From Granulosicoccus sp. (lineage in GTDB: Bacteria; Pseudomonadota; Gammaproteobacteria; Granulosicoccales; Granulosicoccaceae): a stretch of 53,646 nucleotides of DNA. Location: assembly GCA_020627685.1 (NCBI GenBank), contig JAHDGK010000036.1:1-53646 (forward strand), written 5' to 3'. Position numbers and translations under genes: made by a program. Below, one piece after another: positions 1 to 53,646 of the stretch (positions are counted from its first letter, which is position 1; every line of letters begins with the position of its first letter). The notes under the pieces are model-generated. The model was given only the letters and a program-made list of their open reading frames with translations, searched no databases and was not told the origin of the DNA.

Positions 1-1
1 A

Positions 2-32
2 GAAAGGCCCACTTAAATCAAGCGGGCCTTTC
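2..32 (-). terminator. Intrinsic terminator-like hairpin after the MDR oxidoreductase gene
   Basis: GAAAGGCCC (2-10) and GGGCCTTTC (24-32) are perfect inverted repeats. Inside them a further CTT/AAG pairing and one G-T wobble leave about a 5-base loop. On the minus strand the hairpin lies just beyond the stop codon of the gene ending at 39 and finishes in CCTTTCT. The short T run makes it a modest but convincing terminator. Confidence 0.7.
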
Positions 33-38
33 GACAAC

Positions 39-1028
39 TCACACAGTAATGACAACCTTACCCGTGGCTTTTCCGCTGACCAAGTGATCATAGGCCTGCC
101 CTGCTTCGCTGAAGCTAAACTGACTCTCATCCAACAGAGGTGTTAGAGCACCGGAATCAACTAACTCACTTAGGTTTTGAAGGATAGCCCCGTGCTCTTC
201 ACGTTTTACATCGTGAAGCATGGGAATCAGCATGAAGACAACATGCAAAGACAGCCCCTTGAAATGCGCTAATGACAGATCAAGCTCAAGCAGTGAGACA
301 GTTGTGGCGACCTCACCATTCAATGCAGCAGCTTCAAACGAATTAGCTATATTGGTACCACCAACCGTATCAAAGACAACATCAAAACCCGCCTTGTGCG
401 TATGCTTCGCGACATAGTCCTCTACGGACTCCTTTAGGTAGTTAATAGCAACAGCGCCATAACCTTCAACGATGCCAGCCGCATCATCATCAGACACGGT
501 TGTAAACACCTCAGCTCCCATGTGCGATGCCAGTTGCACAGCAACATGCCCTACGCCACCTACACCACCATGTACTAACACTGTCTTTCCAGCTGAAACG
601 TTTGCTCGGTGCAATCCCTCATAGGCAGTAATACCCACCAGAGGCAATGCGGCGGCTTCGCGCATCGAGAGACTTTTAGGCTTTTTAGCAATCAGTTTCG
701 AATCTGCCAACATGTACTCCGCCAGCGATCCTTGAATGCCGACTAAACCGCCTGCGCAACCGAATACCTCATCGCCAACAGAATACTGATCTACACCTTC
801 ACCAATTGATTCAATCGTACCGGCGAAATCCATACCCAGCACTGCGGGTAAATCCGGGGAGAGTGGCAGATTCTCCTGGCCCAATTGCCGAATCATCGTA
901 TCGACTGTGTTCACACTCACGGCGGATACTTTTACAAGAACGTGCCCTGCTTTAAGTGAAGGAGTTGATATTTCTTCCAAGGTGAATTCAGCGTTATCGC
1001 CGTATTCTTTTAGGACCATTGCTTTCAT
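39..1028 (-). CDS. Zinc-independent MDR family NADPH:quinone oxidoreductase-like protein
   Basis: A 329-residue medium-chain dehydrogenase/reductase. The N-terminal GroES-like catalytic domain (about 1-130) is followed by a Rossmann domain with the nucleotide-binding stretch HGGVGGVGHVA near residue 155. The C-terminus ends in the family-typical GKATGKVVI segment. The structural cysteine lobe of zinc alcohol dehydrogenases is not seen, which places it with quinone oxidoreductases/zeta-crystallins that reduce quinones or enones using NADPH. It starts at ATG and is monocistronic, with a terminator hairpin at 2-32. The substrate cannot be told from sequence. Confidence 0.88.
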   Translation of the reverse strand: MKAMVLKEYGDNAEFTLEEISTPSLKAGHVLVKVSAVSVNTVDTMIRQLGQENLPLSPDLPAVLGMDFAGTIESIGEGVDQYSVGDEVFGCAGGLVGIQGSLAEYMLADSKLIAKKPKSLSMREAAALPLVGITAYEGLHRANVSAGKTVLVHGGVGGVGHVAVQLASHMGAEVFTTVSDDDAAGIVEGYGAVAINYLKESVEDYVAKHTHKAGFDVVFDTVGGTNIANSFEAAALNGEVATTVSLLELDLSLAHFKGLSLHVVFMLIPMLHDVKREEHGAILQNLSELVDSGALTPLLDESQFSFSEAGQAYDHLVSGKATGKVVITV

Positions 1029-1269
1029 GTGTATTTATGCATCATCTGGGGGAAAGCGCCAAATGCTAAATGCAAACCACAATGAAGAAACCCGTCGCCT
1101 ACTAGAAACAGTTTTTAGGTTTCCGATAAAAAGCCCCCATCCCGGCTCATTATATTCAAAAGCCGTATTCTGTTTCTCACCCTAATACCTTTTTAACCCG
1201 GTTTCGGTGCTTTACAGTTCATCACTCATCGAGGATATCAACGTTCTATATCGGTTTTAGGGGAATTCG
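1029..1269. other. Divergent intergenic region
   Basis: About 240 bases separate the divergent MDR and CmcJ/NvfI-like genes and should hold both promoters. I see A/T-rich stretches (for example around 1115-1165) but no operator or hairpin I would defend. Confidence 0.4.
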
Positions 1270-2049
1270 ATGCAAGCAACAGCCACAGTCAACTACCACA
1301 TCAAAAGCTCTGAAAAGCAGGCATTTGAATTCGATGCCGATGGGATCATGGGAAATCTGATTTCGCCTGAGCTAGTTCCATCAAAAGTCATGGTAGAAGA
1401 CCTCCGGGATACGTCGGACAGTACCGAATTCTCCACCGATGGCATCACCTTTCAACATCATAAAAGCGAAATTCAGTCTTATAATGACGCGACGAATTGG
1501 CAGGATGTGTACGACGAAGAAATTAAGAACTTGCTAAAAGCCACGATCGGGGCAAAGGAGATCACCGTATTCGACCACACCATTCGCATTGATGATCCGC
1601 ACTCCGATAGAAAACCTGCCCGCAACGTTCACAATGACTACAGTGAGGCGGCAGCCAAGCAACGGTTGATCGATATCGTTGGGCAAGAGAACGCACAAAA
1701 ATATAGTCATGGGCACTATGGTTTCGTCAACATTTGGCGCCCCGTTGAGAACACGATTTTTACGTCGCCACTGGGGTTCATTCGACCCAGCAGCATGCAT
1801 GAAAACGATTGGGTGAACATAGAGTTGATATACCCAGATCGCATTGGCCAAATCCTGGGAGTGACGTTTAACGAACAGCACGAATGGATATACATGCCTC
1901 ACATGACTCCCGATGAAATCGCAATTTTCAATATCTACGACAATAAGGGCTTGCCCTCTCTCGGGCACAGTGCACTTGATATGGAACAAAACGAAAACGT
2001 TTCAGTGCCACGGAAAAGCATTGAAAGCCGAACCTTAGTGCTCTACTGA
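1270..2049 (+). CDS. CmcJ/NvfI family oxidoreductase (2OG-type oxygenase-like)
   Basis: A 259-residue cytosolic protein resembling the CmcJ/NvfI (GA4 desaturase/7-alpha-cephem-methoxylase P8-like) family. Seen: a VHNDYS segment near residue 117, where the family has its first His-x-Asp-type metal motif; FVNIWRPV near 153; and the HEWIYMPHMTPDEIAIFNIYDNKG block near 200. Together these are the family signature. Members of this group act in fungal and bacterial specialised metabolism, and many have no known reaction. The gene starts at ATG and is followed 56 bases later by an SDR on the same strand, so the two may work together. Family assignment is fairly good, substrate unknown. Confidence 0.72.
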   Translation: MQATATVNYHIKSSEKQAFEFDADGIMGNLISPELVPSKVMVEDLRDTSDSTEFSTDGITFQHHKSEIQSYNDATNWQDVYDEEIKNLLKATIGAKEITVFDHTIRIDDPHSDRKPARNVHNDYSEAAAKQRLIDIVGQENAQKYSHGHYGFVNIWRPVENTIFTSPLGFIRPSSMHENDWVNIELIYPDRIGQILGVTFNEQHEWIYMPHMTPDEIAIFNIYDNKGLPSLGHSALDMEQNENVSVPRKSIESRTLVLY

Positions 2050-2105
2050 AAACACAGCCAATCCGAACCGGCGACTAACCCAAATTACTCACCAGGAAAA
2101 TAACG

Positions 2106-2915
2106 ATGTCAAAAACGATTTTAATTACCGGCGCTACCGATGGGATTGGGCTGGAAACCGCAAAAACGTTAGTAGGCCAAGGTCACCACTTGTTGATTCA
2201 TGGTCGTAGCGAGAAGAAGTTGACGGATACCATAGCGCAACTTGCCAATGTAAACGAAGAAGGGAACGTACAAGCATACAAAGCAGATTTATCTGATATG
2301 GCGCAAGTTCAGAGCTTGTGTACTTCAATATCCGAAGAACATGAAAAACTGGATGCCATTATTAACAATGCTGGCGTATTCAACGTGCCAAACGCAGAAA
2401 CCCAATACGGCCTTGACCTGCGCTTTGTCGTAAATCTACTGGCTCCCTATATCATCACAAACAAATTGATTTCTCTGCTGCCCGCCGATGGTCGAGTAGT
2501 TAATCTCTCATCTGCTGCGCAAGCGGCGGTCAATTTGGATGCCCTGGCCGGACACGTAGGCCTTGATAGCAACCAAGCCTATGCGCAGAGTAAACTGGCG
2601 CTAACAATGTGGTCATTTCATCTTGCTAAATCGCTACAAGACACAGGGCCCTCAATCATCGCCGTCAACCCAGCCTCCTTTTTGGGCAGCAAGATGGTTA
2701 AAGAGGCGTACGGCGTTGAGGGCAAAGATCTTCAAGTCGGTGCGGACATCCTTGTGCGAGCTGCCACGAGCAGCGAGTTCGACAATGCAAATGGACGCTA
2801 CTACGACAACGACAACGGACAATTCCTACCGCCTCACCCTGACGCATTGAATCCAGAAAAGAATCAACGCCTCGTTGACGCTATTGAAGACATCCTGTCT
2901 CGCATTCTGAATTGA
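2106..2915 (+). CDS. Short-chain dehydrogenase/reductase (SDR)
   Basis: A 269-residue Rossmann-fold oxidoreductase. The TGATDGIG cofactor motif lies at residues 8-15, NNAG near 87 and the catalytic Tyr-x-x-x-Lys in AYAQSK near 160, with the preceding Ser in NLSSAAQ. It lies directly downstream of the CmcJ/NvfI-like gene and probably shares its transcript. An AGGAAA element precedes the ATG. It resembles retinol dehydrogenase/WW-domain-type SDRs. The substrate is not predictable. Confidence 0.88.
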   Translation: MSKTILITGATDGIGLETAKTLVGQGHHLLIHGRSEKKLTDTIAQLANVNEEGNVQAYKADLSDMAQVQSLCTSISEEHEKLDAIINNAGVFNVPNAETQYGLDLRFVVNLLAPYIITNKLISLLPADGRVVNLSSAAQAAVNLDALAGHVGLDSNQAYAQSKLALTMWSFHLAKSLQDTGPSIIAVNPASFLGSKMVKEAYGVEGKDLQVGADILVRAATSSEFDNANGRYYDNDNGQFLPPHPDALNPEKNQRLVDAIEDILSRILN

Positions 2916-2984
2916 CAAACGCGGACCCAATACCCGCGACAGTAAAGCAAACACCCCCATTCATGTATTTCAAAGGAGCCCGAC

Positions 2985-3230
2985 ATGTTAGGCGAAGATC
3001 ATTCCCTGTACGCTGAATTTCCTAAGCTCACCGCAACCATCAACTCGTTGGTAGAAAGCGATGAGTCATTCAAAAAAGACGCTGCTCTTTACCATGAGCT
3101 GGATATCGCGATTCGAGGTCTGGAGCTGGATGGTTCTCCAATTAGTGACAGCGACATGCATCAGAAAAAGCATGACCGTGCGGTGTTAAAGGACTCTCTT
3201 TATCAACGGCTGCTAGAGGCTCAGAAATAG
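2985..3230 (+). CDS. YdcH family protein (DUF465)
   Basis: A small 81-residue, highly charged, mostly helical protein of the DUF465/YdcH family. The internal FPKLTATINSLVESDESFKKDAALYHELDIAIRGLE region matches the family pattern of an EFP-x(n)-I-x-x-L start followed by a Y-x-x-L-D helix. It is probably cytosolic and coiled-coil forming. The ATG is preceded by a strong AAAGGAG ribosome site. No biochemical function is established for the family. Confidence 0.82.
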   Translation: MLGEDHSLYAEFPKLTATINSLVESDESFKKDAALYHELDIAIRGLELDGSPISDSDMHQKKHDRAVLKDSLYQRLLEAQK

Positions 3231-3244
3231 AAAGTGTGATACCG

Positions 3245-3271
3245 CTAGATTCCGTAAATCCAGGAATCTAG
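3245..3271. repeat. 9-bp inverted repeat between convergent genes
   Basis: CTAGATTCC (3245-3253) and GGAATCTAG (3263-3271) are perfect inverted repeats around a 9-base loop. They overlap the last codons of the minus-strand lipoprotein gene. No T tract follows on either strand, so a termination role for the convergent genes is possible but weak. Confidence 0.4.
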
Positions 3272-4132
3272 AATCAGGCTGTGTAAAGCGCTGAGCAGCA
3301 CAGGTTTATCGTTCTCGGCGACTTCCGGGGATAGCCAGATCCAGTTGTTACCGCCAATAAGCGAAGCAGCCGCTATTTGTTGTCCATCTTGGAAAATACC
3401 TAAGCCGGGTATTGGATCACCAACCGCGAGATAAGGGTCGGGTGTATTCTCTATCCGGCCTCCACGACCTGGTTCATCAGCGAAAGATTCGCGTAGCACT
3501 TTGACGGTATAGGGAGTATCGCCGCCCTGTAGACTGATACTTGCAAGCGTGTCTACAGATTGAGTGCTGGTCATAATCCATACACTACCAGCTTGCTGCA
3601 AATTGCAACTCAAGCGTGTGGCAAGCCACTCGCCGTAGTGCTCAACGGAACCTTCATTATCATCGACTTCTTCAAATCGAAGTGAAACACGACTCCTTTC
3701 AACATTATCCAAACCGATAACGCTTCGCGAACATTGGGATTGAATAGGCGCTATTGCAGGCGACTGGACAGAAAAACCAAAACCGCTGGTTTCCTCTATT
3801 CGGTATTGATCGTAGCTCACTTTTTCAAAATCAAGTGTTCGTTTGGTGAGAATATTCCATAGTGTGTTGTCTTCCGTGACTCGACTCTCGGGTTGGTTCG
3901 ATAGCCTTCGTTTGGAGACCTTGCCAATGGATGTATTTTGAACTTGGTACTCACCGAGGCTTACATTAAAAAAAGACGGTTTATATCTTCGTACGGGGGC
4001 TTTAACTTCTATACGCTGCGCAGATGCTTCAAAGCTCTGAGGCAGTACCACAGTTGGATAGCCAAAATCGACGGCGCACCCACTAAGCAATAAGCCACAA
4101 AAGGCCAAAGTACAGCCGAAGTATTTAGACAT
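3245..4132 (-). CDS. Predicted lipoprotein of unknown function
   Basis: About 295 residues. It begins with a lipoprotein signal peptide: basic start, hydrophobic CTLAFCGLLL, then the lipobox LSGC with the modified cysteine near residue 19. The mature part is polar, has no recognisable domain, and is rich in beta-type sequence. Asp after Ala-Val does not give a clear inner-membrane retention signal at +2, where the residue is Ala, so outer-membrane sorting is expected. The ATG at 4132 is preferred; an in-frame GTG lies two codons upstream. It follows the acyl-CoA cluster on the same strand after a 70-base gap, but any functional link is unproven. Confidence 0.75.
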   Translation of the reverse strand: MSKYFGCTLAFCGLLLSGCAVDFGYPTVVLPQSFEASAQRIEVKAPVRRYKPSFFNVSLGEYQVQNTSIGKVSKRRLSNQPESRVTEDNTLWNILTKRTLDFEKVSYDQYRIEETSGFGFSVQSPAIAPIQSQCSRSVIGLDNVERSRVSLRFEEVDDNEGSVEHYGEWLATRLSCNLQQAGSVWIMTSTQSVDTLASISLQGGDTPYTVKVLRESFADEPGRGGRIENTPDPYLAVGDPIPGLGIFQDGQQIAAASLIGGNNWIWLSPEVAENDKPVLLSALHSLILDSWIYGI

Positions 4133-4206
4133 ATTCACGCTCGAGTAAGTAATAAGTACAAGAAACTCCTAACAAGAGTTTATGTCAGGAAATAAATTCA
4201 GCAATA

Positions 4207-5721
4207 TCAAATTTTGTCAGCAAATACGTCTAACAATTTGTGCTTAAGAATTTTTCCTGTTGCAGCCGCAGGCAGCGAGTCAACAATAATGAATTTGGTA
4301 GGAATTTTATAGGGGGCAATACAATCTGTTACAAAGCCTTTAAGCTCAGCTTCATTCAGTGTGGAATCACCAAGACACTGGACAAAAGCTAAGATATCCT
4401 CATTCGCTGTCTCCAGGGTTTTGCCAATAACTGCGCATTGAACAACCTCCGGATGATGATTAATAGCCGCCTCGACCTCTGGTGGGTATACGTTAAACCC
4501 TCCTCGGATAATCAGTTCCTTGCATCGTCCGCTAATGTGCAGCAAGCCACTCTCATCGATATAACCAATATCTCCCGTGCGCAAGTAACCACTGGAATCG
4601 ATTGCCTCAAGCGTCGCGTTGACGTTATTAAAATAACCCCGCATGACATGAGGTCCACGCGTAAGAATCTCACCCTCAGTGTTAGGCTCGTGCTCTTTGG
4701 AAGGCGTATCAATACGCACTTCAATTCCCTCTAACGGCTTACCCACACTGATATCTGGATTGCCGATAGCATGGTTAGTAGCAGATATACCGGCAGTGCT
4801 CTCAGTCATGCCATAACCATTCTGCAGTGCTAGCCCATAGAATTGTTCGGCTTTTCGTTTCCATGCCGGGTCTAACGGAGCTGCACCCGACGACACATAC
4901 CGTAGTTGTGGACAATGAATGCCAGCGATATTGTTCTCTTCCGTATATTGCATTAACAGTGCGTGCATTTGAGGCACTGCGGGCAACACGGTTATTCCCT
5001 TTTGTAAAGCTTGATACAGATGCTCTGGCTTAAATCGGGTCTCCAACTGTACACAGGCGCCAGCCGCCGCACTGGCCATAATGACGGACGCGACTCCGAA
5101 TACATGACTAAGCGGAAGTGCACCATACAAACGATCCTTATTCGTAATGCTGCGAAGCTTCATTGATGCGCCAGCAGCAAACAATAGGTTTTCATGTGTC
5201 AGCATGACGCCTTTTGGATCACCCGTTGTTCCTGTTGTGTACAAGATTACAGCTGTACTACCAAGATGATCATCAGAAACCATTAGACAGCTATCGCAGC
5301 GAGTGAGTCTTATAACGCCATGGGTAGTTAACTGCTCTGTTGCTTGCGAAGCATCAGCATGCTTACTCGCAGCAACTGACACCGATGATGTGTACACCAC
5401 CACTTTCGGGTTTGCATGCGCCTGGATAGCCCCTATCTCGGCAGCACTCATTCGGGCATTAACAGGGACAGCTATGGCGCCCAGCTGAGTAGCTGCGAAA
5501 ATACACAGCACAACGGGGACGCAGTTTTCTCCCACGATGAGTATCCTATCCCCTTGACCGGCTCCTTGGCTTTTTAACAAGGTTGCGAACTCATTGACTC
5601 CGTTCAAATAGGCCAACCAGTTCAGCTCTGCTCCATCAGAATCGATCAGAGCAAGGTCATGCGCATGCAATTCAGCATTTTTCTCAACCAGCTGCGCAAT
5701 TTTTGAAAAAGCGTCGCTCAT
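4207..5721 (-). CDS. AMP-forming acyl-CoA ligase/synthetase
   Basis: A 504-residue ANL-superfamily enzyme that activates a carboxylic acid to its CoA thioester by way of an acyl-adenylate. Motifs in order: the P-loop-like LYTTGTTGDPKGVMLTH near 160; NGYGMTES near 302; the TGD in YLRTGDIG near 385; the hinge region GRCKELIIRGGFNVYPPEVE near 400; and the C-terminal catalytic lysine in AATGKILKHKL. It overlaps the upstream thioesterase gene as TAATG, so it is translationally coupled. It closes the acyl-CoA cluster. The acid it activates is unknown. Confidence 0.9.
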   Translation of the reverse strand: MSDAFSKIAQLVEKNAELHAHDLALIDSDGAELNWLAYLNGVNEFATLLKSQGAGQGDRILIVGENCVPVVLCIFAATQLGAIAVPVNARMSAAEIGAIQAHANPKVVVYTSSVSVAASKHADASQATEQLTTHGVIRLTRCDSCLMVSDDHLGSTAVILYTTGTTGDPKGVMLTHENLLFAAGASMKLRSITNKDRLYGALPLSHVFGVASVIMASAAAGACVQLETRFKPEHLYQALQKGITVLPAVPQMHALLMQYTEENNIAGIHCPQLRYVSSGAAPLDPAWKRKAEQFYGLALQNGYGMTESTAGISATNHAIGNPDISVGKPLEGIEVRIDTPSKEHEPNTEGEILTRGPHVMRGYFNNVNATLEAIDSSGYLRTGDIGYIDESGLLHISGRCKELIIRGGFNVYPPEVEAAINHHPEVVQCAVIGKTLETANEDILAFVQCLGDSTLNEAELKGFVTDCIAPYKIPTKFIIVDSLPAAATGKILKHKLLDVFADKI

Positions 5722-6167
5722 TACTCCGCGGTACTTTCCGGCGCAAGCCTCTTTTCAGGTACTCGCTTAAATACGCCGGTTGCAGTTGCTATCAGCTTAC
5801 CGTTTTGATCAACCAGCTCGCCTTCAAGAAACTTCGTGGACATGCCACCTCCTACAACCCGGCCGATAGCGGTCAGCACATCGCCTTTTTTGGCAGGTGC
5901 TAGAAAATGTGTATTAAGCGAGATTGTTAAAAAGGGCCGGCGCCCTGTTTCATCGACGGTAAGACTGGCTGTTGCACCCATTGCATTATCGAGTACGGCT
6001 GACGTGATACCTCCATGCAAAGACGCATGACGGTTTAGATGTTCATCCGTTATTTCAATCATACAACGAGCCCTACGGTCTTCCTGACCAACATCAAGGA
6101 CATATCCGAGCAGCGTTTGAGCCCCCGTCTCGTTTTTTATGATTCCATTTGAAGTGTCTTCAGTCAT
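5721..6167 (-). CDS. PaaI family hotdog thioesterase
   Basis: A 148-residue hotdog-fold protein. The HASLHGGITSAVLDNAMGATA block carries the His-Gly-Gly and Asp residues typical of PaaI-type acyl-CoA thioesterases. The C-terminal strand ATATGVFKRVPEK fits the family. It probably removes CoA from dead-end or product acyl-CoAs of the surrounding degradation cluster. It starts 2 bases after the acyl-CoA dehydrogenase stop and overlaps the ligase start by one base. Confidence 0.85.
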   Translation of the reverse strand: MTEDTSNGIIKNETGAQTLLGYVLDVGQEDRRARCMIEITDEHLNRHASLHGGITSAVLDNAMGATASLTVDETGRRPFLTISLNTHFLAPAKKGDVLTAIGRVVGGGMSTKFLEGELVDQNGKLIATATGVFKRVPEKRLAPESTAE

Positions 6168-6169
6168 TG

Positions 6170-7303
6170 TTAGGCAACCGCGAGCTCTATATATCGTTCC
6201 AGATGATGTGTGGAGTCACCAAAGCGGTGATCTACCAGCGTTAGTCTTCGAACCAAATGACCCAGTTCATACTCCATTGTCACACCGATACCACCGTGCA
6301 TCTGAACGCTCTCTTCAACCACTAACTTTGCCACTAAGCCCACTAGGTTCTTTGTTGCACTCACGTGTTTTTCTCGTTCTTGACGCTCTGCATCAATATG
6401 CCCTGCCAGATTAACGACAGCCGATTTTGCTTGTTCTATTTCTATCAGTACGTCCGCCATACGATGCTGCAACACCTGAAATTTTCCAATGGGTTGACCA
6501 AATTGTGTACGAACCTTCAGGTAGTCGATGGTGAGTTGCTTTATAGCGTCCATTAGGCCAATGGCCTCAGCGCAAACAGCAACTGTTGCACAGGCAGTGA
6601 TTTTTTCAATGGAATCGTAAGCCTGGTTGATCTCGCCCAGTAGAGAGTCAGCAGGCACCTTGATATTGTCTAGGGACAATTCACAGGCGCGGCCTCCCGT
6701 ACCTAGGTTATAGCTCTGTAAACCTTGCGCCATTAAATTCGCGGGTAGCAAAAACAAACTAATCCCTTGATGATCTGACACATCACCCGATGTTCTTGCA
6801 CTGACAATCATAAAATCAGCGCAGGCAGCGTTTACGACCAGCGCTTTGTGACCACTGAGGACATAATGATCACCCTCAAGCGTGGCTGTTGTTTGTACAC
6901 GATTTAATTCGTATCGGCTATTGGGTTCACTGTGAGCGAACGCCCATTGGGTCTGCCCGGCAAGTAAAGGTTCGAGCATGGCCTGTTGATCATCGCTACC
7001 CAGTTCTGCCAGCAAACCACCCGCTAATAAAACGGAATCAAGTACCGGATCAACAGCGCCGACTCTACCCAATTCTTCAAATACTAAGGCGATGTCAAAA
7101 CCTTCACCACCAAAGCCACCGTGCTCTTCCGAAAAGAGTGCGCCAAATATGCCCAAGTCGGCCATGCCAGCCCAAATCTCGTGACTGAACCCGTGTTCGG
7201 TATTGTTTAATTCGTTTACTACTGCGTTTGAGTAATGATCTGACAAAAAACGGCTTAGCGTTTCCTGCAACATTTTACGCTCATCACTGAGTTCAAAGTT
7301 CAC
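6170..7303 (-). CDS. Acyl-CoA dehydrogenase, possibly the partner chain of a heteromer
   Basis: A 377-residue FAD enzyme family member with N-terminal helical, middle beta and C-terminal helical domains. The MQMHGGIGVTMEYELGHLVRR block near residue 340 is characteristic. Its C-terminal end reads HRFGDSTHHL, where many family members have a YEGT-type sequence carrying the catalytic glutamate. That residue is therefore not evident here. It starts at GTG with a GAGGA ribosome site and lies 70 bases after a second, more complete acyl-CoA dehydrogenase. Such adjacent pairs often form alpha2beta2 enzymes, as in steroid side-chain degradation (ChsE type). Confidence 0.87.
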   Translation of the reverse strand: MNFELSDERKMLQETLSRFLSDHYSNAVVNELNNTEHGFSHEIWAGMADLGIFGALFSEEHGGFGGEGFDIALVFEELGRVGAVDPVLDSVLLAGGLLAELGSDDQQAMLEPLLAGQTQWAFAHSEPNSRYELNRVQTTATLEGDHYVLSGHKALVVNAACADFMIVSARTSGDVSDHQGISLFLLPANLMAQGLQSYNLGTGGRACELSLDNIKVPADSLLGEINQAYDSIEKITACATVAVCAEAIGLMDAIKQLTIDYLKVRTQFGQPIGKFQVLQHRMADVLIEIEQAKSAVVNLAGHIDAERQEREKHVSATKNLVGLVAKLVVEESVQMHGGIGVTMEYELGHLVRRLTLVDHRFGDSTHHLERYIELAVA

Positions 7304-7373
7304 TGTGTATCCTCGAATAGAAAGTCGCCAAATAGAACTGCCTGACTTAAGGTCAAGCGGCCAATAGCATTCT

Positions 7374-8570
7374 CTATAATTTTAAAATGGCCTTACTAAT
7401 GATGCCGCGTTGAACTTCATTCGAACCACCGTAAATGGATAACTTACGGTGGTTTAAGTAATATCCGGTGACTGCGTTTGCATAGTCAGGCCCGACAGGC
7501 ACATCGTTGTGAGCAGCCTCTGCATCTTCTGGAATGAAAGGCATGGCATAAACACCGACAGCTGAGCGAGTTAGCGACTGAATTTCCTGACGAAGAATTG
7601 AGCCTTTAATTTTCAACATAGAACTCTCCGCACCCGGAGCCGCACCCGCACTTGCCTCGGATATCATTCGAAGGTTCGTTGTGGACATAGCCATAAGATC
7701 AATTTCAATGCGGGCTAATTGAGCGGCAAAATGTGGATTCTCGATTAGCGGACGTCCTTTGTATTGTTCAGTCCTCGCTATACGCTTCAGGTTTTCAAGT
7801 TCTGCTACCGCGATACCAACGCCTGCGATATTAGTTCGCTCATGTGTTAAGAGATACTTCGCATAGGTCCATCCTTTATTCTCCTCCCCTACTCTGTTTT
7901 CGACGGGAACACGCACGTTATCAAAAAAGACTTCGTTGACTTCGGGAGTGCCATCTATCAGGACAATCGGACGAACTGTTAGACCTTCCGTTTCCATATC
8001 AATCAGCAGGAAAGAAATACCTGCCTGAGGTTTACCGGTTTGAGAGGTGCGAACCAGACAAAATATTTTGTTGGCGTACTGGCCCATGGTGGTCCAGGTT
8101 TTCTGACCGTTTACGACATAATGATCACCATCCCTGACCGCCGTAGTCTTTAACGACGCAAGATCAGAACCCGCACCTGGTTCGGAGTACCCCTGACACC
8201 ACCAGTCCTCACCATTAAGTATGCGTGGAAGGTAATACTTTTTCTGCTCGTCAGAACCAAATGCCTGTAGTAGCGGTCCCAGCATCGCCACGCCAAAGGG
8301 CACTATTCGCGGTGCTCCAGCACGGGTGAGTTCATCCTCAAAAATATGACGATGGACAGCATCCCAACCAGTACCGCCATATTCTTTCGGCCAATTCCCA
8401 CCAAGCCAGCCTTGCTCGTTGAGAATGCTGTGCCAAAGCTCGTAATCTGCCTTACTAAGAGACTTCCTCAATCTAACTTTCTCTGACAGAGTCTCTGGCA
8501 AGCGGGCTTTAAGAAACGCTTTGACCTCTTCAGAGAAGGCAAGCTGCTCAGCTGTGTAATTTAAATTCAT
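7374..8570 (-). CDS. Acyl-CoA dehydrogenase
   Basis: About 398 residues. It introduces a 2,3 double bond into an acyl-CoA using FAD. Seen: the QGYSEPGAGSDLASLKT substrate/FAD block near 130; GQKTWTTMGQYA near 160; LTHERTNIAG near 245; and the C-terminal YGGSNEVQRGIISKAIL. The usual glutamate of the YEG motif is Gly here. The glutamate in THER sits where isovaleryl-CoA dehydrogenase-type enzymes carry their catalytic base. The ATG at 8570 (protein start MNLNYT) fits the family better than an upstream in-frame start at 8591. Confidence 0.9.
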   Translation of the reverse strand: MNLNYTAEQLAFSEEVKAFLKARLPETLSEKVRLRKSLSKADYELWHSILNEQGWLGGNWPKEYGGTGWDAVHRHIFEDELTRAGAPRIVPFGVAMLGPLLQAFGSDEQKKYYLPRILNGEDWWCQGYSEPGAGSDLASLKTTAVRDGDHYVVNGQKTWTTMGQYANKIFCLVRTSQTGKPQAGISFLLIDMETEGLTVRPIVLIDGTPEVNEVFFDNVRVPVENRVGEENKGWTYAKYLLTHERTNIAGVGIAVAELENLKRIARTEQYKGRPLIENPHFAAQLARIEIDLMAMSTTNLRMISEASAGAAPGAESSMLKIKGSILRQEIQSLTRSAVGVYAMPFIPEDAEAAHNDVPVGPDYANAVTGYYLNHRKLSIYGGSNEVQRGIISKAILKL

Positions 8571-8595
8571 GTGTATGCCTGTTAGAACCAAATAC

Positions 8596-10713
8596 TCAGG
8601 GGTTTAAACTACTAAAGTTTCTTCCCTGCTCAACCAGTTTTTTCAACAACGGTGCGGGTTGCCAAAAGAAGTCATCTTGCTCCGCAAAGAGTTCGATGTC
8701 TTTAAGGACCTTGTCCAGTCCTATTTGATCCGCCGTGTGCAAGGGCCCTCCCCGCCACCGGGGGAAACCATATCCGTACAGAAATACAACGTCTACATCT
8801 AATGGGCGCGATGCAATTCCTTCTTCCAACACTCTGGCCGCTTCATTAATCATGGCAGCCATGTATCGGCGCACAATTTCTTCATCGCTGAATGTGACTG
8901 GCGTGATACCCGCTTCAACCCGGGCTTGCGATACGATAGCTTCTACCGCAGGATCTTCTACCCCGATACGCGATCCATCAGGGTACAGATAGTACCCCAT
9001 ACCTGTTTTCTGACCTAAGCGTCCCAGACTATAAAGCTCATCAGCATAAATCGGATAACGCTCTCTTGGGTGCGCAATGGGTGCGCGTCTTTGTCGTGTG
9101 GCGTACCCAATATCAAGCCCTGCTAAATCAGACACCGCATAAGGCCCCATGGCAAATCCATAGTTGGTTAGCGCTTTATCAACCTGATAGGGGCTGGCGC
9201 CGTCTAGCACCATGTGGTCCGCGGCGGTTCGATAGTGCATAAGAATACGATTGCCGATAAACCCATCGCACACACCGGCTTTTACGGCGGTTTTTCCTAA
9301 TCGCTTTGCCAGCCAGAACGCTGTAGCCACTAGCGCAGGAGATGTTTTATCTGCAACAACAACCTCCAGTAGCTTCATAACGTGGGCCGGCGAGAAAAAA
9401 TGCAAGCCAATGACAGACTCAGGACGTTTAGTGACTGCAGCGATTTCATTGACATCTAAGTAAGATGTGTTGGTAGCAAAAATGGCGTTAGGTTTTGCGA
9501 CGGCATCTAACGCTTCAAACACCATTTTTTTCACATCCATACTTTCAAACACAGCCTCAATAATGAGATCGGCCTCTGACAAGGTATTGTAGTTAGTCTC
9601 AGTAACGAGCTGTGTTCCCAATAGCTTGTTGTGTTCTTGCTCCGTTATTTTTCCGCGCTTTAAGGCACCATCAAGGTTTCGTTCTATGGTGCTACCTGCC
9701 TTTTTTAAAGATTCTTGATCGCGTTCAATAAGCGTGACATGAAACCCGCCTAACAAAGCAGCCGTGGCAATGCCCGCTCCCATTGTTCCACCGCCAATAA
9801 CACCCAGGCTTGCAACAGGTAGTGCTTCAACACCCTCAAGCTCAGCTAAGCTCGATACTTTGCGTTCGGAGAAAAACGCATGAATAAGTCCAGATCGTTG
9901 CGGCGTGTCCATAAGCTCCATGAACAAACGCCGTTCTTCTTGAACACCTTGGTGAAAATCGACTTTCGAACTCAGCGCAACCGCTTCTAAGGCTTTAATA
10001 GCGGCAACCTCACCCCGGGCACTTGCGCTCAGTTTTTCATGCCAAGCTTGCCGAGTGGATTCCGGCATAATCGGCGCTGGTCTTTCTGACGTGCGCCGAA
10101 CCAAGGAGGCTTGCTGATATTCATCGCTAAAGTCACCCGATAATACTTCGGCAGCAAACTCCACCGCACCTGCATGGATATCCGATCCGCTAATCAGTTT
10201 ATCGATCAATCCCATGGAGACGGCTTTTTCTGCCAGTACCGGTTGCCCTGTCGTCATCATGGTTAAGGCGTTATCGATACCTATCAGCCTGGGTATTCTC
10301 TGAGTGCCCGTTGCACCGGGAATAAGGCCCAATTTGACTTCCGGCAGACCAAGCTTTGTACCCTGGGCAGCTACACGATAATGAGCGCCTAAGCCAACCT
10401 CCAGTCCACCGCCTAACGCAGCACCGTGAATAGCGGCCACAACAGGTTTTTCGCAAGCTTCGATTCGATTGATAACATCGGGCAGACTGGGCGGTAAAGG
10501 TGGCTTACCGAACTCAGCGATATCAGCGCCTCCTAGAAATAAACGCCCTTTGCCGATAACAATGGCTATACGTGCAGAGTCATCCTTATCAAAACGCTCC
10601 ATGCAATCGAGCAGGCCCTGTCGCACTGTTTGAGACAACGCGTTAACAGGCGGGTTATCGATGGCTATCAGCGCTATGTCGTTTTGGCACTCGTAAGTTA
10701 CCGAATTGCTCAA
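8596..10713 (-). CDS. Bifunctional enoyl-CoA hydratase/3-hydroxyacyl-CoA dehydrogenase
   Basis: A 705-residue multifunctional beta-oxidation enzyme. The N-terminal crotonase domain (about 1-190) includes AAIHGAALGGGLEVGLG and LPEVKLGLIPGATGTQRIPR. An NAD-binding 3-hydroxyacyl-CoA dehydrogenase domain follows from about 300, with LGVIGGGTMGAGIA and later GLHFFSPAHVMKLLEVV. Two C-terminal dehydrogenase repeats follow, the second containing YGYGFPRWRGGP. The architecture matches FadJ/peroxisomal multifunctional enzyme. It uses a TTG start with a well-placed GGAGAAAG ribosome site. It lies 25 bases upstream of the acyl-CoA dehydrogenase and so catalyses the next two steps. Confidence 0.92.
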   Translation of the reverse strand: MSNSVTYECQNDIALIAIDNPPVNALSQTVRQGLLDCMERFDKDDSARIAIVIGKGRLFLGGADIAEFGKPPLPPSLPDVINRIEACEKPVVAAIHGAALGGGLEVGLGAHYRVAAQGTKLGLPEVKLGLIPGATGTQRIPRLIGIDNALTMMTTGQPVLAEKAVSMGLIDKLISGSDIHAGAVEFAAEVLSGDFSDEYQQASLVRRTSERPAPIMPESTRQAWHEKLSASARGEVAAIKALEAVALSSKVDFHQGVQEERRLFMELMDTPQRSGLIHAFFSERKVSSLAELEGVEALPVASLGVIGGGTMGAGIATAALLGGFHVTLIERDQESLKKAGSTIERNLDGALKRGKITEQEHNKLLGTQLVTETNYNTLSEADLIIEAVFESMDVKKMVFEALDAVAKPNAIFATNTSYLDVNEIAAVTKRPESVIGLHFFSPAHVMKLLEVVVADKTSPALVATAFWLAKRLGKTAVKAGVCDGFIGNRILMHYRTAADHMVLDGASPYQVDKALTNYGFAMGPYAVSDLAGLDIGYATRQRRAPIAHPRERYPIYADELYSLGRLGQKTGMGYYLYPDGSRIGVEDPAVEAIVSQARVEAGITPVTFSDEEIVRRYMAAMINEAARVLEEGIASRPLDVDVVFLYGYGFPRWRGGPLHTADQIGLDKVLKDIELFAEQDDFFWQPAPLLKKLVEQGRNFSSLNP

Positions 10714-10800
10714 GAACTTTCTCCTTCGTATTAAGCGGTTTCAGGCAATTCGCTCACAGTAGCAGATTCTGCCAGACGATCCTTACAGGAGAGACCGGGA

Positions 10801-11214
10801 CTAACCCCCTGCTAAGGTCACATCCCAGAAGCTGGCTTCTATTTTATGTCCATCAGGGTCTATGATGAAGCAGCCATAGTAAGGCTCGCCATAAATAGGC
10901 CGAGGACCTGGCGCACCGTCATCACGGCCTCCAGCTGCGATACAGGCCTCGTGAAATTCATGCACTTGGGCTTTTGAATTGGCAATAAAGCCGATGTGGA
11001 CACCGTTGCCCACCGTCGCGACCTCATCGTTGTGAGGCACAGCAATCCAGAATTCTGGATACATTTTCCCATACGCGACGGCAATGTTTTCTATCGTCTC
11101 TACACGCTTTATACCCAAAGGGGCCAGTGCTTTATCGTAGAACGTGCTGGCAGTATCCAGGTCATTAGTGCCCAGAGACACATGTGACAAAATACTGGGG
11201 TTATCGTCTGACAT
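10801..11214 (-). CDS. VOC family (glyoxalase/dioxygenase fold) protein
   Basis: A 137-residue vicinal-oxygen-chelate protein. LSHVSLGTNDLDTASTFYDKALAPLG at the N-terminus and FIIDPDGHKIEASFW at the C-terminus are the two beta-alpha-beta-beta-beta signature halves, with a metal-type His near residue 10 and Glu near 128. Possible roles are isomerase, epimerase, lyase or resistance protein. It sits 87 bases upstream of the bifunctional beta-oxidation gene on the same strand and may be the first gene of that cluster. Confidence 0.82.
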   Translation of the reverse strand: MSDDNPSILSHVSLGTNDLDTASTFYDKALAPLGIKRVETIENIAVAYGKMYPEFWIAVPHNDEVATVGNGVHIGFIANSKAQVHEFHEACIAAGGRDDGAPGPRPIYGEPYYGCFIIDPDGHKIEASFWDVTLAGG

Positions 11215-11307
11215 ACGCTACTCCACTTTGAATAAAACTGAACTGTAGTGCGTTCCAATTCTCCTGATTGCCTGTAAAAGGAAGACTACAAGAGTTGAGA
11301 CACGTGC

Positions 11308-13386
11308 TCAGGATATTTTATCCAGCATCTTAATAGCAAATGCTTGCTCAAGCGCTACATCCGACAAACTGGCATAGCGCCCGGTCTCTCCAAAGTGTCC
11401 TGAGTGCATATTGGTTTTCAATAGCAAAGTTTGATCGTCGTCTCGCAGATGTCTGTGCTTAGCGACCCACTTTGCAGGCTCCCAGTAAGTTACTCGAGGG
11501 TCAGAGATTCCCGCAGTCACCAGCATGGGCGGGTATTCGCGCGCCTGAACGTTATCGTAAGGTGAATAGTCCAGAATATCTAAGAATGCTTGTTTGTCAT
11601 CGATTGGATTGCCCCACTGCGACCACTCACCAGGCGTTAAAGGCAATGAGTCATCCAACATCGTGTTCAACACATCGACGAAAGGAACATCTGCAATGGC
11701 AGCACCCCATAAATCACAATCGCGATTTAATGCTGCTCCCACTAACAGCCCGCCTGCAGAACCACCCACAATGATGATTTTGCCTTTTGATGTAAACGCG
11801 TGGTCAACCAGATAGTCACCCACGGCAATCAGATCGTCAATGCTCTTCGGCTTACCGCCAAAACGAGATGACTCGTACCAAGCGCGCCCTTTTTCCTGCC
11901 CGCCACGGACATGCGCAATCACATATATGAAGCCGCGATCAACCAAGGACAGTCGGTTAGTGCCAAAATCTGCAGGCATAGAGGAGCCATACGCTCCGTA
12001 CCCAGTCAGCCAGCACGGCGCCGAGCCATCAATAGCCGTGTCTTTATGATGCAGAACGGTTAACGGCACAGACTCGCCATCTGCCGACGACGCGTAGCGT
12101 CTAAGCACCACATAGTCATCAGGATTATGGCCACTGGGAATCAAATCTTCTTTGAGCAACACGCGCTCGCCACTGGTCATGGAAAAACTATAGGTACGCG
12201 AAGGTGTTGATGGCGACTCATAACCATAGTGGAAAATCTGTTCGTCAAATTCCAACAGTGGCTCTAAGCTCAATGCATAGGCCTCTTCTTCAAAATCGAT
12301 TCTTTGTATTTCATCGGAATCATTTCGTTTAAAGCAGATTCGCGGTAACGCGTTTTCGCGTTCCATCCACATTACCCAGTGTTTATAAGCATAGTGATCA
12401 AGCACCATTTTCCCTGACTCATAGGGCAACCAATCGACCCAATTACTTCGGGATGGGTGTTCACAGCTGACTTCCACTATTTTGAAGTCAACGGCGTCAT
12501 CGGCATTGGTGCGTATAAGAAATCTGTCACCCTGATGTTCAACACTGTATTCAATGCCGTCGGCACGAGGTTCAATGATGATGGGAGTGCCGGTGAGATC
12601 GTCTGTTGGTAGCATCCAGACTTCACTCTGGTCATTCATGTCGGATGAAATAAAAATATATTTTCCGGACAAACTGGTCCATACAGAGCAGTAAAACCGC
12701 GCATCCGTCTCTTCGTAAACTAAAACGTCCTCTGCTGCATCTGAACCCAACTTGTGCCGGAAGACTTTGCTCGGTCGGTGATCTTCGTTCAAGCGTGTAT
12801 AAAACAGGTAGATGCCGTCGCCCCAGGCAATGGATTCAACGTCTGATATCACATCTTCGTCTTTACCCGTAGCGATGTCTCTAATGAAAACGGTATAGCG
12901 TTCTGCTCCCGTGATATCAGCACTCCACGCTAAATGCGTATGCGTAGGGCTGTATTCGACATCGCCAGGATCAAAGTAATCGTGCCCTTCAGCCTCGATG
13001 TTAAAGTCGATGAGTTTCTCAGCGATGGATTCACTAAAAACAGCGCCTCTTGCATAACGCCAATAACTTGAGTGCTCATCGTCTCCCTGATAGCGTTCAA
13101 CGTAACTCCAGGTACCTTCTTCATCCGGAAGGGATACATCATCGGCTTGAATTCGACCTTTCATCTCGTCGAGTAATTGCCGTTGCAGTGACTGGGTGTC
13201 AGCCATAGCCGACGCACACCACTCATTCTCAGCGTCTAAATACGATTTGATATCGGGCGGTAACAGTGAAGGATCGTCCACACAGTCCGACCAGTTATCA
13301 GCCTTTAACCAACTGTAGTCATCGGTCAGTGGAAGGCCGTGAACGTGGCGGTATACAGGGAGTCTTTTTGCAACAGGTGGTTTCAT
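11308..13386 (-). CDS. S9 family prolyl oligopeptidase/oligopeptidase B-like serine peptidase
   Basis: A 692-residue peptidase with an N-terminal seven-blade beta-propeller (about 70-400) and a C-terminal alpha/beta-hydrolase domain. Catalytic residues visible are Ser in GGSAGG near 545, Asp in SDPRVTYWEP near 630 and His in HSGHFGETG near 665. The start PVAKRLPVYRHVHGLPLTDDYSWL is typical of PtrB. No signal peptide is seen, so it is cytosolic. Its ATG overlaps the stop of the dsrK-like gene by 4 bases, making it the last gene of the sulfur chain. Its place there is unexplained. Confidence 0.9.
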   Translation of the reverse strand: MKPPVAKRLPVYRHVHGLPLTDDYSWLKADNWSDCVDDPSLLPPDIKSYLDAENEWCASAMADTQSLQRQLLDEMKGRIQADDVSLPDEEGTWSYVERYQGDDEHSSYWRYARGAVFSESIAEKLIDFNIEAEGHDYFDPGDVEYSPTHTHLAWSADITGAERYTVFIRDIATGKDEDVISDVESIAWGDGIYLFYTRLNEDHRPSKVFRHKLGSDAAEDVLVYEETDARFYCSVWTSLSGKYIFISSDMNDQSEVWMLPTDDLTGTPIIIEPRADGIEYSVEHQGDRFLIRTNADDAVDFKIVEVSCEHPSRSNWVDWLPYESGKMVLDHYAYKHWVMWMERENALPRICFKRNDSDEIQRIDFEEEAYALSLEPLLEFDEQIFHYGYESPSTPSRTYSFSMTSGERVLLKEDLIPSGHNPDDYVVLRRYASSADGESVPLTVLHHKDTAIDGSAPCWLTGYGAYGSSMPADFGTNRLSLVDRGFIYVIAHVRGGQEKGRAWYESSRFGGKPKSIDDLIAVGDYLVDHAFTSKGKIIIVGGSAGGLLVGAALNRDCDLWGAAIADVPFVDVLNTMLDDSLPLTPGEWSQWGNPIDDKQAFLDILDYSPYDNVQAREYPPMLVTAGISDPRVTYWEPAKWVAKHRHLRDDDQTLLLKTNMHSGHFGETGRYASLSDVALEQAFAIKMLDKIS

Positions 13387-14885
13387 GTAAGAACCAGTGC
13401 GTCGCCAACCAGATGATGCAAACTGGTGACGCGCACGTCGACAAGATTATGGTGAGGCAACACAGAGCTTAACTGTGTTTTGCATATTGCACAGATAGCA
13501 ACCAGATGTGTCACTTGGTCGGAATTAACAACCGCCTGCAATGCTTGAGCACGAGGTAAGGAACCCTTAATGCGTATATCCATTAAGTCATCGGTCAGTA
13601 AACCTCCGCCCCCGCCACAGCAAAATGTAGTTTGTCCAACGGTATCTTTGCTCATCTCAACAAAGCCCGGGACGCTGGCTTTAAGAAGTTCTCGGGGAAT
13701 GGTCAACTGACCGTTAGCGACATTACCCATACCAGAGCCTCTAGCCACATTGCAGGAGTCGTGATAGGTCACAATAACACCCTCGTTGCGCGTCGGGTCC
13801 AACTGAATAATGCCTTGCTGCAGCAGCTGATGAGTGACTTCGCAAATATGCTCTGCTCGCGGATGCTCTTTTGACAGAAACTGCATGGGCCCGACTAAAG
13901 AATCGAGAAAGCTGTAAGCCACTCGCCACGCATGGCCACACTCGCCAATGACAATTCTATTGACCCCTAAGCCCATTGCGGCGTGCCTAATGCGTAGCGC
14001 TATTTCACGCATGTGATCGTGCTGCCCCGTAAACAAACCGAAGTTGGCAGCCTCAGAGGCTTCCGAGCTGAATGTCCAATGTATTCCGGCTTGATGCAAC
14101 ACCTTTGCATAACCGATAAGCCCGTCAACATGCGGCTCTGCAAAAAAATCCGCTGACGGTGTTACCACGAGCATGTCGGCCCCTTCCTCATCCAAAGGTA
14201 GCCGAACCGGTATGCCGGTTTCATCTAAGATATCTTCTTCTAGGTTCTCCAAGACATCGGCAAGAGCCCGGGGCTTCATCCCAAGGTTGTTACCCACGCT
14301 CTTAACCTTGGTTATGATTTCCTGCGAATACTGCTGCCCCAAACCAACACTGGCCAGCACCTCTCTGCCCGCCATGGTGACTTCAGAGGTATCAATACCC
14401 TTTGGACAAAACACCGTGCAACGACGGCACTCAGAACATTGATGGAAATAGGTGTACCACTGTTGTAATAAATTTTTATCAAGCTTTCGCGCACCCACGA
14501 GCCAAGGAAACCAACGACCGGCCCACGTAAAATAGCGACGGTAAACCGATCGAATAAGGTCTTGGCGAGCCACCGGCATATTGTTCGGATCGTGAGTGCC
14601 TAAAAAGTAATGACATTTGTCAGTACACGCTCCGCACTTAGTACAGGTATCCATGAATACCCGTAGGCCACGACGTTCCTTCAGCAACTGTCCCAAACGG
14701 GCAATAGCCTTATCGTGCCAGTCGTCAACCAATGTTCCCGGAAGCCCCAATGACTCCTGCACATCAGATTCGGCCACAGCGGTATTAAAGGACTCCCCGG
14801 CACCCTCTTGAATTAAGGGTATAACTTTATAGCGGCCTACCACTTGCGCTTGATCGGCAACCCCTTGAACATCCGGTGTGTTCAT
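13383..14885 (-). CDS. dsrK: DsrK-like (HdrD-type) iron-sulfur protein
   Basis: A 500-residue membrane-associated reductase subunit. Two ferredoxin-type 4Fe-4S sites are visible: Cys81, 84, 87, 91 (CTKCGACTDKC) and Cys150, 153, 156, 160 (CSECRRCTVFCPKG). A C-terminal CCG domain carries Cys378, Cys422-Cys423 (CCGGGGG) and Cys465/Cys468, the arrangement that holds the special catalytic 4Fe-4S centre in HdrB/HdrD/DsrK. In sulfur bacteria DsrK reacts with DsrC. The gene overlaps the cytochrome b gene by ATGA and the peptidase by 4 bases. Its identity as a DsrK family member is strong; participation in dissimilatory sulfur metabolism is inferred. Confidence 0.85.
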   Translation of the reverse strand: MNTPDVQGVADQAQVVGRYKVIPLIQEGAGESFNTAVAESDVQESLGLPGTLVDDWHDKAIARLGQLLKERRGLRVFMDTCTKCGACTDKCHYFLGTHDPNNMPVARQDLIRSVYRRYFTWAGRWFPWLVGARKLDKNLLQQWYTYFHQCSECRRCTVFCPKGIDTSEVTMAGREVLASVGLGQQYSQEIITKVKSVGNNLGMKPRALADVLENLEEDILDETGIPVRLPLDEEGADMLVVTPSADFFAEPHVDGLIGYAKVLHQAGIHWTFSSEASEAANFGLFTGQHDHMREIALRIRHAAMGLGVNRIVIGECGHAWRVAYSFLDSLVGPMQFLSKEHPRAEHICEVTHQLLQQGIIQLDPTRNEGVIVTYHDSCNVARGSGMGNVANGQLTIPRELLKASVPGFVEMSKDTVGQTTFCCGGGGGLLTDDLMDIRIKGSLPRAQALQAVVNSDQVTHLVAICAICKTQLSSVLPHHNLVDVRVTSLHHLVGDALVLT

Positions 14886-15598
14886 GACGAGTGTTCGCCT
14901 TTTTTAGTAGCTACGCTTACCGAAACGTTCTCGCGTTGATTAAGCGTCGGGGTAAACACGATACCAACACCATGAAGTAGTTTACTGATGGGGAAAACGA
15001 AGAAGAGCAGCAATACGAAAACAAGATGTATTACCAGCACAGCACCGTCGGGTAACGGTTGCCACTGAAAGCTTAATGCACCTCTTAGGAATTCACCCAC
15101 AGTGCTGGTATTAACTGGCCAGTGGCGCTTTAAGGCATATCCGGATAGAACAATGCAGAGTAGCAGCACTAGATGCAAATAATCACTGGGCGATGAGATG
15201 TAGCGAACGCGATCCACAATGATCCGGCGCAATAACAGAATACATAAACCCACAACTGCGGCAGCAACGGCCCAACCACTCCAAACAACAAACGGTATAA
15301 GCCAACCCGGAAGATACGCGAAGAAAAATCGCATATGCATAATGAGGATAAACAGCAAACCGTAGTGAAAGAGAATACTGGCTACCCAAGTTACTGTGTT
15401 CGCTCGAGCCAGTGCCCGAAATAAAAATATCTCTAAACACAGACGCCCTACGACACCCAAGCGAGTCCGAGGCGCCGGTGTTAAGGGGATAGGTAACGGC
15501 GAAGGTGTACGCACCCAAGTGACGATACGATAAAGCGTGCCCAACACTGCCCACAAAGCAAGCAGAGTAAAGCTGACTCCGAGGAGCGTATCAAACAC
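14882..15598 (-). CDS. dsrM: DsrM/NarI-like membrane cytochrome b subunit
   Basis: A 238-residue protein with about five transmembrane helices. Histidines inside helices (FHYGLLFILIMH, DYLHLVLLL, VIHLVFVLLLFF) are candidate ligands of two b hemes, as in NarI and DsrM. It would exchange electrons between the quinone pool and the DsrK-like subunit encoded by the next gene, with which it overlaps by 4 bases. The start is GTG at 15598, overlapping the end of dsrC by 8 bases. There is no narGH nearby, so a nitrate reductase role is unlikely. Confidence 0.83.
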   Translation of the reverse strand: MFDTLLGVSFTLLALWAVLGTLYRIVTWVRTPSPLPIPLTPAPRTRLGVVGRLCLEIFLFRALARANTVTWVASILFHYGLLFILIMHMRFFFAYLPGWLIPFVVWSGWAVAAAVVGLCILLLRRIIVDRVRYISSPSDYLHLVLLLCIVLSGYALKRHWPVNTSTVGEFLRGALSFQWQPLPDGAVLVIHLVFVLLLFFVFPISKLLHGVGIVFTPTLNQRENVSVSVATKKGEHSS

Positions 15599-15917
15599 AA
15601 CCAGTGGGTTTGGGTAATCCTGCGTATCGGCAGGCCTGCTTAGCGGGTCCCTTCGGGAACAATTCGTACAAGTACTTGCTGTTCCCTTTTTCTTGCCCGT
15701 AGCGTTTGCCTATTTGCTTGGTCAGAATACGAATTGCCGGGGCTATCTCATAGTTCTCGTAATACTCTTGCAGAAAAGAGATCACTTCCCAATGCGCATC
15801 GCTCAAGTCGATACCATCTGCGTTGGCCAACTCATCGGCCAATTCACGCGTCCAATCAGAGCGATTTTTCAAATACCCTTCATGGTCGGTTTCCAGAGAC
15901 TCGATTAATGTGCTCAT
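15591..15917 (-). CDS. dsrC: DsrC/TusE family sulfur carrier with both C-terminal cysteines
   Basis: A 108-residue protein with the DsrC fold: the LSDAHWEVISFLQEYYENYEIAPAIR helix block and the flexible tail ending KPTGCV. Cys107 is penultimate and Cys96 lies 11 positions earlier. True DsrC has both, whereas TusE, which serves tRNA thiolation, keeps only the last. The pair allows an intramolecular disulfide or a trisulfide to form and be reduced by DsrMK. The gene lies between the chelatase (14-base gap) and dsrM. No dsrEFH, tusBCD or dsrAB genes are in the window. Confidence 0.88.
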   Translation of the reverse strand: MSTLIESLETDHEGYLKNRSDWTRELADELANADGIDLSDAHWEVISFLQEYYENYEIAPAIRILTKQIGKRYGQEKGNSKYLYELFPKGPAKQACRYAGLPKPTGCV

Positions 15918-15931
15918 GTGCTGCTTTGTGG

Positions 15932-16291
15932 TTAAACGGCTAACTTTAAAAGTACATCGACAAGCTCGTCGGAGGTGCCCAGGTAATCGGTAATCTGGAT
16001 ATCCATGTCCGGGTATTCAGATTGTTTAATGGCGACCTGCTCAGGGATATCGTCAGCCACATGCGTACCTCTGGCAAGAAAGTAAGGCACGACACTAACG
16101 CTGGTTGCGCCTCGTTGTATGCACTTTTCAATACCATCTGGAATAAGTGGCTCGCACAATTCCAAAAACGCATGCTCAACAATTTGTACATCAGCGGAAG
16201 CCTTAGCGGCCAAACGATCACTTAGCCGAGCAATTTCCTGATTAGACTCAGCGCGTCTGCTTCCGTGTGCTACGAGTAAAATTGACTTCAT
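15932..16291 (-). CDS. Short CbiX/SirB-type chelatase (sirohydrochlorin chelatase-like)
   Basis: A 119-residue single-domain class II chelatase-like protein. It opens with LLVAHGSRR (His9) and has VVPYFLARGTHVADDIP (His77), the two histidines that bind metal and tetrapyrrole in CbiX-S/SirB. It may insert iron or cobalt into sirohydrochlorin or a related tetrapyrrole. Its ATG overlaps the hisD-like stop by one base (TAATG), and dsrC follows. Siroheme is the cofactor of sulfite reductases, so its placement here hints at siroheme supply to an enzyme encoded elsewhere. Confidence 0.82.
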   Translation of the reverse strand: MKSILLVAHGSRRAESNQEIARLSDRLAAKASADVQIVEHAFLELCEPLIPDGIEKCIQRGATSVSVVPYFLARGTHVADDIPEQVAIKQSEYPDMDIQITDYLGTSDELVDVLLKLAV

Positions 16292-17649
16292 TATTGATTA
16301 CCTTTTTTATCCAGAGCCATAGCCTGACCACGCAGTTCAGACACCGCGTTAGCATGGCCATCAAACCCTTCATACGTAGCAAAGCGATGTGTGTGCGGGG
16401 CCATTTCCGTATAACCCTTCGCCGTCATGTGACCCACCGAGCAGGTCTTCATAAAATCGTGCACACCCAGGGGCGAATGAGTCCGAGCAGCTGCAGAGGT
16501 AGGCAGCACACAATTGGGTCCCATCATGTAGTTGGCGATGGAACCGGCCGCGTGCTCACCTAACAATATTTCGCTGGCGTTTCTGATGTGTGACAAATGC
16601 TCGTAGGGCACTTTGGATAAAACCTGACAGTGCTCGGGCGCGTAATCGTTGATAAACGCATAAGCTGCCTCTGGGCTGTCCGCAAGCACCACCCCGCCTC
16701 GCATACCGCTGAGCACCGTCGAGGAGTAGCCCGCCAGTGTCTCGTTTTGTTTATCCCAATAATCGGGAATGGCGTACCTAACTTCTTCTGCAATTTCACG
16801 GCTCCACGTGACCAGAAACGAGCTGCTATCGGGGCCATGCTCGGATTCAATCGTCATATCCAGTGCAGCAACAAACGGATTAGCCGTCTCATCAGCCAAT
16901 ATGATGGTTTCGCTGGGACCTGCCGGTAAACCCGGATCTATGCGTCCAACCAGTCGCCGTTTAGCGGCTACTAACCAAGGACTACCCGGCCCCACTATCT
17001 TGAAACAGCGAGGAACACTCTGTGTACCAAAAGCCACCGCGGCAACTGCCTGAGCACCTCCGGCTTTGAAGACTCTTTCAACACCTGCCAGTCGAGCAGC
17101 CACCAAGGTCGCCGGATCGACGTTCCCGTCAGGACCCGGCGGTGTCAGTATGATGGGCTCTGGAACACCCGCCACGGATGCCGGAATGGCTGTCATTAAT
17201 GTGACTGATGGAAACGAGCCTTTTCCGCGTGGTGAATAGCAAGCAACAGAATCAATCGGCGTCGCCCTCTCCCCAACCAAAACACCGGGCCGAATCTCCT
17301 TCATCCACATTTCAGGTGGCAATTGAGCTTCGTGAAAACGACGTATGTTGTCAGCGGAATACTCCAGCGTTTCAACCATAGCCTTATCGATTTTATCGAA
17401 AGCGCTATCAATATCGGCTTTGGTAGCGGCGATTGAACCAGCCGTTAAAGAACTTGCTCCGTCGAATTCTCTGCCAAATCGGGCCAGCGCTTCGTCACCC
17501 TCTTCGCGGACGGCTTCAATGATGGGGTCAACACCTGCAAGAAAACTATCCAAGTCGTCTTCTGCCCGGCTCAGCAGGCTCTCGTACTCATGAGACGAAA
17601 GCTTTGCGAGTTCGTGAAGAGCAACCTCGGGATATTGACGAATCGACAT
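16291..17649 (-). CDS. Histidinol-dehydrogenase-family protein, probably not HisD (HpsN-like?)
   Basis: A 452-residue NAD-dependent alcohol dehydrogenase of the HisD fold, first gene of the sulfur chain. The NAD-site block KAGGAQAVAAVAFGT and LPAGPSETIILAD are conserved, as is the catalytic pair Glu339-His340 (APEHCQ). Of the four E. coli HisD zinc ligands, His262 and His419 are kept (His271, His432), but Gln259 aligns with Glu268 and Asp360 with Asn373. No other his gene is nearby. HpsN, a family member, oxidises 2,3-dihydroxypropane-1-sulfonate to sulfolactate. Such a sulfonate role is plausible given the sulfur neighbours but unproven. Confidence 0.82.
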   Translation of the reverse strand: MSIRQYPEVALHELAKLSSHEYESLLSRAEDDLDSFLAGVDPIIEAVREEGDEALARFGREFDGASSLTAGSIAATKADIDSAFDKIDKAMVETLEYSADNIRRFHEAQLPPEMWMKEIRPGVLVGERATPIDSVACYSPRGKGSFPSVTLMTAIPASVAGVPEPIILTPPGPDGNVDPATLVAARLAGVERVFKAGGAQAVAAVAFGTQSVPRCFKIVGPGSPWLVAAKRRLVGRIDPGLPAGPSETIILADETANPFVAALDMTIESEHGPDSSSFLVTWSREIAEEVRYAIPDYWDKQNETLAGYSSTVLSGMRGGVVLADSPEAAYAFINDYAPEHCQVLSKVPYEHLSHIRNASEILLGEHAAGSIANYMMGPNCVLPTSAAARTHSPLGVHDFMKTCSVGHMTAKGYTEMAPHTHRFATYEGFDGHANAVSELRGQAMALDKKGNQ

Positions 17650-17852
17650 AATGGGCCATTGGATGATGAAAACTGGTGGCTGTTTAAATTCAGCCTAGAT
17701 ACCCGCTGCGCAGAACCTGTTACGCAGTCGGATTCAGCCTCTAAGTATACCTTTTACGGCACTGGCCCCATAGAGACACCCCACTCTGTTCAAACAAAGC
17801 TCTGTAGACACAAATTCACAGCAAATCAGCATGCTAATATCCAGTCAAATTG
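17650..17852. other. Divergent intergenic region between the sulfur chain and the polyamine cluster
   Basis: About 200 bases between two divergent operons, and so the expected promoter region for both. I could not pick out a convincing operator or a sigma-70 pair. If the first PuuB-like protein starts downstream at the GTG at 17910, this leader is longer. Confidence 0.4.
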
Positions 17853-19229
17853 ATGCTAAATCTGCAGGTTTATCCGCCGGCGGCTTTAACCAACGCTCTC
17901 AGGTCACTCGTGCAAAACACTTCACAATCAGCGGTCTCAGCTGACGCTTCCATACAACACACCGGAAGCTACTACGCCGCGTCAGCCAACCCAGCTCCCG
18001 AGCGGGAATCGCTTCAAGGAGCCATCGACGCTGACGTATGCGTTATTGGAGGTGGCTTCAGCGGTCTTTCAGCAGCCCTCCACCTGACCGCCCAAGGCCG
18101 ACACGTCACACTAATTGAAGGTGCCCGCATCGGTTGGGGTGCGTCTGGTCGCAACGGTGGCCAGCTCATCCACGGTTTGAACGCAAGCCTTGAAACTGTA
18201 GGAAAACGATACGGTCAGGAAACAGCAAATTTTATCGGTGGCTTGGTGCAGGAAGGCGCTGGCGTCATTCGGCAATTTGTTCAGGAACACTCTATTTCCT
18301 GTGACATTAAGCAGCGCAGTATTTTCGCAGCCTTTAACGCCCGTCAAATGAAGGAACTGGAAGCCAAGCAAATTTTGTGGCGCAAGCACGGCATGGATGA
18401 TCACGAGATGCTGGATAAAAACAGCATTCGAGACCACATTGGAACGGACGCGTATCTGGGCGGCATGCTCGACCATTCAGGCGGTCATATCCATCCACTG
18501 AATCTTGCGCTTGGCGAAGCGGCTGCGCTGGAAAAGCAAGGCGGCAAAATTTACGAGCAATCCAGAGTCACGCGTGTGGACTCCATTGAGACAAAGCCTG
18601 TGGTTATCACCGATCACGGAGAGGTCCGCTGCAAGACACTCGTTGTCTGTGGAAACGCTTATTTAGGAAAAAGCATTCCCATTCTCGAGCCGCGAGTAAT
18701 GCCGGTTTCCACGCAAGTCATGGCAACAGAGCCATTGTCCGATGAACAGGCACAATCACTCTTACCCAGTGATAGTTCTGTTGAAGACGTTCGCTACATT
18801 CTCGATTACTACCGCTTGTCTGCCGATAAAAGACTGCTATGGGGTGGCGGCACCGTTTACGGTGGCAGCGAACCATCTGACATCATTGCCAAGTTGCGAC
18901 CGAACATGGAAAAAATATTTCCAGAGCTTGCCGGCGTAAAAATATCTCACGCCTGGAGCGGCAACTTCGCACTGACATTTACCCGAGTACCTCTTCTCGG
19001 GAAACTGGGTCCAGACACTTACTACGCGATGGGCTACAGTGGACATGGAGTCACCGGCACACACTTGTTCGGTAAATTACTCTCAGAAGCTGTTGGTGGA
19101 GATCCATCTCGTTTTGACAAATTTGCAGCGTTACCCTGGTATCCATTCCCTGGTGGCCAGAGATTTCGTGCCCCCTACTCCACCGTCGGCTCTTGGTGGT
19201 ATGGCATGAGAGATAAACTGGGTATTTAA
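17853..19229 (+). CDS. puuB: FAD-dependent gamma-glutamylputrescine oxidase-like protein (PuuB family)
   Basis: About 458 residues, a DAO-fold flavoenzyme. The DVCVIGGGFSGLSAALHL dinucleotide motif lies near 65, then GWGASGRNGGQL, and near the end YAMGYSGHGVTGTHLFGKLL. PuuB oxidises gamma-glutamylputrescine to gamma-glutamyl-aminobutyraldehyde with release of ammonia and peroxide. The family start (SYYAAS) appears only about 42 residues in, so the first 20-40 residues are an unusual extension or the true start is GTG 17910. It is followed 6 bases later by the amidotransferase gene. Confidence 0.85.
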   Translation: MLNLQVYPPAALTNALRSLVQNTSQSAVSADASIQHTGSYYAASANPAPERESLQGAIDADVCVIGGGFSGLSAALHLTAQGRHVTLIEGARIGWGASGRNGGQLIHGLNASLETVGKRYGQETANFIGGLVQEGAGVIRQFVQEHSISCDIKQRSIFAAFNARQMKELEAKQILWRKHGMDDHEMLDKNSIRDHIGTDAYLGGMLDHSGGHIHPLNLALGEAAALEKQGGKIYEQSRVTRVDSIETKPVVITDHGEVRCKTLVVCGNAYLGKSIPILEPRVMPVSTQVMATEPLSDEQAQSLLPSDSSVEDVRYILDYYRLSADKRLLWGGGTVYGGSEPSDIIAKLRPNMEKIFPELAGVKISHAWSGNFALTFTRVPLLGKLGPDTYYAMGYSGHGVTGTHLFGKLLSEAVGGDPSRFDKFAALPWYPFPGGQRFRAPYSTVGSWWYGMRDKLGI

Positions 19230-19235
19230 ACCGCT

Positions 19236-19979
19236 ATGAATACAATTGCTGATACAAACAATCAAAACGTTCGACTCGGCGTACTTCAAGCGGGTCGCGT
19301 GCCACCAGAAATGGCTGACGAGCATCTGGATTACGACCAGTTGTTTGTGCGTTTGCTAGGCGAAGATTCTTTTGAGTATCACCACTGGGCCGTTCTCGAT
19401 GGATTCATGCCAGACAGCATTGACGATGCAGACGCCTGGCTTATCACCGGCTCTCGTTTCGGCGCCTATGAAGACTTGCCGTGGATACCACCGCTAGAAG
19501 ATTTCATCAGAGAAGTTTATGCCAGCGAAAAACCGATGGTGGGCATTTGTTTCGGGCATCAAGTTATCGCACAGGCACTGGGTGGGAAAGTCGAAAAATT
19601 TAACGGTGGCTGGTCGGTTGGTCGAGTGGAATACAACTTGGATGAATCGGTTTGGGGCAGTGCGAATCACAAAACAACTGACCAAACAGCGCTATTAGCA
19701 TTTCATCAAGACCAAGTCGTTGTAGCACCCGACTCTGCCAAAACAGTTGGCAGCACTGACTTTTGCGAGCACGCGGCACTACTGTACGGAAACCAGATGC
19801 TCACCATCCAACCACACCCGGAATTTTATTCAGAATTCATTGGCGGCTTACTTGAAGCCAGACGGAATATCTTGCCCGAAGACATTCGAGAAGGTGCAGC
19901 AGAAACGTTGCACCAACCTATTGTCCGGGAACCCATCGCTGACACGTTGCGAAACTTTTTAAAACGAGAAAACGTGTAA
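19236..19979 (+). CDS. Class I glutamine amidotransferase-like hydrolase
   Basis: A 247-residue stand-alone GATase-1 domain. The nucleophile elbow GICFGHQ (Cys) lies near residue 105 and the His-x-Glu of the triad in QPHPEF near 193. It is the GMP-synthase-like (YfeJ-type) subfamily, not the C26 PuuD family. Set between a PuuB-like oxidase and a PuuA-like ligase, it could hydrolyse gamma-glutamyl-GABA or another gamma-glutamylated intermediate in place of PuuD, which is not in the window. That role is inferred from position. Confidence 0.82.
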   Translation: MNTIADTNNQNVRLGVLQAGRVPPEMADEHLDYDQLFVRLLGEDSFEYHHWAVLDGFMPDSIDDADAWLITGSRFGAYEDLPWIPPLEDFIREVYASEKPMVGICFGHQVIAQALGGKVEKFNGGWSVGRVEYNLDESVWGSANHKTTDQTALLAFHQDQVVVAPDSAKTVGSTDFCEHAALLYGNQMLTIQPHPEFYSEFIGGLLEARRNILPEDIREGAAETLHQPIVREPIADTLRNFLKRENV

Positions 19980-20024
19980 CTCACATTAACGATCTATTAA
20001 CACCCAACAAACAGTGCGAAACCT

Positions 20025-21395
20025 ATGAGTACAAACTCGAAGTGGATGGAGCAACTTCCCGAAGCCTTCCACACATGGCTAAACGGCAGGCGTGTTGACG
20101 ACGTAGAGTGCGTGATTGCAGATATTGCAGGAACCTCGCGAGGCAAGGCAATGCCTGCGCGAAAGTTCGCTCGTGCCGATGCCATGTACTTACCCACCTC
20201 TATTTTTTATCAAACTATTACCGGTGAATACGTTGATCTTGAAGACATGGAAGATCAATGGACCGAATCGGATTTGGTATTAACGCCCGATTTTTCCGCA
20301 GCCACAGCTGTTCCCTGGTCTGACGATGTCACACTTCAAGTTGTTCATGACATATCGCATCAAGACGGCACACCAGTAGGCATGGCACCACGCAATGTTC
20401 TCAAACGTGTTGTCAGTGAATATCTAAAACACGGCTGGCGTCCTGTTGTCGCACCAGAGTTAGAGTTTTACTTAACCAAACCGAACATTGACCCTAACCT
20501 GCCGGTCGAACCACCCATTGGCAGAACAGGCCGACAAGGCATTGCAAAGCAAGCTTATTCAATGAGCGCCGTTGAAGAGTACGGCCCTGTTATTGATGAC
20601 ATCTATGACTTTGCCGACGCTCAAGGGTTTGAAATTGACACCATCATTCAAGAAGGTGGTGCCGGACAAATTGAAATAAATTTGCAACATGGCGATCCGG
20701 TACATCTGGCAGATCAAGTGTTCTTTTACAAAAGGCTGATACGTGAGGCCGCGCTTCGCAATAATTGCTTCGCAACCTTTATGGCCAAGCCGATGGAAGA
20801 GCAACCCGGTAGCGCCATGCATATCCATCAAAGCGTCATCAATACGTCCGATGGTAAAAACATATTCAATACTGACGATAACCAACCTACCGAACTGTTC
20901 TATGGATTCCTCGGTGGCCAGCAAGCACTGATTCCAGACATCCTGTGCATACTTGCCCCGTATGTAAATTCCTATCGACGCTTCCGTCGCGATGACTCTG
21001 CACCTATAAACTTGGAATGGGGCACTGACAACAGAACAACCGGCATTCGTGTTCCCCTCTCAAGCCCACAAAGCCGACGTATTGAAAACCGTGTGGTCGG
21101 TATGGATTGCAATCCGTACTTGGCTATTGCAGCAAGCCTTGCATGTGGACTCATCGGTATGCGCAATAAGATGCAACCCCGCGCAGCCGTGACCAGTGAC
21201 GCCTACTCACTGCCGCACGACCTACCTATCGATTTAACAAGAGCATTGGAGTTGTTTGACGAGAACCCGGAAATAAACGAGCTTCTGGGCAAAGACTTTT
21301 GCTCTTTATACAGCGCGATTAAGCACCAGGAGTCGGATGCATTTCTACAAGTCATTAGCCCCTGGGAACGCGAACACTTGTTGTTAAACGTATAA
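20025..21395 (+). CDS. puuA: Gamma-glutamylpolyamine synthetase (glutamine synthetase family, PuuA-like)
   Basis: A 456-residue glutamine-synthetase-fold ligase that joins glutamate to an amine with ATP. Seen: VVAPELEFYL near 145 and AGQIEINLQHGDPV near 210 (metal-binding glutamates), PGSAMHIHQS near 268 (catalytic-site His), and NRTTGIRVPLSSPQSRRIENRVVGMDCNPYLAIAASLACG, where the MDCNPYLA segment is PuuA-like rather than GlnA-like. No adenylylation tyrosine motif is evident. Flanking PuuB-like genes support gamma-glutamylation of putrescine or a related amine; the exact amine is uncertain. Confidence 0.86.
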   Translation: MSTNSKWMEQLPEAFHTWLNGRRVDDVECVIADIAGTSRGKAMPARKFARADAMYLPTSIFYQTITGEYVDLEDMEDQWTESDLVLTPDFSAATAVPWSDDVTLQVVHDISHQDGTPVGMAPRNVLKRVVSEYLKHGWRPVVAPELEFYLTKPNIDPNLPVEPPIGRTGRQGIAKQAYSMSAVEEYGPVIDDIYDFADAQGFEIDTIIQEGGAGQIEINLQHGDPVHLADQVFFYKRLIREAALRNNCFATFMAKPMEEQPGSAMHIHQSVINTSDGKNIFNTDDNQPTELFYGFLGGQQALIPDILCILAPYVNSYRRFRRDDSAPINLEWGTDNRTTGIRVPLSSPQSRRIENRVVGMDCNPYLAIAASLACGLIGMRNKMQPRAAVTSDAYSLPHDLPIDLTRALELFDENPEINELLGKDFCSLYSAIKHQESDAFLQVISPWEREHLLLNV

Positions 21396-21419
21396 AACAA
21401 ATACAGCATTGATGCCTTT

Positions 21420-22724
21420 ATGAAGCTGCTACACGCTAACGATAAGCGCGGCCAACACGCGGCATCTTGGTATGAAGCTACCTGTGCAACGCCAACCCGC
21501 CCTACGTTAGAAACCGAGATCACGCACGACGTGTGCGTCATTGGAGCAGGCTTTACAGGACTGTCTGCAGCCTTAGAGCTGGCAAAGAACGGTACATCCG
21601 TGGCCGTACTTGATGCTCATCGAGTCGGTTGGGGTGCGTCCGGTCGCAATGGCGGACAACTGGGCAGTGGGTTCAACCAGGATCAGCGATCACTTCAAGA
21701 GTCCCTGGGCTTGGAGAATGCGCGAACGCTTTGGCGCTTTAGTGAAGAGGCTAAACAATTTGTTCATGATTTATCTGCCGAGCATCATTTCGACGTCGAG
21801 TACAAACCCGGCATTGTCAGCGCATTACACAAGGCAAAATTTCTCCCGCATTTGCAGGAGTATTGCCAGTTTATGCAAAAGGAATATCACTACGATGCCT
21901 TAGAAGCTCTAGACCGAAACGCATTGAATGAAAGGGTTCGTAGTGATGATTATCACGGCGGTGCCATTGATCATGGAGCTGGCCACATTCACCCACTGAA
22001 ATTCGCCCTCGGCATGGCATCGGCAGCTGAGAAATCTGGCGCCAGCATTTTTGAAATGAGCGAAGTTATTCGCATTGAGCCATTGCAACAGTCTTCCGGT
22101 TACCGGGTGGTGACCAGTCAAGGTAGCGTGCTGTGCGAGAAAATCGTTCTGGCTACCAACGGGTACCTCGACGATTTAAAACCCGAAGTTAATCGGTGGA
22201 TTATGCCCATCAATAATTTCATTGTTGTAACAGAGCCACTCGGCGACTTGGCAACGCAGCTTCTCCCCAAAGACAATGCCATTGCAGATTCCCGCTTTGT
22301 TGTTAATTACTACCGTCGCGTAGACAACGACAGATTGCTGTTTGGTGGTGGAGAAAATTACTCTTATCGTTTTCCAGATTCCATAGACGGCATTGTCAGG
22401 AAGGCCATGCTCGGTATTTTTCCGGAACTTGAACAAGCAAAAATTGACTATGCGTGGGGAGGAACACTGGCCATTACCCGAAGCCGTCTTCCTTATGCCA
22501 GCGAGCTTTCAAAAGGTGTTTACACCGCGGGCGGTTTCTCCGGTCACGGTGTTGCATTAGCAGGTTTCTACGGCCGGTCGATAGCGAAACATATCCAAGG
22601 TGATACCGAGTCGTTTGACCTGCTGAGCACACTACCCACAAAGCCATTTCCAGGAGGAGCAGCCTTGCGCCCTGCTCTATTGGCCGTGGCAATGACCGGA
22701 TATTCCTGGCTGGACAAGATTTAG
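21420..22724 (+). CDS. Second FAD-dependent PuuB-like amine oxidase
   Basis: A 434-residue paralogue of the enzyme at 17853. Motifs are DVCVIGAGFTGLSAALEL near 40, GWGASGRNGGQLGSGFNQD near 72, and the C-terminal AGGFSGHGVALAGFYGRS. The N-terminal SWYEA replaces SYYAA. The two oxidases share the same fold and motifs but differ clearly, which suggests different gamma-glutamyl-amine substrates. It starts 24 bases after the ligase gene and ends the polyamine cluster. Confidence 0.87.
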   Translation: MKLLHANDKRGQHAASWYEATCATPTRPTLETEITHDVCVIGAGFTGLSAALELAKNGTSVAVLDAHRVGWGASGRNGGQLGSGFNQDQRSLQESLGLENARTLWRFSEEAKQFVHDLSAEHHFDVEYKPGIVSALHKAKFLPHLQEYCQFMQKEYHYDALEALDRNALNERVRSDDYHGGAIDHGAGHIHPLKFALGMASAAEKSGASIFEMSEVIRIEPLQQSSGYRVVTSQGSVLCEKIVLATNGYLDDLKPEVNRWIMPINNFIVVTEPLGDLATQLLPKDNAIADSRFVVNYYRRVDNDRLLFGGGENYSYRFPDSIDGIVRKAMLGIFPELEQAKIDYAWGGTLAITRSRLPYASELSKGVYTAGGFSGHGVALAGFYGRSIAKHIQGDTESFDLLSTLPTKPFPGGAALRPALLAVAMTGYSWLDKI

Positions 22725-22776
22725 CTCATGTCGCAATTTCCGGTTTTCCCACCGGCTGACGTGCGATATATGTCGT

Positions 22777-22803
22777 GAATATTACCCATTTGGCTCAATA
22801 TTC
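22777..22803. repeat. AT-rich inverted repeat upstream of the LysM gene
   Basis: GAATATT (22777-22783) and AATATTC (22797-22803) are perfect inverted repeats 13 bases apart, in the 160-base gap before the LysM gene. It could be an operator-like site or chance, as no known regulator fits. Confidence 0.3.
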
Positions 22804-22886
22804 CCAATGATTTGTGACCAACGACCCCAAACATGCCCTTCTAGGGGCTAGAATGCGCGGACGGATGTACTCTTACGGAAAAGCCA

Positions 22887-23396
22887 GTGATTGCAAAAAC
22901 TGATCTGTTCATACTAGTTGTATCTGCTTCTTTGCTAGCTGCGGGTATCTACCGCTGGCAAAACAACATGGCTGCAATGGCCAGCAATGCGCAACAAGCG
23001 CGTGCGGCATCCGTACAAGCGCCCACTGTTAATCAGGGCGGCACGTCAGTTGTCAGCGCCATCGCCAACAACAACTCGGTGACTCGCACTACCATCACAT
23101 CCGTTACCGGTGTGCAGACATCTACCGTTAACAATTCAGTCACAACCCCGCAAGTGGTAGCAAGCAACTCTAATAACTCTGCCGCCTCTGTTATCGTCGA
23201 TCCAGTCGTCAGTGCACCCAGCACTACCGAAACGCGTGCGTTATACGGCACCTATACCGTGGTCTCCGGTGACTACTTGTCGAAAATCGCACAACGCTAC
23301 GGGACTACCGTTAGAACCTTGCAAGACATCAACGGCATCAGTGGTTCGCGAATCGACGTCGGCCAGAAAATCCAATACCCCCTTCCCGCAAATTAA
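22887..23396 (+). CDS. Membrane-anchored LysM domain protein
   Basis: A 169-residue protein. An N-terminal hydrophobic segment (about 6-22) acts as signal anchor, a low-complexity Ser/Thr/Asn/Val linker spans about 35-115, and a single LysM domain covers about 122-167 (YTVVSGDYLSKIAQRYGTTVRTLQDING). It would bind peptidoglycan in the periplasm while held at the inner membrane. It starts at GTG (22887) after an ACGGAA site. No enzymatic domain is present. The SDR gene follows 12 bases later. Confidence 0.82.
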   Translation: MIAKTDLFILVVSASLLAAGIYRWQNNMAAMASNAQQARAASVQAPTVNQGGTSVVSAIANNNSVTRTTITSVTGVQTSTVNNSVTTPQVVASNSNNSAASVIVDPVVSAPSTTETRALYGTYTVVSGDYLSKIAQRYGTTVRTLQDINGISGSRIDVGQKIQYPLPAN

Positions 23397-23408
23397 CAAA
23401 ACACTTTT

Positions 23409-24161
23409 ATGGCAACACGGGCATTCGGTAATTTATTCGCTGGAAAAACAGTTGTCATAACAGGCGCCGGAAACGGCATTGGAAAAGCCGCAGCTCTCGC
23501 CTTTCACGAAGCTGGTGCATCAGTCATCGCTCATCTAGGCCGTAGCGACACCCACAAGGGCGATTTTCCTGCGGACATTGTCACCTGGACAGGCGACTTT
23601 ACTGCTCCCGAGCAACAGCAGGCATTCGTTGATTTCATAAAATCGGCGACGCAACACATCGATGTACTGGTCAACAATGCCGGTACGATGTTCGGTCGAT
23701 TCCCTGCTGACCAGATTACCGACACTCAGTACGACAACATTGTCGAATTAAATCAACATGCCGTCGTCAGAATCACTCGTGGCTTACTGCCCGAATTAAA
23801 ACGAGCACCTGAGTCTTCCATCGTCAATACCGTGTCCATATCAGCGTCAACGGGAGGCAGCCCGGGCTCAGCTGTTTACTCTGCAAGCAAAGCCTTTGTC
23901 AGCACATATTCCAGAGGACTCGCAAGAGAGCTGGCGCCCGATGGAATTCGCGTTAACGCGGTATCACCCGGTGTTATTGATACCGATTTCCACAGCCGCT
24001 ATTCAAGCAAAGAGAAATTGGAAGCCACCCGCAAACAAGTGCCTTTACAAAGACTGGGCACCGCCGAAGACTGCGCACCCACATTCCTGTTTTTAGCGTC
24101 TTCTGCATTGTCCGGGTATATCACAGGACAAGTGATTGAGATTAATGGTGGGCAGCGCTAG
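23409..24161 (+). CDS. Short-chain dehydrogenase/reductase (FabG-like SDR)
   Basis: A 250-residue classical SDR: TGAGNGIG near 19, NNAG near 91, catalytic Ser-Tyr-Lys in SISASTGGSPGSAVYSASK near 150-162, then NAVSPGVIDTDF and the C-terminal SGYITGQVIEINGG. It would be an NAD(P)-dependent oxidoreductase of unknown substrate. It is 12 bases after the LysM gene, so co-transcription is likely. It faces otnC convergently. Confidence 0.9.
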   Translation: MATRAFGNLFAGKTVVITGAGNGIGKAAALAFHEAGASVIAHLGRSDTHKGDFPADIVTWTGDFTAPEQQQAFVDFIKSATQHIDVLVNNAGTMFGRFPADQITDTQYDNIVELNQHAVVRITRGLLPELKRAPESSIVNTVSISASTGGSPGSAVYSASKAFVSTYSRGLARELAPDGIRVNAVSPGVIDTDFHSRYSSKEKLEATRKQVPLQRLGTAEDCAPTFLFLASSALSGYITGQVIEINGGQR

Positions 24162-24200
24162 GGAATCAATGTTCCAAAGCAACTGAACACTAAGGTGAGC

Positions 24201-24839
24201 TTAATTGTTGAATGCCGACTGTAGTTCGTCGACATCGTTCTCGTTAAGTAATTTCACCCGCTTATCCATTGCTTCAATCGTTAAACGGGCTGCCGCTTCA
24301 AGTTCTTCCATCGCATAGACGGCCGAACGCAGCGATTTACCGGCCACCACTGGCCCATGGCTAGCAAGGACAACTGCCTTACGCTGACCACGTAATGATC
24401 GAACCGCATCTCCCATTGCCCCGTCTCCAGGTTTAAAGTATGGAAGTAGCTTTACCCTGCCCAACTTCATTATTGAATATGGGGTTATCGGCGGAATCAT
24501 ATTATCCGGGTCCGTCTCCGGGAGCATAGAAAGAAGAACGCTATAGTGAGAATGAAGATGAACCACCGCGCCGACATCAGCATCTGACGATTCATAGAAG
24601 GCAGTGTGTAAGCACATTTCTTTCGTGGGAGGATCTCCATCGACCAGACGGCCCTGACTATCAATTAGGGATAAACGAGCAGGATCCAAAAAACCAAAGC
24701 TTGAATTTGTTGGTGAAACTATAAGCCCACCATCGGAGCATCTAACCGACAAGTTTCCTGTAGAGCCGTGAGTAAGACCTCGATCGTATAAGCTCTTAGC
24801 CAATAGACATATCTCTTCACGCAACGCAGTCTCACTCAT
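24201..24839 (-). CDS. otnC: 3-oxo-tetronate 4-phosphate decarboxylase (class II aldolase family)
   Basis: A 212-residue AraD/FucA-fold zinc enzyme. Seen: the HGSTGNLSVR phosphate-binding segment near 25, Glu near 74 (TKEMCLH) and the HLHSH metal motif near 95, plus LASHGPVV near 157. In the characterised tetronate route OtnC decarboxylates 3-oxo-tetronate 4-phosphate to dihydroxyacetone phosphate. It overlaps the kinase gene by 4 bases (ATGA), which supports the OtnC reading over other aldolases. Confidence 0.86.
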   Translation of the reverse strand: MSETALREEICLLAKSLYDRGLTHGSTGNLSVRCSDGGLIVSPTNSSFGFLDPARLSLIDSQGRLVDGDPPTKEMCLHTAFYESSDADVGAVVHLHSHYSVLLSMLPETDPDNMIPPITPYSIMKLGRVKLLPYFKPGDGAMGDAVRSLRGQRKAVVLASHGPVVAGKSLRSAVYAMEELEAAARLTIEAMDKRVKLLNENDVDELQSAFNN

Positions 24840-26083
24840 CCTAGGGCTTCCACTGCATCTTGAAAAAAGTGCCTATGCCCAAAGTTGCCGGACTTCAACG
24901 CCAATGCTAGCTCGCGGTTCACAACTTTAAGTGAAGGTACGCCCGGTGCAATCTCAGAACCAACCTCCATAGCATCGATTTCCAATGCATGGACCACCGC
25001 ACCCGAAGTCTCTCCTCCCGCTGTCACAATTTTACTAAAGCCTTCTAGTGCAAGTAACCGAGCCAGATTTCCGAAAAATGACTCAATCTGATTTGCGATG
25101 GATTCAGCACCATACTTTTCTTGAGATAATTTAACGACGCACGGATCAGCAGACGTATAAACAAGGGGAGTTTGATCCTGATCGAGAATCCAATCCACAA
25201 CCTCTTGAAGAATCGTCTGCTCGTTGTGAATCTTATCTGCACTAAGCTCTAACCAAGGGTGACCTTTTTTATACTCTTCAATTTGTGCCCGAGTTGCTTC
25301 AGAACATGAACCAGACAAAATGACACCTCTGCCCTTCACACCACGCCACGTGCCTAGGCTGCCATTTAGTTTCCCTAAACCTCTGTAAATTTCCGGCAAA
25401 CCGAGAGCAAGACCAGAGCTACCGGTTAAGAGCTTGGAGCACGCCATGGATTTACTCAGATGTATTAAATCGTCGTCATGGATGGCATCAGCAATGAAAT
25501 ATCCCGGGCCCTCATCTCTTAAAAATTGTGAAATAGTCTCTACACCGTTCGAAACAATCCCATAAGGCACGTGTTTGATCGGAGTGCTTGTTTGGGAACT
25601 AAGCCATCGTCTTAGATCGGAATCTGTCATGGGTGTCAAAGGATGATTCTTCATACTGCTTTCATGTAGTGGAGAATCGTTTACGAAAAGTTGCCCTTGA
25701 TACACGGTCCTGCCGGCAGCTGGAAATGCCGGTGAAAAAAGTACCTGTGATTCATCGAGCAAGCCAGCCAATGCATCGGCAACAGGTCCAATATTGCCCT
25801 CTTTAGTGGAATCAAATGTAGAGCAGTATTTAAAGTAGAGCTGCTCACACCCCTGATCCAGTAACCAACGCGCAGCCTTCAAAGATTCTTCAACAGCTTC
25901 ATTAGCTGGCACGGTCCTAGTCTTGAGCGATACGATTCCAGCGTCAACAGATTCAGGCGCAGTCAGTTTCGGAACACCACTGTAAAGTGCACTCTGCATC
26001 CCACCATTCGTTAGAGTATTGGCAATATCGCTGGCACCGGTAAAGTCATCGGCAATGCACCCCAAAATCATGCTATTGCTCAC
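24836..26083 (-). CDS. otnK: 3-oxo-tetronate kinase (DUF1537/four-carbon acid sugar kinase family)
   Basis: A 415-residue kinase. The N-terminal domain starts LGCIADDFTGASDIANTL and contains YFKYCSTFDSTKEGNIGPVADAL near 105. The C-terminal nucleotide-binding domain has VTAGGETSGAVVHAL near 355. It phosphorylates a 3-oxo-tetronate at O4 using ATP. A GTG at 26083 starts inside the end of the ABM gene, and an ATG at 26071 is an alternative. Coupling with OtnC points to OtnK rather than the D-threonate kinase DtnK, which pairs with PdxA2. Confidence 0.88.
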   Translation of the reverse strand: MSNSMILGCIADDFTGASDIANTLTNGGMQSALYSGVPKLTAPESVDAGIVSLKTRTVPANEAVEESLKAARWLLDQGCEQLYFKYCSTFDSTKEGNIGPVADALAGLLDESQVLFSPAFPAAGRTVYQGQLFVNDSPLHESSMKNHPLTPMTDSDLRRWLSSQTSTPIKHVPYGIVSNGVETISQFLRDEGPGYFIADAIHDDDLIHLSKSMACSKLLTGSSGLALGLPEIYRGLGKLNGSLGTWRGVKGRGVILSGSCSEATRAQIEEYKKGHPWLELSADKIHNEQTILQEVVDWILDQDQTPLVYTSADPCVVKLSQEKYGAESIANQIESFFGNLARLLALEGFSKIVTAGGETSGAVVHALEIDAMEVGSEIAPGVPSLKVVNRELALALKSGNFGHRHFFQDAVEALG

Positions 26084-26363
26084 TCACTAGTTGATAGGAT
26101 TTTACCGTCTTTACTACAATCAGCTCAGCTACACACTTATCGTAGTGTTTGAAGTGGTCTGTATTCAGATGCGAGGTGAAAGCATCACGAGATTCATAAA
26201 TTTCATACAAAAAAACTTCATTGTTCTCATCACTACTGCATACATCAAACGTATGACAATCGATTTCACGACTTAAAGACTCACGAGCATTTTTAAGTGT
26301 CGCATTTAAAAAGGCATTCTTGTGCTCAGGAATTACGGTAAACGAGACGCAAACAACGTACAT
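26073..26363 (-). CDS. ABM-domain (antibiotic biosynthesis monooxygenase-like) protein
   Basis: A 96-residue dimeric alpha/beta-barrel-type protein. YVVCVSFTVIPEHKNAFLNATLKNARESL and the VFLYEIYESRDAFTSHLNTDHFKHY block are typical of the YgiN/LsrG-like ABM family. Members include quinol monooxygenases and isomerases. The ATG at 26363 has a GGAGAAA ribosome site and is preferred over an upstream start at 26399. It lies between the lactonase-like gene and otnK. A role as isomerase in the sugar-acid route is possible but not shown. Confidence 0.8.
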   Translation of the reverse strand: MYVVCVSFTVIPEHKNAFLNATLKNARESLSREIDCHTFDVCSSDENNEVFLYEIYESRDAFTSHLNTDHFKHYDKCVAELIVVKTVKSYQLVSEQ

Positions 26364-26428
26364 TAATTGGTTTCTCCAGTACTTATTTGACAGCGGCAAA
26401 GTTAAAAGAAGTGCTTGATAAACGATCG

Positions 26429-27232
26429 CTATTGCAGCGGACAGCTGTCGACAACACCTTTATCCAACCTGCGAACAAAAGACGCATAGGTTTCTGGGAA
26501 GTAATCCAAGACTAAGGGATCATGCCCGGGTACTATCAGAGTAGCGTGCGTACACAAATTTCGGATTCTAGAAAACCCTGCCAGCATATCCTCCGCATCT
26601 ACAACAATCGGAAATAGCTTGTTTTCAAGATAGTTTTCGTAATAGTGGCTTGCATCGGATGCCAACACCAACCAACCCGAATCGGTAAACACCCTGACGA
26701 CTTGCAATCCTCGGGAGTGACCACCAACTAGATGCACACTCACTCCGCTGGTGACTGTTGAGTCGCCTGTATGAAAAACTAATTTATCGGAATACAGCTT
26801 ATCAATAGCCGAATGAATATGGTTATTCGAATAGGGCATTCTAAGTACTTGATGACACATGCAAGGGCCTGTGGCATAGGTCATTTCGGCTTGTTGCAAG
26901 TGCACTGTTGCATTAGGAAAAAGATGTAACCCACCGGCATGGTCATAATGCAGGTGCGTGCAAATGATGCTTTTTACCTGCTCAGGGTGGATACTCAATG
27001 GTGCTAGCGCTTCAACAGGACTTAAACGGATAGGCCGCCCCCGTTTCTTAGCCTCTTCATGATCATAGCCCGTATCAACCAAAATAACGTCGGTGCCCTG
27101 TTTTAAAACCCAAATGTAGTATTCCATTTGATGCGCACTGCTACTGTGATCATCAAACAAAAAGCTATCCGCTCGAGTTCGGCCCTGTCTTTGCGCGTAG
27201 TTAATTGCGTACACTTCCCATACATCTGTCAT
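26429..27232 (-). CDS. Metallo-beta-lactamase-fold hydrolase, N-acyl-homoserine-lactonase-like
   Basis: A 267-residue MBL-fold protein with the di-zinc motif HLHYDHAGG (His93, His95, Asp97, His98), a later His in VGGHSRG, Asp in ASDASHYYEN and His in VPGHDPL. The layout matches AhlD/AttM-type lactonases. In this sugar-acid operon it more probably opens a sugar-acid lactone than a quorum signal, though quorum quenching cannot be excluded. There is no signal peptide. It starts 49 bases after the transporter gene tctA. Confidence 0.83.
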   Translation of the reverse strand: MTDVWEVYAINYAQRQGRTRADSFLFDDHSSSAHQMEYYIWVLKQGTDVILVDTGYDHEEAKKRGRPIRLSPVEALAPLSIHPEQVKSIICTHLHYDHAGGLHLFPNATVHLQQAEMTYATGPCMCHQVLRMPYSNNHIHSAIDKLYSDKLVFHTGDSTVTSGVSVHLVGGHSRGLQVVRVFTDSGWLVLASDASHYYENYLENKLFPIVVDAEDMLAGFSRIRNLCTHATLIVPGHDPLVLDYFPETYASFVRRLDKGVVDSCPLQ

Positions 27233-27281
27233 GACTGATCTGCCCGGCTCAAAGTAAAAAAATTACTTAACACCTCTGTAC

Positions 27282-28799
27282 TTAAGTTAGTCTTATTTTC
27301 TGGCGAATAAACGACGTGAGCGGCGTTTGGCTCAGAATCAACAGCACATTCAACGTTAGTAAGATAGCTGCACCTGGTCTGGACACGAATACCGACAAAT
27401 CGCCGTCAGCAAGAAAGAGCGAGCGCCGGAATGTTTCGTCAAACAATCCTCCGAGAATGACCCCAATAACTAAGGGTGCCACTGGGTATTGCATGGTATT
27501 CATTACGGTTACCACGAGACCAACCCCCAGCATCAAATAAAGATCATTGATTCCCCCACCGACTGAAAAGCTACCAATGGTGGTCAGAATAAGAACAATG
27601 GGAAGAAAGACTGTTTGGGGTATTTGCAGTACGAGAATAAATATTCTGGCAGTGAACAAGCCCATTAGCACCATCGTAAAAGACGCTAGTACCAAGATAG
27701 CAACAACATGCAAAACGAACGACGGATCTATTGTGGGTCCTGGTATTACGTTGTTAACTTTGAGTGCGCCCAACAGTGCGGCTGCTGGAGGAGAACCCGG
27801 GATTCCGAGCACAAGCAGTGGAATAAGCGCACCACCTATTGCTGCATTGTTTGCAGCTTCAGCACACACCAACCCGTTCAATGACCCTTTTCCAAACTGA
27901 TCTCCATCTTTAGAAATACTCTTTCCAACTCCATAACTCACCCATCCTGCGACATCCTCGCCCACACCCGGAAGCGCACCTACTCCGGTGCCTATTACAC
28001 CGGAACGAGCGATTAACCCCATACGACTGAACAAGGCTCCCATGCGAGGAATAATACGACCAACTGGAAGTGGCTTTTGCTTGCTCAAATTTGACCTCAT
28101 ACCGTCGAGTATTTGAGGGATAGCAAAAGCACCCATTAAGACGGGTACTACTTGAAAGCCTGATAACAGATAGGACCAGTCAAACGTGTAACGATCCTCA
28201 GACAGTATGGGATCCATCCCCACCATGGCCATCGCCAATCCGATCAGCCCGGAAATCCAACCCTTTAATGGAAGGTCGGGGCTCATCAGCGTGCCGGATA
28301 GAAGAACTCCGAACAACGCCAACATGGCTTTCTCTGGAGAAGCAATGTTCTTAGATACCAGTAATAGCAAACCCACGAATGCCAGAAGAAATACCGTTCC
28401 AATCAATGTACCGATGAAGCTGGCAGTTGTTGTTAGGCCCAGCGCCTCACCACCGCGCCCACTTTTTGCCAGAGGGTGTCCATCCATTGCAGTTGCCGCG
28501 CTGGCAGCGGTCCCGGGAATATTGAGTAATATGGCTGGATAGCTGCCGCCATAAATTGCACCAACATACGCGCCAATCAATGCAATCATTGACTGTTCAA
28601 GCGGAAATTTGTTGCTGAAGAATCCCGTTAGGATGGTAACCGCAAGCGTTGCCGTTAGACCTGGTAACGCTCCGAAGACAATACCAAGAAACACAGATAC
28701 AGAAATATAGGCATACGTTACAGGGTCACTTGCTAAGTAGACCAAGGCCTCAAGAAAGCCGGTTAATTGGGTGCTTAAAAATTCCACTATGCTCTCCAC
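27282..28799 (-). CDS. tctA: Tripartite tricarboxylate transporter, large permease subunit TctA
   Basis: A 505-residue inner-membrane protein with about 10-12 hydrophobic segments. It carries the TctA family motifs GALPGLTATLAVTILTG near 45, GAIYGGSYPAILLNIPGTAASAATAMDGHPLAK near 75 and a related repeat at GTGVGALPGVGEDVAGWVSYG near 270. It moves a carboxylate into the cell driven by an ion gradient, with TctB and TctC. The GTG at 28799 overlaps tctB by 13 bases; a second GTG at 28787 overlaps its stop by one. Confidence 0.92.
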   Translation of the reverse strand: MESIVEFLSTQLTGFLEALVYLASDPVTYAYISVSVFLGIVFGALPGLTATLAVTILTGFFSNKFPLEQSMIALIGAYVGAIYGGSYPAILLNIPGTAASAATAMDGHPLAKSGRGGEALGLTTTASFIGTLIGTVFLLAFVGLLLLVSKNIASPEKAMLALFGVLLSGTLMSPDLPLKGWISGLIGLAMAMVGMDPILSEDRYTFDWSYLLSGFQVVPVLMGAFAIPQILDGMRSNLSKQKPLPVGRIIPRMGALFSRMGLIARSGVIGTGVGALPGVGEDVAGWVSYGVGKSISKDGDQFGKGSLNGLVCAEAANNAAIGGALIPLLVLGIPGSPPAAALLGALKVNNVIPGPTIDPSFVLHVVAILVLASFTMVLMGLFTARIFILVLQIPQTVFLPIVLILTTIGSFSVGGGINDLYLMLGVGLVVTVMNTMQYPVAPLVIGVILGGLFDETFRRSLFLADGDLSVFVSRPGAAILLTLNVLLILSQTPLTSFIRQKIRLT

Positions 28800-29542
28800 A
28801 GCGGAACAAGATTCACATAGTAGAAATACTCAATGTAGGAGAAGAACAGCCCTCCTCGATTGGGTACGTTTTGCCGGAATCCAAACGCCATTGAACACAC
28901 AAGTAGTAGCGGTACCGACATCGAGAGGATTATGAGTATCAGAGTACTCTTGATTTTTTTTCGTTCTCTAATCGCGGTAATCAGCAAACACACACACGAT
29001 ACAGCCCAAAATAGTAAAGTGACATAGTCATCATCGTGCGGCTTCCCCCACTCTTTTCGGGGGAAGTGTACTAACAACGCATAAGCACCAGCGGCAGCGA
29101 CGAACAACGCAGCAATAATGGATCGAATAGGAGTACTTCGATGAAATCCGTAAATGAGTGCACAAAAGAGCAATGCACTAGCGATGGTGAAATCCACACG
29201 CGGTACTAGTGCGAATATATAAAAAAACAGCATGCTTGACAGGCTTATTAATCGCAACGCTTCGAAACGATTAACATTCAGCCCTTTTGACGCCAACGCA
29301 TACTTTGCGCCCCCATCTCGAATTGAAATAAATAGCAGCGCGAATGAAAGTAGCAACAATGCTCCAAACAGTCCGTAAGGCACCAACGCCGCTGAGTTAT
29401 ACCAATCCCCTCCCCTGACACTTTCATTATCAGATACAAAAAACGGTATATCTGTCGTTTTAAAGAGAAAAAACAGGGAAAGAGCAATAAGTACCAAAGA
29501 GGCCCAGAAATCTCTGGCTCGAAGAACTAATTTGTCAGACAT
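28787..29542 (-). CDS. tctB: Tripartite tricarboxylate transporter, small membrane subunit TctB
   Basis: A 251-residue membrane protein, longer than the usual 150-180 residues of TctB. It has hydrophobic segments near 14-28, 53-71, 95-110, 118-135, 140-155 and 170-185, plus a C-terminal helix near 200-220. No strong motif exists in this family; the assignment rests on topology and its place between tctC and tctA. The extra N-terminal loop (about 30-50) and C-terminal part are its unusual features. Confidence 0.82.
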   Translation of the reverse strand: MSDKLVLRARDFWASLVLIALSLFFLFKTTDIPFFVSDNESVRGGDWYNSAALVPYGLFGALLLLSFALLFISIRDGGAKYALASKGLNVNRFEALRLISLSSMLFFYIFALVPRVDFTIASALLFCALIYGFHRSTPIRSIIAALFVAAAGAYALLVHFPRKEWGKPHDDDYVTLLFWAVSCVCLLITAIRERKKIKSTLILIILSMSVPLLLVCSMAFGFRQNVPNRGGLFFSYIEYFYYVNLVPLWRA

Positions 29543-29571
29543 ATTTAAGCCAACCCGCTTGAATTAAATCA

Positions 29572-29621
29572 AGTGCGTTGCATTCACTGCTTTAAAAGAC
29601 TTCATGTGAATACAACGCACT
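29572..29621 (-). terminator. Long hairpin between tctC and tctB
   Basis: AGTGCGTTG (29572-29580) pairs with CAACGCACT (29613-29621). After one mismatch, ATTCAC (29582-29587) pairs with GTGAAT (29606-29611), leaving an 18-base loop. It lies in the 94-base gap after the binding-protein gene. Such elements often stabilise the upstream message or partly stop transcription, giving more binding protein than permease. The T run is weak (TTGATTTAATT). Confidence 0.6.
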
Positions 29622-29636
29622 ACGACTTACAATCGA

Positions 29637-30662
29637 TTAAGGTTTTTCGATGTTAAGTGAGGCAGGATCAACCTTTGCAACACCAAGATCGTTTAGTGTC
29701 CAGGCAAAGGTGCTTTCCAGATTGGAAAAAAGTGCGCTCGCTTCATCGCCAGACTGACCACCAATGTCATAGAAATTAGCAGTGGCCCACTCTGACACAA
29801 CCGTTGAAGCCATCGCTTTCTCAAAGGCTGTTGTGATCGCTGCTTTTACATCATCAGACGCAGATGCATGCACAGCAAATCCAATCGCCTGCTTCAATGG
29901 AAGATACGCATCAAGACCTTCATAGATGCCAAATGCCGAAGGTATCGTTTTTCCATCAAAGACCACGTCATCTGGTGTTAGCATTGCCAGTGGCTTGAGC
30001 AAACCTCCCTGTAGCAATGGAGCCTGCTCCGCTAGTGAAGTTACGACAAGCTGAACCTCACCGGCAATAGCGGCTTCCTGACCAGGAGCTGACCCTTTGT
30101 AAGGTACAAATTTGAACGTAGCATCTGCCCCTTTTTCTATAGCCAGTAAGTTCAGGTGGTGTATAGATCCTGAGCCAGACGCTGCGGCTGGAATACTGCC
30201 GGGTTCTTTATTCGCAGCATCGACGAGTTCTTCCAGCGTGTTATACGGACTATTGGCTGGAACTGATATTAGATCGGGTGAACCGCCCACAATGAAGGGA
30301 TGCCAGAATTCAAACTTTTTATCCCAACCACCCTGAACAGCGGCCGTGACGTTGGATTCGGACAGCCCTACAAGAGTGTAACCATCATCGGGCTGGTTCA
30401 TGGCGTAGACCATACCGTTAGACCCCGCTACGCCGCCCGTCTTATTGATGACATTTATGGAAACGGGTAAATGGGTCTCCATTTCTGACATGATCATGCG
30501 ATTGATACTGTCGGTACCGCCACCTGCCCCCCAGACAACAACCGTAGTGATATCCCTGAATGGATAATCTTGGGCAAAAGCTACCCCTGAAATGCTTGCA
30601 CCAGCGACGCTGACACCAAACAAAGCCGCGCCAAGCACTTTTTTTAAACCTGTGATTTGCAT
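29637..30662 (-). CDS. tctC: Tripartite tricarboxylate transporter substrate-binding protein TctC
   Basis: A 341-residue periplasmic receptor. The signal peptide has a cleavage site near AFA-QDY (about residue 30), and the mature protein starts YPFRDITTVVVWGAGGGTDSINRM, the TctC/Bug family N-terminus. Later blocks include GGVAGSNGMVYAMNQPDDGYTL and FKFVPYKGSAPGQEAAIAGEVQLVV. It delivers a carboxylate ligand, here probably a sugar acid, to TctAB. A strong GGAGG ribosome site precedes the ATG. Confidence 0.92.
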   Translation of the reverse strand: MQITGLKKVLGAALFGVSVAGASISGVAFAQDYPFRDITTVVVWGAGGGTDSINRMIMSEMETHLPVSINVINKTGGVAGSNGMVYAMNQPDDGYTLVGLSESNVTAAVQGGWDKKFEFWHPFIVGGSPDLISVPANSPYNTLEELVDAANKEPGSIPAAASGSGSIHHLNLLAIEKGADATFKFVPYKGSAPGQEAAIAGEVQLVVTSLAEQAPLLQGGLLKPLAMLTPDDVVFDGKTIPSAFGIYEGLDAYLPLKQAIGFAVHASASDDVKAAITTAFEKAMASTVVSEWATANFYDIGGQSGDEASALFSNLESTFAWTLNDLGVAKVDPASLNIEKP

Positions 30663-30701
30663 AATTCCTCCAACTTCGTGATTGCAATTATTTGCGGATT
30701 T

Positions 30702-30719
30702 GTTAATGTATTCATTAAC
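30702..30719. promoter_or_regulatory. Perfect 18-bp palindrome, candidate GntR/FCD operator
   Basis: GTTAATG and CATTAAC are perfect arms around TATT. The site lies between divergent tctC (start 30662) and the IPMDH-like gene (start 30774), 40-70 bases from each start. Size and symmetry fit FCD-type GntR operators, and such a regulator is encoded at 32902-33585. A short CTGATCAG palindrome abuts it at 30719-30726. Confidence 0.62.
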
Positions 30720-30773
30720 TGATCAGTTGTCAACAGCATCTTTTTCGCATTTAGCATTCACACAACGAGACAT

Positions 30774-31880
30774 ATGAAAAGCAATTCGGATTTGAAAAAG
30801 CAGCTTTCAATAGCTGTTTTCAACGGTGACGGGATAGGACCGGAGATCATGGCCCCTACTCTGAAAATCCTAGATTCCATGCAACAGTCCAATGCGGACT
30901 ATCAACTACATTTCGAAGAACTACCTGCCGGCGCCCAACTCTATGCTGATACCGGTGAATCGTTTCCTGATTATTCAATGGACGCTGCAAGAAAAGCCGA
31001 TGCGATACTACTTTCGGCCATGGGCTTACCGTCTGTCAGATATGACGATGGAACTGAAATTTCACCTCAGATAGATTTACGAATTGCTCTCGAGTTGTTT
31101 GCAGGCGTTCGTCCAGTACGCATAAACAACAGTCGTTGCTCACCGTTGTCGTTAACAGAGCCAGTCGATTTTGTACTGATACGAGAGAGTACCGAAGGCC
31201 TGTTTCACTCTCGCGGAATTGGCCAAGTCTCACAAAACGAAGCCACGGAGACCTTAAAAATCACTAGGGATACAAGTGAGAAGCTGTTTAAATTTGCATT
31301 CGAACTAGCGACACAAAGAAAATTAAATGGTGACAGCCAAGGCAGAGTAACTTGCGTAGACAAAGCAAACGTATTTAGAGCGTTTGCCTTTTTTAGGGAA
31401 ATATTTGACCAAGAAGCGCGTTCACACACGTTGATAGAAAGCAATCATGCCTATGTTGATGCGGTAGCGTTGTGGATGGTACAACAGCCAACAATGTTTG
31501 ATGTCCTAGTCACTGAAAACATGTTTGGCGACATTTTGTCCGACCTTGGTGCAGGACTAATGGGCGGACTCGGACTTGCGCCTTCTGCAGACATTGGTGA
31601 ACAACATGCAGTGTTCCAACCCTGTCATGGCTCAGCTCCAGACATTGCTGGACAAAATTTAGCCAATCCGTTTGCGATGATACTGTCTGCAGCCATGATG
31701 CTAGATTGGTTGGGTAATCGTCACGAAATCGGCTCCATGCGCGACGATGGGAACCGACTAAGAAACGCTGTTTACAAATGTGTTCAAGATAAGAATTCAT
31801 CAACCCGGGACATTGGCGGGTGCGCATCGACTGAGGAGGCGGCCAAGGCTGTTAACGAAGCACTGAGGCTGCAAGATTAA
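30774..31880 (+). CDS. Isocitrate/isopropylmalate dehydrogenase family enzyme
   Basis: A 368-residue NAD(P)-dependent beta-decarboxylating dehydrogenase. FNGDGIGPEIM at 13-23, LRIALELFAGVRPVR near 105, LIRESTEGLFHSRG near 133, Lys near 196 (VDKANVFRA) and the metal-binding TENMFGDILSDLGAGLMGGLGLAPSADIG near 245 are the family blocks. RESTEGLF is not the sequence of biosynthetic LeuB or Icd. In this locus it may oxidise a tetronate or tartrate-like acid, as TtuC does. Divergent from tctC; overlaps the next gene by TAATG. Confidence 0.85.
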   Translation: MKSNSDLKKQLSIAVFNGDGIGPEIMAPTLKILDSMQQSNADYQLHFEELPAGAQLYADTGESFPDYSMDAARKADAILLSAMGLPSVRYDDGTEISPQIDLRIALELFAGVRPVRINNSRCSPLSLTEPVDFVLIRESTEGLFHSRGIGQVSQNEATETLKITRDTSEKLFKFAFELATQRKLNGDSQGRVTCVDKANVFRAFAFFREIFDQEARSHTLIESNHAYVDAVALWMVQQPTMFDVLVTENMFGDILSDLGAGLMGGLGLAPSADIGEQHAVFQPCHGSAPDIAGQNLANPFAMILSAAMMLDWLGNRHEIGSMRDDGNRLRNAVYKCVQDKNSSTRDIGGCASTEEAAKAVNEALRLQD

Positions 31881-32914
31881 TGAAAAAGTCGCTTACCGTT
31901 GCGTGTCTTGGAGCGGGATTTTTCAGTCAGTATCACTACGAAGCATGGCAAAGAAATCCGCGCTGTAAACTTGTAGGGTCAGCGGACGTGCGCATCGCAC
32001 AAGCCAAGCGTAGCAACGCTTTGAAAGCATTCTCATCTCTAGAGAAGATGCTGGATGATGTCAGACCTGACATTCTTGACATCATCACGCCGCCCACCAC
32101 GCATTTCAAAGCAATTAAGACGGCTGCTCAACGCCCCATTAAAGCGATCATCTGTCAAAAGCCCTTCTGCACTAGTATCGATGAGGCTAAATCTGCTATG
32201 GAATTTGCGGCGGCGACCGGGATTTCGCTCATCATTCACGAGAACTTCAGATTCCAACCGTGGTTCCGCAAGATGAAGCAGGCACTTAACGAAAAGCTCA
32301 TTGGCGACGCATTACAATTTAGCTTTCGCCTACGCACCGGCGACGGACAGGGAGCAGATGCATATCTAGCACGCCAACCCTACTTCAGAACGATGCCGCG
32401 ATTTCTAGTGCACGAAACAGGAGTGCACTACATTGATACCTTTAGATACTTGTTCGGCCCTATTCGAAGCGTTTATGCGGATCTGAGAACTTTGAATACC
32501 CACTTACAGGGAGAGGACGCAGGCTATATCATTTTTGAGCATGTAAGCGGTTTCCGCAGCGTTCTGGATGGGAACAGACACCTTGACCACAAGACGGAAA
32601 ATACAAGACTTACCTTCGGCGAAGCCTTGTTGGAAGGTACTGATGGCGTATTAACACTGGAAGGAGACGGCACAATCTACCATCGAGAGTTTGGCAGAAC
32701 TAAACAATCAGTTTTGATGGCAGCAAAGGACTGGGGCGGGTTCTCGGGGGACTGTGTGTACGCCCTACAGGATCACGTAGTGTCAGCCCTACTCGATAAC
32801 TCAGCACTTGAGAATACAGCCACCGACTATTTGCCAGTGCTTAATATGGTTGATACGATCTACAGGTCCGCGACCTGCGGAAAAAGGCTAGAGATTCCGG
32901 AATGCGAGCGTTAG
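31880..32914 (+). CDS. Gfo/Idh/MocA family oxidoreductase
   Basis: A 344-residue NAD(P)-dependent dehydrogenase. The Rossmann start VACLGAGFFSQYHYEAW lies at 8-24; IICQKPFCTSIDEAKSAM near 93 holds the usual Lys-Pro of the family; HENFRFQPWFRKMK and FLVHETGVHYIDTFRYLFG carry the later His/Asp catalytic positions. It likely oxidises a hydroxyl of the imported sugar acid or a derivative. It starts at the TAATG overlap with the IPMDH-like gene and ends 13 bases into the regulator gene, so the three are one operon. Confidence 0.88.
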   Translation: MKKSLTVACLGAGFFSQYHYEAWQRNPRCKLVGSADVRIAQAKRSNALKAFSSLEKMLDDVRPDILDIITPPTTHFKAIKTAAQRPIKAIICQKPFCTSIDEAKSAMEFAAATGISLIIHENFRFQPWFRKMKQALNEKLIGDALQFSFRLRTGDGQGADAYLARQPYFRTMPRFLVHETGVHYIDTFRYLFGPIRSVYADLRTLNTHLQGEDAGYIIFEHVSGFRSVLDGNRHLDHKTENTRLTFGEALLEGTDGVLTLEGDGTIYHREFGRTKQSVLMAAKDWGGFSGDCVYALQDHVVSALLDNSALENTATDYLPVLNMVDTIYRSATCGKRLEIPECER

Positions 32915-33585
32915 CAAAAGAACAAAAAAATCAATCTTCCGCACTCATCGCGAAAGACCAAATTAAGCAATTGATCTTTTCCGGAGAGCTGCTCGCCGAT
33001 TCCAACTATCTTGAAACAGAACTGGCCGATCGCCTAGGCATGTCTCGCACACCCGTACGTCAGGCAACACTCATGCTAGAGGCACAAGGGCTGCTTGAAG
33101 TTCAGCCACGTAAGGGCGTAAGGATAAATTCCATTTCCATCAAGGATATGGAGGACATCTATGAAATCCTTACAGAATTGGAATGTCTTGCCGCAAGACG
33201 AGCCGCTCAGGCAGATCTGAAAAAAACGGATCTAAAACTTCTATTGGATGCCATAAACGCCATGGAAACAGCGCTCGCTTCAGAGGATAGAGAAGCCTGG
33301 GCAATGGCTGACGAGGCGTTTCATACAGAGCTGGTTCGCCTAGGTGGAAATCGTCGTATAGAAAGCATGGTTAGCAATGTAAACGATCAAGTTAGACGCG
33401 CCAGAGCCTTCACATTGAATATGCGTCCCTTACCCACAAAATCTAACAAGGATCATAAAAAACTCTATACATCCATCTTAAAAGGGAATGCAGAAGCTGC
33501 TCACGACACCCATCGAAAACATCGTAAAAACGCCAGCGAATTACTGATCTCTTTACTCAAAAACGCCGGAATGAAGCGAGTCTGA
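32902..33585 (+). CDS. GntR family transcriptional regulator with FCD ligand domain
   Basis: A 227-residue regulator. The N-terminal winged helix (about 12-75) has LADRLGMSRTPVRQATLMLEAQGLLEVQPRKGVRI, and the C-terminal helical FCD domain (about 85-215) contains the Asp/His positions AWAMADEAFHTELVRLGGN used for metal and acid ligands. It is the last gene of the plus-strand arm and likely controls both arms through the palindrome at 30702-30719. Confidence 0.9.
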   Translation: MRALAKEQKNQSSALIAKDQIKQLIFSGELLADSNYLETELADRLGMSRTPVRQATLMLEAQGLLEVQPRKGVRINSISIKDMEDIYEILTELECLAARRAAQADLKKTDLKLLLDAINAMETALASEDREAWAMADEAFHTELVRLGGNRRIESMVSNVNDQVRRARAFTLNMRPLPTKSNKDHKKLYTSILKGNAEAAHDTHRKHRKNASELLISLLKNAGMKRV

Positions 33586-33617
33586 ATGCGAGGCTGCGAC
33601 AAGAGATTCTGCTTGGC

Positions 33618-34691
33618 TTAGTCCGGATGCCTCCACTCCTTAGATTTTCCATACCCAATAGAATTCCACGGACTAGGCTTGATCCCCCAGTGGGCAACCT
33701 TGGCCTGTGCCGAGATAACCAATCGATTTACTCGCGTCTTAATCATTGGAATAGCCGCTAAATGAAAACCACCAACGGGCGCCGCGACAAAGGGTAAAAA
33801 TGGATTACGCCTGAGCGATGCGTAGATTTCAATTCGCGTTGTGTTTTTCGAACTTGCACAACGCGCATGAAAACCCTGAGTATTCGCAACAACCAATGTA
33901 TTAGCTTTTACTACCATCTTGGTGGGCTGCGGATACCCCAATTCGGCCAGCTCATTGGGAGACACTCGCATTGAACCTCGTCGGGAATACTTATTCTCAA
34001 CCGAATCGATAGACGTGGAAATTGATTTTTCCCAGGCCAGTCTCTCTTTGGTCATTTTGTGCGAACCACGGACGTAGCAAAACGGGCCGTCGTCCTCTTC
34101 AACATCATTCAAGAATAACCAAGCCTTTGCGGTTGCGTGGAAGGTATCACTATGAAGATCGCTCTGCGGATCCTGATCTCCACTTGCCTTGGCAAGTACA
34201 GTTTGCAATGTCACCAGCGGCTGCCCAGCATGCGATGCTACATAGCGAACCAAGTTAAGCATGCTTTCGTTTTCACGTGCTGCATGAACGGCTGGCCGAG
34301 TTTCTAGGTCAACATCATCGATCATAGAACGACGGGTTGTCGTTGCCCCCTGATACATATCGACGCGATCAAAATCTGTTTGATCGATATCATGCAACAG
34401 GTTTTGAAAATGTTCATCATCCAGGAAATTCTCAATGCACACGAATCCGTCTTGATCGTAGGCTTCAGCCAGATGATCAGGCACCAATGGTCTCAAGCGA
34501 CGCCTTCGCATACTTGCCATATGCATAGCGAGCTTTACGCGAATAATATGTAAGTTATGTCTATTGAGAAACCGGCTGCCTAAAAGCGCATTTTTCTCAA
34601 ATGATTTCGCACCACTAAACAACTGCACAAAATGCAGCGGAAACATGAGAACGTTTGCTAGAAAAGAAACAGATGATTTCGCTAACTGCAT
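33618..34691 (-). CDS. Phytanoyl-CoA dioxygenase (PhyH) family protein
   Basis: About 357 residues. A non-heme Fe(II)/2-oxoglutarate oxygenase core is visible: the His-x-Asp in SDLHSDTFHATAKAWLFLNDVEEDDGPFCYVRGSHK near 205 and the distal His/Arg in GFHARCASSKNTTRIEI near 300. A basic N-terminal stretch precedes it. The ATG at 34691 has an AAAGGAG site and is preferred over an in-frame start at 34763. It is monocistronic and convergent with the GntR gene. The substrate is unknown. Confidence 0.82.
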   Translation of the reverse strand: MQLAKSSVSFLANVLMFPLHFVQLFSGAKSFEKNALLGSRFLNRHNLHIIRVKLAMHMASMRRRRLRPLVPDHLAEAYDQDGFVCIENFLDDEHFQNLLHDIDQTDFDRVDMYQGATTTRRSMIDDVDLETRPAVHAARENESMLNLVRYVASHAGQPLVTLQTVLAKASGDQDPQSDLHSDTFHATAKAWLFLNDVEEDDGPFCYVRGSHKMTKERLAWEKSISTSIDSVENKYSRRGSMRVSPNELAELGYPQPTKMVVKANTLVVANTQGFHARCASSKNTTRIEIYASLRRNPFLPFVAAPVGGFHLAAIPMIKTRVNRLVISAQAKVAHWGIKPSPWNSIGYGKSKEWRHPD

Positions 34692-34841
34692 GACCACTCC
34701 TTTGAATTCACTGACGCGACGTAACACCAGTAGATAAGGTGGTAGCAGCAGTTTGCATACCACCTGTGGTCACTTTTTTAGTGGTTCCATTACCGTTTTT
34801 TAAGGCAGGTTACATGGGCTGGATACCCCAGACGCGCGAGA

Positions 34842-35291
34842 TCAGCGCGTAACGCTATTGATCACCCCATCAAGGAAAAGCAGCCGTTCGTTATCAGTGC
34901 CGTAACCAATCAACCCCGTCGTAGCGACCGTCATGGCGTTAAGGTCGAAAATCATAGTGATGAAATCCGGGCGAGCTGCCTGAATCCAGGACATCAGAAA
35001 AATATTCGGGCTTATTTCGCGAGCAGAGTATGGGATTTCGCTGTCGCTATTACCCTTTCTAGCACCGGCGATCCACTCGTACTCTCCCAGCCCCGCAGCA
35101 TACGATACGACCATACGGGCCTCTGAGTTGTTGTATGTCCAGTCAATGGATATCCCGTCTAAACTGTGATCACCCGTCCCTGCCTGACCCCAAACGGTGG
35201 TACTTGCTAGCAGTAGTAAAATGGCTGACGTTATACGCCGCAGGGTTACAATCTTTGCTTTCGCTAAGAAACTGATTATTCTAGTGTGCAT
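34842..35291 (-). CDS. Exported protein of unknown function, possibly MoaF-like
   Basis: A 149-residue protein with an N-terminal signal peptide: basic, hydrophobic ITSAILLLLASTTVWG, cleavage near GQA. The mature 115 residues look like alternating beta strands. The run of a YAAGLGEYEW segment, a SAREISPNIFLMSWIQ segment and a FDLNAMTVATTGL segment recalls MoaF-type calycin proteins. This resemblance is from memory and weak. It starts at ATG with a GGGAGA site. No partner gene is evident. Confidence 0.62.
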   Translation of the reverse strand: MHTRIISFLAKAKIVTLRRITSAILLLLASTTVWGQAGTGDHSLDGISIDWTYNNSEARMVVSYAAGLGEYEWIAGARKGNSDSEIPYSAREISPNIFLMSWIQAARPDFITMIFDLNAMTVATTGLIGYGTDNERLLFLDGVINSVTR

Positions 35292-35421
35292 GGTGATTCT
35301 CCCGTCTTGTCATATTATTGGATGGCGCCAGAACCATTATCACCATTGATGACCACCCGACTAGACGGTTTTGATCGATTAATGAATTCGATCAGATCGG
35401 TGAAAGAATACTTAAATAGCC

Positions 35422-35736
35422 ATGAATAACAACGAACAATGGAGCCCGGAATCAACAGCCGGCATCATCGAACACATGAATGAGGATCATGCAGACGCCG
35501 TAGGTCTATACCTCCAGGCGTTCGGTAATGTGCAAGCAGAGTACTCACAGGTTCAGATGACGGGTATGGACGAAACTGGAATAACACTGAGCTATCAGTC
35601 TTCCGAAGGTGTGCAAACGTGCAAAATCCTATTTGCAGATGCTGATGTTAATAGCCCCCTAACCGACATCTCAGAGTCTCGCGCAGCGCTAGTGGCTTTG
35701 GTTGGCAATGCTCGAAAGAAACTGGGCGTTCAATAA
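35422..35736 (+). CDS. DUF2470 (HugZ C-terminal-like) protein
   Basis: A 104-residue protein consisting only of a DUF2470 domain. IIEHMNEDHADAVGLYLQAFG at 14-34 matches the family block N-x-D-H-x-D-x-L-x-x-Y, and the C-terminal ESRAALVALVGNARKKL helix follows. In HugZ/HutZ this domain caps a heme-binding, heme-degrading split barrel. Here the barrel is missing. A stand-alone role in heme or metal handling is possible; the neighbouring zinc operon is convergent. Confidence 0.8.
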   Translation: MNNNEQWSPESTAGIIEHMNEDHADAVGLYLQAFGNVQAEYSQVQMTGMDETGITLSYQSSEGVQTCKILFADADVNSPLTDISESRAALVALVGNARKKLGVQ

Positions 35737-35804
35737 AACTTTCACCGAGTTGCTAGCTCAAGATTTAGAAGCTTGAGCTAGCAATGGCTAGCACTAGGCA
35801 GCAG

Positions 35805-37016
35805 TCAGGCTTGTTCCCAAGTCGGAAACGGGTCATGCAGTGTTGCCCAATACGCTTTACCGCGTAGCATTTCTTCTTCGCTCAACAGACAATCATCTAG
35901 CGCGTGAGTCATTTCCTCTTGGTTCAATCCTTGACCAATGAACACTAACTCCTGACGCATATCGCCGAAAGGTTCTACCCATTGCTTTTCAATGGTGGCT
36001 AAGTATTCTTCGTCGCTTGGCCAGTTTTCTTTCGGGACCGATTTCCAAAACATACCGGCAAAACCATATCGAGCTATCCCCCCTGCTTGGCTCCACTGCC
36101 CCGCAAACTCAGGACGTGTAGCCAGCCAAAAATAGCCTTTGGACCGAATTAACTTCCCATATTTTTCAGTGTCATGTAAAAACTGATGAAATTTTTCAGG
36201 ATTAAAAGGCCTACGTGCCTCATAGCTAAAACTAGCTATACCGTATTCCTCAGTTTCCGGCACGTGCTCTCCACGCATCTCCTGCAGCCAACCCGGTGCT
36301 TGTTGAGCACGTTCAAAATCGAAAAGGCCAGTGCTCAGCACATCATCTATTTTCACATTGCCTTGTGATATCGGGACAATACTCGCATTGGTGTTTAGTG
36401 TTTTCAGTATCGCGGTTAACCGCTCAATGTCGGAGGTAGTGGCTAAATCCGTTTTACTAATCAGTATGACATCGGCAAATTCCACTTGATCGACCAGCAA
36501 ATCGGCAACACTACGCTCATCCTCCTCACCTAAGGATTCTCCGGTTTCTTGTAAAAATTTCGCCTCCTCGTAATCCTTTAGAAAGTTAACTGCATCCACG
36601 ACAGTAACCATCGTGTCCAATCGGGCAACGTCAGATAAAGACACACCGTTTTCATCTGCAAAGGTGAAAGTTTCAGCTACTGGCAAGGGTTCTGAAATAC
36701 CTGTCGACTCAATAACTAAATAGTCAAATCGCTTTTCTTCAGCAAGTTTAGTCACCTCTTGTAGGAGATCCTCACGAAGCGTGCAGCATATGCAGCCGTT
36801 ACTCATTTCCACGAGCTTTTCTTCGCTACGATTAAGCGATACTTCGTTTTGCACTATGGCTGAATCAATATTGATCTCACTCATATCATTAACAATAACC
36901 GCTACCTTTTTATCCTCGCGATTATTCAATATGTGACTAAGGACAGTGGTTTTTCCGGCTCCTAAAAATCCAGAAAGCACAGTGACGGGCAGTTTCTCTA
37001 ACGCATGACCTTCCAT
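35805..37016 (-). CDS. COG0523 (CobW/ZigA-type) GTPase, putative zinc metallochaperone
   Basis: A 403-residue P-loop GTPase. The Walker [10 protein letters not shown] lies near 17, the metal-binding [10 protein letters not shown] (Cys-x-Cys-Cys) near 74, ESTGISEP near 103 and SKTDL near 180; the C-terminal CobW domain (about 250-400) has the usual substrate region. It is 10 bases after znuA and probably in the Zur-controlled operon, which favours a zinc-allocation role (ZigA/ZNG1-like) under zinc limitation. Confidence 0.88.
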
Positions 37017-37026
37017 ATTTTTATAC

Positions 37027-38004
37027 CTATCGATTGGCTTCTGATAGAGCGGTTGAGATCGTCTGGGCGTTATATGCTATTAAATCCAGATAGGTACTGG
37101 CAGGCCCATTTTTCGCAGAGAGCGCCCCCGGAAACAGCTTTCCTCCGACTGTACTGCCAGTCTCGCTAGCGATCTGGCGAATGAGCCTTGGGTCAGCAAC
37201 ATTCTCAACAAATACAGCGGCTATATTGCTCACCCTAATTTGTTCTATTAGGTTTGCAACGTCTTTGGCGGACGCCTCGCTATCGGTACTAATGCCCTGT
37301 GGCGCGAGAAACGTCAAACCGTAGTCTCTACCAAAATACTGAAATGCATCATGGGATGTGACAACGGTACGAGCTTGCGCTGGTAACGATAAAATCATCG
37401 CTGTTATTTCAGTATCTAAAGCCGTTATCTCGGCAACATAGCTTGCGCGGTTTTCATAAAATGCTGATGCGTTTTTTGGACTAGCTTTAGCGAGTGCTGC
37501 GGTTATGTTATCTACGTAAGTAATGGCATTTCGCAAACTTAGCCAGCCGTGTGGATCAAACTCCCCATGATGATGTTCGTCTTGGTGCTCCTCACCATGC
37601 TCATCATCGTGTTGCTCGAGCGAAATAGGCTCAATGCCGTTAGTTACAACAATAGACTCACCCTCAAACTCGGCGGACTCCTCTAACCTCTCCAGCCAGC
37701 CTTCAAACCCCAGCCCATTAACAAACAGTAGACTGGCCCTCTTTAGTGCTTTCGCATCAGCAGGTGTCGGTTGATAGACATGAACATCGCCTTCCCTTCC
37801 CACCAAGGTGGTTATATCAACTGTACTACCGCCGATGCGTTGCACCATATCGCCCAGTATGGAAAAGGATGCAACTACGGGTATAGGCTCTTGCGCGTTA
37901 GCAGCCATAGGCTGAGCTACGAAAAGCAACGCTAAGAAAACTAGCATCCTTCTAGTACTTAAGTGCACAGCCGCGTGCCATCGATACATAGGTAGCAATT
38001 TCAT
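37027..38004 (-). CDS. znuA: Zinc ABC transporter substrate-binding protein
   Basis: A 325-residue periplasmic protein of the cluster A-I family. The signal peptide is hydrophobic near 20-35, with a cleavage near ANA-QE. Candidate zinc ligands are His75 (DVHVYQP), His152 (DPHGW) and His218 (TSHDAFQYF); a His at the third place marks zinc rather than manganese receptors. A His/Asp/Glu-rich loop lies at 131-147, as in ZnuA. It follows znuB by 40 bases. Confidence 0.92.
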
Positions 38005-38044
38005 TACGTCTTTAATCTCTGAGTTAATTTCAATGTGGGAACGT

Positions 38045-38911
38045 TCAAACTTCCATCGCTCTGACTGCTCGCGTCACCTGTAAGACTCCGCCACGTGGCC
38101 CAAATACGGTAGACACGACGTAACAAACACCCGCAACAAGAATGATTGTGGAGCCTGAAGGCAAACTAAAGTGATACGAAAATAGAAGACCAGCGTAGCT
38201 GGACAGAACAGCAACTAGCGATGCAACAACCATCATGCTACCTATGCGGCTTACCCAAAACTGCGCTGTCGCAGCCGGTAAGATCATGACTCCAACGGCC
38301 ATAAGGGTTCCTAATGAATGAAACCCACCGACAAGATTAAGTACCAATAAGGTTAAGAATATAAAATGCGTTGCCGCACTAAAACGACCAACCGACCTTA
38401 GAAATTGTGCGTCTGCGCATTCCAGCACCAGTGGTCGAAACAACAGAGCCAACGATAATAAGGTTACAGAGGTGATACCGCACAACAGCGTCAGCGCAGC
38501 ATTATCCAACGCCAGCACTGAACCAAACAGCACGTGCATCAGATCTACATTGCTACCTCTAATCGAGATTATAAGAACCCCGAGAGCCAGTGAAATCAGG
38601 TAAAACGCGGCTAAGCTTGCATCTTCACGCAACGCGGTAACCCGGGTGATGTAACCGGACAATACGGCGACAATCATGCCTGCCACCAATCCACCGAGTG
38701 TCATTGCGCCTAAAGATAAACCCGCGAACAAATATCCTATCGCCGCGCCCGGCAAGATAGCGTGCGCCATGGCGTCACCGGTAAGACTCATTCTTCGCAA
38801 AATGAGGAATACACCTAAAGGCGTGGATCCGAGTGCAACTGCCAGACAACCCAACAATGCTCGGCGCATGAAACCAAACTCCACAAATGGAGCAAAGAAC
38901 AGTTCCCACAT
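38045..38911 (-). CDS. znuB: Zinc/metal ABC transporter permease
   Basis: About 288 residues with 8-9 transmembrane helices. The start MWELFFAPFVEFGFMRRALLGC and LGVFLILRRMSLTGDAMAHAILPGAAIGYL near 30-60 are the ABC-3 family permease signature. SLGTLMAVGVMILPAATA near 200 is the ATPase-coupling region. The ATG at 38911 makes a TGATG overlap with znuC and fits the family N-terminus; an in-frame GTG upstream at 38932 is less likely. Confidence 0.92.
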   Translation of the reverse strand: MWELFFAPFVEFGFMRRALLGCLAVALGSTPLGVFLILRRMSLTGDAMAHAILPGAAIGYLFAGLSLGAMTLGGLVAGMIVAVLSGYITRVTALREDASLAAFYLISLALGVLIISIRGSNVDLMHVLFGSVLALDNAALTLLCGITSVTLLSLALLFRPLVLECADAQFLRSVGRFSAATHFIFLTLLVLNLVGGFHSLGTLMAVGVMILPAATAQFWVSRIGSMMVVASLVAVLSSYAGLLFSYHFSLPSGSTIILVAGVCYVVSTVFGPRGGVLQVTRAVRAMEV

Positions 38912-39654
38912 CACGCGACATGCCTGCTGCACATATCGGAGGCTCCACTACATGCCTCACACATCTGACGCGCTCGAAATTGATTTTCAGCAGTCAATAC
39001 ATCTTTGGTAGGACCATGTGCTACTAGTTCGCGGGCAAGCAGCAACGTTCTTGGAAAATGCAAACGCACCGCTTCAGTATCGTGCAAAACGGCCAGAATA
39101 GTTCTGCCTTCGCTGTGCCACCGCTTCACCAGTTCAATAAGGTCAGCTGTTGTCCCAGCATCTATAGCGTTAAAGGGTTCGTCCAGCAGAACAATGGGTG
39201 AGTCTTGCAATAGCAAACGCGCAAAAAGTGTTCGCTGAACCTGGCCGCCAGACAAAGATCCGATGATTCGTTTTTCGAACCCATCAAGACCCACCGCTGA
39301 CAATGCCTCAGCTATACGGTTATGGTGCTTAAGCCCAACTGCACCATAAGCACCGATTTCTTTCCACAAGCCCATGGCAACCATTTCATAAACCGATATG
39401 GGAAAGGAACGATCAACCTCCGACTGCTGAGGCATATAGGCGATATCTTTGCCACCAATCTCACCAAAGGACATCTGGCCAGACAAAGGAGTGAGTTCAC
39501 CAATGACTCCCTTAAACAGTGTGGACTTACCCGCACCGTTAGGGCCGACAACTGCGGTCAAACTCCCCTTAGGAATCTCAGTTTGAAGATTCATCAACGC
39601 TGGAGATCGGTTGTAACCCAACGAATAGTTTTCAAACGCTAATGCATACTTCAT
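38911..39654 (-). CDS. znuC: Zinc ABC transporter ATP-binding protein
   Basis: About 247 residues. Walker A GPNGAGKST near 38; Q-loop YMPQQSEVDR; signature LSGGQVQRTLFARLL near 140; Walker B IVLLDEPF; switch His in LAVLHD. A Cys/His-rich C-terminal tail (MCEACSGASDMCSRHVA) is unusual and could bind metal. The ATG at 39654 overlaps the stop of the 44-aa ORF as ATGA and has an AGGTGG site inside that ORF. Confidence 0.92.
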   Translation of the reverse strand: MKYALAFENYSLGYNRSPALMNLQTEIPKGSLTAVVGPNGAGKSTLFKGVIGELTPLSGQMSFGEIGGKDIAYMPQQSEVDRSFPISVYEMVAMGLWKEIGAYGAVGLKHHNRIAEALSAVGLDGFEKRIIGSLSGGQVQRTLFARLLLQDSPIVLLDEPFNAIDAGTTADLIELVKRWHSEGRTILAVLHDTEAVRLHFPRTLLLARELVAHGPTKDVLTAENQFRARQMCEACSGASDMCSRHVA

Positions 39655-39785
39655 GAACCACCTGTGGGAGCGGTGGCTAAAAAAAACAGCACCCAAAGCA
39701 CCGCAATGAGAAGCATGGCTATTAAAAATCGACGCCCCGCCCCCATGGTGAGAATCCCGAGAAACTCCTTATTAAACCTGTTCAT
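39651..39785 (-). CDS. 44-residue single-pass membrane smORF in the zinc operon
   Basis: It starts at ATG 39785, sharing one base with the zur stop (TGATG), and stops with TGA at 39651-39653, overlapping znuC as ATGA. The protein has a basic N-terminus (MNRFNKEF and GAGRR), then one hydrophobic helix (about 20-37, LIAMLLIAVLWVLFFLA) and a short PTGGS tail. A GAGA element lies about 10 bases before the ATG. Tight coupling on both sides argues for real translation. I recognise no family; it could be an accessory or stabilising subunit of the ZnuBC permease, or only a coupling ORF. Confidence 0.68.
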   Translation of the reverse strand: MNRFNKEFLGILTMGAGRRFLIAMLLIAVLWVLFFLATAPTGGS

Positions 39786-40186
39786 CAAGCTATCTCAGTT
39801 GCGCAGTAGGAGCACGTTCCATGGAGTTCAATGACATGGCGGCTCAGTGCAAATCCTGATTGCCCAGCAACGTCAGACAACGCCGTTAGGACTTTGGGGG
39901 ATAGGTTCTCTGAGACTGCGCCACAGTCATCACAGATAAACAGCACCGGCGATTGCTGATGGCGATCACACTGACAAGCAATAAACGCATTTTTCGATTC
40001 GAGCCTGTGAATGAGTCCCTTACTCGACAGTACGGCAAGCGCTCTATAGACCGTTGGCGGCGCAATCTTCGGGTTGTATTGCCTTAGTTCCTCTAGAACT
40101 TGATAGGCAGAGGTAGCTGTTCCTCGAGCTCGCAACACTCCTAACACCTTAGATTTCCAATCAATGGATTTATTGAATTTGCTCAA
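39785..40186 (-). CDS. zur: Fur family zinc uptake regulator
   Basis: A 133-residue Fur-fold repressor. The winged helix is at about 15-65 (IAPPTVYRALAVLSSKGLIHRLE), followed by a dimerisation domain. A structural zinc site of two Cys-x-x-Cys pairs is visible: Cys85/Cys88 (ICDDCG) and Cys125/Cys128 (TCSYC). First gene of the zinc operon and so autoregulated through the box at 40217-40231. Zur rather than Fur because it heads znuCBA. Confidence 0.9.
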   Translation of the reverse strand: MSKFNKSIDWKSKVLGVLRARGTATSAYQVLEELRQYNPKIAPPTVYRALAVLSSKGLIHRLESKNAFIACQCDRHQQSPVLFICDDCGAVSENLSPKVLTALSDVAGQSGFALSRHVIELHGTCSYCATEIA

Positions 40187-40216
40187 TTTGGTACTGCGGC
40201 TTGATATCTACTGATA

Positions 40217-40231
40217 TGTTATATCATAACA
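40217..40231 (-). promoter_or_regulatory. Zur box upstream of zur-znu operon
   Basis: TGTTATATCATAACA is a near-perfect palindrome (one arm mismatch) and matches the core of the gammaproteobacterial Zur operator, TGTTATAATATAACA, at 13 of 15 positions (consensus recalled). It lies 31-45 bases upstream of the zur ATG, where a bound dimer would block transcription. It predicts zinc repression of the whole operon. Confidence 0.85.
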
Positions 40232-40386
40232 ATAAATATTGTGTGAATTATTTCAGCACTACCGCGTTTTAGAACCGCTAATAGTTCCTGCCGGAAAAGC
40301 CATCGAATATGGAGAATACGCATCGCCCTCGAGGGTGCGCAGCGAATGAGAGCACAGGAATTTGGATGCCCCCGGGCGCCACAAAT

Positions 40387-41595
40387 CTACCCTTTCAAAC
40401 GAATGACACCTTGCTTGATAGAAAACCAAAGCCCAATGCACGTAAGCCCGGCAGAACCGGTGATCAATACCAGCATCCAATGATCGCCAAAGGGCAACAC
40501 GAAACCGGATATCAGTGTAAGCACAACACCAAATGCAGTTTGTGCACTACCCGCAAGACCTGACGCTGACGCTGCAAACGATGGGCGAATGCTCATGGCC
40601 AGACTGATCATACTGGGCAATGACATGCCATTGCTTAGCGCAAGTATGAGCATGGGCAGAAACAAACTGATTGGGTGGTTGATGGGTCGCAACGTCCAAA
40701 ACAACACTATTCCTAACGCATAGGGGATTAACCCCAACAGAATCATCTTCTGCGTGCCGAAGCGTTCAGACAAACGCCCTGCAATTAAATTACCTGAAAG
40801 ATACCCAATAGCCACCATTGAAAACCAGGCACCATAGGACGACGCCGTCATGCCACGACTCTCTATAGCGACATAGGGTGCACCCGATAAGAACGCATAG
40901 TAGACACCTACGGCACCGGTTTGCATCAAGGCACACGATAAGAAACGAGGGTCCTTTAGCAACACAGCAGAGGATTCTAAAAACGTTGGCTTGTGAGCAT
41001 CACTTTGATCGGTAGCCGCGCCCACTCGTAGTCGCTCAAGAGTTTCGTACTGAAACTTAAATGCTGCTACGACCAATAAACACCCAAGCGTTGCAAGCCC
41101 ACCGTACATATATCGCCATGAATACGTATCGGTAATCCACCCGCCGACAGCAGGTCCGAACAGAGGCGCAACCATCATTGCCGTGGTCATATAGCCAATC
41201 ATGCTGGCAGCTTTATCTTGCGAGTAAATATCCCTAACAATGGTACGAGGTAAGAACACGCAGGCCGCAACACCCACACCCTGAATAAAACGTCCTATCA
41301 ATAACCACTCAATAGAACTTGCCAACGCACAGACAACACTGCCTAAAACGAAGACAGACAAATTCAGCAACATGATAGGACGCCGACCATGCTGGTCTGC
41401 CAATGGCCCCATAACTAATTGGGAGACCAAGGTAGCCATAAGGAAAACGGTTAATACCAACTGGGCGGTTTCGTAGTCCGTAGACAATTCCACCATGACC
41501 ACACTGGTGGCCGGCAATACCCCGTTAAGCGCCATTGGGCCAATTGCCGATACGGCAATCAGCAACATCAATAGCGGTATACCTAGTTTGTTCAA
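40387..41595 (-). CDS. Bcr/CflA family multidrug MFS transporter
   Basis: A 402-residue 12-helix major facilitator. GPLADQHGRRPIMLLNLSVFVLGS near 62 is the motif-A loop. FIQGVGVAACVFLPRTIVRDIY near 98 and GPAVGGWITDTYSWRYMY near 142 are Bcr/CflA hallmarks. It likely exports a drug or metabolite in exchange for protons. The start is uncertain: TTG at 41595 gives a full first helix; the first ATG is at 41568. A CCCTCGAGGG palindrome at 40326-40335 may belong to its terminator. Confidence 0.88.
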   Translation of the reverse strand: MNKLGIPLLMLLIAVSAIGPMALNGVLPATSVVMVELSTDYETAQLVLTVFLMATLVSQLVMGPLADQHGRRPIMLLNLSVFVLGSVVCALASSIEWLLIGRFIQGVGVAACVFLPRTIVRDIYSQDKAASMIGYMTTAMMVAPLFGPAVGGWITDTYSWRYMYGGLATLGCLLVVAAFKFQYETLERLRVGAATDQSDAHKPTFLESSAVLLKDPRFLSCALMQTGAVGVYYAFLSGAPYVAIESRGMTASSYGAWFSMVAIGYLSGNLIAGRLSERFGTQKMILLGLIPYALGIVLFWTLRPINHPISLFLPMLILALSNGMSLPSMISLAMSIRPSFAASASGLAGSAQTAFGVVLTLISGFVLPFGDHWMLVLITGSAGLTCIGLWFSIKQGVIRLKG

Positions 41596-41619
41596 CGGAG
41601 TGTGTTATGCCTATGAGTG

Positions 41620-42483
41620 TTATCGAGAGACTTTAGCCAACAAGCGCTCGGCCATTTGCAGGTGTAAACGTTCTACCATCTCTCCGTTTATTTGCAGTAC
41701 ACCGACACCTTGGTTTTCGTCTTTGGAAAACGCCTCTACTATGGCAGTCGCGTGTGCTATTTCATCCGGACTAGGGGAGTAAATCCGGTTGGTGATGTCA
41801 ATTTGAGACGGATGAATGAGCGTCTTTCCATGCATACCCATGGCACTCCCCTCTTCGCACTCGCGCGTAAAACCGTCGATATCAGAGAAATTATTGTAAA
41901 CACCATCGAACAACGCCAAAGAATGCGCATGCGCAACAGCCACTAATTGCATAAACCAAGGAATCAAATACGTTCTATCTGAGCTGACTTGCATATTGGC
42001 ACTTTTTGCTAAGTCGTTATTGCCGATTAACAAGGCCTTTAACCTGCTGCCCGATTCTGTCGCTATGCTCTTTGCATTGAGCACAGCAAGCGGTGATTCA
42101 ATCATGGCCCATATGCTTATCTGATCCGTGTTGGGCATAGAATCGAGTAATTCGCTGACAGCGATGATGTCTTCTGCAGACTCAACCTTGGGCATAACTA
42201 ACGCGTGAGGCTTAGCTTCGGCAACTGCAGCCACATCATCTTTATGCCAAACAGTTTCAGCTGAGTTAATTCGTATAGCTTTAACGCGATGTCCATAGTC
42301 CACTCCGCCAATGGCTTTAACAGCTTGAAGTCTGGCGGCAACTTTTTCTTCAGTACCGACTGAATCTTCTAAATCGAGAATGATGGCATCCGCGTTTAGC
42401 GTAGGCCCCTTAGCCACAGCCCGTTGATTGTTAGCAGGCATGTATAAAACCGAGCGACAATCTTTTGCATCAAATTCATTCAT
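41620..42483 (-). CDS. HpcH/HpaI family CoA-ester lyase (CitE-like)
   Basis: About 287 residues forming a TIM barrel. CRSVLYMPANNQRAVAKG at the N-terminus, ADAIILDLEDSV near 33-44 (Glu/Asp metal ligands), Arg near 70 (AIRINSAETVWH), and IWAMIESPLAVLNAKSIA near 130 are the family blocks. Candidates are malyl-, citramalyl- or beta-methylmalyl-CoA lyase; no citDF partners are present, so it is not a citrate lyase subunit. The ATG at 42483 is 10 bases after the BenE stop and fits the family; a TTG at 42522 is an alternative. Confidence 0.83.
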   Translation of the reverse strand: MNEFDAKDCRSVLYMPANNQRAVAKGPTLNADAIILDLEDSVGTEEKVAARLQAVKAIGGVDYGHRVKAIRINSAETVWHKDDVAAVAEAKPHALVMPKVESAEDIIAVSELLDSMPNTDQISIWAMIESPLAVLNAKSIATESGSRLKALLIGNNDLAKSANMQVSSDRTYLIPWFMQLVAVAHAHSLALFDGVYNNFSDIDGFTRECEEGSAMGMHGKTLIHPSQIDITNRIYSPSPDEIAHATAIVEAFSKDENQGVGVLQINGEMVERLHLQMAERLLAKVSR

Positions 42484-42493
42484 AACATCATCA

Positions 42494-43717
42494 CTATTGT
42501 TTGCGCCTAGACTGGGCGACAAAGTACATCAGCCCACCCACCAGCAATCCCCAAAAAGCACCGCCAATTCCCATAAAGGCTAAACCGGATCCGGCAAACA
42601 AAAAGGTGATTGCCGCCGATTCACGTTGATCTACATCGGACAACGCGGCATAGATGGCCGATGAGAAAGAACCCAGTAACGCAAGTCCTGCAATGGCTTC
42701 GATAAGTATGCTGGGTACCAATGTTATAAGCAGCACAGCAACACCTGCGGTAAACCCCAAAACCAGATAGGCAATACCGGCAACCACAGCAGCCCAATAA
42801 CGGCGTGCCGGGTCTTCGTGAGCATCCGTGCTACACATCATGGCTGCCGTGATAGCGGCTAAGTTTATTCCGTGGGCGCAAAAAGGTGCTGTGATTAAAG
42901 AGAAGAAACCCGTGTTCATAATCAAGGGGCCAGCCTTCGGATTAAAACCGCCTGCCCGCAAGACCGCTACGCCCGGCACGTTCTGGGATGCCATGGTCAC
43001 GACAAACAATGGTATGCCGATGCTGATGAGCGCTTGAGGTTCAAATACGGGTTTTATAAAAGTGATGGTTGGAATCAAACTAGCGGTAAGTTGTTCGCTG
43101 AAGTTATCAGGCACACCGAGTTTCCAAATGACAATAGGCACGAGCGCCAGAAGTGCTGCAGGTACTGCAAAGTACCGATTAAAGCGGCCAACCAACCACC
43201 AGGTTAACAACAGTGGCGTGGCCAGCCAGGCATCGGCAGCCACTGCGTGAATAGGCGCTAAACACAAACTCAGCAATACGCCTGCAAGCATGGCATTAGC
43301 AAGACTTGCCGGAATCGCCTCGATCAATCTGCCCAGCGGTCGGAACCATCCAGCAATGACCAATAGCAGCGAACTGACAATGAAAGCGCCGACGGCTTCG
43401 TTCACACTGTTAAGGGTATTGGCTGAAACCACCAACAGTGCGGCACCGGGAGTGGACCACGCAACACCAATAGGCATTCGGTAGCGAAGCGCCAGCATGA
43501 TGCCCGATACGCCCATACCGATGGTCAGCATGATTAAACCTGACGTGGCCTCGGCCTCACTCGCTCCTGCCGCTCTTAAACCTTGCAAGATGACGGCAAA
43601 CGAACTGGTGAAACCCACAATGGCTGCAAGCAGGCCCGTGCCAACCGCTTGGGGGGACAAGTCGTGTAATCGAGGTGTGCTAACAGCCGCCTTAGCTGTC
43701 TCAGCAGTCGGATCCAT
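42494..43717 (-). CDS. BenE family (benzoate/H+ symporter-like) transporter
   Basis: A 407-residue integral membrane protein with about 12 hydrophobic segments. GLLAAIVGFTSSFAVILQGLRAAGAS near the start and GVAWSTPGAALLV near 85 are BenE signatures. The C-terminal half has APFCAHGINLAAITAAMMCSTDAHEDPARRY. Known members import benzoate, but others are uncharacterised. No benzoate catabolic gene is in the window. Co-transcribed with the downstream CoA-ester lyase. Confidence 0.87.
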   Translation of the reverse strand: MDPTAETAKAAVSTPRLHDLSPQAVGTGLLAAIVGFTSSFAVILQGLRAAGASEAEATSGLIMLTIGMGVSGIMLALRYRMPIGVAWSTPGAALLVVSANTLNSVNEAVGAFIVSSLLLVIAGWFRPLGRLIEAIPASLANAMLAGVLLSLCLAPIHAVAADAWLATPLLLTWWLVGRFNRYFAVPAALLALVPIVIWKLGVPDNFSEQLTASLIPTITFIKPVFEPQALISIGIPLFVVTMASQNVPGVAVLRAGGFNPKAGPLIMNTGFFSLITAPFCAHGINLAAITAAMMCSTDAHEDPARRYWAAVVAGIAYLVLGFTAGVAVLLITLVPSILIEAIAGLALLGSFSSAIYAALSDVDQRESAAITFLFAGSGLAFMGIGGAFWGLLVGGLMYFVAQSRRKQ

Positions 43718-43827
43718 CAGAAAAATTTGCCTGAATAAGGTTCAGTGACCGCAACTGCATAGTTAGTGGAGTTCGGTACAGGTAGAATAACTCTTTTACT
43801 GACCAAACTGATACAGACAAACTGACT

Positions 43828-45102
43828 ATGCATCTGTTACTAATCGGAAGTGGTGGGCGTGAACATGCCATGGCATGGAAACTGGCTCAATCGGAAAAAG
43901 TGACTCGAGTTAGCGTTGCTCCGGGCAACCCTGGTATGCAGCTAGAGGACAAAGTCGAGTGCCTCTCCATAGACCCGACAGATATCGAAGCCCTCGCACA
44001 ATTTGCGGTTAGCGAATCGGTACATTTGACTATCGTAGGTCCTGAAGCCCCTTTGGTTGCAGGTGTAGTCGATGTGTTCACCGATAAAGGACTGCGCATA
44101 TTCGGTCCGCGTCAGCAAGCGGCTCAACTGGAAGGCAGCAAAGCATTCGCAAAAGATTTCATGGCGCGTCATCAAATACCGACTGCCGCTTATGCCACAT
44201 TTAATACCGTTGAACCCGCCATCGCCTTCATTGAAGAACAAGGTGCACCGATTGTCATCAAAGCCGATGGTCTTGCCGCTGGTAAAGGTGTTGTTGTTGC
44301 GCAAACGACAGAAGAAGCGTGCGATGCCGTTAAGTCCATGCTGGACGGTCAGTTTGGTGATGCATCAGCCAATGTTGTTATCGAACAATTCTTAGCGGGC
44401 GAAGAAGCTAGCTTTATTGCCGTTGTCTCTGGCCGAAGTTGTATTCCACTTGCAAGCAGTCAAGATCATAAAGCACGTGATGAAGGCGACAAAGGACCCA
44501 ACACTGGCGGTATGGGTGCTTACTCCCCTGCTCCGGTAGTTACCGATTCCGTGCATGCACACGTTGTCACAGATATTCTGCAACCTACCATCGATGCCTT
44601 AGCCGATGACGGCATGCCGTTTACCGGCTTCTTATACGTCGGCTTAATGATTGACAATGAAGGTCAAGCTCGAGTGGTGGAATACAACGTTCGACTGGGC
44701 GATCCAGAAACTCAACCACTGATGATGCGCATGGAAAGCGACCTTTTGGATTTACTGGATCATGCGGTCAACGGCACTCTAACGGAAGCTGATGTGCAAT
44801 GGCATGACGGCAGTTCAATCGGTGTTGTGCTTGCCGCAGGAGAATATCCGGCAGGGAGCAGTAAAGACAAACCGATAACAGGTATTGCAGAAGCAGATAG
44901 CTTAGGCTGCAAAGTGTTTCACGCAGGAACAAAACTTAATGGTGATCAGCTTGTGACAGCTGGCGGCAGAGTTCTGTGTGTGACCGCCGTGGCCGGCTCT
45001 CTTAAAGAAGCCAAGCAACTGGCCGAATCTGGCGCAGAGTGTATTCAGTGGGAAGGTTGCCGCTACCGATCAGACATCGGTTACAAAGCAATAGATCGGT
45101 AA
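43828..45102 (+). CDS. purD: Phosphoribosylamine-glycine ligase
   Basis: A 424-residue ATP-grasp enzyme of purine synthesis, joining glycine to phosphoribosylamine. The start MHLLLIGSGGREHAMAWKL, VVGPEAPLVAGVVD near 68-85, and VIKADGLAAGKGVVVA near 145 are diagnostic. NTGGMGAYSPAP near 222 and NVRLGDPETQ near 285 complete the catalytic region. Single gene here; purH is not adjacent in this window. Confidence 0.96.
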   Translation: MHLLLIGSGGREHAMAWKLAQSEKVTRVSVAPGNPGMQLEDKVECLSIDPTDIEALAQFAVSESVHLTIVGPEAPLVAGVVDVFTDKGLRIFGPRQQAAQLEGSKAFAKDFMARHQIPTAAYATFNTVEPAIAFIEEQGAPIVIKADGLAAGKGVVVAQTTEEACDAVKSMLDGQFGDASANVVIEQFLAGEEASFIAVVSGRSCIPLASSQDHKARDEGDKGPNTGGMGAYSPAPVVTDSVHAHVVTDILQPTIDALADDGMPFTGFLYVGLMIDNEGQARVVEYNVRLGDPETQPLMMRMESDLLDLLDHAVNGTLTEADVQWHDGSSIGVVLAAGEYPAGSSKDKPITGIAEADSLGCKVFHAGTKLNGDQLVTAGGRVLCVTAVAGSLKEAKQLAESGAECIQWEGCRYRSDIGYKAIDR

Positions 45103-45116
45103 AGTAAATCTAACTG

Positions 45117-45158
45117 ACTAACACTGCAAACACCGGTTAGGCGTTTGCAGTGTTTAGT
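45117..45158. terminator. Bidirectional terminator between purD and rho
   Basis: CACTGCAAAC (45122-45131) pairs with GTTTGCAGTG (45143-45152) around an 11-base loop. ACTAA (45117-45121) and TTAGT (45154-45158) extend the stem past one bulged T. It sits between two convergent genes and can serve both. T-rich sequence is limited, so efficiency is unknown. Confidence 0.72.
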
Positions 45159-45182
45159 GATAAATCATTAGATGCAGCGCAA

Positions 45183-46439
45183 TTAGCGCTTCATTGCATC
45201 AAAGAATTCGTTATTAGTCTTGGTCTGTTGCAATCGACCCAGTAAGAATTCAACCGCTTCAATTTCATCCATAGAGTGGATGAACTTACGTAAGATCCAC
45301 GTCTTTTGCAGCTCTTCCGGATCCATCATTAACTCTTCACGACGTGTACCGGAGCGGTTGATATTAATTGCCGGGAAGACACGCTTTTCAGCGATACGTC
45401 TATCCAGATGCAATTCCATGTTACCGGTGCCTTTAAATTCTTCGTAGATAACTTCATCCATCTTAGAACCGGTATCAACCAGTGCAGTTGCGATGATGGT
45501 TAAGCTACCACCCTCTTCAACATTTCGTGCAGCACCAAAGAAGCGCTTAGGACGATGCAGTGCATTCGCATCAACACCACCGGTCAGTACTTTGCCCGAT
45601 GACGGCACAACCGTGTTGTAAGCACGCGCTAGTCGAGTGATAGAGTCGAGCAGTATGACAACGTCTTTTTTGTGCTCAACCAAACGCTTGGCTTTTTCAA
45701 TAACCATCTCGGCCACTTGCACATGGCGAGCTGCAGGCTCATCAAACGTACTGGAGATGACATCGCCTTGAACCATGCGCTGCATTTCCGTGACCTCTTC
45801 CGGTCGTTCGTCAATGAGTAAAACAATGAGATAGGACTCTGGAGAATTCGCCGCAATACTTTGCGCGATGTTCTGGAGCATTAATGTCTTACCCGCTTTC
45901 GGCGGTGACACAATAAGACCACGCTGACCCTTCCCGATGGGTGATGCGAAATCGATAATACGAGCAGTAATGTCTTCCGTACTACCGTTGCCTCGTTCCA
46001 TCGTGAAACGTTCGTTGGCATGTAGTGGAGTCAGATTTTCGAACAGTACTTTGTTCTTAGCTTGTTCTGGTGGGCTGAAGTTGATTTCATCAACTTTGAG
46101 CAATGCAAAGTATCGCTCACCCTCTTTAGGTGGCCGAATTTTGCCGAATACCGTATCGCCGGTTCGGAGCGCGAAACGTCTGACTTGACTAGGCGATACA
46201 TAAATATCGTCCGGGCCAGCCAGATAAGAGCTGTCCGAAGAACGCAGAAAGCCGAAGCCGTCTTGCAGTATTTCGAGAACTCCACCGCCAGTGATGTCTT
46301 CTCCCTTGCGGGATTGCGCTTTCAGGATCGAAAAGATCATGTCCTGTTTGCGCTGTCTGGCGACGTTTTCTATGCCTATCGAAGTTGCTAGCTCGATAAG
46401 CTCAGTTGGATTTTTTTTCTTAAGATCGGTCAGGTTCAT
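45183..46439 (-). CDS. rho: Transcription termination factor Rho
   Basis: A 418-residue hexameric RNA helicase. The N-terminal Rho-N domain has [18 protein letters not shown] and an OB-fold primary RNA site with [22 protein letters not shown] near 60. The motor domain has the P-loop [12 protein letters not shown] near 175-186, [12 protein letters not shown] near 208 and the R-loop region. The length equals that of E. coli Rho (419). It is downstream of trxA on the same strand, the usual gammaproteobacterial order. Confidence 0.97.
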
Positions 46440-46767
46440 ACACGTAGTGCGTGAGAAGGCGATGATCGCCGGAATCGGGGGATGGCCACAAACAGTGGCG
46501 GATCAGTCTGGATTTGAGATTTTATCTAGAAACTTGGAGTACGTGGCGCGCGCATCAGAGGTGGCGGGCTGCATGACGTTATGTGTGGAACTTAGCACGA
46601 AAGAATTCGCTTAGTCTAGCGAATTTAAACCGTTAGTAGGTTTCGTAGCAAAAACTTGACCACTTTTTGTGGCCGGATATGGCGCAAGTTGTTGATTTGC
46701 GCCATCTGTACGAGAGCCGCAGGGCCTGCTACCCATGCCCTGCGTCCCGTATAGCGGTTACAGCCTT
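46440..46767. other. 328-base gap between trxA and rho (rho leader)
   Basis: Three hairpins are visible: CGCAGGGC/GCCCTGCG (46718-46725 and 46737-46744), just after the trxA stop and a candidate trxA terminator; ATGGCGCAA/TTGCGCCAT (46679-46687 and 46697-46705); and AATTCGC/GCGAATT (46604-46610 and 46619-46625). On the minus strand the last is followed by TTTC. The rest is probably the long rho leader, which in other bacteria mediates autoregulation by Rho itself. I see no convincing coding smORF. Confidence 0.5.
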
Positions 46768-47094
46768 CTAAGCGTTCTGGTCGAGGAATTCAGTCAGCTG
46801 CGCTTTATTAAGGCCACCAATTTTGGTGCTTTCTACGCTGCCGTTCTTGAAAAGCATGAGCGTAGGAATGCTGCGAATACCGTACTTAGGCGGTGTATTC
46901 GGATTCTCGTCTATATTCATCTTGACGATTTTTACTTTTCCAGCGTACTCCGGCGCAACATCTTCAAGTACCGGTGTGATTGCTTTACAGGGACCACACC
47001 ACTCCGCCCAGTAGTCAACCAATACAGGAGTATCTGATTTAAGTACTTCTTCTTCGAAGGTCGCATCCGTAATAGGGGTAATATGGTCGCTCAT
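46768..47094 (-). CDS. trxA: Thioredoxin 1
   Basis: A 108-residue cytosolic dithiol-disulfide oxidoreductase. The active site WCGPCK is near 32-37 in [15 protein letters not shown], the cis-Pro is in [13 protein letters not shown] near 75, and the usual C-terminal helix LTEFLDQNA is present. Divergent from the DEAD-box gene and upstream of rho. GAGG is placed before the ATG. Confidence 0.96.
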
Positions 47095-47391
47095 GTGAAC
47101 CTCAGTGTTTTGTCGTTTAAGCCACTAGCCATGAAATATATAGCCAGGGGCGGAGAGAAATCTGCGCTTTGCCGCAACGGAGTTACGGTGGGTACTGAAC
47201 AGACGCTTATCAAGCGTTTGAACAGCCAATACCTGTAACGTTCAACTCATTGTTATGAAATTCATCAAAAATACACGACCTATCGACTAAATGAGCCAGG
47301 CCTGACAAACCGGCGAAATATCAAGACTTGTACCGCCTACAACGAGCCCGTAATGGGCCTCTACTTTATCAGATCGCATGGCTCAAATTGC
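47095..47391. other. Divergent trxA / rhlB intergenic region
   Basis: About 300 bases. It should contain both promoters. A small hairpin (GAGCCC/GGGCCTC region, 47343-47361) lies just before the DEAD-box gene and surrounds an in-frame ATG at 47353. I see no other structure. Confidence 0.4.
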
Positions 47392-48891
47392 ATGACTAAT
47401 ACATCCAAAGACGACAATTCTGTTTCAGCCTCCCAGCAGGCAGTAGCGACAACCTTCAGCGAATTGAAGCTACCGGAACCTCTGCTCAAGGCCACCGATG
47501 AATTAGGCTTTAGCAACTGCACTGAAATTCAGGGCTTGTCCTTACCCGCTATTTCAAACGGGCACGATATTGCCGCACAAGCGCAAACCGGTACCGGAAA
47601 GACTGCCGCATTCTTATTAGGGAGCTTCTCTCGCCTGTTAACGCAGGACCCGGGGGAACGACGCAAAGATCAACCACGAATGCTGGTGATAGCACCCACG
47701 CGTGAGTTGGCCATGCAGATCAAAAAGGACGCCGACTCACTCGGCAAATACACCGATTTAAAGTGCTCTGTCGTCTACGGCGGCATCGACTATGACAAAC
47801 AACGAAAAGAGTTGGCGGCAGGTGTCGATGTCCTTATCGGCACACCCGGTCGGCTCATCGATTACTTCAAACAAAAAGTATTTGATTTAAAGAAGCTTGA
47901 AATAGCGGTCCTTGATGAAGCGGATCGTATGTTCGATTTAGGCTTTATTGCGGATATCCGGTTTCTGCTAAGGCGCATGCCACCACCTGGCGAACGCTTG
48001 AGCATGTTGTTCTCCGCCACCCTTTCGCACCGGGTCATGGAACTGGCCTACGAGCATATGGACAACCCGGAAGCGATCAAAACGGAGACTACCGGTGTCA
48101 CCGCTGAGGGAGTTCAACAATCACTTTATCAGCCAGCGACCGATGAAAAAATCCCATTGTTGCTCGGTTTATTAGATGCCTTGCAGCCGCCCCGGTCCAT
48201 CATATTTGTGAATACCAAGCGCGCTGCAGAAAAAATAGAGGGTTTTCTACTCGGCAACGATGTGGCCTGTGGCACCTTGTCCGGTGACGTTCGCCAAAGC
48301 AAGCGGCAACGCATTCTGGCCGACTTCACCGCCGGCAAACTACCTGTGCTCATCGCAACCGATGTTGCCGCTCGCGGACTGCACATTGACGATGTCAGTC
48401 ATGTCTTCAACTACGACCTTCCGCAGCAAGCAGAAGACTACGTGCACCGCATCGGTCGTACTGCCCGCGCAGGCACGCAAGGCGTGGCCGTGAGTTTCGC
48501 GTGTGAAAACTACTCGTTCTCCCTTCCTGAAATTCAGGAATATATCGGCCAGAGCATCCCTTTAGAGATGATCACCGACGAACTCCTAGTGACGCCAAAA
48601 CCAGCCAAACGTGTTGAGCGGGATCGTGTTAGTAGCGGACCACAGAAGAAAAATTCACGAGGTTCCAGCCGCAACAAACCTAGCCGCGGCGGCCCCAACC
48701 GTAACCATTCGGCCAAAAAACCATCACCAGAAGGATCAACCGCAAGCGACTCTACCGACGGTGCGGAGAAGCCCAAGCCAAAGAGACGGCGAAGACGACG
48801 TAAGCCTAGCGGTGAGAATTCTGCCGACGCGTCAAAAAACAGCCAGACCGATACGCCTCAATCTGGTGCAGATCCTAAACAAAAAGATTAA
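47392..48891 (+). CDS. rhlB: DEAD-box ATP-dependent RNA helicase, RhlB-like
   Basis: About 499 residues. Motifs in order: FSELKLPEPLLKATDELGFSNCTEIQ (Q motif), AQTGTGKT (I), PTRELA (Ia), DEAD (II), SAT (III), and HRIGRTAR (VI). The disordered basic C-terminal tail (about 405-499) includes RRRRRRK-type runs, likely for RNA or RNase E binding. The place beside trxA-rho matches rhlB of gammaproteobacteria. The ATG at 47392 is chosen over 47353; neither has a strong ribosome site. Confidence 0.92.
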   Translation: MTNTSKDDNSVSASQQAVATTFSELKLPEPLLKATDELGFSNCTEIQGLSLPAISNGHDIAAQAQTGTGKTAAFLLGSFSRLLTQDPGERRKDQPRMLVIAPTRELAMQIKKDADSLGKYTDLKCSVVYGGIDYDKQRKELAAGVDVLIGTPGRLIDYFKQKVFDLKKLEIAVLDEADRMFDLGFIADIRFLLRRMPPPGERLSMLFSATLSHRVMELAYEHMDNPEAIKTETTGVTAEGVQQSLYQPATDEKIPLLLGLLDALQPPRSIIFVNTKRAAEKIEGFLLGNDVACGTLSGDVRQSKRQRILADFTAGKLPVLIATDVAARGLHIDDVSHVFNYDLPQQAEDYVHRIGRTARAGTQGVAVSFACENYSFSLPEIQEYIGQSIPLEMITDELLVTPKPAKRVERDRVSSGPQKKNSRGSSRNKPSRGGPNRNHSAKKPSPEGSTASDSTDGAEKPKPKRRRRRRKPSGENSADASKNSQTDTPQSGADPKQKD

Positions 48892-49029
48892 TCGCTTATT
48901 TGTCTATAAGTGTGGTGTTACTGACCAAAAGCAGTAGACTGGCCTGAGCGACATCGCATCACAACATCGCCAACTATCTGGCATTGGCGTATTCGGTGTC
49001 GCAGATTGGATCATTGAAGAGGTAGCAAA

Positions 49030-49233
49030 ATGGCGACAGGTACAGTCAAGTGGTTTAACGAGGCGAAAGGCTTCGGTTTTCTTGCACAAGACGACGGCGG
49101 AGACGATGTTTTTGTGCATTTTTCCGCTATCAAATCTGAAGGCTTCAAAACCCTTAATGAAGGTCAGAAAGTGACCTTCGATGTGGAAGCTGGTGCGAAA
49201 GGCCCTCAAGCAACCAGCGTAGTCCCTGAATAA
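49030..49233 (+). CDS. Cold-shock-domain protein (CspA family)
   Basis: A 67-residue single-domain nucleic-acid-binding protein. [28 protein letters not shown] contains RNP1 (KGFGFL) and RNP2 (VFVHF). An AGAGGTAG ribosome element precedes the ATG. It may act as RNA chaperone; cold induction cannot be read from sequence. Confidence 0.95.
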
Positions 49234-49355
49234 AATTAAACTGTCTGAGCGACTCGCAACGTACTAAAGCGTGTCGGTCTGATTGGCTTTCAAAGTTACG
49301 AGACCCTAGTGTTGTCGCACTGACGGGTCCCGATGGCCTATGATTGCCAGAAATT

Positions 49356-49384
49356 ACGGCGGTGTTACTACTTGTTACCGCCGT
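49356..49384. terminator. GC-rich hairpin after the cold-shock gene
   Basis: ACGGCGGT (49356-49363) and ACCGCCGT (49377-49384) form a perfect 8-bp stem with a 13-base loop, about 120 bases after the cold-shock gene. No T tract follows. A TATAAT at 49401-49406 could be a -10 box for pcm, though no good -35 is correctly spaced. Termination is possible; confidence is low. Confidence 0.4.
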
Positions 49385-49479
49385 CCGCCGCTGCTTGGCC
49401 TATAATTTACGTAAAGCGCCTCCAGAATTAAATTGCAGCGATTTCAACACAACCTAAATAGATATCGTCGGCCCCTCAA

Positions 49480-50142
49480 ATGGATTTACAGCAAGCTCGT
49501 AGCAACATGATCGAACAACAAGTGCGCCCTTGGGACGTACTTGATCAGCGTGTATTAGATGTTCTGGCAGAAATTCCCAGAGATGCATTTGTGGACGCGC
49601 AACATAAAGGCGTTGCCTACAGCGATTTCCCATTGCCGATTGGCCACGGGCAGCACATGCTTAAACCCACAGTAGAAGGACGCTTATTGCAGGCACTTCT
49701 GCTTGAAGTGACTGACACCGTATTAGAAATAGGTACAGGTACTGGCTTTATGACAGCCTGCTTAGCTCGATTGTCTGCAAAAGTTGAAAGCATTGAAATC
49801 ATTCCTGCACTGGCAGAATCTGCACAGGCGCGCTTGAAGGAGCGCGGCGTAAGCAACGCAACGGTCATGCAACAAGATGCCGCTGCATCCTGGGATGCGA
49901 AAGACGGTTACGACGCCATTGCGTTTACCGGTGCTGTGCCATCGGTTCCTGAGTACTATCAAAACAAATTAAACGTGGGTGGCCGCCTTTTTGCCTTCAT
50001 AGGTGAAAGTTCGCAACCAACGATGGAAGCTGTGCTCATCACGCGTGTAAGAGACTCCGAATGGAGCCGTGAAAGCCTGTTTGAAACCTCTGTTGACCCA
50101 CTAGTCAATTTTGACTCCGAATCACCTAGCTTCGTGTTCTGA
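49480..50142 (+). CDS. Protein-L-isoaspartate O-methyltransferase family protein
   Basis: A 220-residue SAM-dependent methyltransferase. Diagnostic parts are NMIEQQVRPWDVLDQRVLDVL, a PRDAFV segment, HGQHMLKPTVEGRLLQALLL and the SAM motif EIGTGTGFMTACLARL near 86. This short, NMIEQQVRPWDV-type form is the one commonly found upstream of tolC in gammaproteobacteria, and its repair activity is not proven. tolC follows 8 bases later. Confidence 0.9.
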   Translation: MDLQQARSNMIEQQVRPWDVLDQRVLDVLAEIPRDAFVDAQHKGVAYSDFPLPIGHGQHMLKPTVEGRLLQALLLEVTDTVLEIGTGTGFMTACLARLSAKVESIEIIPALAESAQARLKERGVSNATVMQQDAAASWDAKDGYDAIAFTGAVPSVPEYYQNKLNVGGRLFAFIGESSQPTMEAVLITRVRDSEWSRESLFETSVDPLVNFDSESPSFVF

Positions 50143-50150
50143 CGATAATC

Positions 50151-51491
50151 ATGGAAAAATTCTCTGTATTCTCTTTTCCAAATAGGCGTTTACCCCGCCT
50201 GAGCGCTTGCGCAGCGTTAGTAGCCTCCGCACTTCTCATAGGTTCAGCCAATGCCGCTGACCTACTAGAAGTGTACGAACAAGCCAAAACCTATGACGCC
50301 GATTTTCAAACGGCTAAATACAATCAGGAAGCCGCGCTAGAGCGCGTGCCTCTGGCTAAGTCTGCATTCAGACCGCAACTGACTTTTGGTGCCGAAGGCA
50401 GCATGGCAACGCTTTCAAATGATGGAGATGGGAGATATCTAGAGACCGCTCTGAGCCTGACCCTAACTCAGTCTCTCTATAACCGTTCAGATTCAAAGCT
50501 AGTCGATCAGGCAGAGATTGGCGTGCTTCAAGCTGACGCGCAATATGCGGCAGTCGGTCAAACGCTTATTCTTCGTGTTGCCACGGCCTACTTCGATGTA
50601 CTTCGGGCAAAAGCTAATCAGGAGTTCAGTCAATCTGAGCTACAAGCTATCAGCCGCCAGAAAGACCAAGCAGAAAGACGCTTCGACGTTGGCTTAGTAC
50701 CTATCACCGACGTTCGATCGGCTCAAGCGCAATACGATTTAGCTATTGCTTCTGAAATTGCTGCAACTAACCAGCTCTCCACTGCCCGCGAAGCCCTGCT
50801 TCGTATTAGTGGACTGAATACCAATAATTTAGCCACGCTCGCCAGTGATTTACCGCTAACACCCCCTGAGCCTGCGGATATCGATCAATGGGTAAAAGTC
50901 GCTAAAGAACAAAACTTGGATTTACTGATTGCGCGCCTAGCATCCGAGAGTAGCAACACACAAATCGATATCGAGCGCTCTAATTCTCGCCCCACTCTCG
51001 ATTTAGTTGGCACAGCGGCATCCACCACTACCGATCAATTTAACCGCCAGGATGCCGATCGGGCAGAGATAGCCTTGCAGTTGCGAGTGCCTATCCTGAC
51101 AGGCGGCCGCGTTAGCGCGTTGGTCTCCCAAGCCAGAGCACAAGCTCGTTCGGCCGCTGAAAGCCTGGTGGCTCAAGAGCGTGCGACCACACAACAAACC
51201 CGAGACGGCTATCGCGGTGTAGAAGCCTCTATCAGTCGAGCTAATGCACTACGACAAGCACTGGTCTCAACGCAAAAGTCTGCAGAGGCAACCGAAGCCG
51301 GCTTCCGCGCTGGCACACGTACCTCCGTTGAGGTATTGCAAGCATTGCGTGATACCTACCGTGCCCGTTCTGACTATGCTGGCGCTCGTTATGACTACAT
51401 CATTAATTCTTTGAACCTTAAAGCTGCCTCAGGCACATTAAGCGAAAAAGACATCACTGCAATCAATCGTTTTTTGATTGTTGAAGAGTGA
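50151..51491 (+). CDS. tolC: TolC family outer-membrane efflux channel
   Basis: A 446-residue outer-membrane protein. The signal peptide is at about 1-35, ending SANA-ADLLEVYEQAK. The mature part has two OEP repeats with the expected coiled-coil helices: VYEQAKTYDADFQTAKYNQEAALE near 40 and the second repeat from about 255. It forms a trimeric channel for type I secretion and RND pumps. A short C-terminus ends soon after the second repeat, as in AggA-type channels. pcm and lpxL-like genes flank it. Confidence 0.92.
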   Translation: MEKFSVFSFPNRRLPRLSACAALVASALLIGSANAADLLEVYEQAKTYDADFQTAKYNQEAALERVPLAKSAFRPQLTFGAEGSMATLSNDGDGRYLETALSLTLTQSLYNRSDSKLVDQAEIGVLQADAQYAAVGQTLILRVATAYFDVLRAKANQEFSQSELQAISRQKDQAERRFDVGLVPITDVRSAQAQYDLAIASEIAATNQLSTAREALLRISGLNTNNLATLASDLPLTPPEPADIDQWVKVAKEQNLDLLIARLASESSNTQIDIERSNSRPTLDLVGTAASTTTDQFNRQDADRAEIALQLRVPILTGGRVSALVSQARAQARSAAESLVAQERATTQQTRDGYRGVEASISRANALRQALVSTQKSAEATEAGFRAGTRTSVEVLQALRDTYRARSDYAGARYDYIINSLNLKAASGTLSEKDITAINRFLIVEE

Positions 51492-51512
51492 TAATTAACC
51501 GCGTATTGATGG

Positions 51513-52469
51513 TTGGTGCAAGCACAGCCCACTAATAAACCCAAACAACCAGAAGCCAGCGAATTTCGCTGGCAACGCTATGTATCTCCCAGGTACTGGC
51601 CCACCTGGATCGGTTTTGGATTTTTCTATCTGCTAACACGACTCCCCTTCACCGTTGTTATGAAGGTGGGCCGCGGTATGGGCTCTTTAATGTATCGCGT
51701 GCTTGGCAGTCGCCGCCGCGTGACAGCAATCAATCTTAAACTCGCGTTTCCCGAGCTGTCAGATGAAGAGCGCGAAACGCTCGCTCGCAAGGCCTTTCGG
51801 CATTTAGGTATGGCCACCGCAGAAACCGCATGGATTTGGTACCGACAAGTTTCCGATATGAGCCCTTTCGAATTCGAAGGTGCTGAACATGTTGATGAAG
51901 CGCTAGCCGCAGGCAAAGGCGTTATTCTCTTGCAAGCTCATTTCACGGTGCTCGAACTCTGTGGCGCTATTGTCGGTGCCCGTTGGCCGGTATCTGCTGT
52001 TTATGATCCTCCTAAGAACCCGCTGTTTGCAGACTACTTGTTTAAACAACGCTTGCGTCATTTAACAGGCCTCATCGATAACCGTGGAATACGCGAGATG
52101 GTGCGTTGCCTGCGACGCGGTGAAATGGTTTGGTACTCACCTGACCAAAGCGTGTCTATCAACCATGGTGGTATCGTCACCCGCTATTTTGATCAGCCTG
52201 CACTCACCACCAGCGGTACGGCCCGAATATTAAAAATGACAGGCGCTACCATAATCCCGTTTGTACCCAAACGCGCAGATGATGGCAGCGGTTATACGTT
52301 GAGCTTTGGAAGCCCGCTGACGCTTACTAGCGATGACCCGGTTGAAGCAACACAACAGGTTAACGATCATTTGGAAGCACAAGTAAGACAGCAGCCAGAG
52401 CAGTACCTATGGGCGCATAAACGTTTCAAGCAGCCTTCTGCTGACTATGCCAACCCTTACCAGAAGTAG
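51513..52469 (+). CDS. lpxL: Lipid A late acyltransferase (LpxL/LpxP/HtrB-like)
   Basis: A 318-residue inner-membrane acyltransferase. An N-terminal hydrophobic stretch covers about 32-52. Next come RVTAINLKLAFPELSDEE and the catalytic His-x4-Glu in LLQAHFTVLEL near 145. WYSPDQSV near 210 and FVPKRADDGSGYTLSF near 250 are typical. It adds a secondary acyl chain to Kdo2-lipid IVA. No ATG fits the N-terminus; TTG 51513 or GTG 51516 must start it. Overlaps waaA by 23 bases. Confidence 0.9.
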   Translation: MVQAQPTNKPKQPEASEFRWQRYVSPRYWPTWIGFGFFYLLTRLPFTVVMKVGRGMGSLMYRVLGSRRRVTAINLKLAFPELSDEERETLARKAFRHLGMATAETAWIWYRQVSDMSPFEFEGAEHVDEALAAGKGVILLQAHFTVLELCGAIVGARWPVSAVYDPPKNPLFADYLFKQRLRHLTGLIDNRGIREMVRCLRRGEMVWYSPDQSVSINHGGIVTRYFDQPALTTSGTARILKMTGATIIPFVPKRADDGSGYTLSFGSPLTLTSDDPVEATQQVNDHLEAQVRQQPEQYLWAHKRFKQPSADYANPYQK

Positions 52470-53646
52470 CTTCCCTCCTTGGTTCTACCGAATTCTTGTT
52501 CGGTCGCTAAGCCCGTTGTTGCTAGCCTACACCGCATGGCGCGCAGCAAAAGATGGCGGATGGAAATACTTTAACGAGCGTTTAGGTTTTTATAAAGCCA
52601 CAGAAAATTCTTATGGCACTCGCGAAAGACTATGGATTCATGCCGCCTCTGTAGGGGAAGTAATTACTGTACTGCCGTTGGTCAATGCCTGGCTTAAGAA
52701 TAACGATATGGATGTGTTGTTTACGACGGGCACACCTACTGGCGCAGCTGTTTTAAACAAGCAAAACAACCCACGTATACAGCATCAATTTTTGCCCATC
52801 GATTTCCCCGGTGCATGCAGACGTTTTCTTAAGCAGGCCAACATTCAGCAAGGGTGGATTGTTGAGACCGAAATATGGCCTTGGCTTTACGCCATAGCGG
52901 CGAATCAAAACGTATCCATCAGTATTATCAATGGAAGGTTGTCAGATAAAACCAGCAAACAACAAAATAGTGTTTTAGGAAAAAGCTACAAGCACGCCTT
53001 AACAAACGTACAAGTACTAGCGCGCTCTGAAGAAGATCTTAAAAGGTTTCTAAACTTAGGTGCAGACACACAAAATGTGACAGTAGCCGGAGATCTTAAA
53101 TACGCATCCGATGAATTGAGTTTGGCCAATGAACCCGTGCTGGACAGAGATTTTGTTTTAGCAGCCTCCACTCATGCTGATGAAGAAATCCGCATTGCCA
53201 AATCATGGATGAATGCCCGGCAAGACAACACATTACTCGTGATAGCGCCTAGACACCCGGAGCGCAGTTCTGACATTGACGAACAGTTGCGTGAGCAAGG
53301 TTATTCCGTTGTACGAAGAACCGCCGAAGAACCGCTAACAGTTAACCATGACATCTACATAGCCGACACACTCGGTGAGCTTTCATTGTTCTATCAATTT
53401 GCAAAAGCAGCGTTTGTTGGTGGTTCACTGATAGAGCGAGGCGGTCATAACATCATGGAACCTGCGCGATATGCCTGCCCTACTGTCGTCGGCCCACATA
53501 CTCATAATTTTGATGACATGGTGGCGCGCATGCTTGATGAAAATACGCTAACCATAGCTATGGACGAAAACGAAGTTGCTGCCTTTTTCGTTGAAGCATG
53601 CAAGGGCAATAACGAACTTTTGGCCAGCGCCCAACGGGCAAAACTC
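52447..53646 (+). CDS. waaA: 3-deoxy-D-manno-octulosonic acid transferase, 3' end beyond the window
   Basis: 400 codons from ATG 52447 to the window edge with no stop, so the C-terminus (normally about 420-430 residues in all) is cut off by the window. An N-terminal anchor helix (about 12-28) is followed by LWIHAASVGEV (conserved Glu, about residue 66), FTTGTPTGAAVL and VETEIWPW. VIAPRHPER near 260 and FVGGSLIERGGHNIMEPARY near 325 form the GT30 donor site. It adds Kdo to lipid A precursor. The start overlaps the acyltransferase gene, so the two are coupled. Confidence 0.95.
   Translation, partial: MPTLTRSSFPPWFYRILVRSLSPLLLAYTAWRAAKDGGWKYFNERLGFYKATENSYGTRERLWIHAASVGEVITVLPLVNAWLKNNDMDVLFTTGTPTGAAVLNKQNNPRIQHQFLPIDFPGACRRFLKQANIQQGWIVETEIWPWLYAIAANQNVSISIINGRLSDKTSKQQNSVLGKSYKHALTNVQVLARSEEDLKRFLNLGADTQNVTVAGDLKYASDELSLANEPVLDRDFVLAASTHADEEIRIAKSWMNARQDNTLLVIAPRHPERSSDIDEQLREQGYSVVRRTAEEPLTVNHDIYIADTLGELSLFYQFAKAAFVGGSLIERGGHNIMEPARYACPTVVGPHTHNFDDMVARMLDENTLTIAMDENEVAAFFVEACKGNNELLASAQRAKL

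Follow-up and report, generated by a model that had tools for sequence, protein, structure and literature searches.

A dsrC-dsrM-dsrK module without dissimilatory sulfite reductase in Granulosicoccus: a putative thiol:quinone oxidoreductase

Introduction

In proteobacterial sulfur oxidizers, the genes of the oxidative (reverse) Dsr pathway are arranged in the order dsrABEFHCMKLJOPN, as in Allochromatium. DsrC and DsrMK are presented as partners of the sulfite reductase DsrAB, with DsrABCMK as the minimal set, and DsrMK-only complexes lacking DsrJOP are described for archaeal and some bacterial sulfite/sulfate reducers, most of which have dsrAB (PMC10504309). DsrMK without DsrAB has already been reported: DsrAB is given as not found in Halomonas titanicae SOB56, where DsrEFH/TusBCD are kept (PMC9237845), nor in some Chloroflexi and seven assemblies of a basal DsrK clade (PMC10504309). 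Within the accounts cited here, we found no published description of a relay-free dsrC-dsrM-dsrK set conserved across a genus. DHPS dehydrogenases of the HisD family are also known, and the motif GRY[A/S]H of HpsN, with the sulfonate-binding His126, has been described along with the zinc ligands (PMC11382572). As regards the marine genus studied here, Granulosicoccus is reported to be more abundant than any other bacterium on one kelp, and G. antarcticus to be an obligate aerobe (PMC9238374).

Results and discussion

Gene organization of the locus

The window (the whole stretch of DNA that was analyzed, 53,646 nucleotides) belongs to genome G000, assigned to the genus Granulosicoccus by named records (99.5% complete, 117 contigs). 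All six minus-strand open reading frames described in the initial annotation for positions 11308-17649 are present in the order described; a further gene cluster is listed with them:

11308..13386, minus strand: S9 oligopeptidase (oligopeptidase B-like; PF02897 and PF00326), 4-bp overlap with dsrK
13383..14885, minus strand: dsrK, 500 aa (NCBIfam DsrK 529 bits, cut-off 400), 4-bp overlap with dsrM
14882..15598, minus strand: dsrM-like gene, NarI-type membrane cytochrome b subunit, 238 aa (PF02665, 50 bits), 8-bp overlap with dsrC
15591..15917, minus strand: dsrC, 108 aa (PF04358, 150 bits)
15932..16291, minus strand: short CbiX/SirB-type chelatase, 119 aa (PF01903, 104 bits)
16291..17649, minus strand: HisD-family dehydrogenase (PF00815, 437 bits)
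17850-22724: gamma-glutamyl amine-type gene cluster, adjoining the HisD-like gene

In reading order from the hisD-like to the S9 gene, the gaps in G000 are -1, +14, -8, -4 and -4 bp, so that coordinates, families and gaps bear out the chain of short gaps and overlaps originally noted. The description of DsrC as a two-cysteine protein was also confirmed: its tail reads KQACRYAGLPKPTGCV, with CysB and CysA at a distance of 11 residues. Next to dsrCMK in the window, we recognized no gene specific for sulfide or persulfide.

Absence of dissimilatory sulfite reductase and sulfur relay

The Granulosicoccus DsrC, DsrM and DsrK share sequence homology, key residues and gene order with their counterparts in the oxidative Dsr pathway. 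Unlike that pathway, G000 gave no TIGR02064 (dsrA) match over the cut-off and no match to either the DsrE family (PF02635) or TusA (PF01206), and dsrL, dsrJOP and dsrN are absent from the locus. Matches to NIR_SIR (PF01077) in G000 were limited to a 555-aa CysI-type frame (contig C62) and an 829-aa NirB-type frame (contig C82). The original statement that the locus lacks sulfite reductase is thus correct for the dissimilatory enzyme, although these two other frames do exist. The absence of DsrE-family proteins also distinguishes G000 from H. titanicae SOB56, and the absence of dsrAB, together with aerobic life and a DsrK near the oxidative type, from most DsrMK-only reducers, which it resembles in having no dsrJOP at the locus. 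Only one gene of the DsrC/TusE family was found in the whole genome; a search with the DsrK protein gave a single match, and the DsrK profile gave two, one of them listed over the cut-off.

Distribution of the module within the genus

A sample of 27 genus members was classified into type A (full dsr operon, 5 genomes), type B (the arrangement of the window, 15 genomes) and type C (dsrCMK elsewhere, 5 genomes); of the remaining two, one has dsrC and dsrK-J-O-P pieces (G011) and one has no DsrK (G013). A DsrK match together with a strongly matching DsrC was present in 26/27 members, G013 being the exception, with DsrK in pieces in G004 and G011. Among the type B genomes, three of which are less than 85% complete, dsrA over the cut-off and TusA were each found in 0/15, and a DsrE-family match in one, a weak one (25.9 bits). 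The same cluster, also without dsrA over the cut-off, occurs in G023, a relative with a one-contig genome of 7.78 Mb. On the other hand, dsrA, the DsrE family and TusA were each present in all five members with a dsr operon. Operon and orphan module are mutually exclusive per genome within the genus, as if the operon copy were able to replace the orphan module.

The genes dsrC, dsrM and dsrK are adjacent in 15/15 type B genomes, which indicates that their order is not due to chance, whereas all six genes occur in the same order on one contig in only 7/15. Conservation in relatives, on which the initial annotation had made its proposal depend, therefore holds for dsrC-dsrM-dsrK and not for the six-gene chain, and it is the former that constitutes the conserved unit. 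Neither of the two results that the initial annotation named as refuting its proposal was obtained: no dsrAB or DsrE-family gene was found elsewhere in G000, and the gene order is conserved in part. The S9 oligopeptidase gene follows dsrK in 13/15 genomes of this type and is possibly just co-transcribed with it.

In a class-wide sample of 369 genomes, DsrK over the cut-off was found in 127 and dsrA over the cut-off in 111. Seventeen genomes had DsrK without dsrA over the cut-off, six of them with a dsrA fragment. The other 11 comprised four operons truncated where a contig stops (G102, G220, G303 and G351), a dsrMK-dsrL set (G318, 72% complete), dsrK-dsrJ alone (G317), dsrEFH-C-M-K without AB in G278 and G373 (84% and 71% complete), and three Granulosicoccus genomes. 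From this breakdown, a bare dsrC-dsrM-dsrK with no other dsr gene adjoining was restricted, within the sample, to Granulosicoccus. G035 has a reduced set, dsrC-M-K-J-O-P without AB, EFH or L, at its locus, and G011 has such a set in pieces.

Redox residues, selection and origin of DsrK

Both cysteines of DsrC are kept in 15/15 type B genomes and in every tail found in type A, B and C loci. DsrK contains two CxxCxxCxxxC motifs and CCG-type cysteines, and the 14 cysteines conserved in every aligned group, putative ligands by their role in the families, are all kept in the window copy. At position 405, Cys is found in 92% of operon-type rows and Val in all type B rows. The DsrM-like protein reached 101 bits with the NCBIfam DsrM model, below the curated cut-off of 300; nevertheless, four histidines, likewise putative ligands from their role in the families, are conserved in 27/27 rows of an alignment that includes 11 of the 15 type B genomes. 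The conserved residues are thus consistent with the two 4Fe-4S sites and CCG domain expected of DsrK and with the two hemes b expected of DsrM.

Matched DsrK frames have no internal stops, the single TGA counted for G000 being the gene's own end, beyond which the match extends. For dsrK, dN/dS was 0.047-0.081 in 4/4 pairs; for dsrC, it was 0.031-0.044 in the 2/4 pairs with computable dS (dS was saturated in 9/23 gene-pair comparisons, and G012 was used in two pairs). These values indicate that dsrC and dsrK are under purifying selection.

In trees built without G004, whose gene is cut by a contig end, and with G003 and G017 on a long branch, the DsrK of the window falls beside the operon clade. 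Holding the type B DsrK with the operon clade of the family was not rejected (p-AU 0.18), and it may therefore descend from this clade, whereas the same constraint was rejected for the C4-group DsrK (p-AU 0.005); this test used 33 of 47 rows, and full rows were obtained from 14 of the 23 operon loci selected.

The HisD-like and CbiX neighbors

The HisD-like gene was found without dsrCMK in the fetched surroundings of 5/5 operon-bearing genus members and of 3/3 type C genomes examined, and type C genomes have their dsrCMK with no HisD beside it. In all three types, A to C, the HisD-like gene and the amine-type genes are divergently oriented. The CbiX gene was present in 10/15 type B genomes and lies beside HisD in 3/5 genus members with a dsr operon; HisD-CbiX spacing ranged from -4 to 841 bp, reaching 1626 bp in G004, with a gamma-glutamyltransferase between them. 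HisD and CbiX are thus an older neighborhood beside which dsrCMK was set, and not part of the core. The tetrapyrrole-dependent step of the original proposal is therefore no constant feature of the module, as CbiX is missing in 5/15 type B genomes.

The HisD-like protein belongs to a genus-wide subfamily with motifs ESEH and NYMMGPNC. The zinc ligands of histidinol dehydrogenase are Gln, His, Asp and His; two of these four are changed in the subfamily (Gln to Glu and Asp to Asn) in 22/22 rows kept by a simple ORF caller, a count from which G003 and the G008 fragment are missing and which leaves out L064, a repeat of the L100 gene. In paralogs L112-L114, ESEH is present and the second motif was unmatched. 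In contrast, QAEH and DY were observed in the 10 reference HisD rows of other families recovered from 12 fetched. The substituted Glu and Asn may still bind a metal. In addition, a Cys replaces the His of the HisD motif, and the window protein, a member of the same family (PF00815), shows GKGSF in place of the HpsN motif, which was absent from every subfamily row that the pattern matched; a paralog with this motif is located on contig C107 of G000. The closest solved structures were HisD entries (218-262 bits), ahead of DHPS dehydrogenases (175-205 bits). A role in histidine biosynthesis was also rejected: hisG lies on contig C93 without a HisD-family match beside it, and the zinc ligands are altered.

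Alternative explanations

The initial annotation had proposed a module rewired by the HisD-like dehydrogenase, which would oxidize a sulfonate and so supply a sulfur step, based on either a tetrapyrrole or thiols, with DsrMK as its drain. The tight packing of the HisD, CbiX and dsrC genes in G000 and the existence of DHPS dehydrogenases in the HisD family (PMC11382572) would fit this idea. However, HisD and dsrCMK are separable, and the lack of the HpsN motif, the two altered zinc ligands and the adjoining amine-type cluster leave a sulfonate-fed step without support; we rejected the HisD-like protein as a sulfonate dehydrogenase and regard the whole scheme as highly improbable. A plain split system, in which dsrAB would lie at another site or have dropped out of the assembly, is extremely improbable: G000 is a draft, but the search for dsrAB or DsrE-family genes outside the locus found none in it, the two NIR_SIR frames are of other types, and the dsrA-free genomes of type B include the one-contig genome. 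We therefore rejected dsrAB at another site in G000. It is very unlikely that DsrC serves only tRNA thiolation as TusE, with DsrMK incidental. Such a role would agree with DsrC being the sole member of its family found in G000, but the TusA and TusD/TusC-type (DsrE-family) partners were not found in that genome, and dsrC overlaps the DsrMK genes.

The possibility that dsrCMK is a decaying relic of an ancestral sulfur-oxidizing dsr operon, retained by chance, draws on the full dsr operons of the family, the unrejected grouping of the type B DsrK, the divergence of DsrM and the loss of the cysteine at position 405 of DsrK. Intact reading frames, retention across type B of the 14 DsrK and both DsrC cysteines, low dN/dS and presence in nearly the whole genus argue against decay and make this explanation quite unlikely. 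Operation in the reductive direction, in which quinol would reduce a DsrC disulfide or persulfide and thereby supply thiol reductant or release sulfide, appears unlikely as well. With ubiquinol as the donor, a disulfide in the thiol range would have to be reduced against the redox gradient. The obligate aerobiosis of G. antarcticus (PMC9238374) also speaks against this direction, even though DsrMK of sulfite reducers is described as working with DsrC reductively (PMC10504309).

Proposed function of the module

The retention of the pair with its key residues while sulfite reductase and relay are absent suggests that the orphan DsrC-DsrMK pair fulfils a separate function. From these observations we infer, with somewhat better than even confidence, that dsrC-dsrM-dsrK encodes a stand-alone functional thiol:quinone oxidoreductase operating without sulfite reductase or a TusA-DsrEFH relay. 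DsrC would be a soluble protein whose two thiols alternate between the reduced state and a disulfide (or trisulfide) formed within the molecule. Two electrons would be exchanged between DsrC and the iron-sulfur site of CCG type in DsrK, and the two hemes b of DsrM would conduct them to the quinone pool. HisD and CbiX take no part in this proposed mechanism. As the genus is aerobic, electron flow from DsrC to quinone is expected; in that direction the module would form a persulfide or disulfide by oxidizing a small sulfur nucleophile of the cytoplasm, probably sulfide or a low-molecular-weight thiol.

A more specific version, possible but doubtful, is that DsrC-DsrMK acts as a cytoplasmic sulfide (or thiol):quinone oxidoreductase without a sulfurtransferase relay. 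The DsrC disulfide would take up sulfide, the sulfane sulfur would pass to a small thiol (e.g., glutathione) and on to a persulfide dioxygenase, and DsrMK would re-oxidize DsrC with delivery of the electrons to quinone. If true, this would be a second biochemical route to the task of SQR, assembled from part of the Dsr machinery. Beside dsrCMK, 2/5 type C loci have a gene resembling Blh-type persulfide dioxygenases (below the cut-off) and 3/5 a YedE-type pair. G000 also carries a sox cluster, and thus other means of sulfur oxidation; no SoxB over the cut-off was found in 6/15 type B genomes.

The task of DsrMK with DsrC in the absence of sulfite chemistry is now directly testable in culturable aerobes. 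It also follows that dsrC, dsrM or dsrK alone in a genome or metagenome is no evidence of sulfite reduction or of reverse-Dsr sulfur oxidation.

A further difference from the oxidative Dsr pathway lies in the helix of DsrC at residues 53-67, whose conserved sequence is LQEYYxNYxIAPAIRI in the window protein and mostly LREYYxEYQIAPAVRV in proteins encoded beside dsrAB. Gln53, Ile65 and Ile67 were found in 19/19 orphan DsrC proteins (types B and C4), and Arg53 in 85/85 operon-linked ones, a count that leaves out the DsrC of L176, a type C locus. Gln53 is also present in the Tus-type DsrC of G031 and is thus not specific to the orphan module.

A dsrC-dsrM-dsrK module without dsrAB in Granulosicoccus sp.

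Family searches bore out the names that the initial annotation had given to six minus-strand genes of the window, with the exception of DsrM, which fell below the curated cut-off. From the hisD-like gene to the S9 oligopeptidase gene, the gaps between successive genes are −1, +14, −8, −4 and −4 bp:

16291-17649, minus strand: hisD-like (family search)
15932-16291, minus strand: cbiX (family search)
15591-15917, minus strand: dsrC (family search; two C-terminal cysteines)
14882-15598, minus strand: dsrM-like (family search, 101 bits vs a curated cut-off of 300)
13383-14885, minus strand: dsrK (family search, 529 bits vs a cut-off of 400)
11308-13386, minus strand: S9 oligopeptidase (family search)

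The C-terminal end of DsrC is KQACRYAGLPKPTGCV, in which the two cysteines have a spacing of 11. Elsewhere in the window, a TctABC-type transporter, a DUF1537-type kinase and a class II aldolase, named by eye at 24201-30662, form a likely sugar-acid catabolic cluster.

The host genome (G000; 4.93 Mb, 99.5% complete) belongs to a genus code under which 26 further species were sampled. No dsrA over the cut-off was found in this genome, whose NIR_SIR proteins are one CysI-type and one NirB-type, and neither the DsrE family nor TusA gave a match; the DsrC family gave one. A sox cluster is present; its soxB exceeds the cut-off and is surrounded by SoxX, Y, Z, A, C and D-like frames named by eye. 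The genome also contains hisG but yielded no HisD bearing the canonical motifs (contigs C93, C102 and C107; loci L111, L105 and L106). In three named Granulosicoccus loci, DsrK identity was 78-79% and HisD adjoined dsrCMK. The same cluster as in the window lies on the single 7.78-Mb contig of a further genus member, G023, which we take to be G. antarcticus. PMC9238374 reports cysI, sox and dmdA genes in kelp Granulosicoccus and describes G. antarcticus as obligately aerobic; its text has 'dsr' once, in a reference.

Distribution across the genus

The 27 genus genomes were sorted into type A, with a dsr operon including dsrA over the cut-off (G005, G010, G015, G020 and G022), type B, with the arrangement of the window (15 genomes), and type C, with dsrCMK elsewhere (G002, G009, G016, G021 and G025), plus G011 and G013. 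The G011 genome (63% complete) holds dsrC and dsrK-J-O-P pieces with no dsrL between K and J, and no DsrK was found in G013. Completeness is limited in several of these genomes and is under 85% in 3 of the 15 of type B; with this reservation, dsrA over the cut-off was present in 5/5 type A, 0/15 type B and 0/5 type C genomes, TusA in 5/5, 0/15 and 1/5 (G016), and DsrE-family matches in 5/5, 1/15 (weak, 25.9 bits) and 1/5 (weak, 27.0 bits), respectively. All 15 type B genomes carry dsrC, dsrM and dsrK, with S9 in 13 and CbiX in 10, and the six genes stand in order on one contig in seven; SoxB exceeded the cut-off in nine.

Retention and ancestry of the module

Fourteen DsrK cysteines were invariant in all aligned groups (26 operon-side, 14 type B and 5 type C rows, and 2 rows from the dsrEFH-dsrC-dsrM-dsrK loci of G278 and G373). 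At position 405, Cys is found in 92% of operon-side and all type C rows, and Val in all type B rows. The four DsrM histidines were retained in 27/27 rows, and both DsrC cysteines were present in all the tails found in type A, B and C loci. Values of dN/dS were 0.047-0.081 for dsrK (4/4 pairs) and 0.031-0.044 for dsrC (2/4 pairs, dS being saturated in the other two).

B-type DsrK from 14 of the 15 genomes formed one side of a branch with 100/100 support in three trees. In one of these trees, in which long branches are involved, a branch of 85/92 separated operon-type DsrK, together with G027 and G035, from the type B rows, a group of four type C modules (C4), G016 and the G278 and G373 rows. 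Descent of B-type DsrK from the operon of the family was not rejected (p-AU 0.18); for C4 DsrK this descent was rejected (p-AU 0.005). In G027 (contigs C30 and C16; L078 and L243), dsrC lies on a contig apart from dsrM-dsrK, so adjacency of the three genes is not needed for their retention.

DsrC signature and proposed role

Residue 53 was Arg in 85/85 operon-linked DsrC sequences, and residues 65 and 67 were Val in 78 and 84 rows, respectively, of 86 that include the type C locus L176. These positions were Gln, Ile and Ile in 15/15 type B and 4/4 C4 sequences. Since Gln53 also occurs in a Tus-type DsrC of G031 (L120), where DsrE-family and TusA were matched but DsrK was not, it is the Gln-Ile-Ile set that marks type B and C4, Gln53 alone not being unique. 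Arg53 is kept in DsrC of G016, which retains TusA, and of G278 and G373, which retain DsrEFH. It is also kept in G035, G027 and G011, where TusA and DsrE-family matches are both absent, and the signature is thus not simply tied to loss of the TusA-DsrEFH relay. The set may reflect shared ancestry of type B and C4 or convergence.

With neither DsrAB nor the TusA-DsrEFH persulfide donors, DsrC is left without a known product step and without a known donor. Judging from the families (PMC10504309), the CCG domain of DsrK and the hemes of DsrM would act on DsrC as a membrane-bound thiol/disulfide:quinone oxidoreductase. We infer that electrons flow from DsrC to quinone in this aerobe. Sulfide or a small thiol is our preferred reductant, because a Blh-type dioxygenase-like gene (2/5) or a YedE-type pair (3/5) adjoins dsrCMK in type C loci; the Blh-type matches reached 379-384 bits vs a cut-off of 625, over the C-terminal two thirds of the profile. 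No neighbour of either type was recognised at type B dsrCMK.

The HisD/CbiX neighbourhood

Coupling in type B is tight inside dsrC-M-K-S9 and loose upstream. With gene starts projected from those of the window, the 8-bp dsrC/dsrM overlap was found in 11/15 type B genomes, and dsrK and S9 overlapped by 4 bp in 9 of the 13 genomes that have S9. The HisD-CbiX gap ranged from −4 to 841 bp where both lay on one contig, and was 1626 bp in G004, with a gamma-glutamyltransferase gene in between. HisD stood without dsrCMK in 5/5 type A genomes (16-18 kb fetched), near CbiX in three, gamma-glutamyltransferase in one and SoxYZ-like genes in two, and with CysG downstream in four. On this pattern, HisD/CbiX is an older neighbourhood, and dsrCMK forms a block of its own. 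The HisD tree placed 12 type B rows in one group (93/86) and put G004, also of type B, with 4/5 type A genomes and G011 (94/94). Loss of the dsrCMK block from type A lineages, on gaining or while keeping a full operon, is a possible interpretation. SoxYZ-like pairs adjoin HisD/CbiX at L100:7271-7974, L099:7604-8400 and L103; the SoxY-like protein of L100 (profile positions 45-141 of 149, below cut-off) stops short of the profile end bearing GGCGG.

The initial annotation had proposed a sulfonate as a possible substrate of the HisD-like enzyme. The GRY[A/S]H motif of HpsN, the HisD-family DHPS 3-dehydrogenase, as given in PMC11382572, was not present in the window protein, whose nearest solved relatives are HisD entries, with DHPS dehydrogenases further off. 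The zinc Gln was replaced by Glu, the zinc Asp by Asn and the HisD-motif His by Cys in 22/22 rows of this genus-wide subfamily (window 16291-17649); these sites were canonical in the 10 HisD rows recovered, of 12 fetched, for other families in the class. HisD was followed by gamma-glutamyltransferase in 3/3 type C genomes looked at, and most type A, B and C loci carry, upstream and divergent, all or some of glutamine-synthetase-, amidotransferase- and FAD-oxidase-like genes. The window copies, below the cut-off, resemble gamma-glutamylputrescine synthetase, glutamine synthetases and amine oxidases. This neighbourhood suggests amine or gamma-glutamyl chemistry for the HisD-like protein. The HpsN motif is present in a G000 paralogue on contig C107, in the order LacI-HisD-SDR (by eye), and a further paralogue group (L115-L119; G012, G018 and G023) adjoins what by eye is a polyamine-type ABC transporter.

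Reduced dsr sets in other genomes

The 80 named loci that matched DsrK best were examined in their available flanks: 76 showed dsrA/B or other genes of the operon, and in the other four, L122-L124 (type B) and L176 (type C, with an upstream flank of just 2.0 kb), C, M and K were the sole dsr genes seen. In a class-wide set of 369 genomes, with fragments and loci cut by contig ends discounted, DsrK without dsrA was left in Granulosicoccus (3), G278, G373, G317 and G318. Among the matches listed, from a literature with few subscription papers, no title or abstract described dsr genes of Granulosicoccus or a DsrC-DsrMK pair lacking the relay. Two papers mention DsrMK without DsrAB, in a few assemblies (PMC10504309) and in Halomonas titanicae (PMC9237845); the latter case retains DsrEFH, unlike type B, which lacks the DsrE family in 14/15 genomes (one weak match).

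The pathway is reduced in a second way in G035, whose set is dsrC-M-K-J-O-P (L077), and in G011, which holds pieces of that set (L245 and L246); no dsrA over the cut-off, DsrE-family or TusA match was found in either genome, and no dsrL in the locus. The dsrEFH-dsrC-dsrM-dsrK loci without dsrAB (L237 of G373 and L238 of G278) belong to another gammaproteobacterial family, and in G373 S24-like and CysG-like genes adjoin dsrK (by eye). A small Peptidase_S24-like protein (L085:7521-7898; Pfam run on this copy only) recurs close to dsrK at L085, L089, L091, L094, L097 and L078, in genomes without dsrAB; at L081, from a genome with dsrAB, the copy is distant from dsrK.
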